Below, one piece after another: positions 1 to 64,000 of a stretch of 64,000 nt of DNA (within the stretch, counting starts at the first letter, position 1; every line of letters starts with the position of its first letter). Origin of the DNA: Solobacterium sp. (lineage in GTDB: Bacteria > Bacillota_I > Bacilli_A > Erysipelotrichales > Erysipelotrichaceae); NCBI GenBank assembly GCA_024696355.1, contig JAILGV010000182.1, forward strand, positions 1-64,000, read 5' to 3'. A program made the position numbers and the translations under genes. A model generated the notes under the pieces. It searched no databases. It was not told the DNA's origin and saw only the letters and a program-made list of their open reading frames with translations.

Positions 1-1
1 T

Positions 2-313
2 TCCGCGACGGATCATTTTACACTTGTGCTGCCGGATCTATCCTTTTCAGAAGGAGTAAGCAGTAATCTTCTTCCAGTATTGGAGTTTCCTCCTGTACCA
101 GGTGGGTCAAGATTTGATGAAGAGATTCTGTCATTCTGCTATGGCAAAGCCAGAAAATCTTCAGAGATTGCTGATCACCTTGGCATCAGTAATTCTACTC
201 ATCTGAAGGAGAAGATACTCGGAACACTGGTCACTAACGGATATTTGACACGAGAGAAAGTTTCCAGGTCATTTTTCTTTAAAACAAATCCTGACATGGT
301 CCGTGAAAAATAA
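2..313 (+). CDS. ATP-binding protein with AlbA/Schlafen-type domain, C-terminal part
   Basis: The reading frame is open from the left window edge, so only about the last 103 residues are present and the N-terminus lies outside. The first residues (SATDHFTLVLPD) resemble the end of the GHKL-like ATPase region in RecG-like 'ATP-binding protein' families that carry an N-terminal AlbA_2 (divergent AAA-4) domain. The rest looks like a small winged helix: a stretch around KARKSSEIADHLGISNS reads as helix-turn-helix, followed by a GYLTRE wing. Such proteins are common cargo of integrative elements. The family assignment is from memory of the C-terminal pattern and is tentative. Confidence 0.55.
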   Translation, partial: SATDHFTLVLPDLSFSEGVSSNLLPVLEFPPVPGGSRFDEEILSFCYGKARKSSEIADHLGISNSTHLKEKILGTLVTNGYLTREKVSRSFFFKTNPDMVREK

Positions 314-390
314 AACAAATATCAGTAGATCGTTTTGCCGTCACTGTTCACGTCGAGGCTGTCGTGCTGATGCAAAAGCTGAACTCGTAG
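307..390 (+). pseudogene. 3'-end remnant of a 23S rRNA uracil-C5 methyltransferase (rlmD/rumA-like)
   Basis: In the frame ending at the TAG at 388-390 the translation contains VDRFAVTVHVEAVVLM. This matches the conserved C-terminus of the TrmA/RlmD family (pattern VDxFPxTxHVExVVLL). No catalytic part exists upstream, because the preceding gene occupies the other frame and a stop lies at 304-306. The 3' end of rumA/rlmD is a known integration site of several Gram-positive integrative conjugative elements, so this 80-base piece may be an att remnant. The match is short and made by eye. Confidence 0.5.
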
Positions 391-398
391 AAATCCTT

Positions 399-575
399 TA
401 TTTTAAGCACTTTTACGGGCATTTCATCTAAGGAAAACCTCCTGGTCGAAGTGCGGAAAAAGCCTCGAGAAGTACGTCCGGTGTCTATAGTAATTGAACT
501 CGTTACTGCAGGCACAAAACTCGAGGACTTATCTGTTCCCGAATGCCCGAGTCTTTTTCGCTGCATGAAAGCATA
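399..575 (+). other. Possible short coding remnant, unassigned
   Basis: A frame without stops ends at the TAG near 570 and reads like protein (for example VEVRKKPREVRPVSIVIEL), but it has no good start codon or ribosome site and no family I recognise. The opposite strand also has a 72-codon frame (348-566) that looks less protein-like. The stretch lies between the rlmD-like remnant and the ankyrin gene, so it could be decayed element DNA. I would not annotate it as an active gene. Confidence 0.2.
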
Positions 576-657
576 GATAAGAGATGATAAAAAGAGTTTG
601 ATATGATTTGTGAAATTGCCGGAAAAAATAAATCATAATTCAGGAAGGTGAAGCAAC

Positions 658-1329
658 ATGAAGAAACTGTTTACTGCTATAAGAGCATCTGACCTTGAAA
701 TGGTAAGGCAAATCATCGAAAAGAAACCGGAACTGGTAAATTGTGCTGCAAAGAAGCCGCCTAAGAAGGACGACGGACAATCGCCTCTGCAGGTCGCGCT
801 CAAAACGGGAAATACTGCAATTGCCAGCTATTTACTGGATAGGGGAGCGGATGTGAATTTTATCGAGGATGAGACCTGCTGCAACACATGGAGAACGCCG
901 GTGCTTCATGATGCGATCAACTGCGCGGTGATGTCAGGCAGATGGAATAGAGATCATGAATATATGGGCGTCAGGGAGTTCTCAACAAAAGAGAGATCAG
1001 TTGAAGCTCTCGGTGTCCTAAAGAAGATGCTTGATATGGGGGCGGATGTAAATGCACTTGATTCATACGGCAATTCAGGATTAAACCGTTTTGCGCTGCA
1101 GGCAAAGCAGATACTGCCATCATACAATTATGTGGAACGTCGTGAAGGGAAAGATCGGATCTTTACAGAGGAACTGCACGAAGATCTCAGAAGTGTGCTG
1201 CAGGCATTAAAAGATGCCGGAGCAGACGATTCTTACAAAGCTCCGAATCTCGGTTATTCCGTCAGAGAATTTTGCAGTGAAGGATCTATTTCGATCCTGT
1301 TTGATGAAGTGTTTGGGTGCGGTATATAA
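658..1329 (+). CDS. Ankyrin-repeat protein
   Basis: The 223-residue protein shows ankyrin repeat units at about residues 40-70 (QSPLQVALKTGN, then DRGADVNF) and 118-150 (MLDMGADVNALDSYGNS), with weaker flanking units and a C-terminal DAGADD. There is no signal peptide or membrane segment, so it is probably cytoplasmic. Ankyrin repeats mediate protein-protein contacts, and the partner cannot be read from the sequence. The ATG at 658 follows an AGGAAGGTG ribosome site. The gene stands alone, has its own terminator, and sits beside the putative element edge, so it may be accessory DNA. Confidence 0.8.
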   Translation: MKKLFTAIRASDLEMVRQIIEKKPELVNCAAKKPPKKDDGQSPLQVALKTGNTAIASYLLDRGADVNFIEDETCCNTWRTPVLHDAINCAVMSGRWNRDHEYMGVREFSTKERSVEALGVLKKMLDMGADVNALDSYGNSGLNRFALQAKQILPSYNYVERREGKDRIFTEELHEDLRSVLQALKDAGADDSYKAPNLGYSVREFCSEGSISILFDEVFGCGI

Positions 1330-1350
1330 ATTGAGACGATATAGATAAAC

Positions 1351-1386
1351 GCTCCGGTGTTCGAAAGGGCACCGGTGCTTATTTTA
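1351..1386 (+). terminator. Rho-independent terminator after the ankyrin gene
   Basis: A stem of GCTCCGGTG and CACCGGTGC (one mismatch) with a 10-base loop is followed by TTATTTTA. It begins about 20 bases after the ankyrin stop codon. Confidence 0.7.
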
Positions 1387-1434
1387 TCCGGCTGTAATGT
1401 TACCTGTTCGTGCGTCGTTCAGCAGTTCTTCATC

Positions 1435-1463
1435 TTGATTTTCTTCATCATGCGGAATATAAT
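1435..1463 (+). promoter_or_regulatory. Sigma-A promoter of the metal-linked operon
   Basis: The -35 box is TTGATT (1435-1440), the spacer is 17 bases, and the -10 box is TATAAT (1458-1463). Exactly eight bases downstream lies a GTTAG-N6-CTAAC operator, the same geometry as the two promoters at 17174 and 18487. Transcription should start near 1470 and give a leader of about 335 bases before the first convincing gene. Confidence 0.75.
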
Positions 1464-1471
1464 ATTCGCTA

Positions 1472-1487
1472 GTTAGTGGAATCTAAC
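1472..1487 (+). promoter_or_regulatory. Palindromic operator GTTAG-N6-CTAAC, copy 1
   Basis: The sequence GTTAGTGGAATCTAAC has perfect 5-base arms and starts 8 bases after the -10 box, over the expected transcription start. A bound protein here would repress transcription. The half-site resembles operators of DtxR/IdeR/MntR-family metalloregulators, but no such regulator is encoded in this window, so that identity is inferred from the target genes. Confidence 0.7.
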
Positions 1488-1805
1488 CATGTCCCGGTGC
1501 CCCGGTCTTTTACATAGTTTACCGACGGAAACAGGCACAGGCAGAAGGGTAATCTGTCAGTTCAGCATACCCGGTAAACGGGGGCGTCTGTGTGTGCCGG
1601 GTAAATCAGTATATGCCGGAAGAAAGAATACATGGATATAAGCGTTTTTGACATATCTGGCTGAAGAGGATGCCTCAAAGCCGCCTCTGCACACATCAGT
1701 AGTATTTTTTTCAGCCTATGAGTTAGCTATTGCTAACAATAGCGGACATGGAACTGAGGAGTGAATACACGCAGAAGAAACAGAATACTTAATGGGAGGC
1801 GGCGG
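1488..1805 (+). other. Long, possibly structured 5' leader of the metal operon
   Basis: This stretch of about 318 bases has no convincing gene. GTTTACCG (1517-1524) pairs perfectly with CGGTAAAC (1572-1579) to enclose about 47 bases, and TGCCGG occurs twice just downstream. A run of seven T (1705-1711) follows a weak AGAGG/CCTCT hairpin and could be a leaky terminator. A 50-codon frame from the ATG at 1489 has no ribosome site. I do not recognise a known riboswitch class. It ends with a second operator copy at 1722. Confidence 0.35.
1722..1737 (+). promoter_or_regulatory. Palindromic operator GTTAG-N6-CTAAC, copy 2
   Basis: The sequence GTTAGCTATTGCTAAC has perfect 6-base arms. It overlaps a second perfect palindrome, GCTATTG-CTAA-CAATAGC (1726-1743). 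Unlike the other three copies it has no well-placed -10 or -35 box in front, so it may act as an auxiliary site or roadblock for transcription started at about 1470. Confidence 0.6.
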
Positions 1806-2417
1806 ATGTTCTGGGATAAAGTTGCCGGTGTATATGACATCTTTGTCAATGTGATCAACAGAAAAACGCATCAGAAGCTGAAGAAGATCGTAACGGAGAT
1901 GATCGGGCATGATGACACGGTGCTTGAATGCGCATGCGGAACAGGGCTTCTGAGTGCCGTAATTGCCCTGAAATGCAGACAGCTGACAGCGACGGATTTT
2001 TCGCGGAAGATGCTGAAAAAGGCTGAAAGGAACTGCAGTGCTTTTCGCAATATACGCTTTGCACAGGCTGACATCACGGCACTTTCCTATCCGGACAGCA
2101 GCTTTGACAAGGTTGTGGCGGGGAATGTGATCCATCTGCTTGATCATCCGCTGACAGCACTCAGTGAAATGAACCGGGTCTGCAAGGACAGCGGAATGCT
2201 GATTATCCCGACTTACATAAATAAAGACCCTGAAGGAAGAACAAGCGTCTTTGCCGGTGCTGTAGGAAAAGCCGGGGCGAATTTCAAACGGCAGTTTACC
2301 GCAGACAGCTACAGAAAGTTTTTCCTGGATGCAGGGTATCAAGATGTGAAAGTCTTCATGGCTGACGGACGCATTCCCTGCGCTGTGGCGGTTATGAAAA
2401 AGTCGGTGAAGACCTGA
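1806..2417 (+). CDS. Class I SAM-dependent methyltransferase
   Basis: The 203-residue protein has a typical small-molecule methyltransferase fold: the SAM-binding motif I is VLECACGTG (residues 39-47), an acidic residue follows in TATDFS, and a post-motif region reads ALSYPDSSFDKVVAGNVIHLL. The substrate is unknown. The ATG at 1806 is preferred because GGGAGG lies just upstream and family members begin with MFWDKVAGVYD; the frame also has a GTG at 1761 with a poorer site. It is the first gene after the two operators, and a second MTase of the same general type lies at 10167. Confidence 0.85.
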   Translation: MFWDKVAGVYDIFVNVINRKTHQKLKKIVTEMIGHDDTVLECACGTGLLSAVIALKCRQLTATDFSRKMLKKAERNCSAFRNIRFAQADITALSYPDSSFDKVVAGNVIHLLDHPLTALSEMNRVCKDSGMLIIPTYINKDPEGRTSVFAGAVGKAGANFKRQFTADSYRKFFLDAGYQDVKVFMADGRIPCAVAVMKKSVKT

Positions 2418-2478
2418 GAAGCATTAACCTGAAAAACGGTGACGGTTAACCGCTGCCGGAAGCGGAGGAATGAAATTT

Positions 2479-3228
2479 ATGAGGATCATCGAGTTTGGTA
2501 GGGAGAAACCGGAATGCATCCTGCTGATCCATCCGTCGATGGTAACGTGGGATTATTTTGAAAATGTCATCCCGCTGCTGAAGGAGCATTACCATTTACT
2601 GATACCTGCACTTCCGGGATATGACCTCAAGGATGATTCGCATTTCTGTTCTGTTGAGCAGACCGCATCACAGCTGGCGGATGAGCTTTTGCAAAAAGGA
2701 ATTCGGGAACTGAAGGCGGTGTACGGCTGCTCCATGGGAGGAAGCATCGTTCTCAGAATGGCTGCGGACGGAACAGTAAAGGCGCAGAATTACATCATGG
2801 ACGGGGGAATCACTCCTTATCAGCTGCCATGGCTGCTGACCCGGTTTATTGCACTGCGTGATTTCGCAATGATGGCTCTCGGAAAACTGGGCGGGGAAAA
2901 ACTGGTTGTGAAGGCATTCAGTTCCACCCGTTACAGTGAGGAGGACCTGAAATATGTTGCTGCGATTTTCCGCCACTGCACGTACAGGACGCTCTGGAAC
3001 ACCTTTGACTCCTGTAATAATTATCAGATGCCGAAAGAAACAATGCGGTTCTCCGGGAAGATGTACTACTGGTATGCGGAAAAGGAACGCAGAGCCAGGG
3101 AATGGGATCTGAAATATATGAAGAAATTTGTTCCCGATACTGTTTTCAAAAGCTTTGCGGGGATGGATCACGGGGATATGGCGCTGTTTTATCCTGAGAA
3201 GATGGCACAGGAGTTTCTGAAGCTGTAG
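2479..3228 (+). CDS. Alpha/beta-hydrolase family protein
   Basis: This is an alpha/beta hydrolase of about 249 residues. It has an oxyanion-side LLIHPSMV segment, a nucleophile elbow YGCSMGGS (serine in GCSMG), and a C-terminal histidine in GMDHGD. There is no signal peptide. The ATG at 2479 lies 9 bases after GGAGGA; an in-frame ATG at 2470 touches that site directly and is less likely. It sits 61 bases after the methyltransferase and 22 bases before the reductase-like gene, consistent with one transcript. Substrate unknown. Confidence 0.8.
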   Translation: MRIIEFGREKPECILLIHPSMVTWDYFENVIPLLKEHYHLLIPALPGYDLKDDSHFCSVEQTASQLADELLQKGIRELKAVYGCSMGGSIVLRMAADGTVKAQNYIMDGGITPYQLPWLLTRFIALRDFAMMALGKLGGEKLVVKAFSSTRYSEEDLKYVAAIFRHCTYRTLWNTFDSCNNYQMPKETMRFSGKMYYWYAEKERRAREWDLKYMKKFVPDTVFKSFAGMDHGDMALFYPEKMAQEFLKL

Positions 3229-3250
3229 CGAAGGCTCTGCAGGAGGAGAT

Positions 3251-4222
3251 ATGAAGATTTTAGTATACGGTGCCGGTGTGATCGGCGGACAGCTTGCACA
3301 CGCGCTTATGGCAGGCGGAAGCGACGTGACGGTGATCGCCCGGGGTGCATGGGCTGATACGCTCCGGACAGAAGGACTTCGGATCCATCATTACGTTCAG
3401 CGAAAGGATACCGTGGACTGGCCGCATGTTCTGGAAGTCCCGGACGGGCAGCGGTACGACGTTGTATTTGCTGTCATGCAGTACAGGCAGATGGAAAAGA
3501 TTCTGCCGGATCTTGCACGAATCAACAGTCCGATCGTCATACTGACAGGCAATAACCTGTCCGCTTCTGAAATGGAAAGACGGATACTTGAAAACAGCAG
3601 GGAACCGAAAACAGTACTCTTCGGATTTGGTTCTACTGCAGGCACAAGGGAAAACGGAAGACTTACGACTGTCCACACAGGTAACGGACGGCTGACCATA
3701 GGAAAAGCACAGGGTGAAATACCTGATGAAGTGAAGGCTGTCCTTCAGCAGGTTTTCTCCGGAAGCAGGCTCTCCGTGGCAGTCTGCGACAATATGGATG
3801 CATGGCTCAAATATCATGCGGCATTCATTCTGCCGGTTGTCTATCTTTGCTACAAAACGGGCTGTGATCTTAAAAAGTCAACACGGGCGGAGCGAAAACT
3901 CCTGCTTGACGCAGTACGGGATGCCTATCATCTGCTCATGGCACAGGGGTATCCCGTCCGTCCTGAGGGCGATGAAAAATCTCTGGAACCGGGACCTGCG
4001 AACGCAATGGTCAGGTTTGTCATCTGCCTGGTATCGGGAACGCGGCTCGGCGCACTCTGCACGACTGAGCACTGCCGGCACGCTCCGGGCGAAATGGAAG
4101 ATCTGGACAGGGAGTTTCAGCTGATAAGGGAAAGACAGTCCTCTTTTGAGATGCCGTCTTTCGACCGTCTACGTGCCATGATGCCCGCGTGGGATCAGAT
4201 CCGCAGTACTTATGCAAGATGA
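3251..4222 (+). CDS. Ketopantoate reductase-family (ApbA/PanE-like) oxidoreductase
   Basis: The 323-residue protein begins with an NAD(P)-binding Rossmann motif (VYGAGVIGG, residues 5-13) and has the two-domain layout of ApbA/PanE proteins. The region aligned with the catalytic Lys/Asn helix reads AWLKYHAAF. Lysine is kept, but the Asn expected four residues later is not, unlike the canonical WNKLMINAS of the second paralogue at 21980. It therefore probably reduces something other than ketopantoate. RBS AGGAGG precedes the ATG. It lies within the metal-linked operon. Confidence 0.8.
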   Translation: MKILVYGAGVIGGQLAHALMAGGSDVTVIARGAWADTLRTEGLRIHHYVQRKDTVDWPHVLEVPDGQRYDVVFAVMQYRQMEKILPDLARINSPIVILTGNNLSASEMERRILENSREPKTVLFGFGSTAGTRENGRLTTVHTGNGRLTIGKAQGEIPDEVKAVLQQVFSGSRLSVAVCDNMDAWLKYHAAFILPVVYLCYKTGCDLKKSTRAERKLLLDAVRDAYHLLMAQGYPVRPEGDEKSLEPGPANAMVRFVICLVSGTRLGALCTTEHCRHAPGEMEDLDREFQLIRERQSSFEMPSFDRLRAMMPAWDQIRSTYAR

Positions 4223-4323
4223 ACTGCATCCTGCTTATAACAGCGGTACAGATGTTGCATGTTTCTTACAGCCGAACTGTGCTGTGAAAATACAAAAGAA
4301 TATAAAAGAAGGAGAAAATGAAA

Positions 4324-4587
4324 ATGATTATCGGCGAAAAAGTTGCACTGTTTCTCGGAGGAACGCTTTTTGGATCAGCCGGCTTAAAGATCCTGTCAGG
4401 CAAGGATGCCCGTAAGGTTTATGCGCACACGACCGCTGCCGTGCTTCGCGGCAAAGATGAAGTTATGAAGCATGTGGAGCTTGTTCAGGAAGGATGCTCG
4501 GATATTCTTGCCGAAGCAAAACAGATCAATGCGGACCGCAGAAAAGCTGAAGAGGCAGAATATATCGAAGAAAGCGCGGAAGCATGA
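4324..4587 (+). CDS. DUF6110 family protein, FezA-like
   Basis: The small protein of about 87 residues has a glycine-rich hydrophobic N-terminal segment (LFLGGTLFGSAG), then KDARKVYAHTTAAVLRGKD, and an acidic, charged C-terminus. This matches my memory of the DUF6110 family, which sits directly upstream of P1B-type ATPases, and resembles the small glycine-rich ferrosome proteins. The ATG at 4324 is 9 bases from GGAG; ATG 4318 is an alternative. Its stop overlaps the ATPase start (ATGA), implying translational coupling and joint function at a membrane. Confidence 0.75.
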   Translation: MIIGEKVALFLGGTLFGSAGLKILSGKDARKVYAHTTAAVLRGKDEVMKHVELVQEGCSDILAEAKQINADRRKAEEAEYIEESAEA

Positions 4588-6683
4588 GATTCAGGATTTT
4601 GCATGAGCTGCCCGGAAGAATGCGGCTCAGGGCAGAAGTGCGGTCTATGAGCCTGCAGCAGGCGGATTTACTGGAAGCATGGCTCAGTGCTCAGCCGGAT
4701 ATAGATGAGGTGACGGTCCATGAGCGGACATGCGGTATTACTGTGATCTATCACTGCGGCCGCTCAGAGCTTTGCAGGCTTCTTTCCGGCTTTACCTGCA
4801 AAAATGCAGAACAGGCGGTGGATCTCAGGACCTGCGGCAGCCGCAGTATGAACCGGGCTTATAAGGAAAAACTCGTATTTCTTGTCGTCAGACATTTCCT
4901 GAAGCGGATCTTTCTGCCGGTTCCTTTCCGCAGGGCAATTACCGTCGCTCAGACCATGCCGCGGTTTGTACATGCCGCGTCTGTGCTTTCATCCGGAAGG
5001 CTGACAGTTGATGTCCTTGACGGTATTGCCATTGGTGCCTCGCTTCTGACAGGAGACCATCAGACCGCAGGGTCTGTCCATTTTCTGCTGAACGTGGGTG
5101 AAACACTTGATGAATGGACGCACAAAAAGTCAGTGGAGGACCTGGCAAAGAGCATGTCCCTTCAGGTCGATCAGGTCTGGCGCGTGGACGCAGACGGAAG
5201 GCAGAGCACAGCCCCGCTTGACAGTATCGTTCCCGGAGACAGGATCATTGTCCATACAGGACATATTCTGCCCCTGGACGGGATCCTGGAAGACGGGGAC
5301 GTTATGCTGAATCAGGCGTCACTGACCGGAGAGAGCGTGCTTGTGGCAAAGAGGACGGGTGCTGCCGTATATGCAGGCTCCGTCGTGGAAGAGGGGAGCT
5401 GCGTGATCCGCGTGACGCATTCAACAGGAGAAAACCGCTACGACAGGATCGTCCGTATGATCGAGGAATCGGAGCGCCTGAAATCTGCTGTTGAGGAAAG
5501 ATCAAACAGTCTTGCCGACAAACTTGTGCCGTGGTGCCTGTCGGGAAGTCTGCTCACCTGGCTTCTCACAAAAAATGTTGCCAGAGCAGTATCGGTTCTG
5601 ATGGTAGATTTCTCCTGTGCACTTAAACTTTCAATGCCGCTGAGTGTATTGTCAGCCATGCGGGAGGCAAGCCGCCGCAAGATAACAGTAAAAGGCGGCA
5701 AATTCATGGAAAAGATCAGCGAAGCTGATACCGTGATTTTCGATAAAACGGGAACACTGACAAAAGCATGCCCGACAGTGGTGAAAATTGTACCCTTCGG
5801 CGGAGAAAACCCGCGGGAAATGCTGAGAACTGCTGCATGTCTTGAGGAGCATTTTCCGCATTCCGTTGCCAACGCAGTTGTAAAGGCGGCTGCCGATCAG
5901 GGTCTTGATCACAGAGAGATGCACAGCGAGGTGAAGTATGTCGTGGCGCACGGGATCGCATCAAAGATCGGTAAAAAACGCGCAGTTATAGGCAGTGCAC
6001 ATTTCGTTTTTGAAGACGAGAACGTAAAGATCCGTCCTGAAGATCAGCAGCTTTTTGACAGCCTTTCACAATCGCTGTCATGGCTGTATTTAGGCGTCGG
6101 CGGTGTGCTTTGCGCAGCGATCGGCATAAGTGATCCGCTGCGGCCGGAGGCACGTCAAACTGTTCGCCAGCTTCATGCGGAGGGAATCACTAAGACGGTA
6201 ATGCTTACGGGAGACAGCCGGAGAACGGCTGAAGCCGTGGCAGATGAGCTTGAAATTGATGAATACTGGGCAGAGGTGCTTCCGGAGGACAAGGCAGCAT
6301 TTATCAGGGCAGAGCATCAGGCCGGAAGGACTGTGATTATGATCGGCGACGGAATCAATGATACACCGGCACTTTCGCTGGCTGACGTAGGCATTGCTGT
6401 GGGCACCGGCGCAGTTATAGCAAGAGAGGTTGCAGATGTGACCATTGAGGCGGAAGATCTCAGGGAGCTGGTCTGGCTGAAACACCTGAGCAGTGCACTG
6501 ATGAGGCGCATCAACAGGAACTATCGGTTCGTGATGGGCTTTAACGGATCGCTGATCCTGCTTGGCGCGTTCGGGCTTCTTGCTCCGGCGGCAAGCGCGC
6601 TTCTGCACAATACTTCGACGGTACTGCTGAGCATGGACTGCCTTACAGAATTACTTCCTGATGATCGTGCCGGCTGCATATAA
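4584..6683 (+). CDS. P1B-type heavy-metal-transporting ATPase with SCA motif (FezB-like)
   Basis: This 699-residue ATPase moves a transition metal across a membrane using ATP. Visible motifs are the actuator TGE (248-250), the ion-path motif DFSCALKLSMP with SCA at 344-346, the phosphorylation site DKTGTLT starting at D387, an HFPHS variant of the HP motif, and the hinge GDGIND near residue 587. The N-terminal 80 residues resemble HMA_2 and have no CxxC. An SCA path motif is what I recall for the P1B-6 group, which includes the ferrosome ATPase FezB; iron is thus the inferred metal. It overlaps the DUF6110 gene by four bases. Confidence 0.85.
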   Translation: MRFRILHELPGRMRLRAEVRSMSLQQADLLEAWLSAQPDIDEVTVHERTCGITVIYHCGRSELCRLLSGFTCKNAEQAVDLRTCGSRSMNRAYKEKLVFLVVRHFLKRIFLPVPFRRAITVAQTMPRFVHAASVLSSGRLTVDVLDGIAIGASLLTGDHQTAGSVHFLLNVGETLDEWTHKKSVEDLAKSMSLQVDQVWRVDADGRQSTAPLDSIVPGDRIIVHTGHILPLDGILEDGDVMLNQASLTGESVLVAKRTGAAVYAGSVVEEGSCVIRVTHSTGENRYDRIVRMIEESERLKSAVEERSNSLADKLVPWCLSGSLLTWLLTKNVARAVSVLMVDFSCALKLSMPLSVLSAMREASRRKITVKGGKFMEKISEADTVIFDKTGTLTKACPTVVKIVPFGGENPREMLRTAACLEEHFPHSVANAVVKAAADQGLDHREMHSEVKYVVAHGIASKIGKKRAVIGSAHFVFEDENVKIRPEDQQLFDSLSQSLSWLYLGVGGVLCAAIGISDPLRPEARQTVRQLHAEGITKTVMLTGDSRRTAEAVADELEIDEYWAEVLPEDKAAFIRAEHQAGRTVIMIGDGINDTPALSLADVGIAVGTGAVIAREVADVTIEAEDLRELVWLKHLSSALMRRINRNYRFVMGFNGSLILLGAFGLLAPAASALLHNTSTVLLSMDCLTELLPDDRAGCI

Positions 6684-6729
6684 GTGAAATATGGTTTAGA
6701 AAGAAAGAGAAATACAGAAGGAAACCGTT

Positions 6730-7227
6730 ATGCTGATAACACTGTTTTTGGCAATCATCTTCTGCGGGGCAGTTACACTCCTGCTCATATCGGCAGTTGC
6801 TTTTGTACAGGATAAGAGGCTCTTTTCATCAGCGCCGAAAGAGGCGCAGATGGTGCTGAAACCAAGAAGCGGTGAACTGTTTTACGGAGCCGGAGCCATG
6901 GGATGGGTGATGATAATCCTGAGCATTCTGATGATTCTGGGCGTGGGCGTGATCGCCGTCCTGGACGGCATGCGGAACAACTTTTCCTTTATCCGGTTCT
7001 TCCTGCGTTTTGTGCTGATCCTGACGATCTACAAAGCCTACGACATGATCTTTTTCGACTGGTTTCTCCTGTGCAGATTCCGGTTCTTTCAGCATTATTA
7101 CCCTGAAGTGGAGCGTGTGTACAACGGCAGAAAGTACGGATACAACCTCAAAAGCCAGCTCCTGAAGCTGCTGGTCATTTTCCCTGCAGGATCTGCGCTG
7201 GCGGCCTGGATCTGCACGCTGTTTTGA
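6730..7227 (+). CDS. Small integral membrane protein, paralogue of the 11674 protein
   Basis: The 165-residue protein has about four hydrophobic segments (residues 3-25, 55-78, 85-105 and 145-163). The central KAYDMIFFDWFLLCRFRFF resembles NWYDGIVIDRLWVGHSRFW in the protein at 11674, so the two form a diverged pair inside one operon. I do not recognise a named function. The location right after the metal ATPase suggests a role in the same membrane system. RBS AGAAGGAAA precedes the ATG. Confidence 0.7.
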   Translation: MLITLFLAIIFCGAVTLLLISAVAFVQDKRLFSSAPKEAQMVLKPRSGELFYGAGAMGWVMIILSILMILGVGVIAVLDGMRNNFSFIRFFLRFVLILTIYKAYDMIFFDWFLLCRFRFFQHYYPEVERVYNGRKYGYNLKSQLLKLLVIFPAGSALAAWICTLF

Positions 7228-7271
7228 CGCATGACGGAAAACCGCAAATGAGTGAGATGGAGGAACGACTT

Positions 7272-8042
7272 ATGGAATTTACGGAAACGGGGCTTGAAAA
7301 CGGGAAGACCCTGATGCTGCTGCCGGGGACAGCCTGCGATTATCAGACAAACTTTGCGGCAGTGCTGGAACCGCTGGGAAAGAAATATCATCTGATCTGC
7401 GTCAACTATGACGGATTTGACGGAAGCGATACGGTTTTTCCCGATATGATTACGGTCACTGAAAAGATAGAAACATACATAAAGGAAAAGCACGGAGGCC
7501 GTCTGGACGGCGCAATCGGATCATCGCTGGGCAGCAGCTTTGTCGGGCAGCTGATCCAACGTGAAAACATCCATATTGATCACGGTATTTTCGGGAGTCC
7601 GGATCTGGATCAGAGCGGGAGATTCAGCGCCTGGCTGCAGTCGAAACTGGTCGTGCCGCTTCTGACGGGTTTTACAAAGAACGGGAAAAAGATGGCGAAA
7701 ACCAGAGAAAAGCTCAAAAGTTTTTTCGAAATGGATGATGAAACAGCTGACCGGTTCATAGCCTGCTTTGCAAGATTCAGCCCGGAGTCCATCAAAAACG
7801 AGTATTATACGGATCTGATTACCCGTCTGAAGGATGATATCCATGTAAAGAACACAAAAGTGCACTTTATCTATGCAAATAAGATGGGGGAGAAATACCG
7901 GAAGCGATATATTAAGTATTTCCGGAATCCGGATATCCGGGAATTTGATATGCAGCACGAGCAGTGGCTTTTCGGCGGTGAAGAGTATACCGTGCCGGTG
8001 CTGAAGGCAATCGATGAATTTATGGAAATGCCCGCAGACTGA
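7272..8042 (+). CDS. Alpha/beta-hydrolase family protein
   Basis: This protein of about 256 residues has alpha/beta-hydrolase hallmarks: MLLPGTACD near the N-terminus, a nucleophile elbow IGSSLGSS, and a candidate histidine in DMQHEQW. The frame extends upstream to 7224, but the ATG at 7272 has a GGAGGA site at the right distance and gives an N-terminus like the hydrolase at 2479. The substrate is unknown. A second hydrolase in the same operon suggests successive ester or thioester cleavages in a pathway, which is inference. Confidence 0.7.
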   Translation: MEFTETGLENGKTLMLLPGTACDYQTNFAAVLEPLGKKYHLICVNYDGFDGSDTVFPDMITVTEKIETYIKEKHGGRLDGAIGSSLGSSFVGQLIQRENIHIDHGIFGSPDLDQSGRFSAWLQSKLVVPLLTGFTKNGKKMAKTREKLKSFFEMDDETADRFIACFARFSPESIKNEYYTDLITRLKDDIHVKNTKVHFIYANKMGEKYRKRYIKYFRNPDIREFDMQHEQWLFGGEEYTVPVLKAIDEFMEMPAD

Positions 8043-8063
8043 TGAAGGAGGTGCAGCCAATCA

Positions 8064-8690
8064 ATGAAACTTGGAGTCATAGGCAGATTATTTCCGCTCA
8101 TGTTCAGCAGGGTGGTCTACGGATATACTGCCGGGGCAGTACCGGAGATGAACATACGTGCGTTTAGGAAAAAGCATCAGAAAGAATATGAAGCGATGGT
8201 CAGAAGAACACCTTCCGTCGGTTCAATGAAAGACAATATGTTTGCGCCGGTGATGTATATGGCCTGCTACGGATTCTCCTATTACAAGGCGGATCCCGAG
8301 CATATTACGACGGAAGTTTTTGACGGAATGATCGACGCTCTCTGCAAAAGCGAAATGATGAAGCGATTCTATCGGGGAAAGAACTGCTTCGATCCCGAAG
8401 AGATCAGGAAATACGTCCGCGGATCTCAGCGCTCACAAAAACGGGAATACCCCATGGACTGGGTTTTCGATTTTTCATATGATCTCTCCGTGCCGGAATA
8501 CTACGTTACGCACCGTGAGTGCGGTGTCTGCAAGATCGGGCAGCAGGAGGGGCTGATGTTCCTGACGCCTCATATGTGCGTCATGGACTATCCGACGATT
8601 GAATATAAAGGAGGAAAGCTGCTGCGCACAAAGACCCTCGGCGGGGGCGGCGACTGCTGCGATTTCCACGTAGTCAAGGGAGACAGGTAA
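8064..8690 (+). CDS. L-2-amino-thiazoline-4-carboxylate hydrolase family protein (1)
   Basis: The 208-residue protein fits the ATC hydrolase family, named for a Pseudomonas enzyme that opens a thiazoline ring. The C-terminal third carries the diagnostic cysteines: CGVC (153-156), MCVMDYP (Cys172) and GGGGDCCDFH (198-202). The Cys/Asp/His pattern could bind a metal. A near-perfect AAGGAGGTG precedes the ATG. The next gene, one base away, is a diverged paralogue, and a third copy lies at 17721 behind the same operator type. The real substrate in this group is unknown. Confidence 0.8.
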   Translation: MKLGVIGRLFPLMFSRVVYGYTAGAVPEMNIRAFRKKHQKEYEAMVRRTPSVGSMKDNMFAPVMYMACYGFSYYKADPEHITTEVFDGMIDALCKSEMMKRFYRGKNCFDPEEIRKYVRGSQRSQKREYPMDWVFDFSYDLSVPEYYVTHRECGVCKIGQQEGLMFLTPHMCVMDYPTIEYKGGKLLRTKTLGGGGDCCDFHVVKGDR

Positions 8691-8691
8691 T

Positions 8692-9324
8692 ATGAGATAT
8701 ACAGGAATGCCTCATGGCATGTGGGTGCTGTTTGCCGGATCGTTCCGGAAACACCTGTCATCGGTTTTCGGATATGATTCTGAAACGGCACAGGCTCTCA
8801 CCGGCAGGGCAAAGCTGAAATATAAAGAGATCATCAGCCGGCTTCCGGAATTCGAAAAGGGTGACCGATTTAAAATGAACATCGTCAGCTGTGCGATGCT
8901 TTCTGCTTTTCTGCTGAATCTGCCGGAAAAACCGACATTGGAAAAGACAGAGGAGTACTACCGCGCAGCTATGATGACCGTCCCGATGAAGTGGTTCTGC
9001 CGGATGACGGGAAAAAAGAAATTCAGTGAAAAGGGTATTCAGGGGCTGAAAAAAACCGCCGCGCTGCGTGCTGCGGACCGGAATCCGTATTCCTGGAACA
9101 TGGAGTTTCTGCCGTATGAGGACGGAAGCGGTTATGAAGCCAGATTCACAAAATGCGGCATCTGCACACTGATGCGGGAGCTCGGGCTTTATGACCTTGT
9201 TCCGGCTATGTGCCGTATGGATTACACCATGAGCGAAGCAGGCGGCACCAGTGATTTTATCCGGGAGTATACATTGGCTTCCGGCGGACCGTACTGCGAC
9301 TGCGGTTACAGGAAGAAAGGTTGA
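8692..9324 (+). CDS. L-2-amino-thiazoline-4-carboxylate hydrolase family protein (2)
   Basis: This 210-residue paralogue of the preceding protein keeps the cysteine layout: CGIC (155-158), MCRMDYT (Cys174) and GGPYCDC (202-204). The terminal CDFH motif has become CDCG. The one-base gap to the upstream gene suggests coupled translation and perhaps a heteromer. The following methyltransferase begins four bases after its stop. Function unknown; the family call rests on the C-terminal motif. Confidence 0.7.
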   Translation: MRYTGMPHGMWVLFAGSFRKHLSSVFGYDSETAQALTGRAKLKYKEIISRLPEFEKGDRFKMNIVSCAMLSAFLLNLPEKPTLEKTEEYYRAAMMTVPMKWFCRMTGKKKFSEKGIQGLKKTAALRAADRNPYSWNMEFLPYEDGSGYEARFTKCGICTLMRELGLYDLVPAMCRMDYTMSEAGGTSDFIREYTLASGGPYCDCGYRKKG

Positions 9325-9328
9325 TGCT

Positions 9329-10162
9329 ATGAAATATCATATTGAGAAAAACACCGTTCAGGAGACACTGGTCATCCCGCTGTTCGGGCGGCTTATATGC
9401 TCCGAACATTTTCCGGAATTGTTTTTCGATCCCGAGGCACAAAGAATCTGTGAAAGTCTGGATTACGACTTTGCCGACAAACGAAAGAAAATGGAGTCGG
9501 CAGCCGGACTTTTCGGGGCTTTAGAGGTGGCACAGCGGCAATATGACGTGCGCTGTGAGGTGGAGGAGTATCTGAAGGAACACCCGGAAGCGGCGGTGGT
9601 CAACCTGGGCTGCGGTCTGGACGACACCTTCCTGAAAGTCGATAACGGGCAGTGCCGGGGTTATAACATCGATCTGCCGGATGTAATTAAGGTTCGTGAT
9701 GATCTTCTTCCGGCTGGTGAGCGTGAAATGAATCTCGCCTGTGACCTGAACGATATTTCCTGGATGGATCAGATCGATGCCGGCGGCGGAGCAGTCTTCT
9801 TTGCCACAGGTGTTTTCTACTATTTCAGGACGGCGGATGTGAAAAAGCTGTTCTGCGCCATGGCAGAACACTTTCCCGGCGGCGTACTGGTCTTCGATTC
9901 CTGCAATAAGCTCGGCGCAGGGCTCATGCGGAAGACCTGGCTGAAGGGGGCGGGAATCACCGGCGTAGACGCCTTTTTCTGTCTGGAGGACGAGTCGGGG
10001 CTCGCACTCTGGAGTGATCATTTCACTTCTGTCTCATCCAGAAGCTACATGCGGGGATATCGGGATATTTACCGGAATGTAGGCATATTCCATAAGCTGA
10101 TGATTCGTTTAAGCGACGGACTGGTCAGGATGAAGATCGTCAGAATCGTTTTCGGAGGGTAA
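9329..10162 (+). CDS. O-methyltransferase, PPM1/LCM (TcmP-like) family
   Basis: The 277-residue protein resembles leucine carboxyl methyltransferase/TcmP-type O-methyltransferases. Motif I reads VVNLGCGLDD (about residues 89-98), followed by a YNIDLPDVI acidic loop and an FFATGVFYYF motif. Members methylate carboxyl or hydroxyl groups of small molecules. The frame is open upstream to 9251, but the ATG at 9329 comes after the stop of the previous gene and near an AGGAAGAAAGG site. It is one of three methyltransferases in the operon. Confidence 0.75.
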   Translation: MKYHIEKNTVQETLVIPLFGRLICSEHFPELFFDPEAQRICESLDYDFADKRKKMESAAGLFGALEVAQRQYDVRCEVEEYLKEHPEAAVVNLGCGLDDTFLKVDNGQCRGYNIDLPDVIKVRDDLLPAGEREMNLACDLNDISWMDQIDAGGGAVFFATGVFYYFRTADVKKLFCAMAEHFPGGVLVFDSCNKLGAGLMRKTWLKGAGITGVDAFFCLEDESGLALWSDHFTSVSSRSYMRGYRDIYRNVGIFHKLMIRLSDGLVRMKIVRIVFGG

Positions 10163-10166
10163 GGGG

Positions 10167-10847
10167 ATGACACGGAAGGAACAAATCAGAAACGCATATA
10201 AGCTGACAGGAAAGCATGACGGATTATACGACGGGATGATGACCTGTTCCACGCTTTTGGGTAAAGCGATCTGCGGGATCGTCTGGAACATGGACAAAGA
10301 AAAAAATCTCCGTTATCTGGAAAAGGCTATGTCGGGAATTCCCGAAGACTTCTCCGGCAAGCTGCTGGAGGTCCCGGTCGGAACCGGCATACTGACTATG
10401 CCGGTCTACAGCAGTCTTCCGGATGCGGAAATTACCTGTCTGGATTATTCGGAGAATATGATGGCCTCTGCACAGGAAAAAGCCGGTGTTTTAGGGCTTA
10501 AGAATATTACCTTCCGGCAGGGCGATGTCGGTGCGCTGCCTTTTGAAGACGGCAGCTTCGACATTGTGCTGTCCCTCAACGGTTTTCATGCCTTTCCGGA
10601 CAAGGAGGCCGCCTACAGAGAAACCTGCCGGGTGCTGAAGCCGGGCGGTACCTTCTGCGGATGCTTCTATGTGCAGGGAGGAAACAGGCGGACCGACTGG
10701 TTTATCAGGCATCTCTATCAGCCGAAGGGATTTTTCACCCCGCCTTATGAGACAGAGCAGAGCCTTCGCATGCGGCTTTCAAAGCTTTACAGGAAAGCGG
10801 AGGTTTCCATGGTGGAAGGAATGGGGTGCTTCTGCTGCAGAAAATAA
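10167..10847 (+). CDS. Class I SAM-dependent methyltransferase
   Basis: The 226-residue methyltransferase has motif I LLEVPVGTG, an acidic loop TCLDYSENMM, the segment GALPFEDGSFDIVLSLNG and a VLKPGG turn, so it belongs to the Methyltransf_11/UbiE-like group. It is probably cytosolic and acts on a small molecule or lipid. It starts four bases after the previous stop, with GGAGGGTAAGGGG as ribosome site. The end reads GMGCFCCRK, an unusual cysteine-rich tail that might touch metal. Confidence 0.8.
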   Translation: MTRKEQIRNAYKLTGKHDGLYDGMMTCSTLLGKAICGIVWNMDKEKNLRYLEKAMSGIPEDFSGKLLEVPVGTGILTMPVYSSLPDAEITCLDYSENMMASAQEKAGVLGLKNITFRQGDVGALPFEDGSFDIVLSLNGFHAFPDKEAAYRETCRVLKPGGTFCGCFYVQGGNRRTDWFIRHLYQPKGFFTPPYETEQSLRMRLSKLYRKAEVSMVEGMGCFCCRK

Positions 10848-10860
10848 AAGCTGCAGGAAC

Positions 10861-11649
10861 ATGAATATCCGGAGCATTTTGATTGAAATACCCGTCCTTG
10901 CGTCATTATATGCTACGGTCTTTTACTGCCGGACGGCTGAGTGCCCCCGTGAAGCGGCGTGTGAGGAAAACATTATGAAGAGATGCAGTGTATGGAAAAT
11001 TCTTTTCCCGATCGGGATCTGTACTGTGGAATTTTTGATTACGGCATTATTTCTCTATCCGAAAGCCCGAAGAGGCGAACTGCTGTCCGTACGTCGTGCC
11101 GCAGAGAATCTTCCCGGTATCTTTATGCAAAGCGCAGCAGTATTTCTTTTTCCGGCTGCTCTGCTGATTCTGTCCGCACTGCTTTTGCACAAGGATTTTG
11201 CACAGCAGATGTATATGACGCTGAAAGGGAAATGGCAGCGGATTTCAGCCTGCATACTCATCTCTGCAATCTCGGTGATTACCGTGTATTCTCTGATTGT
11301 CAGTGAAGACAAAACAGCTGTCCTGTTCAGTCTCTTCTATTATTCAGTCTTTATCGCATTTGCCGAGGAATTTGTGTGTAGAGACGTATGTACCTGGTTC
11401 CTGCGGGATTTCCGCTGGCCGGTGCGTTACCTGATACCGAATATTTGCTTTGCTCTGCTGCATCTGTTCAGTGCTGCCGGCTGGGGTGAAATCACAGGTG
11501 CAGTCATTCTGCATTTTCTCACATCAGATGCGGCTGGTTTTGCTGTATACGGATGTCTTATGCAGCTGCTCAAAGAGAAATCCGGCACGATCTGGCTGCC
11601 CGTACTCCTGCATGCGCTGATGGATTATTCGGTTGTTTTGAAGTATTAA
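10861..11649 (+). CDS. CPBP-family intramembrane metalloprotease-like protein
   Basis: A protein of about 262 residues with at least six hydrophobic segments. The CPBP (type II CAAX prenyl endopeptidase/Abi) motifs are present in order: FAEEFVCRDV (EExxxR), FALLHL, and HALMDY near the C-terminus. Such proteins cleave or process membrane-bound targets. The start is set at the ATG at 10861 after GCAGGA, because the longer frame (from 10669) runs inside the previous gene. It lies in the metal-linked operon. Confidence 0.7.
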   Translation: MNIRSILIEIPVLASLYATVFYCRTAECPREAACEENIMKRCSVWKILFPIGICTVEFLITALFLYPKARRGELLSVRRAAENLPGIFMQSAAVFLFPAALLILSALLLHKDFAQQMYMTLKGKWQRISACILISAISVITVYSLIVSEDKTAVLFSLFYYSVFIAFAEEFVCRDVCTWFLRDFRWPVRYLIPNICFALLHLFSAAGWGEITGAVILHFLTSDAAGFAVYGCLMQLLKEKSGTIWLPVLLHALMDYSVVLKY

Positions 11650-11673
11650 GAGAGGCATTCACGGGTAATAAGC

Positions 11674-12150
11674 ATGATCATTCTGCAATTGATTCTATAT
11701 TGTGCCCTGTTTACGGTAATGGTAAAAACCGGCGTGGGAAATAATGCGCTGAACGGTTTGTACTTCTATCCGAAACCTGTCCGGGAAAGGGTGTATGAAC
11801 TTGGACTGACAGACAGGGAAACGGTAGGAAAGAAACGGAAATATTTTATGACCGCGTTTTTTTCCGTGATGACAGCGGCTTTGATTCTGATAATCCGTGT
11901 CTGGAATGGGCAGGATTGCTTTTGGCCGGCGTACCGGCAGGCACTGCTGTTTCTTGAAGTCATGAACTGGTACGACGGAATCGTGATTGACCGCCTCTGG
12001 GTGGGGCACAGCCGGTTCTGGATGATACCCGGCACTGAGGATATTCAATACGTGCAGACCTGGCCGCAGGTCTTTAAGAAACGCGCGATCCTGACACTGA
12101 TCTGGATCGCAGGGGCGGCAGCTGCGGCGATTATCATTATGTTGTTTTGA
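11674..12150 (+). CDS. Small integral membrane protein, paralogue of the 6730 protein
   Basis: The 158-residue protein has hydrophobic segments at about residues 2-20, 60-80 and 135-157. The conserved centre NWYDGIVIDRLWVGHSRFW followed by MIPGTED resembles the equivalent part of the protein at 6730. I know similar proteins only as uncharacterised membrane proteins. It begins 24 bases after the CPBP gene; its ribosome site is weak, so translation may be coupled. Confidence 0.65.
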   Translation: MIILQLILYCALFTVMVKTGVGNNALNGLYFYPKPVRERVYELGLTDRETVGKKRKYFMTAFFSVMTAALILIIRVWNGQDCFWPAYRQALLFLEVMNWYDGIVIDRLWVGHSRFWMIPGTEDIQYVQTWPQVFKKRAILTLIWIAGAAAAAIIIMLF

Positions 12151-12161
12151 AGGAGGTTAAA

Positions 12162-13028
12162 ATGGCAAGGAAAGATTCAGAAAATCAAAAGAAATCCATG
12201 AGCCGTCTGTTTCGCGGAAAAGCAATTTTCAAACCGCTGAATACAGGCAGAATTGACGGGCATGTCAGCTGCGTCCGGGAGTGGGTTGCAAATATCTTTT
12301 TCTACACAAAAAACGGCGTCACAATCATGATTGACGCAGGCTATAACTATGCGCGTCTGCAGGAAAAGATGGGCTGGCTGGATATCGATCCGGCCTCAAT
12401 CCGGCATATCCTGATCACACACCAGGATACAGATCACGTCGGTGCACTCGAACCGGACAGCGAACAGCTGTTTAAAAACGCAGAGGTGTATATCGGCGAG
12501 ATTGAAAACCGCTATCTGACCGGTGAAGCACGGCGCCGGGTCATACACAGGCTCTATAAGCTGCCGATGGTAACGATCAATAATCCGAAACGACTTCTGA
12601 AAGACAGTGAAGTGATCCGTATCGGTGATATCAGGATCGAATGTATTCTGGTTCCCGGGCACACCTGGGGACACATGGTGTATTTGATTGATGATGCATA
12701 TCTTTTCACCGGCGATACGATCTGGTTCGGCGCTGACGGCGGATACAGCTTCATCAGCACACTGGCGGAGGACAATAAGCTGGCTGTGCAGTCACTTGAA
12801 AAACTGGAAAATAACATTCGGGCAAGAAAACAGCCGGTCAAAATTATACCCGGACATACCGGATGGACGGATGATCTTGATTTTGCTTTCAGGCACAGAA
12901 CTGAAATCTGCAGTCCGTTTACGAAGAAATATACGGATCCATCTGCACCATACGATGGTTACATAGAGGATGATGATACCGAAGAATGCGCAAGAAGCGT
13001 ACTTCTGAGAAAGGTGACAGTGAAATAA
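12162..13028 (+). CDS. Metallo-beta-lactamase-fold hydrolase
   Basis: The 288-residue protein is an MBL-fold hydrolase: THQDTDHVG (H87, D89, D91, H92), PGHTWGH (H167), TGDTIW (D185) and PGHTGWT. The usual second histidine of HxHxDH is aspartate here, a variant I have seen in Firmicute members, so metal preference may be shifted. It starts at ATG 12162 after AAGGAGG; the upstream TTG in frame overlaps the previous gene. It is the last gene before a gap of about 350 bases, probably the operon end, although I see no clear terminator. Confidence 0.8.
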   Translation: MARKDSENQKKSMSRLFRGKAIFKPLNTGRIDGHVSCVREWVANIFFYTKNGVTIMIDAGYNYARLQEKMGWLDIDPASIRHILITHQDTDHVGALEPDSEQLFKNAEVYIGEIENRYLTGEARRRVIHRLYKLPMVTINNPKRLLKDSEVIRIGDIRIECILVPGHTWGHMVYLIDDAYLFTGDTIWFGADGGYSFISTLAEDNKLAVQSLEKLENNIRARKQPVKIIPGHTGWTDDLDFAFRHRTEICSPFTKKYTDPSAPYDGYIEDDDTEECARSVLLRKVTVK

Positions 13029-13381
13029 AGCCGCTTTACAGGAACCGGGCGGCAGAACCATCCTCTGCGCCGCTGACCGGAATCACTGTGATATTACCGG
13101 CCTGATGGCATCCTCTTATTCCTTGCAAAGCCGTTCCATGATCTCCGCGATTCCGCAGCAGGGTCCCGTCACTGGCTCCGGGAAGACTGCGGAATTTTTC
13201 ATTGCTGTCACATGCAGCGGTTTCTGTCAGTATTCATATCCTGTACATCCCGGGCGATGTTATTATCATATTTGATGCAGATATGATCCGGACGGAACTT
13301 CAGCAGTCTCTCAAACCAGACGGCAGGAAGGAATCAGACTGCATTGTGAAGCACAAGTCAGCGGTTTGCGGGGGGATTGCG
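13029..13381 (+). other. Intergenic stretch without a clear gene
   Basis: No terminator with a T-tract and no strong promoter is visible. On the minus strand a short frame of about 28 codons (roughly 13117-13203) begins with ATG and ends in IAEIMERLCKE before a stop. It has no ribosome site, so it is more likely a remnant or chance. The plus-strand frame open from 13202 belongs to the next gene, whose real start is at 13382. Confidence 0.35.
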
Positions 13382-13882
13382 ATGGAACTCAGGAAAATCA
13401 ATACAGATGATGCTTTTGCACAGTGGGAATATACAGCAAAGCTGCCGGCAGATGAGAACGGGCTGACAAATCCGTATCACGGGGTCAGTTATAATGACTA
13501 TAAGGAAAGAGTTCTTCCGGAAATGATATCCCATGAACATCCCGTTCATATGCCTGACTGGTTCGTTCCGGAAACATATTACTACTTATGGGACGGGGAT
13601 TCTCTGATCGGTGAATTCCGGATCCGTCATTATCTTACGGAAGCACTCCGTCACGGTGCAGGCCATATCGGCTACAGCATCCGGAAGGATCAGCGCGGTA
13701 AAGGCTACGGTACTGCAGGACTGAAGATGACGATTGAAACTGCAAGGGGCATCATCCGGGAGGATGAGATCTTTCTGCGCGTTAACAAAGACAACATCGC
13801 GTCACAGAAAGTCATGCTGAAAAATGGTGCGCGGATTACGGGAGAGGATGAAGCACACTATTTTATGCGGATTCCGAAATAA
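13382..13882 (+). CDS. GNAT-family N-acetyltransferase
   Basis: The protein of about 166 residues is an acetyl-CoA-dependent acetyltransferase. Motif A reads RKDQRGKGYGTAGL, and the end shows the typical VNKDNIASQKVMLKNGA pattern of amino-acid or RimI-like acetyltransferases. The acceptor is unknown. ATG 13382 is used because GGGGGG precedes it and the protein begins with MELRKI; the extra 60 upstream codons have no site. A second GNAT gene follows at 13975. Confidence 0.85.
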   Translation: MELRKINTDDAFAQWEYTAKLPADENGLTNPYHGVSYNDYKERVLPEMISHEHPVHMPDWFVPETYYYLWDGDSLIGEFRIRHYLTEALRHGAGHIGYSIRKDQRGKGYGTAGLKMTIETARGIIREDEIFLRVNKDNIASQKVMLKNGARITGEDEAHYFMRIPK

Positions 13883-13974
13883 GTGATTTTCCTTCATAAT
13901 GAACATGTGCAGGGGAGAAAATATGAAAGGCATTCTGATACGCCTGCAGAGAATTCTCCGGGGAAGTGATATTC

Positions 13975-14463
13975 ATGCTGATAAGAAAAGCTTCAGGCCA
14001 TGAGTTGCTTGCATTATGGGGCTGCCGTGATGCTGATACGGCACCGCCGACCGCCAGATTTTTCTTTAATAACATTTGCGAAGGCAATGCTGTTTTCTGG
14101 ACTCTGGACAATGACGGTGAACTGTGCGGTGAATTATATGCTTTTTTGAATCTTGGAGATAAAGATTTTGCGGATGGCAGGAATACAGCTTATCTCTGTG
14201 CATTCCGGGTAAAAAAAGAGTGCCGCGGGCAGGGGTACGGAACCGGATTGATAAATGCAGCACTTGAAGATCTGAAACAGATGGGTTTCAGAAGTGCAGC
14301 AATAGGCGTCGGCATTGATGAACCTCAGAACATAAGACTCTACAGTCGCCTGGGATTCAGTACCAGGATTAAGGACTGCCATTACGATCCCTGCGGAATG
14401 GATGAGAACATGCAGCCGGTATATGAAGAAACTGCCTGGTGGCTGCTGAAAAAAGACCTGTGA
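13975..14463 (+). CDS. GNAT-family N-acetyltransferase
   Basis: The protein of about 162 residues contains the acetyl-CoA loop CRGQGYGTGLINAAL and a C-terminal NIRLYSRLGFS motif, both typical of GNAT enzymes. The ATG at 13975 follows CCGGGGA; a GTG at 13966 is possible. It lies 92 bases after the other acetyltransferase and 33 bases before the CAT-like gene, so the three may be co-transcribed. Acceptor substrate unknown. Confidence 0.8.
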   Translation: MLIRKASGHELLALWGCRDADTAPPTARFFFNNICEGNAVFWTLDNDGELCGELYAFLNLGDKDFADGRNTAYLCAFRVKKECRGQGYGTGLINAALEDLKQMGFRSAAIGVGIDEPQNIRLYSRLGFSTRIKDCHYDPCGMDENMQPVYEETAWWLLKKDL

Positions 14464-14496
14464 ACAAACAGTTTGAGTTTCGGAGAGGTGATTATT

Positions 14497-15147
14497 ATGA
14501 ATTATAAAGTTATAGACAGAGAGACATACTATCGGAAGGGAGTATTCCGTCATTTTTCAGAGGACTGCAGGTGTTCGACTTCAATGACAGCAAGAATTGA
14601 TGTTACGGATCTTGTTCATTATTCAAAAGAGAAAGGCACAAAGTTTTACATCAATTTTCTCTATATTCTTTCAAAGGTTCTCAATTCCCGTGAAGACTAC
14701 AGAATGGGTTACCTCTGGCAGACGGATGAACTGATCTGTTATGACGTCATCAATCCTACACAGTATGTTTTTCATGAAGATACGGAAACCTGTACGCCTG
14801 TATACACAAAATATGATGAGGATTACAGCAGATTTTATGCAGGTGCGGTACAGGATGTTGAAGAAGCAAAGAAGACAAGGGAATACGGCCTGAATATGGC
14901 TGATCATCCGAACTGGTTTGACGCATCTTATATTTCATGGCTCTCTTATGATTCTCTGAATATTGAGCTGCCCGACGGATATCTGTTTTTTGCACCGATC
15001 ATCAACTGGGGAAAATACAGAGAGGAAAACGGCAAACTGGTCATGCCTGTAAGTGTCCGTCTGAATCATGCGGTCGCTGACGGTTATCTGGTCGCAAACG
15101 TATTCCGTCTCCTTGAGCAGGAAATGAAGTCATTTGTCAGACGGTAA
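14497..15147 (+). CDS. Chloramphenicol acetyltransferase-like protein
   Basis: The 216-residue protein has the full length and order of CAT-type acyltransferases: an N-terminal YYxKxxFRHF region, NWFDASYISWLSYDSL in the middle, and the active-site motif NHAVADGY (HxxxDG with the catalytic histidine kept, the preceding His being Asn). CAT enzymes acetylate chloramphenicol, but many chromosomal relatives have unknown acceptors, so resistance is not implied. The ATG at 14497 follows GGAGAGGTG. Confidence 0.8.
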   Translation: MNYKVIDRETYYRKGVFRHFSEDCRCSTSMTARIDVTDLVHYSKEKGTKFYINFLYILSKVLNSREDYRMGYLWQTDELICYDVINPTQYVFHEDTETCTPVYTKYDEDYSRFYAGAVQDVEEAKKTREYGLNMADHPNWFDASYISWLSYDSLNIELPDGYLFFAPIINWGKYREENGKLVMPVSVRLNHAVADGYLVANVFRLLEQEMKSFVRR

Positions 15148-15186
15148 ACAGCATCTTTATAAAGTATGAAGTGGGAGGACGCAGAA

Positions 15187-16008
15187 ATGAATCAGAGCGA
15201 GAGGCTCGATTATCTTCTGGAACAGTTTAAGGAAGATTCCGTACAGTACAGAAATCTTAAGACACCGGCCGATCCGGAAGGAAAAAGACAGATTCTCCGA
15301 TCACTGATGAATATCCGTATGCCCGGGGTTATGCCTGCTTCTGTTATAAAAATTCAGGATGAATACCTGCAGGAGAGGAACAGACTGAACGGTATCGTTC
15401 GGATTTCCGATATTCCGGCGGTTAAGGATCTTGGAAGCAGCCATCCCTTTGCGGACCGTATTTCCCTCTGGCAGGGAGATATTACGAGGCTGTCCGTTGA
15501 TGCGATTGTAAATGCGGCCAATTCACAGATGCTCGGATGCTTTGTTCCGATGCATGCCTGCATCGATAACTGCATCCATACATATGCCGGAATTCAGCTT
15601 CGTGCGGAATGTGCCGGGAAGATGAGAGAACTTCGTCTCAGATATGGTGATGATTATGAACAGCCCACGGCTGTACCGATGCTGACGGACGGGTATAATC
15701 TTCCGGCAAAGAAGGTGATCCATGTTGTCGGTCCGGTCGTATCAGGAAAACTGACGGAACGGCTGGAACAGGATCTGGCAGCCTGCTACAGGAATACACT
15801 TGATATGTGCCTGGAAAACGATCTGAAAACTGCTGCGTTCTGCTGTATCTCCACAGGAGTCTTCCGTTTTCCGAATAAGAGAGCTGCACAGATCGCGGTA
15901 AAAACAGTGACTGACTGGCTGACAGAACATCCGGCTTCGATGAACAGAGTGATCTTCAATGTTTTTAAAGATGAGGACAGAGAATATTATGAACAGGAGT
16001 TATTTTAA
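15187..16008 (+). CDS. Zinc-type macrodomain protein, protein-ADP-ribose hydrolase
   Basis: The 273-residue protein has an N-terminal helical region and a macrodomain (about 95-270). VDAIVNAANSQMLGC followed by FVPMHACIDNCIHT matches the zinc-containing macrodomains of SirTM operons, with the zinc-binding Cys/His/Cys kept. These enzymes remove ADP-ribose from proteins modified by class M sirtuins. The start at 15187 follows GGGAGGAC. The gene overlaps the sirtuin start by 20 bases, so the writer and eraser are made together. Confidence 0.88.
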   Translation: MNQSERLDYLLEQFKEDSVQYRNLKTPADPEGKRQILRSLMNIRMPGVMPASVIKIQDEYLQERNRLNGIVRISDIPAVKDLGSSHPFADRISLWQGDITRLSVDAIVNAANSQMLGCFVPMHACIDNCIHTYAGIQLRAECAGKMRELRLRYGDDYEQPTAVPMLTDGYNLPAKKVIHVVGPVVSGKLTERLEQDLAACYRNTLDMCLENDLKTAAFCCISTGVFRFPNKRAAQIAVKTVTDWLTEHPASMNRVIFNVFKDEDREYYEQELF

Positions 16009-16978
16009 ACAGCCTGACGGTTACCGGGAGACAATCAGACGGGGTATTGACGGCGTGCGCAGATTCCGTTCCGGCCTGACCGGAGGAAATCTTACCCGCA
16101 GGGAAGCAGTCTGCAGACTGAAACAGGAAATCAGAACAGCCGATGCTGTCCTGATCGGAGCCGGTGCAGGGCTTTCGACATCTGCTGGATTTATTTACAG
16201 CGGAGAACGCTTCAGCAGATACTTTTCTGATTTTGAAGAGTGCTTCGGAATACAGGACATGTATTCAGGAGGCTTTTATCCGTATCCTGATGCAGAGACA
16301 AGATGGGCATTCTGGGCAAGAAATATCTACGTAAACCGCTATATGGATCCTCCCAGGCCTGTCTATAACGATCTGTTTGAACTTGTTAAGGAAAAAGACT
16401 ATTTTGTGATCACCACAAATGTTGATCATTGTTTTCAGAAAGCCGGCTTTGATAAGAAACGTCTGTTTTACACACAGGGAGATTACGGCCTTTTTCAGAG
16501 CACGGATCCATCCAACAGAATTACATTTGATAACGAAGAGTGGGTGATGAAGGCGATGGAATCCCAGGGATTTGTCAGGAATGCCGAAGGAATCTTTGAA
16601 ATGCCGGAATGCGGTGTTTCACTGAAGATACCCGCAGGCTTAATCCCGAAGCACCCGTATGACGGATCGGAAGTCACAATGAACCTCAGGGGAGATGATT
16701 CCTTCGTGGAAAATGAAGGGTGGTTTCAGGCATCTGCGGCATATGCGGATTATCTTGCAGAGCATGCCGGTCAGCATATTCTTTTTCTGGAAATAGGTGT
16801 CGGCGCGAATACGCCGGTGATTATCAAATATCCGTTCTGGCAGATGACAAACGATAACCCGGCGGCCTTTTATGCCTGTCTCAATTATGATGATGCTGTA
16901 TGTCCGAAACAGATTGAAGAGCGCTCTGTCTGCATCAGCGCAGACGCCGGAGAGGTGATCAGGGAGCTGCTGAAATAA
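15989..16978 (+). CDS. Class M sirtuin (SirTM-like), protein ADP-ribosyltransferase
   Basis: The 329-residue protein has the sirtuin NAD site GAGAGLSTSAGF (57-68) and TTNVDHCF (142-149), and the SirTM-type end LEIGVGANTP. In the known family this enzyme ADP-ribosylates a GcvH-like lipoylated carrier. The zinc cysteines seen in other SirTM proteins appear replaced: the stretch after TQGDYGLFQ has Ser where Cys is expected, and the later CPxCG site reads HPYDG (222-226). No GcvH-L or lipoate ligase gene is nearby. It overlaps the macrodomain gene. Confidence 0.82.
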   Translation: MNRSYFKQPDGYRETIRRGIDGVRRFRSGLTGGNLTRREAVCRLKQEIRTADAVLIGAGAGLSTSAGFIYSGERFSRYFSDFEECFGIQDMYSGGFYPYPDAETRWAFWARNIYVNRYMDPPRPVYNDLFELVKEKDYFVITTNVDHCFQKAGFDKKRLFYTQGDYGLFQSTDPSNRITFDNEEWVMKAMESQGFVRNAEGIFEMPECGVSLKIPAGLIPKHPYDGSEVTMNLRGDDSFVENEGWFQASAAYADYLAEHAGQHILFLEIGVGANTPVIIKYPFWQMTNDNPAAFYACLNYDDAVCPKQIEERSVCISADAGEVIRELLK

Positions 16979-16997
16979 ACTGATCAGTACTGAACTG

Positions 16998-17034
16998 CCG
17001 GCAGGAGGAATATCCGTAACTGCCGGTTTTTTTG
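16998..17034 (+). terminator. Rho-independent terminator after the sirtuin gene
   Basis: CCGGCAG (16998-17004) pairs with CTGCCGG (17020-17026) and is followed by seven T residues. It closes the macrodomain/sirtuin operon. Confidence 0.75.
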
Positions 17035-17173
17035 CGGCCGAAGCCGAAAGAGTTTTTCCGTGAAGCAGGCGCATGGATTGCCGGTATATTCATTTGTCTG
17101 AATAATAAGAATACTGGTTCTGCTGCGTCAGTGATCCGGGATGACAGGGCGATGCTTATTATATGCGGCAGTC

Positions 17174-17202
17174 TTGATTTTCTTTTCCTTCAAGTCTATA
17201 TT
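17174..17202 (+). promoter_or_regulatory. Sigma-A promoter of the HMA-protein operon
   Basis: The -35 box is TTGATT (17174-17179), the spacer is 17 bases, and the -10 box is TATATT (17197-17202). The operator palindrome begins eight bases after the -10 box, as in the promoters at 1435 and 18487. Confidence 0.75.
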
Positions 17203-17210
17203 TTAAAACG

Positions 17211-17226
17211 GTTAGTGTACACTAAC
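17211..17226 (+). promoter_or_regulatory. Palindromic operator GTTAG-N6-CTAAC, copy 3
   Basis: GTTAGTGTACACTAAC is a perfect 16-base palindrome over the expected transcription start. It precedes an HMA-domain metal-binding protein, which supports a metal-responsive regulator. Confidence 0.75.
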
Positions 17227-17336
17227 ACGTGTGACAGGAACACAAATTCAGGCCGGCGGTGAATCGGATTTTATCCGTCAGTATACTTCGGTTTCGAAAG
17301 TACCGTTCTGCGGATACAGAAAGAGAGGACAGGCAG

Positions 17337-17594
17337 ATGAAAAAGATAACAATGAAAATTGACGGAATGATGTGCGGTATGTGTGAGGCACATATATGCG
17401 ACACAATCCGGAAAGCAGTGCCTTCTGCAAAGAAAGTCTCAGCATCCAGAAACAGAAAGGAAGCTTCCTTCCTGACAGAGGAGGCCGTGGATACAGCCGG
17501 TCTCAAAGCCGCAATTGATGCCACAGGTTATACCTGTCTTTCCGTTGAATCAGCTCCCTGTGAGAAGAAAGGGCTGTTCGGAAGGTTCTTTTGA
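17337..17594 (+). CDS. Heavy-metal-associated (HMA) domain protein
   Basis: The 85-residue protein is a single ferredoxin-like HMA domain with metal site GMMCGMC (residues 11-17). The end, EKKGLFGRFF, is a cationic aromatic tail I associate with small HMA proteins near iron or zinc uptake genes. It may act as a metallochaperone or sensor. ATG 17337 follows AGAGAGGAC, leaving a leader of about 125 bases after the operator. The ATC-hydrolase-family gene at 17721 is next on the same strand. Confidence 0.85.
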   Translation: MKKITMKIDGMMCGMCEAHICDTIRKAVPSAKKVSASRNRKEASFLTEEAVDTAGLKAAIDATGYTCLSVESAPCEKKGLFGRFF

Positions 17595-17720
17595 AGAAAT
17601 GCAGCATTGAAAAAACGCAGTTCCGGAATCACCCGCTGACTAATGTTCATATAAACGGTCTGATCCGGCCGACCTGCTTCAGGTTCATGTGGAATACCCT
17701 GCGGAATTCGGAGAATAAAC

Positions 17721-18329
17721 ATGAAAAATGCAGAAAAAATACTGAGTAAAAAATATATTTTCAAAGAAGAAATGGATAAAATCATGCCGAAGGCGCAAAG
17801 TGATGACCTCTGGCATAAAGCGTCAAAGAAGCTTGAAGAACTCCTGATCCGTTACAGCTCACTTCCGAAAGGTGTGCATATTCATTCGGACGAAAGGATT
17901 CTGCCCTCAGCGGCAGTCTATCTGACTCTGCGGGATGAGATAGGACGGGAGAAAGCATATCAGGTAATTGAAAACGGAGCTGTCAGGGGATGTATCAGCA
18001 TAGAAGCGAAACTGCAGAAGCTGATGAAGCTTCCCGGGATGCCGAACCTGTTCATCCGCATGTGGGATCCTCTTGTAAAAAGGGTATTTGGTCCGGATAA
18101 CGGTTTTCAAAATACGTTCTATCCCGGAAAGAAAGGAGAGTACCGGATGGATGTTACGGCCTGTCCGTACTGCCGGATCACAACTGAACTGGGCTGTCCC
18201 GAAATTACCGGAATTTTCTGTGATAATGACGAACGGATCTACGGCGGTCTTCCGGGTATAAAATTCGAAAGATCATCAACACTCGGAAAAGGGGCAGACC
18301 GCTGCGATTTTCACATCAGCAGGAAATAA
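17721..18329 (+). CDS. L-2-amino-thiazoline-4-carboxylate hydrolase family protein (3)
   Basis: The 202-residue protein shares the C-terminal cysteine pattern of the two proteins at 8064 and 8692: CPYC (148-151), Cys159 and Cys167 in the middle, and GADRCDFH (195-198). It has no signal peptide. It follows the HMA gene by 126 bases with no terminator between, so it is probably under the same metal operator. This third paralogue strengthens the link between the family and metal control in this genome. Substrate unknown. Confidence 0.75.
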   Translation: MKNAEKILSKKYIFKEEMDKIMPKAQSDDLWHKASKKLEELLIRYSSLPKGVHIHSDERILPSAAVYLTLRDEIGREKAYQVIENGAVRGCISIEAKLQKLMKLPGMPNLFIRMWDPLVKRVFGPDNGFQNTFYPGKKGEYRMDVTACPYCRITTELGCPEITGIFCDNDERIYGGLPGIKFERSSTLGKGADRCDFHISRK

Positions 18330-18342
18330 AACACAATGGATA

Positions 18343-18378
18343 CAGGACCGGACACTTCATCTGCCGGTCCTGATTTCT
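18343..18378 (+). terminator. Hairpin terminator after the HMA/ATC-hydrolase operon
   Basis: CAGGACCGG (18343-18351) pairs perfectly with CCGGTCCTG (18364-18372), followed by ATTTCTGT. The T-tract is weak but the stem is strong and the position fits. Confidence 0.6.
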
Positions 18379-18486
18379 GTCTGCACGCGATCTGAAGACA
18401 CTCTGCTTCAATTGCTTTTCTTTTTATGCCGGATCGTCCTGTTTCTGCATGAATCTGACCTGCTGTTTCAGTCTGATGCCGAATGC

Positions 18487-18514
18487 TTGATTCTGTAAAT
18501 TCAGCATGTATAAT
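18487..18514 (+). promoter_or_regulatory. Sigma-A promoter of the ZIP transporter gene
   Basis: The -35 box is TTGATT (18487-18492), the spacer is 16 bases, and the -10 box is TATAAT (18509-18514). The operator palindrome starts seven bases later, at 18522. Confidence 0.8.
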
Positions 18515-18521
18515 AGATGCA

Positions 18522-18537
18522 GTTAGATATAACTAAC
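18522..18537 (+). promoter_or_regulatory. Palindromic operator GTTAG-N6-CTAAC, copy 4
   Basis: GTTAGATATAACTAAC has perfect 5-base arms, extended by A/T on each side (AGTTAG and CTAACT). It lies just after a near-consensus promoter and directly controls a ZIP-family metal transporter, the best evidence that the operator is metal-responsive. Confidence 0.75.
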
Positions 18538-18589
18538 TTTGATTTATGCAGAGGATAAGAAAAGTGATATTTCTTAAGGAGTTAATAAA

Positions 18590-19369
18590 GTGAATATACA
18601 GTTATTCAGCGGAATCATGCTTCCTTTTATAGGAACGGTTCTTGGTGCAGCTATGGTGTTTTTGCTGAAGGACAGCATTTCAGAAACACTTCAGAGAATA
18701 CTTACCGGTTTTGCTGCAGGGGTAATGACAGCAGCGTCTTTCTGGAGCCTGCTGCAGCCGGCGCTTGACGGAGCACAGAATCTTGGAAAGCTTTTTTTCG
18801 TTCCGGCAGCGGTGGGGTTTATGACAGGCATCGGTTTTCTGCTGTTTCTCGACAGCACTGTTCCGCATATGCATATGGATCAGCAGAGCGAGGGACCTGT
18901 CAGCAGCTTCAGCAGAACAACGAAACTGATTCTGGCAGTGACGCTGCATAATATTCCGGAAGGAATGGCTGTCGGTGTGGTTTATGCCGGCTGGCTTTCC
19001 GGAGAAAGCAGTGTCAGTGCTGCGGCAGCTTTCGCACTCGCACTCGGCATTGCTCTGCAGAATTTTCCCGAAGGCGCGATTGTTTCGATGCCGCTGCGGG
19101 CGGAAGGCATGCCGGAAATGAAGACATTTGCATACGGCGTGCTGTCCGGTATTGTTGAACCGGTGGCTGCGGTATTTACAATCAGTGCGGTTCGCGCGGT
19201 AACATTTGTGCTGCCTTATCTTCTGGCATTTGCTGCGGGTGCGATGATGTACGTCGTGGTTGAAGAACTTATTCCGGAAATGTCGGAAGGGAAACACTCC
19301 AATACCGGTACCATGGCTTTTTCCGTGGGGTTTGTCCTGATGATGGTTCTTGATGCCGCACTGGGATAA
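18590..19369 (+). CDS. ZIP-family metal transporter
   Basis: The 259-residue protein has about eight transmembrane segments. The metal-path motifs are TLHNIPEGMAVG (H120, N121, E124) and ALQNFPEGAIVS (Q157, N158, E161), with a histidine-containing loop VPHMHMD (92-97). ZIP proteins carry zinc, iron or manganese into the cytoplasm; the metal is not decidable from sequence. The GTG start at 18590 follows AAGGAG. The gene has its own promoter with operator and appears monocistronic. Confidence 0.88.
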   Translation: MNIQLFSGIMLPFIGTVLGAAMVFLLKDSISETLQRILTGFAAGVMTAASFWSLLQPALDGAQNLGKLFFVPAAVGFMTGIGFLLFLDSTVPHMHMDQQSEGPVSSFSRTTKLILAVTLHNIPEGMAVGVVYAGWLSGESSVSAAAAFALALGIALQNFPEGAIVSMPLRAEGMPEMKTFAYGVLSGIVEPVAAVFTISAVRAVTFVLPYLLAFAAGAMMYVVVEELIPEMSEGKHSNTGTMAFSVGFVLMMVLDAALG

Positions 19370-19447
19370 AAGACGCGCGGATGTCTGCTGAAGCTATACA
19401 GTAATGGTCAATGATCCTTCACGGCAGTATTACGTCCGTTTCCATGA

Positions 19448-19476
19448 TGGACTGATGATCATTACTTTAATATAAT
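19448..19476 (+). promoter_or_regulatory. Candidate promoter
   Basis: TATAAT (19471-19476) has a weak -35 (TGGACT, 19448-19453) at 17 bases. It lies about 50 bases before the next gene. Confidence 0.35.
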
Positions 19477-19525
19477 TTTTTAGGAACGATTCAGTTCAGC
19501 TTTTAGCTGTCAGGGGGATATATCA

Positions 19526-20419
19526 ATGAACGGAAAGAAGAGGATCATCAGGAGACTGACTGACAGACTGTACGGCGGGATCAATATGAGCTGGCCTGCC
19601 GTCATTATTTTTGCGGTCTCTACGGCAGTGCTGACTGCTGTCTTTTTGATTTTTCCGGTTTTTGACGGCACTTCTTTCAGACGGATGGGTGTTTACCTTG
19701 AAGCATGGATTTTCTTTGCTGTCATTATTATGTCTAACTGCAGAAAGCCTCTGGAATCTGCAGTCAAAACATTTGTGTTTTTTCTGATCAGCCAGCCGCT
19801 GATCTATCTGTTTCAGGTGCCTTTTGCAGGTATGGGATTTGGCCTGTTCAGATACTACGGGACCTGGTTTATCTGGACGCTATTGACCTTCCCGATGGCA
19901 TATATCGGCTGGTATATCAGACGGAAAAACTGGCTGAGTCTGCTGATTCTGCTGCCTGTGCTGGTGTTTCTGGCATCGGAAAGCTTCAGCGGGTTCAGAA
20001 TGTCATATTATCATTTTCCCCGTCTTTTGATTACGGGTGTATTCTGTCTGGCGCAGATTCTGATTTATCTCTATGCTTTTACGGATAATACCGTAAAGAA
20101 GGCTGCGGGTCTGGCTGCTGCGGCTGCGGGTCTGGCAGTCATGCTTTATATTCAGCCGCCGGTTCAGATCAACACTGCATATTTCCTTCCGGATTCCCCG
20201 GTTTTATCTGAAGATGCCGGTATTACGGTTATGGAAGGTGCTGATGCAGAGGTCTGGATCCGCAGAACCGGAGAGGACAGCATGATAGGCATTCAGGCGT
20301 CAAAACTCGGCAAAACAGAATTCGTGATCAGTGACCGGGGAGCGGAGTATCATTATCTGATGGAAGTTTACATGGATAATAACGGACATATCCAGGTCGA
20401 TATAACACCGCAGGAATGA
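19526..20419 (+). CDS. Membrane protein of unknown function
   Basis: The 297-residue protein has about seven hydrophobic segments up to residue 215. A C-terminal domain of about 80 residues follows (DSPVLSEDAGITVMEG..., ending QVDITPQE), which looks like a beta-rich extracytoplasmic domain. I do not recognise the family. The ATG at 19526 follows AGGGGG. It has no obvious functional link with the neighbours. Confidence 0.65.
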   Translation: MNGKKRIIRRLTDRLYGGINMSWPAVIIFAVSTAVLTAVFLIFPVFDGTSFRRMGVYLEAWIFFAVIIMSNCRKPLESAVKTFVFFLISQPLIYLFQVPFAGMGFGLFRYYGTWFIWTLLTFPMAYIGWYIRRKNWLSLLILLPVLVFLASESFSGFRMSYYHFPRLLITGVFCLAQILIYLYAFTDNTVKKAAGLAAAAAGLAVMLYIQPPVQINTAYFLPDSPVLSEDAGITVMEGADAEVWIRRTGEDSMIGIQASKLGKTEFVISDRGAEYHYLMEVYMDNNGHIQVDITPQE

Positions 20420-20561
20420 GATTCTTTCAGCTCAGCCGGACAGATATCTGAAGGCAATGCAGCTTTGTGATTCAGCCGTTTCAATACGGCTTTTCATTTT
20501 CCCGATTCGGCAGGGAATACTATTTGCAGTAATATTGCGGTACCTTCAGAAAGGATGTGTT

Positions 20562-20912
20562 ATGCTTGCATTGTATTGTACAGACAGGAATACAGGTGAA
20601 TTTGTGAAGCAGAAACAGTATGAATTTGAGGCGGTGATCCATGAGATTGGGGAAAACGGAGGAGCGTATATCATTTTTCCGTGGGATCTCAGGGAGGAAT
20701 CCGGAAAAGGGCGCATGAAAGTTCATGCTGAATTTGACGGCATCGGGTACGACGGCAGTATTGTAAACATGGGCGTGAAGGATCATGAGGGAAATATCTG
20801 CTGGATTATTGGTCTTCTCAAGTCGATCAGAAGGCAGCTCGGAAAAGGTGACGGAGACATTGTGAATGTTGTGATCCGCGAAAGAAATCAGTCGGCGGAT
20901 GTGGAAGCATAG
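20562..20912 (+). CDS. DUF1905 domain protein
   Basis: The protein of about 116 residues fits DUF1905: YEFEAVIHE, GGAYIIFPWDLREESGKGR, KVHAEFDGIGYDGSIVNMG and a C-terminal IRRQLGKGDGD. The fold is a small beta barrel related to AbrB-like domains; the function is unknown. The frame is open from 20457, but the ATG at 20562 has an AGAAAGGA site and matches the family start. It is followed within 30 bases by DUF2200 and HExxH genes, so these three form a small operon. Confidence 0.8.
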   Translation: MLALYCTDRNTGEFVKQKQYEFEAVIHEIGENGGAYIIFPWDLREESGKGRMKVHAEFDGIGYDGSIVNMGVKDHEGNICWIIGLLKSIRRQLGKGDGDIVNVVIRERNQSADVEA

Positions 20913-20939
20913 ATGTCTGACTGGCCGGGAGGTAAGAAT

Positions 20940-21275
20940 ATGGCAGGAAAATCAGTGTATGAAATGAAGTTCTCAAAGGTATATCCGCTTCTGGTGGCCA
21001 AAGCTGAACGGAAGGGCCGCACGAAGGAGGAAGTGGATGAGATCATCCGGTGGCTGACCGGATATGATGCATCGTCAGTTGATCCGGATGCGACTTATGC
21101 AGATTTCTTTCTTCATGCACCGTCATATAACAGCCGGGCGGCACTGATTACCGGTACAGTATGCGGTGTAAGAGTGGAAACGATTGAAGACCCGCTGATG
21201 AAAAAAATCCGCCAGCTGGACAAGCTGGTTGATGAACTGGCAAAGGGAAAACCGATGAACAAAATACTGAGATAA
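20940..21275 (+). CDS. DUF2200 family protein
   Basis: The 111-residue protein begins [18 protein letters not shown] and contains [18 protein letters not shown], hallmarks of DUF2200. Family function is unknown. The start at 20940 follows GGGAGGT; an upstream ATG at 20913 is less likely. It sits between DUF1905 and an HExxH protein on the same strand. Confidence 0.82.
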
Positions 21276-21295
21276 CGGTTGGTGAAGGGACAATT

Positions 21296-21757
21296 ATGGA
21301 CAGGGAACAGGCAAGAGAGTTATTTGAAAAATATATCCGGAAGCTGAGGATTACTCCTGCATGGGATGTCAGGCTGGAATTTTCGGAAGATCCCTCATGG
21401 AATAAGACCGGCGATTTCAAAATCGACTGTGATGACAGGAAGGCGGTTCTCGTGCTGAATGCCGCAAATCCGGCACAGGAAAATATTGAGGAAGTGATCA
21501 TTCACGAATTAATGCATATTAAAATGTACCCGCTTGATCAGCTTACGGAATCATTGATCTGCAGCTGCTTTGAGGAAGGCTCGGCAGCCCGTGATTTTGC
21601 GTACCGTCAGTTCTTCGGCACACTTGAACAGACAGTGGAGGAGCTGTCCAAATGCTTTCTGCTGGAATTCGGTGACAGCAGGGAATTCTCCTACGGAAGA
21701 TGCTTACGCGTAAAGTCATTCAATGATCTCTATGACGGCCTGAAAACTATTGAATGA
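21296..21757 (+). CDS. Putative zinc metallopeptidase-like protein (HExxH)
   Basis: The 153-residue protein has a central VIIHELMHIKM, a classic HExxH zinc motif, followed by a possible third ligand in FEEGSAARDF. It is too short for most peptidase families and resembles small phage or SprT-like metalloprotein domains. It starts 20 bases after DUF2200. No signal peptide. The protease function is inferred only from the motif. Confidence 0.6.
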   Translation: MDREQARELFEKYIRKLRITPAWDVRLEFSEDPSWNKTGDFKIDCDDRKAVLVLNAANPAQENIEEVIIHELMHIKMYPLDQLTESLICSCFEEGSAARDFAYRQFFGTLEQTVEELSKCFLLEFGDSREFSYGRCLRVKSFNDLYDGLKTIE

Positions 21758-21979
21758 CAGAATACGGCAGCTGCCTGAACATCTGCCGGAAGCGCCTTAC
21801 TGAAGAACTTTCATTATTATGAACTGATAATTGGTGTATCATTGATTACAGTTCAGATGATTCAATATATTGAATGCGCAGCCTGCGGAATCACAGCGGT
21901 ACATGCATATGTTCGTCAGTCTGCATACTTATACTGCGGCATTAATCGTTCATGATTCATGAACAAAGGAGGAAATGTA

Positions 21980-22897
21980 ATGAAAATTGCGGTTCTGGGT
22001 CCGGGATCTATGGGACTTTTATACGGCTCAAAACTGTCCGGGCAGGCAGATGTCTTCCTGGTCGGAAACAACGAGGAGCATATCAGGCTGATTAATAAGA
22101 ACGGTATTACTGTCAAACGCGGAAAAGAGATGAGCCATTACAATATCAGGGCTGTTGTTTCTGCGGCTGATGAAGAGCCTGTGGATCTGATCATGCTGTG
22201 CACAAAAGCATATGTAACGCATGATGCACTTGATGCATGCCGGAATCTGATCGGCAAGGATACCTGTCTTCTGACGCTTCAGAACGGACTGGGGCATGAA
22301 GACATCCTCCGGGATTTTACGGATGATGAGCATATTCTGATCGGAACAACTACACTGGGCAGCTACCGCGTAAACTCTTATACAATCGTAAACAGCGGAC
22401 TGGGCGAAACAGTGATCGGCAGGATCGGGGAACATAACAAAGACAATGATGCAAAAGTCGGACAGATCGCAGAGATCTTTGAAAAGGCAGGTTTTCCCTG
22501 CAAGGTGACTGACAATATCAAGTTCATTGTCTGGAACAAGCTGATGATCAACGCATCATCCAGCGTACTTTCCGGCGTACTCGGAAAACCGCAGGGATTT
22601 GTTGCGGAAAATATGTATGCATGGGATATCTGCTGCGACCTGATCAGAGAACTGTGTGATATTGCCGGAGGTGAAGGCTGCAGGTTTGAATTTGCCGAGC
22701 AGGCTGAACGGATCAAAAACCATCTCAAGGCTGCACCCGGCGGATATACCAGTATTTACTCGGATCTACAGAACAAAAGAATGACCGAAGTCGACTATAT
22801 CAGCGGTGCTGTTGTAAGAGCGGCACACAGGCAGGGGAAAAAGGTGCCGACTCATGAACTGATGGTGAAGCTGGTTCATGCCCTTGAGCAGGCCTGA
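21980..22897 (+). CDS. Ketopantoate reductase family protein (2-dehydropantoate 2-reductase)
   Basis: The 305-residue protein has the Rossmann motif VLGPGSMG and the canonical catalytic helix WNKLMINASS, so it is a much better match to 2-dehydropantoate 2-reductase (NADPH-dependent, in pantothenate and CoA synthesis) than the paralogue at 3251. No other pantothenate genes are nearby. The ATG at 21980 follows AAAGGAGG; the frame also has ATG 21959. A terminator follows directly. Confidence 0.8.
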   Translation: MKIAVLGPGSMGLLYGSKLSGQADVFLVGNNEEHIRLINKNGITVKRGKEMSHYNIRAVVSAADEEPVDLIMLCTKAYVTHDALDACRNLIGKDTCLLTLQNGLGHEDILRDFTDDEHILIGTTTLGSYRVNSYTIVNSGLGETVIGRIGEHNKDNDAKVGQIAEIFEKAGFPCKVTDNIKFIVWNKLMINASSSVLSGVLGKPQGFVAENMYAWDICCDLIRELCDIAGGEGCRFEFAEQAERIKNHLKAAPGGYTSIYSDLQNKRMTEVDYISGAVVRAAHRQGKKVPTHELMVKLVHALEQA

Positions 22898-22909
22898 ATA
22901 TCAAAAGAG

Positions 22910-22940
22910 AATTCCGGAGTGATATGCTCCGGATTTTTTA
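22910..22940 (+). terminator. Rho-independent terminator
   Basis: CCGGAG (22914-22919) pairs with CTCCGG (22927-22932), with A/T pairs extending the stem and ATTTTTTAATT after it. It ends the reductase transcript. Confidence 0.8.
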
Positions 22941-23125
22941 ATTATGTGATGCAGAAGGGGATTTCTCTTTCGGATGACGGATTGTTTGCGGAATTGTATA
23001 CTGAAATATAGAAAATATCTGCGGACAGGGACAGCAGAATCATTTACTGCAGAAGCGTGCGCCGTCTTTGTTCTGCAGCAGCCAGTTTAAAATGAAGCGT
23101 GATTCTTCCGAAAGGAGAGTGACAG

Positions 23126-23806
23126 ATGAACAGACCGGTTACTACATTGTTTATGCTGATGTCGGCTGACGGGAAAATCAGTACCGGAAGTACGGATGAA
23201 ATGGATGTTGACAGCGATTTCCCGCTGATTCCGGGTGTACGCGAGGGACTTCATCAGTATTACGAGATTGAGCAGGAAACGGACCTGTGGTCATTTAACA
23301 CCGGGAAAGTACAGGCAAAACTCGGCATTAATGAAAAACCGGTGCCGGAAAAAACCCCTGTATCATTTGTGCTGCTTGACAATCACCATCTGAATGAGAC
23401 CGGCATCAGAAATTTTTGTGCCAGATCTCAGACGGCGGTGCTGATTACCTCAAATCCGGAACATCCGGCATTCGGTATGAAGGAAGAAAACCTCCGCATT
23501 ATTTATCAGGAACAGCTGTCCCTTGGTGACGCACTTGCACAGCTGAAGGAAAAATTCGGATGCGAAAGACTGACTGTACAGTCCGGAGGAACCGTAAACA
23601 GTCTGTTTCTCAGGGAAAAGCTCATTGATTATATTGATATCGTAGTGGCACCGGTGCTGATCGGGGGAAAAGATACGCCGACATTAATCGACGGTGAATC
23701 CCTGAGATTCAGAAGTGAACTGAATAAACTCGGCGTTCTGAAACTGACGGAATGTTCAGTGCTGAAGGATTCATATATACGTCTGAGATATCAGGTGACA
23801 AACTGA
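23126..23806 (+). CDS. RibD C-terminal/dihydrofolate reductase-like protein
   Basis: The 226-residue protein matches the RibD C-terminal domain fold: FMLMSADGKIST at the N-terminus, LTVQSGGTVNSLFL in the cofactor region and VAPVLIGGKDTPTL near the end. Such proteins are NADPH-dependent reductases; stand-alone members often have unknown substrates rather than a role in riboflavin synthesis. RBS GAAAGGAGAG precedes the ATG. No riboflavin genes are nearby. Confidence 0.8.
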   Translation: MNRPVTTLFMLMSADGKISTGSTDEMDVDSDFPLIPGVREGLHQYYEIEQETDLWSFNTGKVQAKLGINEKPVPEKTPVSFVLLDNHHLNETGIRNFCARSQTAVLITSNPEHPAFGMKEENLRIIYQEQLSLGDALAQLKEKFGCERLTVQSGGTVNSLFLREKLIDYIDIVVAPVLIGGKDTPTLIDGESLRFRSELNKLGVLKLTECSVLKDSYIRLRYQVTN

Positions 23807-23890
23807 ACCATCAGCTGTATTTTCCGAAGTGTATCTGCAGTAATCATTCTCACCGTTTTATATCCGAACTTGACAGAAGGAGTAATGTCT

Positions 23891-24670
23891 ATGGAACTTT
23901 TAGCAGAACTTAACAGTCCCGTGATGTATCTGATCTGCGGCGGCATCATTCTGTTCGTATCAGTGATCTGCATTGTTTTTGCAGTGCGCGCATACAGGGC
24001 AGGAAGACAGCTCGGCATTGATGAAAGCAAAATGAAGCGTGTGATTACGGCAAGCACAACATTTGCCGTATTGCCAAGCATAGGCATTCTGCTTGGTGTT
24101 ATCGCGCTTTCGGGAAGTCTCGGAACACCGTGGCCCTGGCTGAGGCTGTCTGTTATCGGGGCGCTGCATTATGAAACACAGGTGGCGGAGGCGGCTTCGG
24201 AAGCTGCAGGCATCGGCGGACTGTCGATTGCCAATATGACTCCGGAAGCTTTTGCGACAATCGCATTTCTGATGAGTCTGTGCATCATGTGGGGAATGGT
24301 CCTTGTGATATTTAACGGAGAGGCATACTCCAGGCGCCTTGTTTCACCGTCACATCCGGAAAAAGGCGGAAAAAAGAAAAAGTCAGGCATGTCGGGCTTT
24401 GGAGACACAGCGATGACAGCTATGTTCATCGGACTGGTTTCAGCTTATATCGCAAGTTATATCGGAACCATTGTTTCGGGAAACGGAATGTTTTCTTTTC
24501 AGGGAAGCTGGCTTCCTCTGGCAGTGGCTGTGACTTCTGCGGCTGCCATGGGGGTCTTTATCTATATTAAAAACAGGACCGGAGCCGATTGGGTTGACAG
24601 CTTTTCGGTTGCCGGCAGTATGCTGACGGCTATGGCTGCGGCGATATTTTTCGGCAGACTGATCGGATAG
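23891..24670 (+). CDS. DUF5058 family membrane protein
   Basis: The protein of about 259 residues has six or more membrane segments and begins MELLAELNSPVMYLICGG. TTFAVLPSIGILLGVIALSG and PWPWLRLSVIGALHYE are typical of DUF5058 as I remember it. It is followed 10 bases later by another membrane protein and then an M20 peptidase, an arrangement suggesting a two-component uptake system for peptides or amino-acid conjugates. The ATG at 23891 lies at good distance from AGGAG; ATG 23885 is an alternative. Confidence 0.7.
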   Translation: MELLAELNSPVMYLICGGIILFVSVICIVFAVRAYRAGRQLGIDESKMKRVITASTTFAVLPSIGILLGVIALSGSLGTPWPWLRLSVIGALHYETQVAEAASEAAGIGGLSIANMTPEAFATIAFLMSLCIMWGMVLVIFNGEAYSRRLVSPSHPEKGGKKKKSGMSGFGDTAMTAMFIGLVSAYIASYIGTIVSGNGMFSFQGSWLPLAVAVTSAAAMGVFIYIKNRTGADWVDSFSVAGSMLTAMAAAIFFGRLIG

Positions 24671-24680
24671 GGGGACGCTT

Positions 24681-25385
24681 ATGGAAAACAGAACTGCACG
24701 TGAATACTACGAAAACTATCTGAAAACCACCCACAGGCTGGGAAGGATTCTTACTGCGTCCGTCCTGATTCTTCTGCTGGCGGCTCCTTATGTCATCGGT
24801 ATCTATTTAAAGGCCATGCCGAATATCCCTGCAGTGCTCAAAGCATTTCTGGGCGTGGGCATCGTATATCTGGTCAGCGGCATCGTTGAATATCTGATTT
24901 ATGTTCCAATGCTCGGTGCCGGCGGCAGTTATCTTGCATTTATCACCGGCAACCTGATCAACATGAAAATTCCCTGTGCAATCAACGCACGTGATATTGT
25001 CGGTGTAAAAAGCGGCACTCCGGAAAACGAAATCATTGCGACCCTGTCAATCGCAACATCATCTCTTGTTACGATCATTGTTCTGGCACTGGGTGTGCTT
25101 CTGATGATACCGCTTCAGCCTGTTCTGCAGTCACCGGCACTTCAGCCCGCATTTGAAAATGTGGTTCCTGCACTGTTCGGCGCGATGGCATGCAAATACT
25201 ACCGTGCGGACAGAAAGGCTGCGCTGATTGTACTGACTGTTATGACACTGCTGTTTGTATTTGTGCCGTCGCTGATCGGGTCAACAAGCATGATGGTGAT
25301 TCCGAGCGGAGCTCTTGCAATCGGACTGTCGTATCTCAGCTTCCGGAAAAAACAGAAAACTTCAGAAGGAGGAAATGAAGCATGA
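24681..25385 (+). CDS. Membrane protein, partner of the DUF5058 protein
   Basis: The 234-residue protein has about five to six membrane segments, with GAGGSYLAFITGNLINMK and VPALFGAMACKYYRAD as conserved-looking parts. It has no named family I can recall with certainty. It lies 10 bases after the DUF5058 gene, and its stop overlaps the start of the M20 peptidase (ATGA), so the three products are translated together. Confidence 0.65.
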   Translation: MENRTAREYYENYLKTTHRLGRILTASVLILLLAAPYVIGIYLKAMPNIPAVLKAFLGVGIVYLVSGIVEYLIYVPMLGAGGSYLAFITGNLINMKIPCAINARDIVGVKSGTPENEIIATLSIATSSLVTIIVLALGVLLMIPLQPVLQSPALQPAFENVVPALFGAMACKYYRADRKAALIVLTVMTLLFVFVPSLIGSTSMMVIPSGALAIGLSYLSFRKKQKTSEGGNEA

Positions 25386-26818
25386 CCGTACTGTATATCA
25401 TACTCGGGCTGATCGGATTACTTCTGCTTCTTGTTCTTGCGGCAGTAATCAGAACTCTGATGATGCCGGCGAAAACATCTGACTGGAAGCCGGCAGAGGA
25501 CAGGAAAAGAGAACAGGAATATGCTGAAAAGCTGGCTGAAATGATACGTTTTGAAACAGTATCCTTCAAGGGACAGATTCAGCGTGAAAAGTTTCTGGAG
25601 TTTCATAAGATTCTGGAAAGGCTCTTTCCGCTTGTACATGCGAATCTTGAGAAAACAGAAATTGACGGAAGTCTTCTGTACTGCTGGAAGGGAAAGCATT
25701 CGGACAGGCCTGTTGTGCTGATGGGACATCAGGACGTTGTTCCGGCGGAAGGCAAGTGGGAACATGAGCCGTTTTCCGGTGATATAGAAGACGGCAGAAT
25801 ATGGGGCCGCGGCAGTGCTGATACCAAGTGCTCGGTTATGTCGTTTTTCCAGGCGGCAGAGGAACTGCTGAAAGAAGGATATGTTCCGGAACAGGATGTT
25901 TATCTGTCCTCTTCAAACACCGAGGAAGTCGGTGGGGACGGCTGTCCGAAAATCGTCAGGGAACTGAAGAAAAGGGGTGTCAGGCCTTATCTGGTCAATG
26001 ATGAAGGCGGTTCGATTGTAACGGAACCGATGGCCGGTCTGAAGGGTAATTACGCAATGATCGGCGTACTGGAAAAAGGCCAGGGAAATCTTAAGATTAT
26101 AGCCCGCTCCAACGGGGGACACTCAAGCTATCCGCCGAAGAATTCACCGATTGTGCGTCTTTCAAAATTTGTTGCGGATCTGTCTGCCCACAGTCCGATG
26201 AAATCGGTTATGAACCGGCAGGCACAGGAAATGTTTACCGAAATGGCGCCTTACGGACCGTTCTGGATGCGTCTTCTCTTCGGGAATCTATGGCTGTTCA
26301 AACCGCTTCTTGAGATTCTGATGCCCTCCATTTCGGCACAGGCGGCAGCTCTGCTTCATACAACGGTTGCGCCGACAATGCAGTCCGGTTCAGACGGATG
26401 CAACGTGCTTCCGCAGGAAGCTTCACTGATTCTGAATCTGCGCTACATTCCTCATCAGAATATGGAGGAAAGCAATGCGGCAGTAAAGAAGATTGCAGAG
26501 AAATACGGTCTTGAGGTTGAAGTCCTGGACGCATATCCGGCATGTGAGCCGGTGGATACACACAGTGATGCATTCAGGCTGGTTGAAGAGGTGATCGGTG
26601 AGGTATTCCCGAAACTGCCGGTGATTCCGTATGTTATGACAGGGGGGACCGATGCACGTTTCTATCAGGAAATCTGCAGTGCATGCATCCGTTTTTCACC
26701 TGTTGTTTACGGTCCTGCACAGATGAAGGGAATGCACGGCCTGAATGAATATCTTGATACATACAGTCTTCCCGGTGCGGTTGATTACTATAAAACGCTG
26801 ATCAGAAAAAACAGATAG
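25382..26818 (+). CDS. M20 family metallopeptidase with N-terminal membrane anchor
   Basis: The 478-residue protein has a hydrophobic N-terminal segment (about 2-25) and an M20 di-zinc peptidase domain similar to carboxypeptidase S: MGHQDVVP, GRGSADTKC, SNTEEVGGDG, NDEGGSI and GMHGLNEY supply the expected metal ligands and catalytic glutamate. It probably hydrolyses dipeptides or N-acyl amino acids at the membrane. It overlaps the upstream membrane protein gene by four bases. Confidence 0.85.
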   Translation: MTVLYIILGLIGLLLLLVLAAVIRTLMMPAKTSDWKPAEDRKREQEYAEKLAEMIRFETVSFKGQIQREKFLEFHKILERLFPLVHANLEKTEIDGSLLYCWKGKHSDRPVVLMGHQDVVPAEGKWEHEPFSGDIEDGRIWGRGSADTKCSVMSFFQAAEELLKEGYVPEQDVYLSSSNTEEVGGDGCPKIVRELKKRGVRPYLVNDEGGSIVTEPMAGLKGNYAMIGVLEKGQGNLKIIARSNGGHSSYPPKNSPIVRLSKFVADLSAHSPMKSVMNRQAQEMFTEMAPYGPFWMRLLFGNLWLFKPLLEILMPSISAQAAALLHTTVAPTMQSGSDGCNVLPQEASLILNLRYIPHQNMEESNAAVKKIAEKYGLEVEVLDAYPACEPVDTHSDAFRLVEEVIGEVFPKLPVIPYVMTGGTDARFYQEICSACIRFSPVVYGPAQMKGMHGLNEYLDTYSLPGAVDYYKTLIRKNR

Positions 26819-26837
26819 CGGAAAGGAAATTATCATT

Positions 26838-27167
26838 ATGGGAAGCACCATTGTATTTTTATTCATCATGATTCCGTGCAGTCTGCTTTTTACGTTTCTC
26901 GGAATTTATGCATGGAACCGCAGGGAACCAATGTGGTTCTGGTCGGGAACCTCTGTAAAGAGCGAAGAAATCAGTGATGTTCCTGCTTACAACAGAGCAA
27001 ACGGTATCATGTGGATTGCCTTTTCGGGAATCTTTTGGCTTTCGGTAATTATGGGTTTCTTTTCACCGAAGACGGCAGGGCTTGTGATGCTTGCCGGAAT
27101 TCCGGCGGGCGGCATCATGCTGGTATTTGCCTACAGCCGTATTTATGAGAAATACAGAAGAAAATAA
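26838..27167 (+). CDS. Small membrane protein, function unknown
   Basis: The 109-residue protein has three membrane segments (about 4-25, 54-74 and 80-99). The segment VPAYNRANGIMW is a motif I have seen in small uncharacterised Firmicute membrane proteins (DUF3784-like), but I am unsure. It lies 20 bases after the M20 peptidase and probably ends that operon. Confidence 0.6.
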   Translation: MGSTIVFLFIMIPCSLLFTFLGIYAWNRREPMWFWSGTSVKSEEISDVPAYNRANGIMWIAFSGIFWLSVIMGFFSPKTAGLVMLAGIPAGGIMLVFAYSRIYEKYRRK

Positions 27168-27208
27168 TATCTGATCTTTTTCATGCATACCTTAAGAAGG
27201 GCCTTCCC

Positions 27209-27255
27209 GGGAACGGTCAACGAATTTAGAATGAGATTGACCGGAACGGTTAACA
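27209..27255 (+). promoter_or_regulatory. Candidate TetR autoregulatory repeats
   Basis: GGAACGGTCAAC (27210-27221) is repeated as GGAACGGTTAAC (27243-27254), a direct repeat 33 bases apart. Between them CGGTCAA and TTGACCG form a perfect inverted repeat. They lie immediately before the TetR start codon, where a TetR protein often binds. Confidence 0.5.
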
Positions 27256-27265
27256 GGGGCGGATT

Positions 27266-27898
27266 ATGAATCAGAAATTTTATTCTCTTCCGGAAGAAAA
27301 ACAGCGGGCAATTCTGAATGCCGGATTTCATGTGTTTTCGCAGAATACGTATAAAAACAGTCCGATGAGGGAGATTGCGGAAACTGCCGGCATCAGTAAG
27401 TCGCTGCTTTTTCATTATTTTCACAACAAAAAGGAACTGTATCTGTATCTTTGGACTTTCTGCGCGGAAATAACCATCGAAGAAATGAAAAAGAGCGGAT
27501 GCTATCAGCAGACAGATCTGTTTGAAAGCATGGAAAGCGGCAAGAACGCCAAACTCAGACTGATGCGCATGTATCCCGACATGGGAACATTTGCGGTGAA
27601 GGCGTTCTGCGAGGAGGATCCTGAAGTATGCCGTGAAATACGCGGCAGTATGGACCGCTATATTCAGATTCATGCAAGTGCAAAGCTGGAAAATCTGAAT
27701 CCGGACGATTTTATTCCGGGGATTGATCTGAAGATGATGTACAAAGATATGTATCTCGCTTCCGAAGGATACCTCTGGGAAAAGATGAAGCTCGGGAACC
27801 TGAATATTGATGAAATGGAGCGGGACTTCAGCGAACTGCTAAGCTTCTGGAAGAAAATCTACCTGAAAAAGGGAAAGGCGGAATATCATGATGATTGA
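27266..27898 (+). CDS. TetR/AcrR-family transcriptional regulator
   Basis: The 210-residue protein has a TetR helix-turn-helix: MREIAETAGISKSLLFHYF (about 33-52), preceded by ILNAGFHVFSQNTYKNS. The C-terminal ligand domain is typical in length. It overlaps an alpha/beta hydrolase gene by 11 bases, so it probably represses its own operon of hydrolase and methyltransferase in response to an unknown ligand. Repeats lie just upstream. Confidence 0.88.
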   Translation: MNQKFYSLPEEKQRAILNAGFHVFSQNTYKNSPMREIAETAGISKSLLFHYFHNKKELYLYLWTFCAEITIEEMKKSGCYQQTDLFESMESGKNAKLRLMRMYPDMGTFAVKAFCEEDPEVCREIRGSMDRYIQIHASAKLENLNPDDFIPGIDLKMMYKDMYLASEGYLWEKMKLGNLNIDEMERDFSELLSFWKKIYLKKGKAEYHDD

Positions 27899-28706
27899 AC
27901 ATGAATTCAAAACTGCTTCAGGAAATATCATTTACTGGACCAATGATATACGGGAGGACAGGCTGACACTGGTTATGCTGCCGGGTCTGACTGCCGATCA
28001 CCGGCTTTTCGACAGACAGACCGGGGCTTTCAGCTCTGAATTTAATGTTTTTACCTGGGATGCTCCGGGACACGGGCTGTCGCGTCCGTTTAATCTTAAC
28101 TTTACGCTGATGCGGAAAGCTGAATGGCTTCATGATATCCTGGAAGCCGAAAAAATCCGGCATCCGGTTCTGATCGGACAGTCCATGGGCGGCTATGTTG
28201 CACAGTGCTTTATGGAAAAATATCCCGGTGAAGCAGCCGGATTTGTTTCCATCGATTCGGCACCCCTGAAGAGGTGCTATGTGACAGCTGCGGAAATATG
28301 GATGCTGAAGCGGACTGAGCCGATGTTCCGCATGTTTCCGTATAAAATGCTGAAAAATCTCGGGGTTAACGGATGCTCAAAAACAGAGTACGGACGCAGT
28401 ATTATGAGATTGTTTGTAGATTCTTATTCAAAGGATGAGTACTGCCGGCTTTCCGGCCACGGATTCAAGCTCCTTGCTGATGCGATGGAGGCGGATCTTC
28501 CGTATGTGATTGACTGCCCGGCGATACTGATATGCGGTGAAAAAGATGAAGCAGGATCTGCAAAAAGCTACAATAAAAGATGGGCAAAAAAAGAAAAGCT
28601 TCCATTTTACAGAATTAAAGATGCGGGACATAATGCAAATACCGACAAACCCGAAGAAGTCAACGGAATTATTTACAGGTTTGTCACTTCACTGAAGGAG
28701 AAATAG
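27888..28706 (+). CDS. Alpha/beta-hydrolase family protein
   Basis: The 272-residue hydrolase shows MLPGLTADHRLFD, the segment WDAPGHGLSRPF, the nucleophile elbow IGQSMGGYVAQ, ICGEKDEAG for the acid and KDAGHNANTD for the histidine. It is cytosolic. Translation is coupled with the upstream TetR gene, and the methyltransferase-like membrane protein gene follows after 3 bases. Substrate unknown. Confidence 0.85.
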   Translation: MMIEHEFKTASGNIIYWTNDIREDRLTLVMLPGLTADHRLFDRQTGAFSSEFNVFTWDAPGHGLSRPFNLNFTLMRKAEWLHDILEAEKIRHPVLIGQSMGGYVAQCFMEKYPGEAAGFVSIDSAPLKRCYVTAAEIWMLKRTEPMFRMFPYKMLKNLGVNGCSKTEYGRSIMRLFVDSYSKDEYCRLSGHGFKLLADAMEADLPYVIDCPAILICGEKDEAGSAKSYNKRWAKKEKLPFYRIKDAGHNANTDKPEEVNGIIYRFVTSLKEK

Positions 28707-28709
28707 CTG

Positions 28710-29381
28710 ATGAGCAGGAGTTTGTTTGTCAAAGCGATACTACTATACTTTTCGGGTCTTCTGCTGTTTGCACTGCTGCTGTTTCTTCCTGCGGGAACGT
28801 TACGTTATCCGCAGGGAATGATTCTGACAGCGGTTCTGTTTGTGCCGATGTTTGCGGCCGGACTGATCATGATGAAGAAAAGTCCGGAACTGCTGAAAAA
28901 ACGTCTGAATCTGAACGAAAGGGAAAGCGAGCAGAAGAAAGTAATCGGATTCAGCGGAATCATGTTTATTGCGGCTTTTGCTGCAGCCGGACTGAGCTTC
29001 CGGTTTAACTTTATGATGCTTCCTTTCGCATTAAGCTGTGCTTCGGTTGTTCTTTTTCTGGCGGCGTATGCAGTATATGCGGAAGTGCTCAGGGAAAATG
29101 CCTATCTTTCAAGAACCGTTGAAATTCAGGAAGGGCAGAAGCTGATAGACACCGGGCTGTACGGTGTTGTCAGGCATCCGATGTACATGGCTACCGTATT
29201 CCTGTTTCTTTCAATGCCGCTGATTCTCGGCTCTGCAGTTTCATTTCTGATTATGCTGATGTATATCCCGATTATTGTGAAAAGAATCCTGAATGAAGAA
29301 CAGGTTCTGGAGGAAGGTCTTCCCGGATACAGGGAATACAAGCAGCGTGTCAGATACCGTCTGATCCCGTATATCTGGTAA
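28710..29381 (+). CDS. Isoprenylcysteine carboxyl methyltransferase-like membrane protein
   Basis: The 223-residue protein has about five membrane segments and the ICMT/PEMT signature YGVVRHPMYMATVFLFL, with a C-terminal GYREYKQRVRYRLIPYIW. This family transfers methyl groups from SAM in membranes; bacterial members are mostly uncharacterised. It is the last gene of the TetR operon and is followed by a strong terminator. Confidence 0.82.
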   Translation: MSRSLFVKAILLYFSGLLLFALLLFLPAGTLRYPQGMILTAVLFVPMFAAGLIMMKKSPELLKKRLNLNERESEQKKVIGFSGIMFIAAFAAAGLSFRFNFMMLPFALSCASVVLFLAAYAVYAEVLRENAYLSRTVEIQEGQKLIDTGLYGVVRHPMYMATVFLFLSMPLILGSAVSFLIMLMYIPIIVKRILNEEQVLEEGLPGYREYKQRVRYRLIPYIW

Positions 29382-29400
29382 ACACAACCGTGACGACTAA

Positions 29401-29424
29401 AAACCTCCGGATTTCCGGAGGTTT
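29401..29424. terminator. Bidirectional terminator between convergent genes
   Basis: AAACCTCCGG pairs perfectly with CCGGAGGTTT around a 4-base loop. It serves the plus-strand ICMT-like gene and the minus-strand GntR gene. Confidence 0.75.
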
Positions 29425-29445
29425 CAAATGCCGTATGTGATTCTG

Positions 29446-30117
29446 TCATAAATCAGATTCTTTCAGTTTTGTCACCTGCAATGTTACGACTTCGGAAGCA
29501 GACTGGAGATGTCTGAGCATAATCTGCTGGGCAAGAGCGGTATCTCCGGAAAGGAGTGCATTGATAATTCCCAGATGTTCCTGATAAGAATTTCTGAATC
29601 GTTCCGGATTCTTCAGTGACATGAGTCTGAATCTGTAGTTGCGGATGCCGATCTGCCTGTAAATGCCTTCCGTGATCTCGTTGCTGCACAGTGAGACAAT
29701 CTCATTATGCAGCTTTTCTGATGCGCTGAGATATGCATCAAAGTCCCCGGAATTATATGTCTGACTGAATTCCTCAGCCAGTTCCTCAAAGATTTTCCGC
29801 TTTGCCTCGTCAATATTTTGGGCACCGAGCTGGATGCTGGTATTCTGAATCATGATTTCCACCTGATACAGATCTTTCACATCTTTTTCGTTCAGTTTTC
29901 TGACACAGACACCTTTGTTTGCAGTTCCCGAGACCAGACCGTCTGCTTCAAGCTGCCGGAGTGCCTCGCGCAGGGGAGACCTGCTGACGCCGAGTTCCCT
30001 GCATATCTCAACCTCGGAAAGCTTTTTTCCCGGAGCGTAGTATTCAGACAAAATACGGTTTTTCAGAATATCGTATATTTGTTCCCTGATCGTGGTTTTG
30101 ATTTCAATGGTATTCAC
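29446..30117 (-). CDS. GntR-family (FCD subfamily) transcriptional regulator
   Basis: The 223-residue regulator has an N-terminal winged helix (ICRELGVSRSPLREALRQLE, about 37-56) and an all-helical FCD ligand domain with metal-binding-type histidines (ASEKLHNEIV, QEHLGII, LRHLQSA). It is probably transcribed from its own promoter near 30150. FCD regulators often bind TTGTATACAA-like palindromes; one such site lies at 32112-32125 between the ApbE and FMN-lipoprotein genes, so it may regulate that cluster. Confidence 0.85.
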   Translation of the reverse strand: MNTIEIKTTIREQIYDILKNRILSEYYAPGKKLSEVEICRELGVSRSPLREALRQLEADGLVSGTANKGVCVRKLNEKDVKDLYQVEIMIQNTSIQLGAQNIDEAKRKIFEELAEEFSQTYNSGDFDAYLSASEKLHNEIVSLCSNEITEGIYRQIGIRNYRFRLMSLKNPERFRNSYQEHLGIINALLSGDTALAQQIMLRHLQSASEVVTLQVTKLKESDL

Positions 30118-30174
30118 GAAAATCTCCTATATTTAACATATTATCTGTTTTATATGAGTATTTTCAATAAATAT

Positions 30175-30864
30175 TCATTTTATTTCGTGCAGTTCTCCCC
30201 AGCTGAATGAAGCGGTGACCGAATATGCATCGGTGCCTTCTGTATAATAGCGGTGCATCGGGTAATCACGGTAGGCTGTCACATTTCCGATTCCGTTTGT
30301 AAAGGTTCCGGCATTGTAAAGAAGAGAAGGGTCATAACCGTACTGCTTCAGCAGATTAATCATATATGCCGCTTCAACTCCGGCTGTGGACATAAATACA
30401 ATCTGCTTATCTTCGGGGAAGACCTCATGAAGAATATCTTCGCTCTCTTCATAATTCGGACTGTATGTTCCGACATCACCGGGATAGGCCGCCTCAGGAT
30501 TGTTTCTGATCGACATTGTAAACAGAACATTATCTTTGAAGGACCAGTCCGATATGACACCGTAAAACGGAATTACGGTAAAACCGGCTATGCTTCCCTC
30601 AGAGGCAACCTGTTCGAAGGTTCGCAGATCGATATACATGACATTCTGCAGAAAAAGATAGTTATCAATGTTTTCTGCTGACAGAACAGAATCTTCGGAC
30701 AGTGCAGATTCCGGAACGGTTTTCTCCGGAAGGGCAGTTATCACCGCCGCCGGCTCTGCGGAAGGCTCCGGTTCTGCGGATGCGGTATGATCCGCTACCG
30801 GCTGAGGCTGTGCGGAACATGCACTCAGAAACAACAAGACTGCTGCTAAAACTGTTTTTTTCAT
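30175..30864 (-). CDS. Rhodanese-like lipoprotein, active-site Cys missing
   Basis: The 229-residue protein has a lipoprotein signal with lipobox LSAC (Cys16) and a low-complexity Ala/Pro/Glu linker, then a rhodanese-like domain (MYIDLRTFEQV, later FMSTAGVEAAYMINLL). The loop that should hold the catalytic cysteine reads FMSTAG, with Ser at the Cys position, so sulphur transfer is unlikely. It overlaps the ApbE gene by four bases. A paralogue with an intact Cys loop is at 33213. Confidence 0.75.
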   Translation of the reverse strand: MKKTVLAAVLLFLSACSAQPQPVADHTASAEPEPSAEPAAVITALPEKTVPESALSEDSVLSAENIDNYLFLQNVMYIDLRTFEQVASEGSIAGFTVIPFYGVISDWSFKDNVLFTMSIRNNPEAAYPGDVGTYSPNYEESEDILHEVFPEDKQIVFMSTAGVEAAYMINLLKQYGYDPSLLYNAGTFTNGIGNVTAYRDYPMHRYYTEGTDAYSVTASFSWGELHEIK

Positions 30865-32063
30865 TCTGCCTCCGTAATTTCAGTGACATTTTCACTGATG
30901 CTCTCTTCAATAATCTGATTTCTGAACTCCGCTGACGCAGTTAATTTTCCGTGTTCTTCAGAAGTTTCTTCAAACCATGCATAGCAGAGGGGCACATTGT
31001 ATTTCTGCTCAGCCCTGCGGATCATGTCAAGACGTTCTTCATCACTCCTGCAGGAGAACAGCGCGGTTGTCAGGGCATCGGTAAGCCAGCCTGCAGAACT
31101 TCCCGAAAGAATGGCGGAACGCAGATAGTTTTCCGGATATCCGGTAGCCGGATTCAGGATGTGATGACGGATGACGGGACCGTCCTTTGTCTGCAGTATA
31201 AAGTAGCTGGAATCATCACCGCTGGCAGTAAATACCCCGGAACCGGTAAGTCTGTAATCGAACAAAGTATAAACCCTGGCATAGGGATTTCGGATCCCGA
31301 TATACCAGTCTTTCTGAATGCCTTCCGGTGTATGGGAAAGTATTGAACTCGAACCGCTGTTAATCAGAAACGGCAGATCATAAGAGGACAGTTTTTCGCC
31401 GGCCAGATCAACCGCATATCCTTTTCCGATGGCACCGGCATCGATGATGACGCTGCCTTCGCATCCGTCATATGCATGAAAAGTAACTGTGCTGTCTGCC
31501 GGATTCAGTTCGATCACATTTCTGATCTCAGCGGGAGAAACTACACAGGCCAGTGCGGCTTCAATATCCTCGGCGGCAGGATCCTCGCCCTCAATGGGGA
31601 AGGGACTGAATCTGTCTTTCCACAGATCATATACCGCACCGATCGTTATATTGAATTTCCCGTCGGTCAGCTCTGTAAGCTCAATTCCCATTTCCAGAAG
31701 ATGAAACAGGGCGCTGTCAGTTACACAGGGAATTTCACTTCCGTATGATGCGTTGACTGAAGCCAGATTGATGAGATCATTATAAAAATGCCTCCGGTCA
31801 AAGAGCTTTGCGGTGTACAGCATCTCTTCCTGGAATACAGGATCAAGTACTGCCATATCATCTTCGCTGAGCGTTTCCAGCCGGACTGTTGTATTAAAAG
31901 GAACAATGATATCGTCCTCAGTTTCAATTGTTCCGAGGGATGAATATACCGGTTTCTGCTGCCCGCTGTCGGAGGCAGGAACTTCTTCATCCGAAGGCTT
32001 GCTGCTGCAGGCGGATGACAGAATCAGCAGTACCGGCAGTATTTTTGTAATAATTGTGCGCAT
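30861..32063 (-). CDS. ApbE-like lipoprotein, FAD:protein FMN transferase
   Basis: The 400-residue protein begins MRTIITKILPVLLILSSACSS, a lipoprotein signal with cysteine at the lipobox. It has ApbE features: VNASYGSEI, LTDGKFNITIG, DAGAIGKGYAVD, INSGSSSI and HHILNPATGYP. ApbE attaches FMN to threonine in target proteins outside the membrane; a target with such motifs is divergently encoded at 32172. The frame is open to 32123, but the ATG at 32063 starts the signal peptide. An expected DALTT motif appears as TDALTTALF. Confidence 0.85.
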   Translation of the reverse strand: MRTIITKILPVLLILSSACSSKPSDEEVPASDSGQQKPVYSSLGTIETEDDIIVPFNTTVRLETLSEDDMAVLDPVFQEEMLYTAKLFDRRHFYNDLINLASVNASYGSEIPCVTDSALFHLLEMGIELTELTDGKFNITIGAVYDLWKDRFSPFPIEGEDPAAEDIEAALACVVSPAEIRNVIELNPADSTVTFHAYDGCEGSVIIDAGAIGKGYAVDLAGEKLSSYDLPFLINSGSSSILSHTPEGIQKDWYIGIRNPYARVYTLFDYRLTGSGVFTASGDDSSYFILQTKDGPVIRHHILNPATGYPENYLRSAILSGSSAGWLTDALTTALFSCRSDEERLDMIRRAEQKYNVPLCYAWFEETSEEHGKLTASAEFRNQIIEESISENVTEITEAE

Positions 32064-32111
32064 ATCAATATCATACCTTATAAACGCATTGGTGTGATTT
32101 TTTGTTCTGCA

Positions 32112-32125
32112 GATTGTATACAATC
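32112..32125. promoter_or_regulatory. GntR-type palindrome in divergent promoter region
   Basis: GATTGTATACAATC is a perfect 14-base palindrome. Its core TTGTATACAA matches operators typical of FCD-type GntR regulators. It lies between the divergent ApbE-like and FMN-lipoprotein genes, and a GntR-FCD gene is at 29446. TATACT (32141-32146) on the plus strand could be a -10 box. Confidence 0.55.
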
Positions 32126-32171
32126 GGCAAAATCATTTGTTATACTGATAATACATGAAAGGAGTCATGAA

Positions 32172-33188
32172 ATGAAAATCTACAAGGTTCTTCTGCCGGC
32201 GATTGCAGCATTTTTGCTGATCGGATGCTCTTCAGGTTCAGGAGGCGCAGCTGCATCTGAGCCTGCAGGTCTCAGCGGAACATACAGCGGGACAGCAAAA
32301 GGAAACGGCGGAGACGTCACAATTACATTAACTTTCGAAAACGGCAAGCTTACGAATGCTGCAGGTGAAGGACTTAAGGAAACGGCTGGTCTTGGTGACA
32401 AGGCAATTGAAACAATGACAGCTGCAATGGTTGAAGCAGGCAGCATTGATGTAGACAGTGTCAGCGGTGCAACAGTTACAAGTACTGCTGTCAAGAAAGC
32501 TGCCAACGCGGCACTTGCAGAAACCGGCGCTGATGTTACGCTGTATGGCGGAACTGCTCCGAAAGGATCCGGAAGCTGCACATTTGATGTTGATTCTGTC
32601 AATGAATGGCTGAATACTTCTGCAGATCTCGGTGAAGGAACAATGGGCAACGCTGTTGCTGTAATTCCCATTAACCACATCAACGGTCCGAGAGAAGAGA
32701 CGAAGTTCTATGCATTTGTCAATTTCAAATACAAGGCCAGAAACTATATTAAATATCAGATCACTTATCTTTCATGTACATGCAGAAGCGCAGATGTTAA
32801 CTACTGGATGACAGCTTATGTAGAACTGTCACTTCCCAAATCAGGTGATATCAATGATGCTGAAGTGAGATTCCTGTCATTTGACAGAGACTCTCAGGAT
32901 CACTATACAGCCGGTTTCTGGGGTGACTCCAATCCGACTCCTGCCGGCGCTACATACGAACAGTTCAAAGAGGAATACATCCCTTACTTCATTGACAAGA
33001 ACTATGCATACATCAAGACGCTCAGCGTTGTTGAGGACATTGATGCCGCCGCATATTCCGAAGGTGAAGGAAGAGGAGGCTATACTCTTGATACTCTGTC
33101 CGGATCAAGTGTTTCCACCAACAACATCATTCGTATGCTGAATGCATTATTCGAATATCACGGAACAGATGAATTCTTCAGCAAATAG
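32172..33188 (+). CDS. Flavinylated lipoprotein with FMN-binding domain
   Basis: The 338-residue protein has a signal with lipobox LIGC (Cys19), then an FMN-binding domain with the flavinylation motif DSVSGATVT (D95, T101). Near the C-terminus DTLSGSSVS (D307-S315) looks like a second, Ser-based site. Such lipoproteins carry FMN covalently attached by ApbE and move electrons outside the membrane. The ATG at 32172 follows GAAAGGAG. The ApbE-like gene is divergent next door, and a rhodanese lipoprotein gene follows after 24 bases. Confidence 0.82.
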   Translation: MKIYKVLLPAIAAFLLIGCSSGSGGAAASEPAGLSGTYSGTAKGNGGDVTITLTFENGKLTNAAGEGLKETAGLGDKAIETMTAAMVEAGSIDVDSVSGATVTSTAVKKAANAALAETGADVTLYGGTAPKGSGSCTFDVDSVNEWLNTSADLGEGTMGNAVAVIPINHINGPREETKFYAFVNFKYKARNYIKYQITYLSCTCRSADVNYWMTAYVELSLPKSGDINDAEVRFLSFDRDSQDHYTAGFWGDSNPTPAGATYEQFKEEYIPYFIDKNYAYIKTLSVVEDIDAAAYSEGEGRGGYTLDTLSGSSVSTNNIIRMLNALFEYHGTDEFFSK

Positions 33189-33212
33189 TAATTAAGAAGA
33201 GGGAAAGAAAAA

Positions 33213-33914
33213 ATGAAAAAGACATTATCAGCATTATTTGCAGTTCTTATGCTCACAGCATGCGGCAGCTCAGCTGCAGCACCTGAACCCAAAGCTTCGG
33301 AAGCTCCGGCTGCCGAGACACCTGCAGCAGTTGAAGAAGCTCCTGCAGCTGCAGAAGCTGAACTTCCTGCAGCACGTGACACATCCAAAAAGTACACACC
33401 GAGTGAAGGCGCTGATCCTGTTGACTGCACGGAAGAAGTATTCCTGCCCGGCTGTGCAGCTATCACAAACGAGAATCTGCTTGACTATCTGAATCGTGAC
33501 GATGTTCTCTATATCGACCTTCGTGACTATGCAGACTATGCAAAGAAGCATTTCCGTAATTTTGAATGCATTCCTTACTTTGCTCTGATTTACAGCAAGG
33601 AAGGCGGAGAAGGCATTACACAGCTCTACAGCGGTGATACAACCAATCCTGTTGCAACATATGAAGAAAGTGACGAACTTCTGGAAGTCTTCTTCCCGAA
33701 AGACAAGACTATCTTCCTGATGTGCCAGTCCGGCGGACGTGTAGCTCAGCTGATGAATATCCTCAATGCAAAAGGATATGACATGTCCAAGATTTACAAC
33801 ATCACAGGTATGGGCAACTACACCGGAAGCGAATTCGCTGACATCACTGTTGACGCAGCAGAAATTATGATCGATGCAGCTTATTCCTTCGAGGGTCTGA
33901 CAAGAGTCAACTGA
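33213..33914 (+). CDS. Rhodanese-domain lipoprotein with intact Cys loop
   Basis: The 233-residue lipoprotein has lipobox LTAC (Cys17), an Ala/Pro/Glu linker (about 18-55), and a rhodanese domain with VLYIDLRDYADY and the active loop FLMCQSGGRVAQLMN (Cys171). It could transfer sulphane sulphur or sense redox state outside the membrane. It is co-transcribed with the flavinylated lipoprotein gene. It is paralogous to the Cys-less protein at 30175. Confidence 0.82.
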   Translation: MKKTLSALFAVLMLTACGSSAAAPEPKASEAPAAETPAAVEEAPAAAEAELPAARDTSKKYTPSEGADPVDCTEEVFLPGCAAITNENLLDYLNRDDVLYIDLRDYADYAKKHFRNFECIPYFALIYSKEGGEGITQLYSGDTTNPVATYEESDELLEVFFPKDKTIFLMCQSGGRVAQLMNILNAKGYDMSKIYNITGMGNYTGSEFADITVDAAEIMIDAAYSFEGLTRVN

Positions 33915-33955
33915 TCGCAGTTTCAATAGTTCATCTGAAAGTGATAATGAAAAGT

Positions 33956-33985
33956 GAAGTCCGTGAATAACGGGCTTCATTTTTG
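33956..33985 (+). terminator. Rho-independent terminator
   Basis: GAAGTCCGT (33956-33964) pairs with ACGGGCTTC (33970-33978), one G-T pair, followed by ATTTTTG. It ends the flavin-lipoprotein operon. Confidence 0.75.
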
Positions 33986-34094
33986 TTGAGCGGCAGGGCG
34001 GAGGTCCGCTTCCGGAAAGATCAGTGATTCCGGTGGACTTTTATTCTCAGTAAGTGTATTCTCGGAATATACCGATAGGATTGGAGCAGCATTT

Positions 34095-35045
34095 ATGAGT
34101 GATCTTGTATTCAGCCTTCAGGCAACGTTGCCTGTATTTCTGCTGATGATGATTGGGTATGTATTCAGGCGCATCAGAATCATTGATGATGTTTTTGCGG
34201 ACAGGATGAATTCCTTTGTGTTTAAGGTCGCACTGCCTGTTACGCTGTTCCGGCAGCTTGCAACGACAGATTTCATCAGTGTATGGAACGGCAGGTTTAC
34301 CGGTTTCTGTCTGTTTGCAACTGCAGCCGGCATTCTCCTTTGTATATTGATTTCCGGCAGAATTGCGGATGAAAAAGAAAAAAGAGCAGAATTTATCCAG
34401 GCATCATACAGATCATCACAGGCGCTTCTCGGACTTGCATACATTACAAACATGTATTCCGAAGCAGTTTCACTGCCGCTGATGATCATCGGCAGTGTTC
34501 CGCTTTATAATATCGCAGCTGTGCTTATACTCATGATGGGTACAGAAAAAGCAGAACGGGAAGACCGCAGCCAGGTCATCCTGAAAGCAGTGAAGGGTGT
34601 AATAAAAAATCCGATTATTGTGGGCATTGCCGCGGGAATACTCTGGTCACTGCTGAAGCTGCCGTACGGAACGATTTTTTCAAAGACAGTCACGAATATT
34701 GCCCAGCTCAGTACACCGCTCGGTCTTCTCGGAATGGGTGCGGGGATTGATCTGAAAAAGGTGAGCGGTGAAATGAAGCCGGTTCTTGCAGCATCTTTTA
34801 TCAAGCTGATCGGATTATGTGCTCTGTTTCTGCCGGCTGCGGTTGTACTCGGATTCAGGAACGAGCAGCTTGCCACACTCCTGATTATGATGGGAGCACC
34901 TACTACCGTATCAAGCTATGCAATGGCGCGCAGTATGGGCTGCAGGGGAGACCTCACCGCAGGTGCAGTAGTCTGCACAACGGTTATGAGCGGATTCACT
35001 CTGACATTCTGGATCTGGCTGCTGCGGGTACTGTCACTGATATAA
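34095..35045 (+). CDS. AEC-family (auxin efflux carrier-like) transporter
   Basis: The 316-residue protein has about ten hydrophobic segments and begins MSDLVFSLQATLPVFLLMMIGY, typical of AEC-family permeases (organic-acid or malonate/malate carriers). The two halves each contain a GLLGMGAGIDL-type or ITNMYSEAVSL stretch. The substrate cannot be told. RBS GGAG precedes the ATG. The deoxyribosyltransferase-like gene follows 26 bases later. Confidence 0.82.
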   Translation: MSDLVFSLQATLPVFLLMMIGYVFRRIRIIDDVFADRMNSFVFKVALPVTLFRQLATTDFISVWNGRFTGFCLFATAAGILLCILISGRIADEKEKRAEFIQASYRSSQALLGLAYITNMYSEAVSLPLMIIGSVPLYNIAAVLILMMGTEKAEREDRSQVILKAVKGVIKNPIIVGIAAGILWSLLKLPYGTIFSKTVTNIAQLSTPLGLLGMGAGIDLKKVSGEMKPVLAASFIKLIGLCALFLPAAVVLGFRNEQLATLLIMMGAPTTVSSYAMARSMGCRGDLTAGAVVCTTVMSGFTLTFWIWLLRVLSLI

Positions 35046-35071
35046 CAGAAGGATGAAAGGAAGGAGCATAT

Positions 35072-36184
35072 ATGATTAAGGACCAGCACATCTATATTGC
35101 AGGACCTCTCTGCTTTTACGAAGAAGGATACAGCCTCTGGAACGCTTACAGAAAAGAAGCGGAATATTACGGATTTCATGTAACACTTCCGAACGATGTA
35201 AAACTTGTGTCGGATGATGAACCGCCTGTAGAAAAAGAAGAAATGTCCAGGAGGATATTCCGCAACTGTGCTGATTCAATGTCAAAAAGCAACGGGATTA
35301 TTGTCAATCTGGAGACATACCGAGGCAGTGAGCCTGACGGCGGTTCGATATTTGAACTGGGCATGGCATATGGTCTCGGTGCACGCTGCTACGGATTTAC
35401 AAGAGACAAGAGACGGACAGGGATTAAGTATCAGGCTGCCCGGTACTGTGAAGGTTCGGGCGCAAAAGATACAAACGGGATGACCGTCGGACATCCGGAA
35501 CTGCCTTTTTCCGTAGATGTTACTTCAGCCGCAAAAATTATCGAAGGGTCATTCAGTGACTGTCTGAAAGCATATATGACAGACCTTGAAGAGGAAAGCA
35601 AGCTCAGGGCTGTCAGAAATACCGCCTCGGAAACAGACAGCATCCCGGTAAAGGAAGACAGAAAGAGGCCTCTGGTTTATTATGCTTCGGCTGACCGTGA
35701 TGAGCCGGATGCTTCGCAGAGGTACATCAGGATCCGTGAGATCTTTGATAAATACGGGCTGGATATTGTATTTCCGACAGATCCTGCCGCGGGTGCGGAT
35801 GACATAGCTACCGATGATCCGTATACAAAAGCATACAGTATCTTCAGAAGGTATCAGCAGCATGTCAGAGACTGCGATATCATTCTTCTGGATCTGAATG
35901 ATTTCAGAGGCGGTTATGAACCGGACAGTGATGTTTCCTTCGAGGCAGGTCTGGCATATGTTCTCGGAAAGAAACTGTTCGGATTTATGGATGACTGCAG
36001 ACCGATGACAGAACGGATACCGAACGGAGGGGAAGCATCGGATTTCAGGGATTTCAACGGAATGAAGGTGGAAAACTTTAATGCACCGCTGAATCTGATG
36101 TTCGGGGCATCCGCAAAGCTGATAAGCGGCACATTTGAAGAATATGCGGAAATCATTGCCGGAAGTCTGAAAGGCGGACAGTGA
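35072..36184 (+). CDS. Tandem nucleoside 2-deoxyribosyltransferase-like protein
   Basis: The 370-residue protein holds two nucleoside 2-deoxyribosyltransferase domains (about 5-172 and 195-368). Each has the nucleotide-binding start (YIAGPLCF; YYASADRD), a 'DCD' or 'SKSN' middle, and the catalytic Glu motif (IFELGMAYGLG; SFEAGLAYVLG). Normal enzymes are about 150 residues with one domain and act as oligomers, so this is an internal duplication. It would exchange bases on deoxyribonucleosides. RBS AAGGAAGGAG. Confidence 0.82.
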   Translation: MIKDQHIYIAGPLCFYEEGYSLWNAYRKEAEYYGFHVTLPNDVKLVSDDEPPVEKEEMSRRIFRNCADSMSKSNGIIVNLETYRGSEPDGGSIFELGMAYGLGARCYGFTRDKRRTGIKYQAARYCEGSGAKDTNGMTVGHPELPFSVDVTSAAKIIEGSFSDCLKAYMTDLEEESKLRAVRNTASETDSIPVKEDRKRPLVYYASADRDEPDASQRYIRIREIFDKYGLDIVFPTDPAAGADDIATDDPYTKAYSIFRRYQQHVRDCDIILLDLNDFRGGYEPDSDVSFEAGLAYVLGKKLFGFMDDCRPMTERIPNGGEASDFRDFNGMKVENFNAPLNLMFGASAKLISGTFEEYAEIIAGSLKGGQ

Positions 36185-36210
36185 GCAGAACGGGCGTTCT
36201 GCTTTTCTTA
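36184..36210 (+). terminator. Rho-independent terminator
   Basis: AGCAGAAC (36184-36191) pairs perfectly with GTTCTGCT (36196-36203) around a 4-base loop and is followed by TTTCTTA. Confidence 0.78.
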
Positions 36211-36281
36211 TATCCTGACTGTCTGCTTATAATATATTCATATGATTGTGAAACAGACGTTTACGCGGGAGGAATAAATCT

Positions 36282-36743
36282 ATGAAGGTACTGACAGCAT
36301 ACTTCAGCGCAGAGGGAACAACGGCCGCAAAAGCTGCGGATCTTTCGAAAGCAATTAACTCCGATATTTTTGAAATCAGGCCGGTTAATCCTTATACTGC
36401 AGCAGATCTGCGCTGGACCAATCCGCTTGCCCGCTGCAACCGTGAAAAATTCGGAAACAGAAGCGTGCCGGTTGAAGGAAAGATCACCGGTTTCGATCAG
36501 TATGATACGGTCATAATCGGCTTTCCGATCTGGTACGGATGTGCTCCGAATGTGGTGAATACATTCTGCAGCGGATATGACTGGAGCAATAAAAAAATAG
36601 TGCTCTTTGCGACATCGGGAGGAAGCGGAATCGGAAAAACAGCAGACAGACTGATGCCTTACGTAAAAGGAGGTCAGATTGCCGGCGCAAAACTGATCAC
36701 GGACAGCGATGAACTGATTGAATGGGTCAAAGGTCTGCTATGA
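36282..36743 (+). CDS. Flavodoxin family protein
   Basis: The 153-residue protein begins MKVLTAYFSAEGTTAAKA, the FMN phosphate-binding loop of flavodoxin_4-like proteins (NAD(P)H-quinone oxidoreductase type). GFPIWYGCAP and FATSGGSGIG supply the isoalloxazine loops. It carries electrons or reduces quinones in the cytosol. RBS GGGAGG. The phosphatase gene overlaps its stop codon (ATGA). Confidence 0.88.
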   Translation: MKVLTAYFSAEGTTAAKAADLSKAINSDIFEIRPVNPYTAADLRWTNPLARCNREKFGNRSVPVEGKITGFDQYDTVIIGFPIWYGCAPNVVNTFCSGYDWSNKKIVLFATSGGSGIGKTADRLMPYVKGGQIAGAKLITDSDELIEWVKGLL

Positions 36744-37342
36744 AGGTTTTTCTTGCAAGACACGGCGAGACCGACAGGAACAGGGCAAAGCTCCTGCAGG
36801 GAAGAAGTGATATTCCGCTCAACAGCAGAGGGACAGAGCAGGCAGAGATGCTCCGCGAATTCTTCCGGAAGCAGGGCATCCGCTTTGACAGTGTTTATTC
36901 CAGTCCGCTTCAGCGCGCAGTTATGACCGCACAGATTGCCTGCGGTGGGGAATGCAGGATTATCACGGATGAGAGACTTCTGGAGATGGATTACGGACCG
37001 TATGAAGGCAGCAGTCTGGAACATCCTTCAAAGGAAATTCTGGAATTCTTCAGGGATTTTGTTCATAATCCCGCTCCTGAGGGAATGGAATCCCTGGCAC
37101 ATGTAACACACAGGATGGGGCAGTTTCTGGAGGAACTGAAACAGACGGATGCTGAAAATGTTCTGATTGCGTCCCACGCAATTGCCGTGAAAGGCGCACT
37201 GGAATATCTGACACCGGGGGCATGCGGAAAATACTGGTCAGAATATATCGGTACGTGTTCGGTTTACCGTACAGAGCTGAAAGACGGGATCTACGGGATT
37301 CCGGAGGAGGTTTATTCACTGAACCGTGAACTGGGTGTTTAG
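36740..37342 (+). CDS. Histidine phosphatase family protein
   Basis: The 200-residue protein begins MKVFLARHGETDRN, with the catalytic RHGE motif, and has a second histidine in IASHAIAVKGAL. It belongs to the phosphoglycerate mutase-like phosphatases (PhoE/CobC type) that hydrolyse small phosphomonoesters. The start at 36740 overlaps the flavodoxin stop; the next frame overlaps its own end by 17 bases. Confidence 0.88.
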   Translation: MKVFLARHGETDRNRAKLLQGRSDIPLNSRGTEQAEMLREFFRKQGIRFDSVYSSPLQRAVMTAQIACGGECRIITDERLLEMDYGPYEGSSLEHPSKEILEFFRDFVHNPAPEGMESLAHVTHRMGQFLEELKQTDAENVLIASHAIAVKGALEYLTPGACGKYWSEYIGTCSVYRTELKDGIYGIPEEVYSLNRELGV

Positions 37343-37703
37343 AAGAACAGGTCCTCTGATTCTGATCTGCATCATCTTCATTTTTACGGCCGGACTCGGA
37401 GCCGTCATTTACAGAAAGAGTTTTTCGCTGAATCCTGTCACCCGGTACAGGTCTTCTGATGACAGATACACTCTGAAAGTCTGGGAAAGAGGAGAACCTG
37501 AATTTCCCTTCGGAGAAACCAGATGCCTGCTTGTTCTTGAAGCAGACGGCAGGAAAGCAGCAGAGACAGAGATATCTGTATTGAATGACGGAAAGCACGT
37601 AAGTGCTGATAATTTCAGTGTGGTCTGGAAAGATGACTGTGCGGAAGTCACTGTTTCGGCAGAGGAGCAGGAGGACAGGCAGTATCAGCTGTATTTTGAG
37701 TAA
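37326..37703 (+). CDS. Hypothetical membrane-anchored protein
   Basis: The 125-residue frame has one N-terminal membrane helix (about 8-28) and a small extracytoplasmic beta-rich domain with YRSSDDRYTLKVWER. I recognise no family. The start is uncertain: GTG at 37326 or 37335, both inside the preceding phosphatase gene, with GGAGGAGG about 17 bases further up. The tight spacing suggests it belongs to the flavodoxin operon. Confidence 0.55.
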   Translation: MNWVFRRTGPLILICIIFIFTAGLGAVIYRKSFSLNPVTRYRSSDDRYTLKVWERGEPEFPFGETRCLLVLEADGRKAAETEISVLNDGKHVSADNFSVVWKDDCAEVTVSAEEQEDRQYQLYFE

Positions 37704-37728
37704 ATACGGAAAGAGATGGTATACGGAT

Positions 37729-38580
37729 ATGAAAATATCGCTGAAGAAGCCGGAAGGAGTCACAGCGGAATATCTGACGATAAGCTTTGAGATGAAGCAG
37801 ATCAGACTTCTTGTGATCAGGCCTGCGTCAGACGGCAGAAAGGAATGCAGACCGGGAGTGTTATGGATTCACGGCGGAGGATATATGCTGGGCATGCCGG
37901 AAATGGCATATATGTCACGGGCGGCAGATCTTGCCGCCAAGGGCGGAGCCGTTGTCGTATCGCCTGCATACACGCTGTCATTCGCTGCTCCTTATCCGAG
38001 GGCTTTGCTGGAATGTCATGCCGTACTTGTTTATATGAAGGAACATGCTTCTGAACTTGGCATCCGGAGTGATCAGATCATGGTCGGCGGGGAAAGCGCC
38101 GGCGGAGGTCTTGCGGCAGCACTCTGCATGTATGCAAAGGATATGAATACCGTCAGAATTGCCTTTCAGATGCCTCTGTATCCGATGATTGACTGTTTTG
38201 ATACTGAAACATCACGGAGAAACAACGGAAAGGTCTGGAATACGGGAAGAAATCATTTCGCATGGAAGCTCTATCTGAGATCTCTGAAGGGTATTCAGGA
38301 TATTCCCGAATACGCATCGCCTTCACGGAGAAAGGATTATTCCGGTCTGCCGCCGTGCTATACGTTTGTAGGGGATATTGAACCGTTTTATGCCGAAACC
38401 GAGGCGTATGTGAAGAACCTGCAGGATGCCGGAACCGAAGCGCAGCTGGATGTTTACAGGGGATTCTATCATGCCTATGAGATGCTGAATCCTGATGATC
38501 CCAGATCAGTCAGGGCGGCAGACAGGTTTCTTGAAGTTTTCCGTGAGGCCTGCAGAAAATACACGGCAGTGAATCTGTAA
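37729..38580 (+). CDS. Alpha/beta-hydrolase, hormone-sensitive-lipase-like esterase
   Basis: The 283-residue protein has the HSL-family motifs: oxyanion hole WIHGGGYMLG and nucleophile elbow GGESAGGGLAA, with histidine in YRGFYHAYEM. It should hydrolyse short acyl esters in the cytosol. The ATG at 37729 is chosen because the frame upstream overlaps the previous gene without a site. It is the last gene in this group. Confidence 0.85.
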   Translation: MKISLKKPEGVTAEYLTISFEMKQIRLLVIRPASDGRKECRPGVLWIHGGGYMLGMPEMAYMSRAADLAAKGGAVVVSPAYTLSFAAPYPRALLECHAVLVYMKEHASELGIRSDQIMVGGESAGGGLAAALCMYAKDMNTVRIAFQMPLYPMIDCFDTETSRRNNGKVWNTGRNHFAWKLYLRSLKGIQDIPEYASPSRRKDYSGLPPCYTFVGDIEPFYAETEAYVKNLQDAGTEAQLDVYRGFYHAYEMLNPDDPRSVRAADRFLEVFREACRKYTAVNL

Positions 38581-38600
38581 TAATAAATACGGTCCGGAAA

Positions 38601-38614
38601 TGTTATGCATAACA
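38601..38614. repeat. Perfect 14-base palindrome upstream of the peptidase gene
   Basis: TGTTATGCATAACA is self-complementary. It lies about 50 bases before the Xaa-Pro peptidase start and could be an operator; no regulator is nearby. Confidence 0.4.
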
Positions 38615-38663
38615 ATTCCCGGGAATCAGGTTTATCATTATCTGGGTAAAAGGAGTATTTAAC

Positions 38664-39911
38664 ATGTCATTTGAAGAACACAGAAAAAGATTATACCGGA
38701 GTATTCCGGACAACAGTCTGATTATCAGCTATGCCGGAGTGCCTCTTCATACAAACGAAGACGACTATTATAACTTTGAAGTGAACAGCCAGTTTTTCTA
38801 TCTGACAGGACTGGAGCGGGAAAACATGGCCTTTGCGGCAGCGAAAACAGGCGGAAGTGTAACTGAAATGCTGTTTATTGAAGAGGCCGACGCACTGATG
38901 GAACGCTGGACGGGAAAGATGCCGGCCAAAGAAGAAGCCTCGGCTGTCAGCGGTGTGAAGGATGTCAGGTATACATCGGAATTTGATTCTTCCCTGGGCC
39001 GGATTATGGGGCGCTGTCTGATCGAAAATGTTTATTTTGATCTGTACAGATGCGGACTGAATGATCTTCCTGACTATAATGCACTGAAAGCGGATGAATT
39101 TGCAGGGAAATATCCCGGAGTGAAGCTCTGTGATCTGCACCGTGCATGTGTTCCGCTCAGGGAAATCAAGGATGAGGATGAGATTGCATGCATACGGAAA
39201 GCTGTTGATATCACCCGGCAGGGCCTCGAGCATGTGATGAAAGTTCTGAAGCCCGGAATGATGGAGTATCAGGCACAGGCTGAGTTTGAATATATGTGCA
39301 GGTATCTCGGAACAAAGAAATTTTCCTTTAACACAATCTCCGGTTCCGGTCTGAACGGATGCATGATGCACTATGTTACAAATCACTGTGAAATAAAGGA
39401 CGGAAGCCTTCTGCTGATGGATCTCGGTGCCAAATACGGCAATTACTGCAGCGACATCACCCGTACATATCCTGCAAACGGCAGATATACGCCGCGGCAG
39501 AAGGAAATCTACAATCTTGTACTGAAAGCCAACAAGGCAGTTGCCGAAGCTGCCAGACCCGGAGTAACGCTGAGAGAACTGAATGATCTGACAAGAAAGA
39601 TCCTGGGTGAAGGACTGGTTGAGCTCGGGCTTATCAGCAGCTGGCAGCAGGTTGGAAAATACTATATGCACGGCGTCAGTCATGCCATCGGAATTGACTG
39701 TCATGATGCTGATTTTGCCGGTGATATTCTTAAACCGGGATGGGTTATTTCGGATGAACCGGGACTGTACATTGATGAAGAGGAAATCGGAATCCGCATA
39801 GAGGATGATCTGCTGATTACCGAAAACGGATGCGAAGTGCTGAGCAGGGATATTATCAGGGAAACTGATGAGATCGAGGCATTTATGCAGAAGATGAAAT
39901 CCGGAAACTGA
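38664..39911 (+). CDS. Xaa-Pro aminopeptidase-like M24 family protein
   Basis: The 415-residue protein has an N-terminal creatinase-like domain (SMSFEEHRKRLY start, YFLTGLE-like FFYLTGLERE) and a C-terminal M24 pita-bread domain with LLMDLGAKYGNYCSDITRT, HGVSHAIGIDCHDA, SDEPGLYI and GIRIEDDLLI as di-metal ligands. It removes N-terminal residues preceding proline. Its terminator follows 14 bases after the stop. Confidence 0.88.
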   Translation: MSFEEHRKRLYRSIPDNSLIISYAGVPLHTNEDDYYNFEVNSQFFYLTGLERENMAFAAAKTGGSVTEMLFIEEADALMERWTGKMPAKEEASAVSGVKDVRYTSEFDSSLGRIMGRCLIENVYFDLYRCGLNDLPDYNALKADEFAGKYPGVKLCDLHRACVPLREIKDEDEIACIRKAVDITRQGLEHVMKVLKPGMMEYQAQAEFEYMCRYLGTKKFSFNTISGSGLNGCMMHYVTNHCEIKDGSLLLMDLGAKYGNYCSDITRTYPANGRYTPRQKEIYNLVLKANKAVAEAARPGVTLRELNDLTRKILGEGLVELGLISSWQQVGKYYMHGVSHAIGIDCHDADFAGDILKPGWVISDEPGLYIDEEEIGIRIEDDLLITENGCEVLSRDIIRETDEIEAFMQKMKSGN

Positions 39912-39925
39912 GAACTGCAGATGAG

Positions 39926-39953
39926 GTGGACCTTTCAGAGGTTCACTTTTTTG
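39926..39953 (+). terminator. Rho-independent terminator after the M24 peptidase
   Basis: GTGGACCT (39926-39933) pairs with AGGTTCAC (39939-39946), one G-T pair, followed by six T. Confidence 0.78.
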
Positions 39954-39996
39954 TTGACACCGCCTGTATAATGACAGTGAAAGGTATAAAAGTTAT

Positions 39997-41250
39997 ATGT
40001 TTCAGATCGGACATGTTGATGCGGACAGAATCGCCGCAAAATACGGAACCCCGCTGTATGTGTATGATGAGGAAGTGCTCCGGCAGAAAATGGAAAGTTA
40101 CCGGAATCATTTCAGATGCAGTGAATTTGAAACCGGAGTCATTTATGCGTCAAAGGCATTCTGCTGCAAGGAAATGATCAGACTTGCCGGGGAATACGGT
40201 CTTTTTCTTGACGTGGTTTCTGCCGGTGAACTGTATACGGCATACAGGGCGGGTTTTGACTGCAGCAGGATTTTCTTTCACGGCAATAACAAAAGTCTTC
40301 AGGAACTGCAGATGGCGGCAGAGCTCGGAACAGGTACAGTCGTTGCAGACAATCTGCAGGAGATTCTTCTGCTCAGGGAAGTTCTGAAAAAGAACAACTC
40401 TGAAATGCATGTTCTGCTGCGGGTTAATCCGGGCATTGAAGCGCATACGCATGAATATGATGTGACTGCCGGAAACGACAGTAAATTCGGAATTTCCCTG
40501 GCCAGGGAGAAGGAACTGACGGATGCGGTTTTCCTTCTGGAAAGTGACAGCCGCATTCACTTTGACGGTCTGCACTGTCACATCGGATCACAGATTTTTG
40601 AAATGCAGGCATACTTTGAGGAAATCAGAACACTGTTTGCCTTTGCGGCAAAGCTGAAGGACCGGTACGGAATATCAGTGAATACACTGGATCTCGGCGG
40701 AGGTTTTCCTGCAAAGTATACGGAGAATGATCATCCGCTGCCGATCGCAGCAATCTGCGCACAGCTGCTTCAGAAATGCTGCGAGGAACGGAAGAACTGT
40801 CCTGATGTCAGACGTATTCTGATTGAACCGGGCAGAAGCATCGCTGCAGAAGCAGGATATACGTTATATACTGCAGGATTCATGCGTGATACCGCATCGC
40901 GGCATTATATATTCACCGACGGAGGAATGAGCGATAATATACGTCCGGCGTTATATCAGGCGGAATATGAGGCTGTTATTGCCGGAAAAGAAGATGCAGA
41001 GAAAACGCAGGAATATACAATCGCAGGAAAATGCTGTGAATCCGGTGACATCCTGATTCAGAGAGCTCTTCTTCCGCAGGCTGAAACCGGTGATCTGCTG
41101 ATCATAAAATCTACCGGAGCGTACGGTTATTCGATGGCCAGCCGGTATAACAAGCTTCCTGTCCCGGGGGTTGTCTTTGCGGCTGATGGCAGAATGAAGG
41201 AAGTTGTCAGAAGGGAAACGCTCAAAGACCTTACGTCGAAAGAACTGTAG
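39997..41250 (+). CDS. lysA: Diaminopimelate decarboxylase
   Basis: The 417-residue PLP enzyme converts meso-diaminopimelate to lysine. YASKAFCCKEM contains the PLP lysine, HCHIGSQI, GGGFPAKY and EPGRSIAAEAGYTLY are family landmarks, and CESGDIL supplies the active-site cysteine of the partner subunit. No other lysine genes are nearby. The ATG at 39997 follows AAAGGT. A terminator follows. Confidence 0.92.
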   Translation: MFQIGHVDADRIAAKYGTPLYVYDEEVLRQKMESYRNHFRCSEFETGVIYASKAFCCKEMIRLAGEYGLFLDVVSAGELYTAYRAGFDCSRIFFHGNNKSLQELQMAAELGTGTVVADNLQEILLLREVLKKNNSEMHVLLRVNPGIEAHTHEYDVTAGNDSKFGISLAREKELTDAVFLLESDSRIHFDGLHCHIGSQIFEMQAYFEEIRTLFAFAAKLKDRYGISVNTLDLGGGFPAKYTENDHPLPIAAICAQLLQKCCEERKNCPDVRRILIEPGRSIAAEAGYTLYTAGFMRDTASRHYIFTDGGMSDNIRPALYQAEYEAVIAGKEDAEKTQEYTIAGKCCESGDILIQRALLPQAETGDLLIIKSTGAYGYSMASRYNKLPVPGVVFAADGRMKEVVRRETLKDLTSKEL

Positions 41251-41265
41251 CAGAGAATTACGGAA

Positions 41266-41301
41266 ACTGAAGCTGTGACCCGAATGCTTCAGTTTTGTTT
41301 T
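41266..41301 (+). terminator. Rho-independent terminator after lysA
   Basis: ACTGAAGC (41266-41273) pairs perfectly with GCTTCAGT (41286-41293), then TTTGTTTTA. Confidence 0.78.
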
Positions 41302-41387
41302 ATTCCCGGGATCACAGGCTGATTGCGCCGGATGATTGAAACATGGGCCTCAGCTGTGCAATACTGAACCTGTAATTATTTGTTTCC

Positions 41388-41413
41388 CGGCCTGACATCC
41401 AGGGATCAGGCCG
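41388..41413. repeat. Inverted repeat before the SIS-domain gene
   Basis: CGGCCTGA and TCAGGCCG are perfect 8-base arms separated by 10 bases, 25 bases ahead of the start codon. It could be an operator or a leader hairpin. Confidence 0.4.
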
Positions 41414-41437
41414 CGCAAAGAAAAAGAGGATGCGGAT

Positions 41438-42499
41438 ATGATCATTAATAACAGCTTTTGTGAAGCAAAGGGAGCCAGTCTCAGGAATTTCAATGAAGAT
41501 ATTCTGATGGACAGCATCAACGGTGCACTGGCATTAAGGGAGCATATCGAACAGATCATCGACATGATATATGATGATGATTTCGACGGCATTTGGTTTA
41601 TGGGCATCGGCGGAACATGGGCTTCGGCAATGCAGGCGGAAGTACATGTCAGAGGAAGAAGCAGACTGCCGATATACTGTGAAAACGCCGCAGAGTTTCT
41701 GACAACGGGAAACAGAAAGTTCACTGAAAATTCTGTGGCGATTATTTCTTCTGTATCAGGAAGCACAAGGGAAATTCTCGATCTCTGCGACAGGATACAT
41801 GAAATCGGCGGAAAGGTATTCAGCTTTGTGGATACTCCCGATTCGCCGCTTACAAAGCGGGACAAGTCGGATTATCTGATTGTATATCCGAAGAATGAGC
41901 AGCTGAAGTTCTTTATGGCCGCAGACTATCTGATGTACCGGAACGGTGAATTTGATGATTATGAAAGATTCTACGAGAATCTGGAAAACAGTCTGGCAGA
42001 AGCACTGGCGGAAACTGAAGAACTGACAGATCCCTGGGCTTACAGATATGCTGAAAAACAGGCTGCTTTCCATGAGGCACGTCCTGATATGCCTCATTAT
42101 TTTGTCGGCTGCGGAAATCAGTGGGGTGCTGTGTATTCCCTCGGCATGTGCTATTGGGAGGAACAGTTCTGGATCCGCTGCAGAACGGTGCAGGCAGGGG
42201 AGTTTTTCCACGGCATGCTTGAGATTATTGACAGACAGACACCTGTTACATTGTTTATGGGAGAGGATGAACAGCGTCCGCTTGCTGAGCGGGTGGCTGA
42301 TTTTCTGCCCAGAATATGTGAGAATTATGCCGTTATCGATACCAGGGAATTTCCTCTGACCGGTATCAGACCGGAATACAGGGGCCGGATTTCCCATCTG
42401 GTGATGCGTGCTGTAAACAACAGGATCGAGGCGTACATGGAAATGTTCCTCCGTCATCCGATGGAAATCCGCAGATATTACGGACGGATGAAATATTAG
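41438..42499 (+). CDS. SIS-domain sugar isomerase/deglycase, FrlB-like
   Basis: The 353-residue protein has two SIS domains: IWFMGIGGTWASAMQAE and IISSVSGSTREILDL in the first, HYFVGCGNQWGAVYSL in the second, with VQAGEFFHGMLEII matching the active-site Glu/His region of FrlB fructosamine-6-phosphate deglycase and GlmS-like isomerases. In FrlB operons a sugar transporter and kinase are usual; here none is adjacent, so the substrate is unknown. Confidence 0.78.
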   Translation: MIINNSFCEAKGASLRNFNEDILMDSINGALALREHIEQIIDMIYDDDFDGIWFMGIGGTWASAMQAEVHVRGRSRLPIYCENAAEFLTTGNRKFTENSVAIISSVSGSTREILDLCDRIHEIGGKVFSFVDTPDSPLTKRDKSDYLIVYPKNEQLKFFMAADYLMYRNGEFDDYERFYENLENSLAEALAETEELTDPWAYRYAEKQAAFHEARPDMPHYFVGCGNQWGAVYSLGMCYWEEQFWIRCRTVQAGEFFHGMLEIIDRQTPVTLFMGEDEQRPLAERVADFLPRICENYAVIDTREFPLTGIRPEYRGRISHLVMRAVNNRIEAYMEMFLRHPMEIRRYYGRMKY

Positions 42500-42507
42500 G
42501 CGGATGA

Positions 42508-42543
42508 ACGGAAAAGCATTTTAACTGATAGTTATTTTTCCGT
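42508..42543 (+). terminator. Possible terminator hairpin
   Basis: ACGGAAAA and TTTTCCGT form 8 perfect pairs around a loop of about 20 bases, directly after the SIS-domain gene. There is no T-tract after the stem. Confidence 0.4.
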
Positions 42544-42746
42544 CCGCATATTACAATACATATGGACCGGGAATACCGGATATTGCACGGATCATTCACT
42601 GCTTACCGGATGTGCAGCCGAATGATTCCTGCTTCATATAATGCCGGCTGAATTCATATTCCGAAAACAGGAGTGTTTCAACATGTCATGATTTCGGAAA
42701 ACGGAATCATATGCGCAGCCGGACATTGAGAATACGGAGATTGAAA

Positions 42747-43844
42747 ATGTTGATACGCAAGGTGGTAATTACAGGCGGACCGTGTGCCGGAAAGACAACA
42801 GCGATGAGCTGGATTCAGAATCATTTCACACGGATGGGCTATACAGTTCTGTTTATTCCCGAAACTGCTACGGAACTGATTTCGGGCGGCGTCTGCCCGT
42901 GGACATGCGGTACCAATCTGGATTATCAGAAATGCCAGCTGAAGCTTCAGATGACAAAGGAGCAGCTCTTTGAGCAGGCAGCCAGAACCATGCCGCAGGA
43001 AAAGATTCTGATTGTCTGCGACAGGGGAATTATGGACAACAAGGCATATATGACGGAGGAGGAGTTTGCCGAAGCCGTCAGATATATCGGTTCTGATGTT
43101 GTTTCACTGCGGGATCAGTATGATGCCGTGTTTCATCTGGTTACTGCCGCAAAAGGGGCGGAAGAGTTTTATACATTTGAAAACAATGCGGCAAGATATG
43201 AGTCTGTGGAGCAGGCTGTGGATCTTGATGACAGACTGCTTGCATCATGGACGGGGCATCCGCATCTGCGCGTCATAGATAATTCAACGGATTTCATGGA
43301 AAAGATGCAGCGCCTGATCAATGAAATGATCCGCTTCCTCGGCGAGACAAATCCGATTGCATCAAAAAGAAAGTTCCTGATTGAATATCCTGATCTTGAA
43401 TGGCTCGACAGCAACAAAATGGCCAGAAAGCTGGAAAGTGTTGAAGTATATCTGCAGAAGACGCTGGATGAAGAGCATCTCGCACACAAAAGAGGAGAAA
43501 ACGGCCATTATTTCTGTTATGAATCAGTGCGGAAACCGCTCAGTGACAGGAAATTCCTGGAAATGGAGAGACGGATTACCGAAGATGAATATAATGATCT
43601 GATCCGCGAGGCTGATCCCGAGCGTGCGGTAATCAGAAAAACAAGATACTACCTTGCATATGAGAAACAGTATTTTGAAATTGATATTTATCCGAACTGG
43701 GAGGATCATGCAATTGCCGAAATTGAAGTGGCTAACGAAGATGATGAGATCAGATTCCCCGAAGAGATTCATGTGATCAGGGAAATCACGGGTGAGCCGG
43801 AATACAGAAAATCCTCACTCTCATACAGCGAAGCAGCTGAATGA
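42747..43844 (+). CDS. P-loop kinase-like (AAA_28) and CYTH domain fusion protein
   Basis: The 365-residue protein has an N-terminal P-loop domain with Walker A ITGGPCAGKTT (8-18) and LIVCDRGIMDNKAYM. A C-terminal triphosphate-tunnel (CYTH-like) domain follows, beginning near KRKFLIEYP, with KTRYYLAYEKQYFEID and a terminal region of acidic strands. Such fusions are known in plants (TTM1/2) and some bacteria; members hydrolyse inorganic triphosphate or pyrophosphate, but the bacterial role is unclear. The start at 42747 follows ACGGAG. Confidence 0.78.
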   Translation: MLIRKVVITGGPCAGKTTAMSWIQNHFTRMGYTVLFIPETATELISGGVCPWTCGTNLDYQKCQLKLQMTKEQLFEQAARTMPQEKILIVCDRGIMDNKAYMTEEEFAEAVRYIGSDVVSLRDQYDAVFHLVTAAKGAEEFYTFENNAARYESVEQAVDLDDRLLASWTGHPHLRVIDNSTDFMEKMQRLINEMIRFLGETNPIASKRKFLIEYPDLEWLDSNKMARKLESVEVYLQKTLDEEHLAHKRGENGHYFCYESVRKPLSDRKFLEMERRITEDEYNDLIREADPERAVIRKTRYYLAYEKQYFEIDIYPNWEDHAIAEIEVANEDDEIRFPEEIHVIREITGEPEYRKSSLSYSEAAE

Positions 43845-43878
43845 TAACGCACCGGCTGTCCATTGAAGGAGGAGCAGT

Positions 43879-44355
43879 ATGTTCAGAGATATTGTCAGAA
43901 AGAAAAACGAAATCACGCGCGGGGAGTGCATTGAAATTCTGAAGCATGAACTCCGCGGTGTACTTGCGGTTAACGGAGACGGCGGTTATCCGTACTGCAT
44001 GCCCATGAATCATTATTACTGCGAAGAAGACGGCATGATTTACTTTCACGGCGGAAAAACCGGACATAAAATTGATTCACTGAAGGCGGATGACAGAGTA
44101 TGCTTCTGTGTGCATGACGAAGGCGTGCATGAGGACGGAAACTGGGCACTGACAGTCAGAAGCGTGGTTGTTTTCGGCAGAGTTCATTTCATTGATGATT
44201 ATGAATATGCTATGGATATAGCACGTAAGCTCAGCCGGAAATTCACCGATGATACCGGACTGACGGAGGAAGAGATCCGTAAGAGCGGGAAAAGTACGCT
44301 GTGCTTTGCCATAGAACCTGAACATATCAGCGGCAAGCGCGTCAAAGAGCAGTAA
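43879..44355 (+). CDS. Pyridoxamine 5'-phosphate oxidase-family flavoprotein
   Basis: The 158-residue protein has the split-barrel FMN fold: GVLAVNGDGGYPYCMPMNHYY, IYFHGGKTGHKIDSL and VVVFGRVHFI are typical of NimA-like members. These proteins bind FMN and reduce small molecules; NimA homologues in anaerobes have been tied to nitroimidazole reduction, but this is not established here. RBS GAAGGAGGAG. A terminator follows. Confidence 0.82.
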   Translation: MFRDIVRKKNEITRGECIEILKHELRGVLAVNGDGGYPYCMPMNHYYCEEDGMIYFHGGKTGHKIDSLKADDRVCFCVHDEGVHEDGNWALTVRSVVVFGRVHFIDDYEYAMDIARKLSRKFTDDTGLTEEEIRKSGKSTLCFAIEPEHISGKRVKEQ

Positions 44356-44369
44356 CTGACTGCTTAAAG

Positions 44370-44402
44370 AAAGCACTGTCCGGATACGGGCAGTGCTTTT
44401 TC
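44370..44402 (+). terminator. Rho-independent terminator
   Basis: AAAGCACTG (44370-44378) pairs with CAGTGCTTT (44391-44399), followed by TTTCT. It ends the PNPOx-like gene and overlaps the end of the convergent minus-strand gene. Confidence 0.82.
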
Positions 44403-45010
44403 TATGAGATACGGAGCAGACGGGAGAGTCTGCTGAGCATCAGAGCGAGAAGCAGATGGATCAGGCACAGGATCAGAAACATGAGAATGCCGGACGGGAT
44501 TCCCCATAAGCCGAATCCGTACCAGTCATTGCGTTCGATTCCGTTGATCAGAATATTCAGCATATATGCTGTTCCGTACAGGAGAAGAGGAATGACGCTC
44601 AGCATGATTTCTTTTTTTCCGGGTTCATATTCAGGAAAAAAGATGAACTCAGTCACTGCGGTCAGGGGAATGATGAGGTGGAACCACAGGTTTGAGGCTG
44701 CGTACATGGCATGAAAACCGAAAAGGGGCCCGAGGAAGAACAGGACTACCAGGAAAGTGATGAATACAGCCATGGAGGACGAGAATTTCAGGAAGCCCGT
44801 CAATTCATTATGACTGCGGTTTTTTCTCAGAAACAGCCACAGCAGTGCCGAACACCCGCAGAACAGATTGGAAAGGACAGTGAAGTATTTCAAAGACCAG
44901 AACCCCCGGGAGGAAAGTGTGCCTCCGCCTCTGTAAACCATGCTCAGCCACGCTGCGGGCACTGCCGCAGCTGTAAACAGGTTGATGATCATCTTGCATT
45001 TCAGTTTCAT
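44402..45010 (-). CDS. Pr6Pr-like membrane protein
   Basis: The 202-residue protein has about six membrane segments. The segment SLKYFTVLSNLFCG and later WFHLIIPLTAVTEFIFF are typical of Pr6Pr (FAR-17a/AIG1-like) membrane proteins of unknown function. It is transcribed leftwards, divergent from the cardiolipin synthase gene 84 bases away and convergent with the flavoprotein gene. Confidence 0.72.
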   Translation of the reverse strand: MKLKCKMIINLFTAAAVPAAWLSMVYRGGGTLSSRGFWSLKYFTVLSNLFCGCSALLWLFLRKNRSHNELTGFLKFSSSMAVFITFLVVLFFLGPLFGFHAMYAASNLWFHLIIPLTAVTEFIFFPEYEPGKKEIMLSVIPLLLYGTAYMLNILINGIERNDWYGFGLWGIPSGILMFLILCLIHLLLALMLSRLSRLLRIS

Positions 45011-45094
45011 GCTTTAATGATACAGCGGCTCCGCGTTCGAATTGAACAAAAATCAGATAATCATGTAGAATGAATAAAGGCACGGGAGAATTCT

Positions 45095-46615
45095 ATGAAA
45101 CTTTTTAAGCGCTTGTTCAACAGAATGTATCTGATGATAATTCTTGTATTGCTGGAGATACTGATTGTTGCCGGGCTGATTTACCTGTTTAACTCAAAAG
45201 TCGGCTGGATTGAGACAATTCTTCGCTTTATCGGTGCCGGAATCGTTTTCTATATCATCAGGCATTCAAGACATCTTTCATCCGATATGATGTGGATCGT
45301 TCTGATTATGATTTTTCCGATTCCCGGTACTGCGGCTTATCTTTTTCTCGGGGCAAACCTGATATCCTCGCGTACTTTCCGCAATCTTGTCAGTGAAACC
45401 GAAAAGGCGAAAGTTTATTACATACAGGATGAATCTGTTCTGAACAAGGCATTTGAAAAGGACAGTGAAATGAAGGGGCAGTTCGCATATATTTCACAGA
45501 CAGCCGGATTCCCGTTTTACCAGAATACCGGATTTGATTATTATCCGACCGGTGAGGCTGGATATCCGGTTATGCTGGAGGAACTGCGCAGGGCAGAGCG
45601 TTATATTTTCATGGAGTATTTCATTATAGAGCCCGGAAAAATGTGGTCCAGCTTCATGGAAATCTTTGAGCAGAAGATCATGGAAGGTGTTGAAATCCGT
45701 ATCATGTACGATGACATGGGAAGCATGAACACACTTCCGCTGAGCTTTGTCAGAGAAATGGAAAGCAAGGGGATCAAATGCATGCCGTTCAACCGGATCA
45801 ACCCGGTGATCGGTGTCATTATGAACCACCGCGATCACCGCAAAATCATGGTGATAGACGGCAAAGTCGCATTTTCGGGCGGAATAAACATCGCCGATGA
45901 GTATATCAACCAGAAACTCAGATTCGGCTACTGGAAAGACAATGTTATCCGTATTACCGGACCGTCTGTCTGGTCATATACAGTTATGTTTCTGACAAAC
46001 TGGAATGCGCTGAGACATGAGGACGATGATTACAGCTTCTATTCGGCAATACCTGCTGAAGGCAGGGAGGACGGCTTTATCTCCCCTTACGGAGAGACGC
46101 CTCTGGACGGTGAAATAACAGCACAGAACATTTACATGAATATTGTGAATCAGGCGAATAATTACTGTTATATTGCCACGCCTTACCTGATTATCGATAC
46201 AGAGTTTACCAATGCCCTGGTTCTTGCCGCAAAAAGAGGCGTTGATGTATGCCTGATTACTCCGGGCATCCCTGACAAGAAAATCATTTATGCAATAACA
46301 AGATCATATTATGAGCCGCTGCTGGCGGGCGGTGTGAAGATATACGAATATACCCCGGGATTCATTCATTCCAAGGTTTTTGTGGCAGATGATTCCGTGG
46401 CGACCGTAGGTACCGTTAATCTTGATTACAGAAGTCTGTATCTGCATTTTGAAAACGGCACATACCTGTACGGAAGCAAAAAGATCGCTGACATAAAGAA
46501 AGACATGACTGATACAATCGGAAAATCCGCGCGCGTGTATCCGGGGGATATACCGACAAATATCTTTAAGGAAGCATTCCTTTCCGTCATCAGACTGTTT
46601 ACGCCGCTGATGTAA
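45095..46615 (+). CDS. cls: Cardiolipin synthase
   Basis: The 506-residue protein has two N-terminal membrane helices and two phospholipase-D HKD motifs: HRDHRKIMVIDG and FIHSKVFVADDSVATVG. It joins two phosphatidylglycerol molecules to make cardiolipin in the membrane. Length and order match the bacterial Cls family. The start at 45095 follows a CACGGGAG site. Confidence 0.9.
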   Translation: MKLFKRLFNRMYLMIILVLLEILIVAGLIYLFNSKVGWIETILRFIGAGIVFYIIRHSRHLSSDMMWIVLIMIFPIPGTAAYLFLGANLISSRTFRNLVSETEKAKVYYIQDESVLNKAFEKDSEMKGQFAYISQTAGFPFYQNTGFDYYPTGEAGYPVMLEELRRAERYIFMEYFIIEPGKMWSSFMEIFEQKIMEGVEIRIMYDDMGSMNTLPLSFVREMESKGIKCMPFNRINPVIGVIMNHRDHRKIMVIDGKVAFSGGINIADEYINQKLRFGYWKDNVIRITGPSVWSYTVMFLTNWNALRHEDDDYSFYSAIPAEGREDGFISPYGETPLDGEITAQNIYMNIVNQANNYCYIATPYLIIDTEFTNALVLAAKRGVDVCLITPGIPDKKIIYAITRSYYEPLLAGGVKIYEYTPGFIHSKVFVADDSVATVGTVNLDYRSLYLHFENGTYLYGSKKIADIKKDMTDTIGKSARVYPGDIPTNIFKEAFLSVIRLFTPLM

Positions 46616-46747
46616 AGATATTCCAAACAGTAAATTTCAGATAATACAGTGACTGACATTCTGCAGAGTACAGCCTAGATATTGGATATATTCATGCAGG
46701 ACTTTATAATTAAATACAGTAAACAGTGTATGAAGGAGCGGCAGGCA

Positions 46748-47047
46748 ATGCTAAAGACAGATAAAACAGCTGATAACGGAAAATACATATTTGTTCTTGA
46801 GGGAAGGCTGGATACAAATTCGGCTGAAAAGATGGAGGCTGAACTGCAGCCGTGCATGAGTGATGCAAAAGAACTGATCTTCGATTTTGAAAAACTGCAG
46901 TACATTTCATCTGCGGGACTGCGTATTCTGCTTTCTGCCCAGAAAACGATGAACAGGCAGGGAACAATGAAGATTCTGCATGTCAATGAAACAATCATGA
47001 ATATTTTTGAGGTGACAGGCTTCACTGATATACTGACAATCGAGTGA
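46748..47047 (+). CDS. STAS-domain anti-sigma factor antagonist
   Basis: The 99-residue protein is a lone STAS domain: FVLEGRLDTNSAEKMEAEL and DFEKLQYISSAGLRILLSA, with the Ser in ISSAG as the phosphorylation site. It would be switched on by the neighbouring SpoIIE-type phosphatase. The start at 46748 follows AAGGAGCGG; an upstream ATG (46682) is less likely. The phosphatase follows 13 bases later. Confidence 0.85.
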   Translation: MLKTDKTADNGKYIFVLEGRLDTNSAEKMEAELQPCMSDAKELIFDFEKLQYISSAGLRILLSAQKTMNRQGTMKILHVNETIMNIFEVTGFTDILTIE

Positions 47048-47060
47048 CGGGAGGTTCATG

Positions 47061-48782
47061 ATGCCTGAAAAGAGCATTAGTGAGATGAGTGGGTTTGAGA
47101 AAGCTCATTACTCAATGTCATCGAAAATATTCCGCGCAACGTTAATGGGTTCAATTATCCCCGGACTTGCATCGCTGGCGATCGGTCTGGGGTTATATAC
47201 ATACGTTCTGGTGAACAGATATATATCAGAGGCTTTTAATCTGTCCCGGAGTGCAGCGGCAATCATTGAAAATGTCGAGAATACTGAATTATTTGCGGAT
47301 GAAGTAATGACTGCATATCATTCGCTGAGTGACTCCGAACTGGAGGAAACCGGCAGTGAGGCATATCTGCAGCGTTTTGCATCACTGACAAAACGTCAGG
47401 ATTACGAAATGATCCGCAGTATTTTTTATGATCTTCTTGAATCAAGTGACGTGGATGATCTGTATCTGGCAATGTATGACGAGAAAAACAGTGCGCTTGT
47501 CTATATGGCGGATGCAGACCAGGAAACTCCTCTTCTGCCGGTGGAGTGGGAAGAGGTCCCTCTGACGGAAGCAAGGAAATTTCTTAACTATGACGACTCC
47601 GGCATAGTTTACGATTACAATAAAACGAGCAAATACGGCTGGATATGCACCGCCGGAGTGCCGGTTTACAGGGACAGCGGGGAAATCTGTGCTTTTGTGC
47701 TGGCTGATATCCGGATGGATAATGTCTGGAACGGCATGCGTTTTTTCCTGATCAGTTTTTTCATCGCAATGATTCTGATGATCAATCTGGATGCCTGGCT
47801 CATGACACAGCATATGAAGAAAACGCTTGTCAAACCGATCAACGATATCGCAGAAGCCGCGCATACTTATACGAAGGACAAACAGGCGGGAGCCGGCGTT
47901 ACCGATCATTTCCGGAATCTTGATATCCGTACGGGTGATGAGCTTGAAAATCTTGCGAATGTCATGTCGGAAATGGAAAAGAATCTTGAGGAATATGAAA
48001 AGAAACTGACCGGAATCACTGCGGAAAAGGAAAGAATCAACACGGAGCTTGAACTGGCGGCAAGAATACAGGAAAGCATGCTTCCGAACGAATTCCCGCC
48101 TTTCCCCGACAGAACGGAATTTGATGTTTATGCGATGATGCAGCCGGCAAGAACCGTCGGCGGCGACTTCTACAGTTTCCGTCTGATTGATGATGATCAT
48201 CTGTACCTGGTGATCGCGGATGTCTCCGGCAAGGGTATTCCCGCTGCGCTGTTTATGATGGCGTGCACGATTATCATGGCAAGCAATGCGATGAAGATGG
48301 AATCTCCCAAAAAGATTATTGAAGACGTCAATAACGCGATATGCTCGAACAATAACGAAGAAATGTTTGTTACGATCTGGCTCGGAATTCTCGAGATTTC
48401 AACAGGCAGACTCAGAGCGGTCAATGCCGGTCATGAATATCCGATTGTTATGCATGCCGGAGGAAATTTCGAAATTCTGAAAGATCCGCACGGTCTTGTG
48501 GCAGGCGGCATGCTGCATCAGAAGTACGAGGAATACGAGCTTCAGCTTGAGCCGGGTTCAAAACTGTTTGTATACACAGACGGAATTCCCGAGGCAACCG
48601 ATGCCGGCAATGTGATGTTCGGTACTGACAGACTGCTGGAAAATCTGAATCAGTGCAGAGACGGAACGGCACAGCAGGTAATTAAACGTGTTGAGGACGG
48701 TGTTGCGGAATTTGTCGGCAGCACGGTGCAGTTTGATGACATGACCATGATGTGCATTGAATACAAAGGGAAAAGTTTATGA
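47061..48782 (+). CDS. Membrane-bound SpoIIE-family PP2C phosphatase with HAMP domain
   Basis: The 573-residue protein has a sensor region between two membrane segments (about 30-52 and 225-245), a HAMP domain, a coiled coil (EKNLEEYEKKLTGITAEKER) and a PP2C SpoIIE domain with ESMLPNEFPPFP, RTVGGDFYSF, IADVSGKGIPAALF and YTDGIPEATDA, the manganese-binding aspartates. It should dephosphorylate the STAS protein encoded just upstream. No cognate kinase (RsbW type) lies here. Confidence 0.88.
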   Translation: MPEKSISEMSGFEKAHYSMSSKIFRATLMGSIIPGLASLAIGLGLYTYVLVNRYISEAFNLSRSAAAIIENVENTELFADEVMTAYHSLSDSELEETGSEAYLQRFASLTKRQDYEMIRSIFYDLLESSDVDDLYLAMYDEKNSALVYMADADQETPLLPVEWEEVPLTEARKFLNYDDSGIVYDYNKTSKYGWICTAGVPVYRDSGEICAFVLADIRMDNVWNGMRFFLISFFIAMILMINLDAWLMTQHMKKTLVKPINDIAEAAHTYTKDKQAGAGVTDHFRNLDIRTGDELENLANVMSEMEKNLEEYEKKLTGITAEKERINTELELAARIQESMLPNEFPPFPDRTEFDVYAMMQPARTVGGDFYSFRLIDDDHLYLVIADVSGKGIPAALFMMACTIIMASNAMKMESPKKIIEDVNNAICSNNNEEMFVTIWLGILEISTGRLRAVNAGHEYPIVMHAGGNFEILKDPHGLVAGGMLHQKYEEYELQLEPGSKLFVYTDGIPEATDAGNVMFGTDRLLENLNQCRDGTAQQVIKRVEDGVAEFVGSTVQFDDMTMMCIEYKGKSL

Positions 48783-49210
48783 ATCAGTTTAAATACGTAA
48801 GAATTCAGGGACTGGAACTTGCCGAGAATACGATGTATGCAAAGGGGATTTTCAGCATGTGCTGGCAGCTTGTTCAGAATGATGCCATGGAGGAAGAGGA
48901 TGCTGCACTTTTCAGGGAAATAGACGGCTGGTTTGCAGAGAATCTTCCCTGGCCCGAGCCCTGCATGAAGCAGGAAAAAGTTGTATGCTTTTTCAAGACG
49001 GAAAACAGTGATGAAATGATGAAGATGATAAGACCGGCAATGTGGCTGCTGGAGAAGTATCACCATCCTTATTACGTTGTTTATACGAATACGCCGGGTG
49101 AAATCGTCTATGAGGACAAGTATCAGATTGCCGTAAAGGTTCCCGGATTTCTGCAGATTGAAAAAGTGCAGAAAGGCTGGAAATCAGACGGAGAAAAAAC
49201 CGGTCAGTAA
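48779..49210 (+). CDS. Conserved hypothetical protein after the SpoIIE phosphatase
   Basis: The 143-residue protein shows the pattern EIDGWFAENLPWPEPC near the middle and PGEIVYEDKYQIAVKVP at the end, which I recall from a conserved hypothetical family in many bacteria. It overlaps the phosphatase gene by four bases (ATGA), so it is translated together with it. No motif points to a function. Confidence 0.65.
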   Translation: MNQFKYVRIQGLELAENTMYAKGIFSMCWQLVQNDAMEEEDAALFREIDGWFAENLPWPEPCMKQEKVVCFFKTENSDEMMKMIRPAMWLLEKYHHPYYVVYTNTPGEIVYEDKYQIAVKVPGFLQIEKVQKGWKSDGEKTGQ

Positions 49211-49230
49211 AATCAGAAAGCGGCGGAATT

Positions 49231-50100
49231 ATGAATTATCCAGAAAAAATAGACCTCCATATGCATACCAGTGTATCTGACGGAACAGATACGCCGGAAG
49301 AGATTCTGAACAGAGTCAGGGAAGAAAAAATAGAGTTGTTTTCGGTGACGGATCATGATGCGGTGAAAGGCTGTGTAATGATTATCGACATTCTGAAAAA
49401 GGGTGATCCGAAGTTTCTGACAGGTGCCGAATTCTCATGCAAGGATGAGGACGGTCAGTACCATATTCTCGGATACGGATATGATCCGGATTCGAAAGCC
49501 ATCCGTTCTGTCGTAAAAAAAGGACACGGATTCAGAATGAGCAAAGTCAGCAGAAGACTCGGCTATCTTGCGGAACAGTTCGGATTTGAATTCAGGGATG
49601 AGGATCTGAAGGAACTGTATGACATGGACAACCCCGGAAAGCCTCACATCGGCAATCTGATGGTGAAATACGGATATGCCGCAACAAAGGAGGAGGCAAT
49701 TACCAGATATATCAATAAAATCCATTTTAAGAATTCCTATATCCGCCCCGAGGAAGCAATCAGAGGGATTATTGACGCCGGCGGCATTCCGGTGCTTGCA
49801 CATCCTTCCTACGGAAGCGGTGACCAGATTATTGTCGGAGAGGAAATGGAGCAGCGTCTCGAGAAGCTGATCGGATTCGGTCTGCAGGGGGTGGAAGCCT
49901 TTTACTCCGGATTTACGGAAAAGCTCCAGGGTGAAATACTGAAATATTCGGAAAAATACGGGCTTTATGTAACGGCAGGCAGTGACTATCACGGAAAAAA
50001 CAAGCTTGTTGAGCTCGGGGATACAAACCTCAAAGGCACAGAGGAGTATCCCGAAGGACTGAAGCGGTTCCTGAATGATATCGAAGGCAGGATCAGATGA
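49231..50100 (+). CDS. PHP-domain phosphoesterase
   Basis: The 289-residue protein has the PHP metal motifs DLHMHTSVSDGTDTP and FSVTDHDAVKG, plus VLAHPSYGS and SDYHGKN, as in TrpH/RnaAM-like enzymes that hydrolyse short 5'-phosphates of nucleotides or small RNAs. The stop overlaps the start of the YdcF gene. Start has a weak AAAGCGGCGG site. Confidence 0.82.
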   Translation: MNYPEKIDLHMHTSVSDGTDTPEEILNRVREEKIELFSVTDHDAVKGCVMIIDILKKGDPKFLTGAEFSCKDEDGQYHILGYGYDPDSKAIRSVVKKGHGFRMSKVSRRLGYLAEQFGFEFRDEDLKELYDMDNPGKPHIGNLMVKYGYAATKEEAITRYINKIHFKNSYIRPEEAIRGIIDAGGIPVLAHPSYGSGDQIIVGEEMEQRLEKLIGFGLQGVEAFYSGFTEKLQGEILKYSEKYGLYVTAGSDYHGKNKLVELGDTNLKGTEEYPEGLKRFLNDIEGRIR

Positions 50101-51308
50101 TTAAATTTGATACCAGAGACAAAAAACCGAATCTGTATCATGCGGCTGTTTTTTCTGTTCCGGCAGCGGTATTTCTTGTGTTTCTGCTCAACCGTCCGGC
50201 AGGTGTTGACTCTCTGCTGGTCTGTGCATATCTTTTTGTATACTTCACGGTGATGCTGATAATGCTGATCAGGGCTTTTGTGCATCAGCTGGAATATAAT
50301 CCGTATTCATACAACACAATCATTTACATGGGTTTTTCCCTGTTCCTGCTGGCTGTGATTTTCATTCACCTGTACAAGACATATCAGGTGCTTCACTATC
50401 CGGACCAGTACAGTATTAATGTCATTCATGATGCCGTCATGAACTCCGCATCCAACTACATGCTGCTGTCATTTCCCTTCATTTTTGTTTTTTCCGTCGG
50501 TCTGTGCATATCAAATATCGCTCTGATCCGGCATGAAGGGAGAAGATTCGTGAATATTCTGGGCATCATACTGTCATTCATGCTTGTGGCTGGCGCACTG
50601 CTGCTCTACCGCTTTGACTATTATGCCTCGGGTTCCGTACGGGAAATTATGATTCATGATCTGCTGAAGAATCTGTTTTCAGCCGTATATCTGTATTTTG
50701 AATGCATGATGATCGGAACCATCATCGCTGATGTAATTGCGGCCGTTCACGAACCGGACAAGGACAAAGATTTCCTCATTATCCTGGGATGCGGTCTGAA
50801 GAATGACGGCACTCCCACGCCGCTTCTGCAGGCAAGAATCGACAGGGCAGTCGAATTCGACCGCAGGCAGAGAGAGGAAACAGGGAAAGAACTGATCTTT
50901 ATTGTTTCCGGCGGACAGGGACCGGATGAAATAACTGCAGAGAGCACGGCAATGAAGAACTATCTCATGGAGAAGGGAATTGAGGAAAGGCGGATTGTTG
51001 AAGAAAACCAGTCAGAAGATACTCTGGAAAACATGAGATTTTCAAAAGAAAAGATCATGCAGATCAATCCTGATGGAAAAGTGGCTTTTTCAACAACAAA
51101 CTATCATGTTTTCAGAAGCGGTCTCTGTGCACGGCGGGTCAAGATGAAGGCGGCCGGCATGGGAGCACCTACAAAATGGTATTTCTGGCCGAATGCGTCC
51201 GTGCGTGAATTTGTCGGTCTTCTGACCGAGCACCGCGGCAAACAGGCGCTGATATTTATCGGGATGATTGTCTTTTATACAGTCATGACGCTGACAGTCA
51301 GCCGTTAG
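50097..51308 (+). CDS. YdcF/DUF218-family membrane protein
   Basis: The 403-residue protein has about six N-terminal membrane segments and a C-terminal DUF218 (ElyC/SanA/YdcF) domain beginning FLIILGCGLKNDGTPTP with VSGGQGPDEITAES and EENQSEDTLENMRFSK. This fold acts in envelope metabolism. It overlaps the PHP gene by four bases and is followed by an acyltransferase gene after 28 bases. Confidence 0.82.
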   Translation: MIKFDTRDKKPNLYHAAVFSVPAAVFLVFLLNRPAGVDSLLVCAYLFVYFTVMLIMLIRAFVHQLEYNPYSYNTIIYMGFSLFLLAVIFIHLYKTYQVLHYPDQYSINVIHDAVMNSASNYMLLSFPFIFVFSVGLCISNIALIRHEGRRFVNILGIILSFMLVAGALLLYRFDYYASGSVREIMIHDLLKNLFSAVYLYFECMMIGTIIADVIAAVHEPDKDKDFLIILGCGLKNDGTPTPLLQARIDRAVEFDRRQREETGKELIFIVSGGQGPDEITAESTAMKNYLMEKGIEERRIVEENQSEDTLENMRFSKEKIMQINPDGKVAFSTTNYHVFRSGLCARRVKMKAAGMGAPTKWYFWPNASVREFVGLLTEHRGKQALIFIGMIVFYTVMTLTVSR

Positions 51309-51336
51309 CCGGAAAAGAAGACGGGCAGGGGAAGAA

Positions 51337-52140
51337 ATGAAACGAATAGAATGGATCGACAATGCCAAGGGGATTCTGATCATTCTGGTGGTGATCGGAC
51401 ATATCTGTGCCTGGCTTGCATATGATACCTATCCGATGAAATGGATCTATGCTTTTCATATGCCTGCTTTTTTTGCGGTTACGGGGATCCTCTACAGGTA
51501 TACACAGAAGCACAGACGTCCCTTCGGCGCTGCCGTTGTCAGGCTTGCAGAGCAGCTTCTGATACCGTGCATCGGATTTGAAGTGTTCGGATATCTGTTT
51601 GACGGCATTCTGTTCGGATTCAGTGAAAGTCCCGTTCAAATGGTGACAACGACAGTAACGGAAGGATTCCATTACAATCTGGGATGGTATCTTGTAACTC
51701 TTTTTGCAGCGGAGATTTTGCTGATGATTACTCTGAAGATAACCGAAGACAGCAGAATCCTGTATGCACTGTGTGCTGTTTCCTATCTTTCCGCATGTTA
51801 TATCCCCGTGACGGTCATCATCCGCATCTGCACGGCATATCTGTTTCTTCTGCTTGGTTATCTGCTGAAGGACAGATTTGAAAATCCGGTTCCGGCAGCG
51901 GCGCTTTTATGTCTTGCGGCTGTATCGTTCTGCGCTTACCGGAATATCCGTGTCGATCTGAACAACGGCATTCTCGGATCCAGAAAGCTGTTTCTGCCCG
52001 GTGCTGTCTGCGGGACATACTTTATTATGTATATCAGCCACTTTATAAATATGTCATGGCCCGGCAGGCACAGTCTGATCATCATGGGCGTTCATCTTCC
52101 TCTGATGGACGGGCTGAGAAAATTCCTTGAAACAAGATAA
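51337..52140 (+). CDS. Acyltransferase-family (acyltransferase_3-like) membrane protein
   Basis: The 267-residue protein has about eight membrane segments and starts with IDNAKGILIILVVIGHI and MKWIYAFHMPAFFAVTG, marks of the acyltransferase_3/OafA-like group, which modify cell-surface glycans or alcohols. Family members are usually longer (about 330-600 residues), so it may be a shorter relative. RBS GGGGAAG. The final terminator overlaps the stop. Confidence 0.8.
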   Translation: MKRIEWIDNAKGILIILVVIGHICAWLAYDTYPMKWIYAFHMPAFFAVTGILYRYTQKHRRPFGAAVVRLAEQLLIPCIGFEVFGYLFDGILFGFSESPVQMVTTTVTEGFHYNLGWYLVTLFAAEILLMITLKITEDSRILYALCAVSYLSACYIPVTVIIRICTAYLFLLLGYLLKDRFENPVPAAALLCLAAVSFCAYRNIRVDLNNGILGSRKLFLPGAVCGTYFIMYISHFINMSWPGRHSLIIMGVHLPLMDGLRKFLETR

Positions 52141-52165
52141 AACGTATCCGGAAGGATACGTTTTA
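52139..52165. terminator. Bidirectional terminator between convergent genes
   Basis: AAAACGTATCC (52139-52149) pairs perfectly with GGATACGTTTT (52154-52164) around a GGAA loop. It serves the acyltransferase gene (+) and the isochorismatase-family gene (-). Confidence 0.82.
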
Positions 52166-52175
52166 CATACGGTGT

Positions 52176-52700
52176 TTATTTAACTGTGATCTGACAGCTG
52201 CGCATTGTTTCAAGAGCTGCTTCATGTCTGGCAGGTGTTACGCCTGCACAGCATGAACTGTCAACTGAAATCGGAACCTCCGGCATGACTGCCTTCAGCA
52301 GAAGGGCATTTGATACGACACAGATATCCGTGCAGAGACCGATCAGTTCGATTGATTCAATTCCTTCGGATTCATAAACTGACTTCAGTTTTGAGGCCAG
52401 CGCAGTGCTTCCGAACGTGGGTTTATTGATAATTTCGGCATCCGATGCAAATTCCTTCAGTTCACTGATAATCTGCCATCCGTCGGTATTCTCAACGCAG
52501 TGAACGACCGGAAGAAATCTTCCTTCCTGCGTTGAAAGATATTCAGGCTGATGCGTATCACGCGTAAAGATGATCTTTCCGCCGAAGCTGCGGATTTTAT
52601 CAGCTGCGGATTTTACGATTGCTTCTGCTTCCTTTGTGCCGAGCGCCCCGTCGACAAAGTCTTTCTGCATGTCTACTACGATAAGATATTTATTTGCCAC
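52176..52700 (-). CDS. Isochorismatase-family cysteine hydrolase
   Basis: The 174-residue protein begins with VANKYLIVVDMQKDFVDG (catalytic Asp), has INKPTFGSTAL (Lys) and GLCTDICVVS (catalytic Cys), the triad of isochorismatase/nicotinamidase-like hydrolases. It may deamidate nicotinamide, but it lacks a pncA-specific cue I can confirm. The GTG start at 52700 follows GGAGGAAA; the 100-residue extension of the same frame has no family match. Confidence 0.85.
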   Translation of the reverse strand: MANKYLIVVDMQKDFVDGALGTKEAEAIVKSAADKIRSFGGKIIFTRDTHQPEYLSTQEGRFLPVVHCVENTDGWQIISELKEFASDAEIINKPTFGSTALASKLKSVYESEGIESIELIGLCTDICVVSNALLLKAVMPEVPISVDSSCCAGVTPARHEAALETMRSCQITVK

Positions 52701-52925
52701 GATGATTTTCCTCCGTCTATTACGATAGCACGCATCATGATTTTTCAAAACCGGATTGATTAAATCTGCAGAAATAACAGCAGATACGGGAAAATAAAAA
52801 AATTTTTTCCTGGATCTTTGGACGCAATGAAGCCAGCAGGTATGTTTGTATCCGGAATCGTGAGACTTTATGTGCAATATAGGTAAATACAAAGCGGATA
52901 AACACCGTTTCGTCCGTTTGCGGTG

Positions 52926-53693
52926 ATGATGATTCAGAGATATGATCAGTTTATGAATCGACAGGAAATAGACAGACTGACTGAACTGACAACAGAAATT
53001 GTGCATGAATTCCTGAAGGGAAACACCGGACTTCTGGAAAAATATCTTTCGGAATCCGCGGAAGTAAGAGGCCCTGTTTCCGGCTTGCCGCTGGCCGCTG
53101 ACGGGATTCGCTCAAAATGCCTCATGTATATGAATCTGGAGGATGTGCTGACGGAAAGCTTTTCGGGGGAATATATTGACCCGCAGACATGTGCAGTAAA
53201 CTGCAGATTTGTAACCGCCGATGAGGAGGGCAGTGTCAACTGCCGGCTTCTGAATTTCAGATGGATAAAGGCAGATACTTTTGCCATTATGAAAATCGAA
53301 GGCGCATCGGCTGACATGAGCATATTCAGACCGGACGCAATGCTTCTGCTGAATGATGATTCCGCACGCTATTACTATGTTCCCAAAAGTGATCTGATAT
53401 GCGCTTTCTGCTGCGGGGAAAGCATATGCGTGGATATTGCCGGATATACCGGGCAGATCGCTGCTCACATGACGCTGGAGGAACTGATGAGCCGTGCATC
53501 AGGGGAAGCACTGCTGCTCAGCAGGAACCGCTGGCTGATTAATGCAAGGCACATCCGTGTTCCCGGCAGGCGCTTCGTGATCATGGACAACGGTGAAGTG
53601 CTTCATCTTGATACGCAGGAATCATCGGCACTTAAGAGAATCGGACACAGCAATGCCGGCTTCAGGCACCGCAGAATACCGTTTATGAGCTGA
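52926..53693 (+). CDS. SnoaL-like and LytTR domain fusion regulator
   Basis: The 255-residue protein has an N-terminal half resembling the SnoaL/NTF2 cone fold (TELTTEIVHEFLKGN, then YMNLEDVLTESFSG) and a C-terminal half that looks like a LytTR DNA-binding domain (IAAHMTLEELMSRAS, LLSRNRWLINARHIR, IMDNGEVLHLDTQE). LytTR domains normally sit behind a response-regulator receiver, so this is an unusual orphan arrangement. The start is uncertain: ATG 52926 or 52929, and no strong ribosome site precedes it. Confidence 0.65.
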   Translation: MMIQRYDQFMNRQEIDRLTELTTEIVHEFLKGNTGLLEKYLSESAEVRGPVSGLPLAADGIRSKCLMYMNLEDVLTESFSGEYIDPQTCAVNCRFVTADEEGSVNCRLLNFRWIKADTFAIMKIEGASADMSIFRPDAMLLLNDDSARYYYVPKSDLICAFCCGESICVDIAGYTGQIAAHMTLEELMSRASGEALLLSRNRWLINARHIRVPGRRFVIMDNGEVLHLDTQESSALKRIGHSNAGFRHRRIPFMS

Positions 53694-53733
53694 ACAGGTA
53701 CAGACGGATGGATTATGAATGAATCCGCAGAAT

Positions 53734-53759
53734 AAAATGCAGGAAATCCTGCATTTTTT
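53734..53759 (+). terminator. Rho-independent terminator after the LytTR gene
   Basis: AATGCAGG (53736-53743) pairs with CCTGCATT (53748-53755), followed by TTTT. It touches the stop codon of the minus-strand HAD gene. Confidence 0.78.
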
Positions 53760-54606
53760 ATATCATACCGTGCGGCTTAAGATAATGTTCAATCAGATAA
53801 TGACCAGCTCCGGCATTCTCGCAGCCGAATTCCGTAACATCATCAGCACATGATTTCGTGCTTTCGGAACCGTTGGCCAGGCAAACGCCCCATCCGCATA
53901 TTTTGAGAAGGGAATTATCGTTTTCACTGTCTCCGAAGGCAATAACGTTCTTCAGGTCGATTCCGAACTCTTCAGCATAGCGCTTCATTCCGCTTCCTTT
54001 GTCAATGCCTTTGCGCATTACTTCCAGCGTTCCCGGGAAGCTGGTGAAAATCTGATATTTGTCCGAACAGTTTTTCATGAAGACATCACGCATTTCCTGT
54101 TCATGTCCTCCGTCGGTTCTGAGCAGAAGCTTGTATGCGGGCTTTTCACAGAATCCGTCAATATCTCCGGTTTTGTCAACGAATGCAATTCCGCTTCTTT
54201 TTGCGGATGCACGCAGATGATCATTGATATTCATGGCATTGTGGTTGCCGCCGCCTTCAGCGTTGACGCTTATGCCGTAACCATCAATCAGAGGCTTCAT
54301 AACGGTGAGAATATACCTGAGTTCTTCACATGACAGCAGTTGTGTGGACCACATCCGGCCGGTTGCCGTATCATAGATCATTCCTCCGTTCATCCCTATG
54401 ATGAAATCGAATTCGAAAGGGAGGCCCCACCGTGAGCCCTGACGGCAGATCTTTTCAGTGATTTCACGGCCTGTTGCCAGTCCCAGCAGGATATGACTGC
54501 GGTGCATAATCTGAAATACATCTTTCAGTACATCAGGAAGGTCTCCGCCCTTGTTGGTCAGAGTCATATCAATATCAGCAGCCATGGCATCTATTCTTTC
54601 AATCAT
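53758..54606 (-). CDS. HAD-superfamily Cof-type phosphatase
   Basis: The 282-residue protein begins MIERIDAMAADIDMTLTNKGG, with the nucleophile and acid aspartates in DIDMTLT, followed by LLGLATGREITEKI (motif II) and VIAFGDSENDNSLL (motif IV). Cof-type HAD phosphatases act on sugar phosphates and flavin precursors. The ATG at 54606 follows AAAGGA; the frame is open to 54711 without a start signal. Confidence 0.87.
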   Translation of the reverse strand: MIERIDAMAADIDMTLTNKGGDLPDVLKDVFQIMHRSHILLGLATGREITEKICRQGSRWGLPFEFDFIIGMNGGMIYDTATGRMWSTQLLSCEELRYILTVMKPLIDGYGISVNAEGGGNHNAMNINDHLRASAKRSGIAFVDKTGDIDGFCEKPAYKLLLRTDGGHEQEMRDVFMKNCSDKYQIFTSFPGTLEVMRKGIDKGSGMKRYAEEFGIDLKNVIAFGDSENDNSLLKICGWGVCLANGSESTKSCADDVTEFGCENAGAGHYLIEHYLKPHGMI

Positions 54607-54866
54607 GATATCAGGTCCTTTGTCTGCAAGATTATAGCATACTGCCGGAGCCGTACAAAGGAAGATAATCCCGCGCTGTTTCAAAAAACAATTGAATGAA
54701 TTTAATACCAAAAGGCAGAAATATATGACGGAGATATGAAAAAGCTTAATTGAGGATCAGCGAATGCAGACAGGGTCTGAGGCATAGCAGAAATCCTGCG
54801 GCCGTGACCGTTTGTTCTGCATCCGGGTGATTTTTCTTTCACGTGTCATACACATCAGTCTGATAG

Positions 54867-54872
54867 TATAAT
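54867..54872 (+). promoter_or_regulatory. Candidate -10 box for the glycosyltransferase operon
   Basis: TATAAT lies 25 bases before the start codon at 54898. The -35 (TGTCAT at 17 bases) is weak. The gap of 291 bases to the divergent HAD gene shows nothing else I can assign. Confidence 0.4.
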
Positions 54873-54897
54873 ATACAGGTATTTACCGGAGGCTTTC

Positions 54898-56901
54898 ATG
54901 AGAATCGGATTATTTACAGATACATATCTGCCGGATATCAACGGTGTTGCCAGCAGCACGGATATTCTGAGGCATGAATTAAAAAAACACGGTCACGAAG
55001 TATATGTCGTTGCACCGAGGAAGGGAATCAGTCTGGCAGCCTGGGACGAGGATCATGAGGTTCTGTGGCTGAACGGAATAGAACTGAAAAAGCTCTTCGG
55101 CTACACCATGACATCTCCCTTTCATCTGCATGCACTGAATGAAGTGAAAAAGCTTAATCTTGACCTGATTCACGTTCAGACTGAATTCGGAGCCGGAATT
55201 TTTGCACACATATGCGCTGCCCGTCTTTCCATACCGCTTGTGTTTACGTATCACACGGTATATGAAGACGATACGCACTACATCAATCCGCTGGGTATTG
55301 AGTCAATTGAAGAAAGCGCTAAAAGACTGGTTGCCTGGTTTTCGAAGATTAACGGCGACGCTGCCCTGAAGGTGATTGCACCGAGTGAAAAGACAAGACA
55401 GCTTCTTCTCAGATACGGTGTGAAAACCGAAATCTTTATCGCGCCGACAGGAATCAACCTCGATATATATGATCCTGCGTTTGAAAACAGGGAAAAAACC
55501 GCACAGATCCGGAAGGACTGCGGTGTGCAGGAGAATGAGAAGCTGATTATTTATCTCGGCCGTATTGCGCCTGAAAAGTCCATTGAGCCGGTGATCGAAG
55601 CATTTGCTCTTCTTAAGAAGCGCAGTGTCCCCGTAAGGCTGGTGATCGTTGGCAAAGGCCCGTCTGTCGAATCACTGAAAAGTCTTTCTGTCAGTCTGGA
55701 CACAGCTGACCGGGTGACTTTTGCGGGTCCGAAAAACAGAAGCGAAGTTCCTGACTACTACCGTGCCGCGGATGCTTTTGTATCGCTCTCTCTGTCGGAA
55801 ACGCAGGGCATGACGTTTGCCGAGGCAATGGCTTCCGGACTGCCGCTTTTTGCACGCCGTGACGGTGCGCTGAAAGATCTTCTGGACGACGGAAAAACCG
55901 GATGGTATGTCAGCGGCAGTGAAGACCTGGCTGACAGGATTGAAGAATTTGTCAGGCTTGACGGCAGTGCCGTTCAGAAAGTGAAGAAAAATGCGCTTGA
56001 AAAAGTCAGATGCATGGGTTCCGAGGCATTTTACAAGAAAGTTATTGCCGTGTATCAGAGCGCGATTGATGCATACAGAAAGATGCCTGCGATCATCAAA
56101 ACCGAAGTGCGCAGCGACCTTGTCAGGCTGTATCTGAGAGAAGACGGTCCGATGAAGAAAACAGAGACGATTTCCGTCACTGTTGATGACTATGTAAATT
56201 TCGGTCTGCGGAAAGGCATGAAGGTAACTCCCTCCAAGCTCGAGCAGCTGCGTGCGGCCGAATTGACTGTTCATGCATATCAGCGCTGCATCCGCAAGCT
56301 TGCCGCCAAAGACAGAACGACCTTTGAACTTAGGAAGTGGATGAAGGAAACTCTGAACAGCAGTGACGAAACTGCTGATGCAGTACTGAAGCGCCTTAAG
56401 GAAAAAGGATATGTGGATGACGAGAGATATACACTGGAAGAAATTGCCAGAATGAAGTCATCCATGCACGGCAGATCAGCAGTGATCAGGGATCTGAGAA
56501 TGAAGGGAATTTCCCAGAGGATGATCAATGACGCGCTGACCGTATCGTATAATGATGAATATGAAAATGCGGTTCTTTTCGCGGAAAAAGCGGCCCAGTC
56601 CATCAAGGGCCAGTCGCTGAAAATGAAAAAGAGCAGGCTCAGAACAAAAATCATAGGGAAGGGATTTGAACCCGAGACAGCCGACAGGGTGATTGCCTTT
56701 TTCGATTTCAGCGAAGATGCGGAAAATCAGCTGGAATCTCTTGCCGCATGTGCTGAAAAGGCAAAGAAGAGATACATTAAGAAATATACCGGAACACAGC
56801 TGAGAAATGCTGTATTCCGTTACTGCATCAACAAGGGGTATACGATGGAAGAAGTATACGCAGTACTGGATGGAATGGAGTGGTCGGATGACAAAGATTA
56901 A
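54898..56901 (+). CDS. GT4 glycosyltransferase fused to a RecX-type domain
   Basis: The 667-residue protein combines two families. Residues 1-395 are a GT4 glycosyltransferase (LFTDTYLPDINGVASST, HVQTEFGAGIFAH, FTYHTVYEDDTHY, LSLSETQGMTFAEAMASG), probably a diacylglycerol glucosyltransferase-like enzyme. Residues from about 440 to 660 look like RecX: HAYQRCIRKLAAKDRTTFEL, LKEKGYVDDERYTLEEI, repeat-like DLRMKGISQRMINDAL and KKYTGTQLRNAVFRYCINKG. RecX inhibits RecA filaments. RBS CCGGAGG. The end overlaps yhaM by 14 bases. Confidence 0.85.
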   Translation: MRIGLFTDTYLPDINGVASSTDILRHELKKHGHEVYVVAPRKGISLAAWDEDHEVLWLNGIELKKLFGYTMTSPFHLHALNEVKKLNLDLIHVQTEFGAGIFAHICAARLSIPLVFTYHTVYEDDTHYINPLGIESIEESAKRLVAWFSKINGDAALKVIAPSEKTRQLLLRYGVKTEIFIAPTGINLDIYDPAFENREKTAQIRKDCGVQENEKLIIYLGRIAPEKSIEPVIEAFALLKKRSVPVRLVIVGKGPSVESLKSLSVSLDTADRVTFAGPKNRSEVPDYYRAADAFVSLSLSETQGMTFAEAMASGLPLFARRDGALKDLLDDGKTGWYVSGSEDLADRIEEFVRLDGSAVQKVKKNALEKVRCMGSEAFYKKVIAVYQSAIDAYRKMPAIIKTEVRSDLVRLYLREDGPMKKTETISVTVDDYVNFGLRKGMKVTPSKLEQLRAAELTVHAYQRCIRKLAAKDRTTFELRKWMKETLNSSDETADAVLKRLKEKGYVDDERYTLEEIARMKSSMHGRSAVIRDLRMKGISQRMINDALTVSYNDEYENAVLFAEKAAQSIKGQSLKMKKSRLRTKIIGKGFEPETADRVIAFFDFSEDAENQLESLAACAEKAKKRYIKKYTGTQLRNAVFRYCINKGYTMEEVYAVLDGMEWSDDKD

Positions 56902-57826
56902 AGATCTGAAAGAAAAAGACAGGATGACCCTGAATCTGCTTATAAAAAGCAATGTCAAGGGTGTGACGCAGAAGGGAGCCCCTTATCTGAATCTTGTTCT
57001 GCAGGACAGCAGCGGCGTGATAGACGGAAAATTCTGGGACGTCAGGCCGGAGGAAATGGCCTGCGCCGAAACAGGAAAAGTAGCCGCCGTTACATTTGAA
57101 GTGCTCGAATACAATCATAATCTTCAGCTCAGGGTCAACCGGGTAACACCCGTGGATCAGGATACTGTTGATATGAGTGAATACGTTATGTCATCTGCCA
57201 AAAGCACGCGTGAACTGCAGAAGATGATCAACGGGTATGTATCATCAGTTTCTTCTCTGAAATACCGGATGCTTGTTCAGGGCATGTTTGACAAGGTCGG
57301 GAAAAAATTCTATGAGTATCCGGCTGCTTCGAGAATTCACCATAATTACATGGGCGGTCTGGCAGAGCACACGCTCGGCATGGCAGCTCTTGCGGAGCAG
57401 ATTATTTCACTGTATCCGCAGCTGAACCGGGATCTTCTGATTTCCGGAGTTCTGATTCATGACATGGGAAAAACCGCCGAACTCGGCGGACTGATCTCCG
57501 CAGACTATACGACAGAGGGAAGGCTTACAGGTCATATCAGCATCTGCCACGGCTGGCTGATGGAAGTGGCTGCAGAGAAAGGGCTGGCTGATACGGAAGA
57601 GGCTGTCCTGCTCCGTCACATGGTTCTGTCGCACCACGGAAAGTATGAATTCGGCTCACCGGTGCTTCCGCTTCTTCAGGAAGCGGAAATCCTGAACATG
57701 ATCGACAACATTGATGCCCGGATGAATACGCTGCGTCAGGCATTTGAAACTGTTAAGCCCGGTCAGTGGACAAGCAAACTGTTTGCGCTTGAAAACAGGC
57801 AGTTCTACAAACCGAAAGAGGACTGA
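56888..57826 (+). CDS. yhaM: 3'-5' exoribonuclease YhaM family protein
   Basis: The 312-residue protein has an N-terminal OB-fold (residues about 1-90) and an HD domain with HHNYMGGLAEHTLGMA, GVLIHDMGKTAELG and LSHHGKYEFGSPV. This is the YhaM layout, which degrades RNA and some DNA 3' ends. The ATG at 56888 lies inside the end of the glycosyltransferase gene. MurT follows 2 bases after its stop, so the genes are co-translated. Confidence 0.88.
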   Translation: MTKIKDLKEKDRMTLNLLIKSNVKGVTQKGAPYLNLVLQDSSGVIDGKFWDVRPEEMACAETGKVAAVTFEVLEYNHNLQLRVNRVTPVDQDTVDMSEYVMSSAKSTRELQKMINGYVSSVSSLKYRMLVQGMFDKVGKKFYEYPAASRIHHNYMGGLAEHTLGMAALAEQIISLYPQLNRDLLISGVLIHDMGKTAELGGLISADYTTEGRLTGHISICHGWLMEVAAEKGLADTEEAVLLRHMVLSHHGKYEFGSPVLPLLQEAEILNMIDNIDARMNTLRQAFETVKPGQWTSKLFALENRQFYKPKED

Positions 57827-57828
57827 TT

Positions 57829-59145
57829 ATGGATATTCGTCTGTCTCTGGTTCAGACAATGCACAGGATTCTGGCAAAAACCGGCAGGGGCGGTTCGCTT
57901 CCCGGATCACTGGCGCTCAGTCTGGACAGTAATTTCATTCAAAAATTCAAAATGCCGGAAACAGTGATCCTGGTTACCGGCACCAACGGGAAAACAACAA
58001 CATCAAACCTGATTGCCGAGAGTCTCAGACATGCCGGAAAAACCGTTCTGAACAATCACCGCGGAGATAATCTGAATGTCGGAATAGCGACGCTTCTCGC
58101 TTCCGGTTCCGACAGCAATTATCAGGTTCAGGCAGATGCAGCTGTTATCGAAGTAGATGAACTGACTGTATTCCGTCAGTTTGAAAACCTTCATCCGACG
58201 GCACTGGTGATCACGAATTTTTTCCGTGACCAGCTGGACCGTGCGGGTGAAATGGAAACAATCATCAGGAAGCTGATGCAGGTAACCGAAAACTTTGAGG
58301 GTGATCTGATACTGAACGGTGATGATCCCAACGTCATCCGCATTGCCGACAATGCAAAAAAGGCGAGGATTCATTTCTTCTCCGTAAATGAAAATGTAGT
58401 TTCCAGGAACATCACTGATGAGGCCAGTGAAGGAAAGTTCTGTCCCAGATGCGGCAGGCCTCTGATTTATGATTACTATCAGTACAGTCATATCGGAAGA
58501 TTCCGCTGTCCGTATGATGACTTCGGGAAAATTACGCCTGATCTTCTGGTCAGCAGCGTTGATTATGACAGAGCGGTATTCAGAGCCGAGGGAAGAACCT
58601 TTCATTCCTTTATGAATACGATCTATGCAGTTTACAACTGTGCGGCTGTTCTGTGTGTGATGAAAACGCTCGGTCTTGATTATCAGGCGGCTGATGAAGT
58701 CTTTTCGAATTATGTCCTGAAAGAAGGAAGAAACGAAGTATTTAATCTGTCCAAACCGTGCACGATCAACCTGGTCAAGAATCCCACCGGCGCCAACGAG
58801 GTTATGAAATACATTACCTCCCAGCCCGAGGAAAAGAACCTGTGCATTTTCCTGAATGACAATGACCAGGACGGACACGATGTATCATGGATCTGGGATG
58901 CCCATTTTGAGCGTCTGGATGATCCGCTTGTAAAAACCATTGTCTGCTCGGGAAGGCGTGCCTATGACATGGCGCTGCGTCTGAAGTACGAAGGAATGGA
59001 AGACAGGATCAGGGTAATCGAGGACGCTTCTGAAGCAGTCAGATGGCTCGATGATCAGAATCTCGAGAGCTATATTATTGCGACATATACCGCGCTGCAT
59101 TCAACCAGGGCGATTTTGAGAAAAGAGGCGAAAAGACACAGATGA
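57829..59145 (+). CDS. murT: Lipid II isoglutaminyl synthase subunit MurT
   Basis: The 438-residue Mur ligase relative has an ATP site (VTGTNGKTTTSNL) and a C-terminal DUF1727 domain (KNPTGANEVMKYI, LNDNDQDGHDVSWIWD). With GatD it amidates D-glutamate of lipid II at the membrane. The ribbon that usually has four cysteines reads CPRCGRPL and RFRCPYDDFG, so the fourth Cys appears replaced by Asp. The next gene overlaps by four bases. Confidence 0.92.
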   Translation: MDIRLSLVQTMHRILAKTGRGGSLPGSLALSLDSNFIQKFKMPETVILVTGTNGKTTTSNLIAESLRHAGKTVLNNHRGDNLNVGIATLLASGSDSNYQVQADAAVIEVDELTVFRQFENLHPTALVITNFFRDQLDRAGEMETIIRKLMQVTENFEGDLILNGDDPNVIRIADNAKKARIHFFSVNENVVSRNITDEASEGKFCPRCGRPLIYDYYQYSHIGRFRCPYDDFGKITPDLLVSSVDYDRAVFRAEGRTFHSFMNTIYAVYNCAAVLCVMKTLGLDYQAADEVFSNYVLKEGRNEVFNLSKPCTINLVKNPTGANEVMKYITSQPEEKNLCIFLNDNDQDGHDVSWIWDAHFERLDDPLVKTIVCSGRRAYDMALRLKYEGMEDRIRVIEDASEAVRWLDDQNLESYIIATYTALHSTRAILRKEAKRHR

Positions 59146-59876
59146 ACCTCAGAATATTATGGATGTATCATGACCTGATGGATCTGTACGGTGACAAGGG
59201 CAACATACAGGTTCTGAAGACAAGATGCGAAAAAAGAAATATTGAAGTGACAGTTGATACCTGCACAATCAATGAAGTCAGGGATATCACATCCTATGAT
59301 CTGTTTTTTCTCGGCGGCGGCGCGGACAGGGAACAGAACCTGATCTATCAGGATCTTCTGAAACGCCGTGATCAGATCCGTGAGGCTATGGATCAGAAGA
59401 CAGCATTCCTTCTGATCTGCGGCGGATACCAGCTGTTCGGAAGGTATTACAAAGATCAGGACGGCGTTGAACTGCCCGGACTGAATTTCTTTGATTACTA
59501 CACGGAGGCGGCCGACAGGGATCACCGCTGCATCGGCAATATTGCCGTCAATGTTACGATCGGCACAGAATCGTTTGATGCCGTGGGATTTGAGAATCAC
59601 GGCGGTCAGACAAAAAACGTGTTCAATCCTTTTGCAAGAGTGCTCAAAGGACACGGAAACAGCTATGACAGCGGATTCGAAGGGTTTATGAACGATCAGG
59701 TAATTGCAACGTACATGCACGGTCCGCTTCTTCCCAAAAATCCGAAAATCGCAGATATCGTTCTGAAAAGAGCCTTAAGCAGACGCTATGACATCAGGGA
59801 ACTGAGCGAACTTGATGATACCATTGAGAACAAAGCAAGGGATGTTATGCTGAGACGTCTCGGTGTAATCAGCTGA
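59142..59876 (+). CDS. gatD: Lipid II isoglutaminyl synthase glutaminase subunit GatD
   Basis: The 244-residue class I glutamine amidotransferase (CobQ-like) has the catalytic Cys in FLLICGGYQLFG and the His in ATYMHGPLLPKNP. It supplies ammonia to MurT for glutamate amidation. It overlaps MurT by four bases (ATGA). The DUF1287 gene follows 16 bases later, and may be co-transcribed. Confidence 0.92.
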   Translation: MNLRILWMYHDLMDLYGDKGNIQVLKTRCEKRNIEVTVDTCTINEVRDITSYDLFFLGGGADREQNLIYQDLLKRRDQIREAMDQKTAFLLICGGYQLFGRYYKDQDGVELPGLNFFDYYTEAADRDHRCIGNIAVNVTIGTESFDAVGFENHGGQTKNVFNPFARVLKGHGNSYDSGFEGFMNDQVIATYMHGPLLPKNPKIADIVLKRALSRRYDIRELSELDDTIENKARDVMLRRLGVIS

Positions 59877-59891
59877 ACATAAAGGGCGGAG

Positions 59892-60551
59892 ATGCTGAGC
59901 AGATTGAAATATATAAAATACGCAGCCGGTATCCTGACTGCATTTCTGCTGATCACAGCGGTAAGATGCTTTGCAGTCGGAACACTTCCCAACAGAAAAC
60001 CGGATCTGTACGGACAGAATACGGAAGTGTACATCAGTTCAGAGGACGCTGACGGTGACGGCATTGATGATCAGACAGATATCCTGGCAGGCGCTGCTGA
60101 ATACATCAGGAGCAGGCCGAAGTACAAAAGCAGGTATTACGGCACGGGATATCCGGATGACGGATACGGAACATGCGTAGATGTTGTCGGATATGCTCTG
60201 AATCATGCAGGATATGATCTGATGAAAATGGTTTCGGATGATATATCTGCCGATCCGGATGCCTACGGGATCACTCTGCAGGATCCGGCAATTGATTTCA
60301 GAAGAGTAAAGAACCTGAAGGTTTATTTCTCAAGGCATGCAGTCAGACTGACAGACGATATCAGAAAGACCGGAGAATGGCAGGGCGGGGATATTGTGAT
60401 ATTTGACAATCATATCGGTATTGTCTCAGACAGAAGAAACAGGGACGGTATCCCGTATGTCATACATCATTCCGGACCCTTCCAGCTGTATTACGAAGAA
60501 GATATACTTCAGTCCCGGAATGATCTTTACGGTCATTTCAGGATCTCATAG
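59892..60551 (+). CDS. DUF1287 domain protein
   Basis: The 219-residue protein has an N-terminal membrane helix or signal (about 8-28) and a DUF1287 domain: GYPDDGYGTCVDVVGYAL with the likely catalytic Cys, GDIVIFDNHIGIVSDRRN with His, and HHSGPFQLYYEEDIL. The fold is an NlpC/P60-like papain fold, often acting on cell-wall material. It sits directly after gatD, consistent with a wall role. Confidence 0.82.
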   Translation: MLSRLKYIKYAAGILTAFLLITAVRCFAVGTLPNRKPDLYGQNTEVYISSEDADGDGIDDQTDILAGAAEYIRSRPKYKSRYYGTGYPDDGYGTCVDVVGYALNHAGYDLMKMVSDDISADPDAYGITLQDPAIDFRRVKNLKVYFSRHAVRLTDDIRKTGEWQGGDIVIFDNHIGIVSDRRNRDGIPYVIHHSGPFQLYYEEDILQSRNDLYGHFRIS

Positions 60552-60581
60552 CACAGATGTGCTGCGGATGAAGGAGGGGTT

Positions 60582-61706
60582 ATGAAACGAAGCGTCGTTA
60601 ATATTCTGCTTTTTTCAGCACTGTTTCTGACCTGCGGATGCACAGGCAGCCGCAGGGAGGGGAAAGAAGTGAAGGAAACTGCAGCTGCATCGGAGGAACC
60701 TGCTAATCTGCCGGAACATATTGAAATGTCGGTATATCCGTTTGAAGACAAGCCGAAGGATTATGATTCAATGTCGGTATTCACGGCTGATCAGGACAGT
60801 GCCGCAGCCGATGTGCTTCTGACCGCCAATACAGCCGTAAGTGACCTGAAGTTTCTGCGGATCAGATATTATGCCTCGGGAACGAGGACCGGCTACCGCA
60901 TATATGAAACTGATAAGGTAAATGAGGACATGCCTCTGCTGGTACATATGACGTTCTACGGGGATCTGCCTTCCTACGGGATCAGTTACACGGATCTTGA
61001 CGGAAGTGCAAGGTGCTTTGAAATAGTTCAAAGCGGAAAGGACGGATCACTGATTCTGAATGAGGCGGATGATCTGGAAGTATTCCGCTATGAGTCAGAA
61101 GAAATGTACAGGGAGATTCTTAACGGAGCCGTTATGTGCGCCTCTGGAATGCCTGAGGAAATGAAGGAAGGTGCGGCAGGCATATATGAAGTTACAAACC
61201 GCCTGTCTGACGATTCGGGACTGAGCAGAATCGGCTATACTTTCATGGACCTCAATCAGGACGGAACCGATGAACTCCTGCTGGCCGAAACATATTCCGA
61301 CAATATTTATGCAGGCAGCCGGATCTTGTCAATATTCACATGCAGGGACAATATTCCATCGGCAGCTGCGGACGGCAGTTTCAGGAACATGTATTTTATC
61401 CTGAATGACGGAAGTACCATTTATAATGAAGGATCGGCAGGTGCCGCGTATACAATTTTCGGCACCGGATATCTTTTACCCGATGCTTCCGGAATTGCGG
61501 CGGCTGATTACTATTTTTCTCATGAAAAAGACCCCGGTGATCCGTCGGACATCAGATATTACCACAATGAAACAGGTGAATTTGATATCTCTGTATCAGA
61601 GGAGCTTGACATCAGTGCATCTGATTTCTTCCTCATGATGGGAGCCTATGAGGAGCAGATCATGGTACTTTCCCTGAATCCGCTCAGTGAGTATAATCCT
61701 TCGTGA
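60582..61706 (+). CDS. Lipoprotein of unknown function
   Basis: The 374-residue protein starts with a lipoprotein signal, ending in LTCGC (lipobox Cys20). The central FMDLNQDGTDELLLAE is a calcium-type DxNxDG loop as found in many surface repeats. I see no enzyme motif. It lies 30 bases after the DUF1287 gene with GAAGGAGGGG as ribosome site, so it is likely part of the same envelope operon. Confidence 0.72.
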   Translation: MKRSVVNILLFSALFLTCGCTGSRREGKEVKETAAASEEPANLPEHIEMSVYPFEDKPKDYDSMSVFTADQDSAAADVLLTANTAVSDLKFLRIRYYASGTRTGYRIYETDKVNEDMPLLVHMTFYGDLPSYGISYTDLDGSARCFEIVQSGKDGSLILNEADDLEVFRYESEEMYREILNGAVMCASGMPEEMKEGAAGIYEVTNRLSDDSGLSRIGYTFMDLNQDGTDELLLAETYSDNIYAGSRILSIFTCRDNIPSAAADGSFRNMYFILNDGSTIYNEGSAGAAYTIFGTGYLLPDASGIAAADYYFSHEKDPGDPSDIRYYHNETGEFDISVSEELDISASDFFLMMGAYEEQIMVLSLNPLSEYNPS

Positions 61707-61710
61707 CATA

Positions 61711-61735
61711 AAAAACTCCCGCAGGAGTTTAGTTT
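61711..61735. terminator. Bidirectional hairpin terminator
   Basis: AAACTCC (61713-61719) pairs with GGAGTTT (61724-61730). A- and T-runs flank it, serving the lipoprotein gene (+) and NUDIX gene (-). Confidence 0.6.
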
Positions 61736-62241
61736 GACTGTTTCCAGATCGTGCGGCTGAATTTATATTCAATGCCGCATTTCATTTTGAGAAAATCCTC
61801 AAGTATATCCTGGTGGGTAAGGATAATCTCATACTGATCCAGTTCCCTCGGATCAACCCAGCGAAGTTCAATGCTTTTTTCATTGGGCACGGTTTCGGGG
61901 ATGGCGAACAGATCTACATAATATGCCATGGAGACGACGCGGTATACATTGCCCTCGACGAATGACACAATCCGGGAGGGATCATCATACAATTTCATCT
62001 CATGAAGCTGCTTTGCGGAAATCCCGATGCCTGTTTCACTGAGTGTTTTTCTTACGGCACAGGCAGCAAAAGTTTCGTCACTGTGAATATCACCGGAAAC
62101 AAGTCCCCATTTAAAATTATCGCTTCTGTGCTCGAGAAGGATTTTTCCGTCAGCCCAGATTACAATTGCTGAGCCGAAACGGGGTGGATGATTAGGTTCC
62201 GGTGCGACAGGATTCCTGAAGTAGTAAATTGCACTGCCCAT
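61729..62241 (-). CDS. NUDIX hydrolase with degenerate Nudix box
   Basis: The 170-residue protein has a NUDIX fold with GDIHSDETFAACAVRKTLSE in place of the consensus GX5EX7REUXEEXGU: the first Glu and Arg are kept, but the next residue is Lys and the E/E pair is Ser/Glu. Catalysis is therefore uncertain, and it may bind rather than cleave nucleotides. It lies two bases after the HIT gene, on the same strand. Confidence 0.75.
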   Translation of the reverse strand: MGSAIYYFRNPVAPEPNHPPRFGSAIVIWADGKILLEHRSDNFKWGLVSGDIHSDETFAACAVRKTLSETGIGISAKQLHEMKLYDDPSRIVSFVEGNVYRVVSMAYYVDLFAIPETVPNEKSIELRWVDPRELDQYEIILTHQDILEDFLKMKCGIEYKFSRTIWKQSN

Positions 62242-62243
62242 AT

Positions 62244-62639
62244 TCAGCCTTTCAGCATAGCAAGGACAGCATCAAGGTCCTGTTTTTCCGACGGATTGAA
62301 TGAAATGTGAATGGAATCATTTCTGCCGTAACGGGGGATTACGTGGAAATGAAGGTGGTCAACCGTCTGACCGGCGGTTTCTCCGCAGTTGTTCAGAACA
62401 TTTACACCCTTGGCATGACAGTTGTTTACAGCCATGCCGGATACAATTCTGGCTGCTTTGATGCATTCGGAAACAGACTTATCATCAGCTTCCAGGATGT
62501 TCCTGAAGTGCTTTTTGGGCATGACGATCGTATGCCCGTAGGTGACCTGTGAAATATCCAGAATTGCCAGCACATCATCGTTTTCATAAACAACCCTGGA
62601 AGGGATTTTATGATCAATAATATCGCAGAAAATACACAT
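62244..62639 (-). CDS. HIT-family protein
   Basis: The 131-residue protein has the histidine-triad motif DHLHFHVIP and GHTIVMPKKH. HIT proteins hydrolyse nucleotide phosphoramidates, such as AMP-lysine. The start at 62639 follows AGGAGG and matches the family start MCIFCDIID; the longer frame to 62717 is not supported. It is co-transcribed with the NUDIX gene. Confidence 0.9.
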   Translation of the reverse strand: MCIFCDIIDHKIPSRVVYENDDVLAILDISQVTYGHTIVMPKKHFRNILEADDKSVSECIKAARIVSGMAVNNCHAKGVNVLNNCGETAGQTVDHLHFHVIPRYGRNDSIHISFNPSEKQDLDAVLAMLKG

Positions 62640-62715
62640 AAGTGAGCCTCCTGATTTGTTCTGTATCATTCTAACACGCAAACAGGGGATTTCTTTCCCC
62701 AGTTTTTCCCGTCGC

Positions 62716-62742
62716 AAAAAAACAGCAGCCGGACGGCTGCTG
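62716..62742 (-). terminator. Rho-independent terminator (minus strand)
   Basis: On the minus strand CAGCAGCC pairs with GGCTGCTG around GTCC, followed by seven T. It ends the foldase transcript. Confidence 0.85.
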
Positions 62743-62746
62743 AGTA

Positions 62747-63604
62747 TTACTGATTTAAAGCTAAGGGTTCTTTTTCGCGGACCGCATTCAGAAGATCAAT
62801 GTCATAAACATGGAAGTTATATTTCTTGTAGAAATATGATGTCGCATCATTGATCACTTCACTGTATCCGGAAATAGTTTTCACTGCCTCATCTTTGAAT
62901 GCATTGATATCTGTCTCATTGACCTGTACAAGATACCATTTATCACCGGCACTGGATGCGATTTTCTGCCATCCGTCATCTTTGGATGAGGAACGGATCA
63001 GTGAAAGGGCGGAAGCATCGTAGGAAAGCGTGTTGATAGTAATGATTTCAGGTGATCCTGACTGTGTCAGAACGTATTCCTGACTGATTTCCGCTGCTGT
63101 TGCAGTGCCGTCTTTCAGCTTGGAAAGTGCAGCATCCGCGTCCTCCTCGGCAGGGAATTCAAGTACGGTGGCCTGAATCGGATTATATGATCCGCAGACT
63201 GTTTCATATTCGTCCCCGACATATTTGCCGGTCAGTTTTGAACCCATGATCGACTGAATCATCTGTTCCTTGTACTCTTCCTCGGAAATGCCTGCGGATT
63301 TCAGATATGAATCAAACTGATCACCGTAGTACATTTTGTAGAATGAAAGTGATGATTCGGCTTCTTCCTCAATTTCAGCAGTACGCTCGATTTCAAGAGC
63401 AGCAATTGCATTTGAGGAATTTGCCAGTGCTGTGTCCGCACCGGAAGCGGCGAACATCTGTCTGTAAAGGTCACCCTTCGTGATCGAAGTGCTTCCGACC
63501 TTCATGATTTCGGTTTTTCCGTCCTTAATGCCGGCTTTGGCATCCTTGCATCCTGCTGACAGAAGGATAAGTGCAGATGCAAACAGTATATTTATCTTCT
63601 TCAT
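62747..63604 (-). CDS. PrsA/SurA-like foldase lipoprotein
   Basis: The 285-residue protein has a lipoprotein signal with LSAGC (Cys19), then a SurA_N-like helical region (VGSTSITKGDLYRQM, GISEEEYKEQMIQSIMGS) and a C-terminal part like a degenerate parvulin domain (ATVLEFPAEEDADAALSKLKDG). It probably assists folding of exported proteins. It starts 10 bases after the stop of the upstream parvulin gene, so they form an operon. Confidence 0.8.
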   Translation of the reverse strand: MKKINILFASALILLSAGCKDAKAGIKDGKTEIMKVGSTSITKGDLYRQMFAASGADTALANSSNAIAALEIERTAEIEEEAESSLSFYKMYYGDQFDSYLKSAGISEEEYKEQMIQSIMGSKLTGKYVGDEYETVCGSYNPIQATVLEFPAEEDADAALSKLKDGTATAAEISQEYVLTQSGSPEIITINTLSYDASALSLIRSSSKDDGWQKIASSAGDKWYLVQVNETDINAFKDEAVKTISGYSEVINDATSYFYKKYNFHVYDIDLLNAVREKEPLALNQ

Positions 63605-63614
63605 ATCTGCCTCC

Positions 63615-64000
63615 TTATTCAGCTACAGCCATATAGTTTTTCAGGCCGTCCGCAATCTTTTCATCAGTGAATGTCACGCCGAGGTCCTGTCCTTTGGCCC
63701 AGACAGCCTTCATCATCAGTGTGCTGTCATATCTGTTGAGAAGATCTTCATATGCAGCGAGTGAGTCAGGATCATATTCGGTTTCAACACCTTCAACCTG
63801 GCTCTGTTCATAGAAGACTTTCGTGAATGTTTCCGGAGTTGAAGCATTGCAGTGAATTCTGAAGTAGCCGAAGGCAGGGGAGTATACCCAGTCACTTGTT
63901 TCGCCTTCCTTCAGAGCAAGAGCAGCTTCCTGGAATGCCGCATCCAGAGATGTTGTGTTTTTATCGATGGAGCCGAGAACTCCGCCTTTGGAAGCAGTGG
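63615..64000 (-). CDS. Parvulin-type peptidyl-prolyl isomerase (PrsA-like), partial
   Basis: The minus-strand frame is open to the window edge, so the N-terminus is missing. The visible 128 residues contain the parvulin end pattern SKGGVLGSIDKNTTSLDAAF, ALKEGETSDWVYSPAFGYFR (PPIC domain), and a C-terminal helix of SurA/PrsA type. It precedes the foldase-like gene on the same strand and probably acts with it outside the membrane. Confidence 0.78.
   Translation of the reverse strand, partial: TASKGGVLGSIDKNTTSLDAAFQEAALALKEGETSDWVYSPAFGYFRIHCNASTPETFTKVFYEQSQVEGVETEYDPDSLAAYEDLLNRYDSTLMMKAVWAKGQDLGVTFTDEKIADGLKNYMAVAE

Follow-up and report, generated by a model that had tools for sequence, protein, structure and literature searches.

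What do twelve enzyme and membrane-protein genes do beside a metal-transporting ATPase in Solobacterium sp., and is the ATPase what holds them together? The question is raised by positions 1806-13028 of the window (the whole stretch of 64,000 nucleotides analysed), where a sequence-only reading had proposed a metal-linked enzyme pathway organised around the ATPase. The block comprises 14 genes, all on the + strand. That reading counted 11 besides the ATPase pair although its own list sums to 12, the number found here, and the genes it named are all present. Neighbouring genes are separated by -4 to 52 bases, with a sole exception of 95 between the KPR and DUF6110 genes, and terminator-like matches are of weak consensus and lie inside genes, with none in the intergenic gaps of the block; the close packing and lack of a clear terminator described earlier are thus borne out. 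GC content is 0.49-0.53 at 2-12 kb versus ~0.46-0.47 over most of the remaining window. Given that these families turn up repeatedly near LCM elsewhere, in other genomes, the arrangement is not a product of chance.

Behind a GGGAGG ribosome-binding site, the ATG at 1806 opens a SAM methyltransferase gene of the UbiE/Methyltransf_11 type (MT1, 1806..2417), followed by an alpha/beta-hydrolase (ABH1, 2470..3228) that retains its nucleophile motif in 20 of 22 members and has BchO as its nearest, weakly matching NCBIfam model, and by a KPR/ApbA-family oxidoreductase (3251..4222) with GAGVIG retained in 8/8 members. Two optional members come next, namely a DUF6110 protein (FezA/PacL-like partner, 4318..4587) and a P1B6-like ATPase of the P1B type (4584..6683). 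Further downstream are the membrane protein MEM1 (6730..7227), a second alpha/beta-hydrolase (ABH2, 7224..8042; weak Pfam match of 15 bits, GSSLG motif in 23 of 25 members), and two proteins of the PF14196 'ATC hydrolase' family, ATC1 (8064..8690) and ATC2 (8692..9324), the latter part of the module core and bearing an invariant Cys. Family match and recurrence also place in the core the LCM-family methyltransferase (9326..10162) and MT3, a second UbiE-type SAM methyltransferase (10167..10847). The block closes with a CPBP (Rce1-like) membrane protease known from its family match and rare in the module (10849..11649), the membrane protein MEM2 (11674..12150) and an MBL-fold hydrolase (12147..13028) in which HxDxDH replaces HxHxDH in 28 of 29 members. 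MEM1 and MEM2 had been called related, and both are there, but their kinship is distant, amounting to ~20% identity and two invariant Asp in common. MEM1 is predicted to be helical, the two Asp are invariant across its wider family, and its predicted structure (pLDDT 86) returned no convincing fold match.

Neighbourhood comparison covered ~95 LCM-methyltransferase loci, with genes called by a codon-model caller, from bins assigned to Erysipelotrichaceae, Lachnospiraceae, Oscillospiraceae, Christensenellaceae and spirochaetes, labels that depend on MAG binning and may include stray contigs. These neighbourhoods draw on one common enzyme pool in heavily shuffled order and with varying content, the largest examples being a 26-gene run including FeoA-FeoB (locus L086) and a 19-gene run (L074). 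Compared with genes from bins of Lachnospiraceae and other Clostridia, the LCM gene of the window reaches 86% identity. For a backbone gene on this contig the nearest relative comes from a congener, at 66%, and the LCM gene is absent from that congener. Taken together, these sequence comparisons very probably describe a mobile, mix-and-match gene set that has apparently moved between lineages. Plasmid or phage cargo was considered as a vehicle for the LCM gene and set aside, only distant matches (≤34% identity) being found there; five IMG/VR contigs hold LCM relatives at 42-44% and zero operator copies. The portions of the open-licence literature reached by our search contain no account of the module or of its operator.

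The usual metal partners of LCM modules are a small HMA-domain protein and a ZIP transporter. Both are core members and both lie in the window on the + strand, the HMA gene (GMMCGMCEAH) at 17337..17594 and the ZIP gene at 18590..19369 (PF02535, 84 bits), with a third PF14196 gene, ATC3, between them at 17721..18329. An HMA gene is found ≤3 kb from LCM in 26 of 37 cases, 0.09 being expected. What ties these genes to the 14-gene block is a shared control region. The palindrome GTTAG-N6-CTAAC occurs four times in the 64 kb, each time preceding module genes: copy 1, GTTAGTGGAATCTAAC (1472..1487), and copy 2, GTTAGCTATTGCTAAC (1722..1737, perfect 6+6 arms, 68 bp upstream of the first ATG), stand before the module operon, copy 3, GTTAGTGTACACTAAC (17211..17226), before the HMA gene, and copy 4, GTTAGATATAACTAAC (18522..18537), before the ZIP gene. 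Exactly three TTGATT-N16/17-TATAWT promoters are present in the window (0.09 expected), near-identical, all on the + strand and each 7-8 bp upstream of an operator copy: TTGATT-17-TATAAT at 1435..1463 for the module operon (copy 1 starting 8 bp after its -10 box), TTGATT-17-TATATT at 17174..17202 for the HMA unit and TTGATT-16-TATAAT at 18487..18514 for ZIP. Lying directly after the -10 box, the palindrome is placed so that a bound repressor would prevent initiation.

The same signal is strong well outside the window. Across the collected loci (1.44 Mb) there are 116 palindrome copies, 113 of them intergenic, against 1.35 in shuffled sequence; GTTAG is by far the most frequent 5-base arm, a spacing of 6 accounts for 112 copies versus 0-4 for other spacings, and a promoter with its -10 box ending 6-10 bp upstream accompanies 32 of 88 copies (0.9 expected). 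In other genomes the palindrome precedes FeoAB, DtxR, flavodoxin/NrdI, DUF3793, YbtPQ-like transporters and DUF6110/P1B operons, including FeoAB in relatives from the Erysipelotrichaceae themselves, and in loci L073, L074, L075 and L101 it occupies the intergenic space from which DtxR and FeoA diverge. In the Solobacterium genome the palindrome occurs nine times, always next to a metal or module gene, against zero for the reversed control pattern: four belong to the module, three to a second module copy (LCM, PF14196 and a YbtPQ-like pair) and the rest to mntP and csoR-copA. Counted over whole genomes, many AT-rich relatives show no excess of the exact palindrome over the control pattern. We regard it as highly likely, from sequence, that the genes behind the palindrome form a metal/iron regulon. 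Judged by position alone, a dtxR gene adjoining the sites, a DtxR-type protein is the candidate regulator, and the genome has one DtxR-family gene, on a different contig. As in DtxR/IdeR regulons, FeoAB, dtxR and genes of iron limitation have a palindromic operator where transcription starts; the arms of the classical DtxR box have a different spacing, whereas the GTTAG arms are 6 bases apart and a hitherto undescribed enzyme module is included. Since mntP and csoR-copA carry the same site, a manganese or broader metal response is possible.

The metal link proposed earlier therefore survives, through operators and promoters common with HMA and ZIP and through recurrence of LCM modules with FeoAB, DtxR and YbtPQ-like genes, but the ATPase is not its centre. 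Of the two products then suggested, an iron ligand is plausible given the YbtPQ-like importer and the iron-type operator; a compartment lipid was dropped, no supporting gene having been found. When the two ABC halves were compared with proteins of known structure, YbtP and YbtQ gave the best matches of all half-transporters (6p6i_A, 6p6i_B/8vsi_B), although full P-glycoprotein-type chains outscore these via their two halves. We infer the pair to be a candidate importer; it is missing from most modules and may be encoded elsewhere. In having related half-transporter pairs in the same regulon or operon, the module resembles the yersiniabactin and mycobactin uptake loci (YbtPQ, IrtAB), from which it differs in its enzyme set and in having no siderophore synthetases. 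Across module runs no recurrent NRPS, NIS, nicotianamine synthase-like or ligase gene was found, and when 80 further members of the runs were scanned, no assembly family had two or more matches among them, single occurrences being only partly listed. The absence of a recurrent assembly enzyme makes processing or import likelier than assembly and weakens the case for biosynthesis.

Our preferred reading, which we consider probable, is that of a horizontally spread module induced by iron shortage, with enzymes acting on an iron-binding compound. A metal-loaded DtxR-type repressor would bind GTTAG-N6-CTAAC and release it at low iron; the methyltransferases, hydrolases, KPR and PF14196 proteins would then act on an iron-binding small molecule imported by YbtPQ-like pairs, more likely by modifying and unloading it than by making it, and movement or storage of the metal would fall to ZIP and HMA, joined in some modules by FeoB or P1B6/DUF6110. 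Enzyme subsets would differ between strains because the ligands differ. For iron-ligand chemistry of whatever kind the balance tips slightly in favour. It is a tentative suggestion that this chemistry is novel, doing without NRPS or NIS, using PF14196 proteins and several methyltransferases, and spread horizontally across gut phyla in shuffled gene order with ferrosome-type storage as an option.

That the ligand is unloaded rather than synthesised is possible, if somewhat doubtful, and the favoured version of the preferred reading, held with the same reserve, is that bacteria of the ruminant gut dismantle the iron chelates of plants or rivals. Esters would be opened by the hydrolases and the lactonase-like MBL protein and phenolic or catecholic groups capped by O-methyltransferases, so that iron is freed. 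Several kinds of hydrolase, up to five methyltransferases and the lack of an assembly enzyme fit this picture, as do the carriers, nearly all of which, among the matches listed, are ruminant-gut bins. The three PF14196 copies of the window (ATC1, ATC2, ATC3) score above cut-off at 78-96 bits, and the predicted fold of ATC2 has among its neighbours H-NOX heme domains, TRAPP, V4R and the phenol- and catechol-binding domains of MopR/PoxR, the last in keeping with chelate dismantling; at Z ~6, however, these matches are modest, and the matched domains range over binders of heme, acyl and phenol ligands. Searching PDB sequences with the PF14196 profile gave no credible match. With a predicted fold of ligand-binding type, the name 'L-2-amino-thiazoline-4-carboxylate hydrolase' may be misleading for ATC2.

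Rather unlikely is a new small metallophore built fully from primary metabolites, for example an opine-like compound made by KPR and methyltransferases and re-imported by the YbtPQ-like pair. The iron-type operator, that transporter pair, the numerous tailoring enzymes and the variation between strains would suit it, but KPR is present in only 5 of 95 runs, NRPS, NIS and ligase genes do not recur, and neither does a dedicated exporter. Iron-controlled handling of tetrapyrroles, such as heme or chlorophyll derivatives, is improbable. It could draw on the H-NOX resemblance of the ATC2 model, on the weak ABH1-BchO match and on tolI of the tolyporphin cluster, itself a PF14196 protein (PMC8401325); yet heme and chlorophyll enzymes are not recurrent in the module, H-NOX-like folds bind many ligands, and the cyanobacterial tolyporphin cluster, with its tetrapyrrole product and hem genes, has in its gene list no common gene beyond PF14196 (PMC8401325).

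We think it quite improbable, too, that enzymes and DUF6110/P1B transporter form a single ferrosome-type system, the enzymes supplying the transporter with a compartment lipid or cofactor. The pair itself is of ferrosome (fez) type: a DUF6110 gene (PF19605, 104.6 bits) adjoins, with a 4-base overlap, a heavy-metal P-type ATPase of the P1B6 type (SCALKL in TM4, no CPC, an HN motif near the C-terminal end), as FezA/DUF6110 accompanies the P1B6 ATPase FezB, and iron-type control sites are a further likeness. The operator is common to DUF6110/P1B and the module, and DUF6110 occurs in 32 of 50 LCM-bearing genomes versus 15 of 291 from class Clostridia over cut-off (Fisher p ~2e-21), an excess that may stem from common habitat; in the Erysipelotrichaceae it occurs in 4 of 146. 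DUF6110 genes lie ≤5 kb from LCM in 8 of 35 cases (50 genomes tested) against ~0.14 expected, far above chance, which makes the ATPase a facultative member of the shared regulon. Against a single system, only 7 of 95 LCM modules have DUF6110/P1B in the same run, no lipid-synthesis gene recurs, and many DUF6110/P1B operons stand alone, with the palindrome. Most of the DUF6110/P1B loci compared are without module enzymes, and the 12 enzyme genes are therefore not assigned to fez; conservation of the enzymes with the ATPase, the check on which the earlier proposal hung, fails in part, while the metal link persists via other genes. Unlike fez, the pair is embedded here in a 14-gene enzyme operon, and most occurrences of the enzyme module lack the pair; within the operon Pfam gave no hit to a DUF4405/FezC-type cytochrome. 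The PacL-CtpC platforms likewise encode a small DUF6110/DUF1490-type partner with a P1B6-type pump, DUF1490 being related to DUF6110 and CtpC serving zinc resistance, and the available part of that account describes no comparable enzyme cargo (PMC9374683). An ordinary island of unrelated, coincidentally neighbouring enzymes, for which shuffled order and variable content might speak, is contradicted by the recurrent partners and the very highly enriched common operator and is very improbable indeed.

If the preferred reading of an iron-responsive, ligand-processing module is true, ruminant-gut bacteria from several lineages would compete for iron using a common, unrecognised enzyme kit, for whose regulon the single operator motif GTTAG-N6-CTAAC offers a handle. 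A functional setting would also follow for PF14196, DUF6796 and DUF3793 proteins, as well as for DUF6110/P1B pumps beyond C. difficile.

Fourteen genes in one orientation occupy 1806-13028 of the window, with intergenic gaps of -4 to 52 bases and a single exception of 95, at a GC content of 0.49-0.53 against about 0.46-0.47 for most of the remaining window. The tightly spaced same-strand set described in the sequence-only reading is thereby upheld, and Pfam confirmed the families it listed; 12 genes, one more than the eleven it counted, accompany the DUF6110 (4318-4587) and P1B ATPase (4584-6683) pair. Catalytic motifs are mostly kept: GxSxG in both hydrolase families, GAGVIG in the KPR/ApbA-family oxidoreductase (KPR), NLGCGLD in the LCM-family methyltransferase (LCM) and DKTGT in the ATPase. 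Outside the module, a CAT-family acetyltransferase (14473-15147) adjoins two GNAT genes and the macro gene of a pair at 15166-16978. In this pair a macro-domain protein precedes a Sir2-like one (GAGAGLS motif by eye, without Pfam match), an arrangement resembling macrodomain/SirTM pairs, and ApbE and FMN_bind lipoproteins with rhodanese-like lipoproteins (30175-33914) likely form an extracytosolic flavin electron-transfer locus.

Conservation was searched with LCM (9326-10162) as bait. A relative is present in 33 of the 146 genomes of the same GTDB family, whereas DUF6110 exceeds its cut-off in just 4 of the 146. Among 84,980 species genomes at least 555 relatives were found. The best 80 of these (74-86% identity) lie in bins of Lachnospiraceae, Oscillospiraceae, Erysipelotrichaceae (Solobacterium), Christensenellaceae and Sphaerochaetaceae; their record titles include 37 RGIG bins naming animal and organ, 27 RUG and 5 RUI, the last two being rumen collections. 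As these titles cover the best 80 relatives only, a bias of the whole LCM family towards ruminants is not proven.

Neighbourhood genes were called with a codon model, clustered and identified by Pfam. Counts within the same-strand run around LCM at 95 loci are lower bounds, since many short contigs cut runs. The SAM methyltransferases MT3/MT1 occur in at least 39 of the 95 runs, the PF14196 protein ATC2 in at least 38, a small HMA-domain protein (HMA) in at least 29, the metal transporter ZIP in at least 28 and an MBL-fold hydrolase (MBL, 12147-13028) in at least 26. Lower minima apply to a further two families of methyltransferases (18 and 15), the alpha/beta-hydrolases ABH2 (17) and ABH1 (15), the membrane protein MEM1 (16), ATC1-type PF14196 proteins (15), YbtQ-like (11) and YbtP-like (10) ABC halves, DUF6110 and P1B (7 each), KPR (5) and FeoB (3). 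One run has 26 genes, with two FeoA genes and FeoB at its start (L086), and another 19, including FeoB, DUF3793, flavodoxin and the ABC pair (L074). The gene set is real and conserved. DUF6796 membrane proteins also recur within modules (L041 12779-13471, L062 7092-7832, L078 9512-10210, L092 8838-9566), and a thiaminase I-like gene (BcmE model, below cut-off) adjoins one module (L035 5203-5709), with relatives in L052 and L104.

The sequences upstream of module genes have a palindrome in common, GTTAG-N6-CTAAC. Its only four copies in the window lie at 1472 and 1722, ahead of the module, at 17211, ahead of HMA (17337-17594), and at 18522, ahead of ZIP (18590-19369). The pattern TTGATT-N16/17-TATAWT has three matches in the 64 kb, where 0.09 are expected, each lying 7-8 bp before one of these palindromes. 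Across 1.44 Mb of loci there are 116 copies, 113 of them intergenic, against 1.35 in block-shuffled sequence; the same arms at other spacings (0 to 12) give just 0-4 copies each, and no other 5-base arms come near this count. A promoter ends 6-10 bp ahead of 32 of the 88 copies of clear orientation (0.9 expected). In AT-rich relatives genome-wide counts are often no higher than in a reversed control, and the motif is therefore reliable only in promoter context.

Downstream of the palindrome lie LCM, MBL, MT1, ATC2, HMA, ZIP, YbtP-like, TetR, DUF3793 and DUF2325 genes, as well as FeoA divergent from a DtxR gene; in relatives of the same family it precedes FeoA-FeoB, NrdI/flavodoxin with DUF3793, and an ECF and YbtPQ-like operon. 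The proposed metal link of the enzymes is thus supported: judged by sequence, the module shares a putative operator with iron genes (FeoA-FeoB, DtxR/FeoA). Its placement argues for a metal-responsive repressor acting there; the genome has one DtxR-family gene, and we infer that DtxR would be the binder and iron the signal. Nine copies are present in the genome. Besides the four of the window, mntP and csoR-copA are each preceded by one, and the other three accompany a second module copy on another contig (L162, contig C122, 1369-7331), made up of ABH1-like, PF14196 and LCM-paralogue genes, then a YbtP-like/YbtQ-like pair. The sites ahead of the mntP-type manganese exporter gene (L160 8558-9227) and csoR-copA (L161 5652-8895) hint at a wider metal response. 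Sphaerochaetaceae bins (L109, L111) have an operator copy and a gene for an MMPL-family transporter after LCM and HMA.

The enzymes had been thought to centre on the ATPase. DUF6110 occurs in 32 of 50 LCM-bearing genomes but, across class Clostridia, in 15 of 291 (p about 2e-21), an excess that habitat could partly explain. Of its 35 copies just 8 have LCM within 5 kb, though even this far exceeds the 0.14 expected. For module-type HMA genes (at least 112 bits) the same calculation gives an expectation of 0.09, and 26 of the 37 in these 50 genomes have LCM within 3 kb. DUF6110 is found both embedded in modules (L125, L131, L147, L148) and solitary, at some loci with Opp, DtxR, DUF2325, DUF3793 or flavodoxin; the palindrome is also present at solitary DUF6110/P1B operons (L128, L137, L143, L144, L145). 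The association therefore stands but the centring does not, given the few LCM runs with DUF6110 and its solitary loci: the ATPase is an optional partner of the module, not its hub.

The module is apparently mobile. The window LCM is 85% identical to that of a Lachnospiraceae bin, whereas the nearest relative of a backbone gene on this contig (57829, MurT-like by eye) belongs to the same genus, at 66%, and its genome is without LCM. The LCM tree intermixes family labels, with 19 changes against a minimum of 5, a rough figure as taxa come from bins and NCBI labels.

In 28 of 29 members the module MBL family has HxDxDH in place of HxHxDH; flavo-diiron proteins have HxExDH, and by this analogy the carboxylate would suit iron. 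The predicted ATC2 structure (pLDDT 94) has H-NOX, TRAPP/Bet3 and MopR/PoxR sensor domains as nearest folds (Z about 6, modest), all belonging to one coherent ligand-binding class, and aligned PF14196 proteins share invariant cysteines. Among half-transporters, the ABC halves best match YbtP and YbtQ, and no recurrent assembly enzyme was found among 80 other run members. The leading reading is that the module processes or imports an iron ligand.
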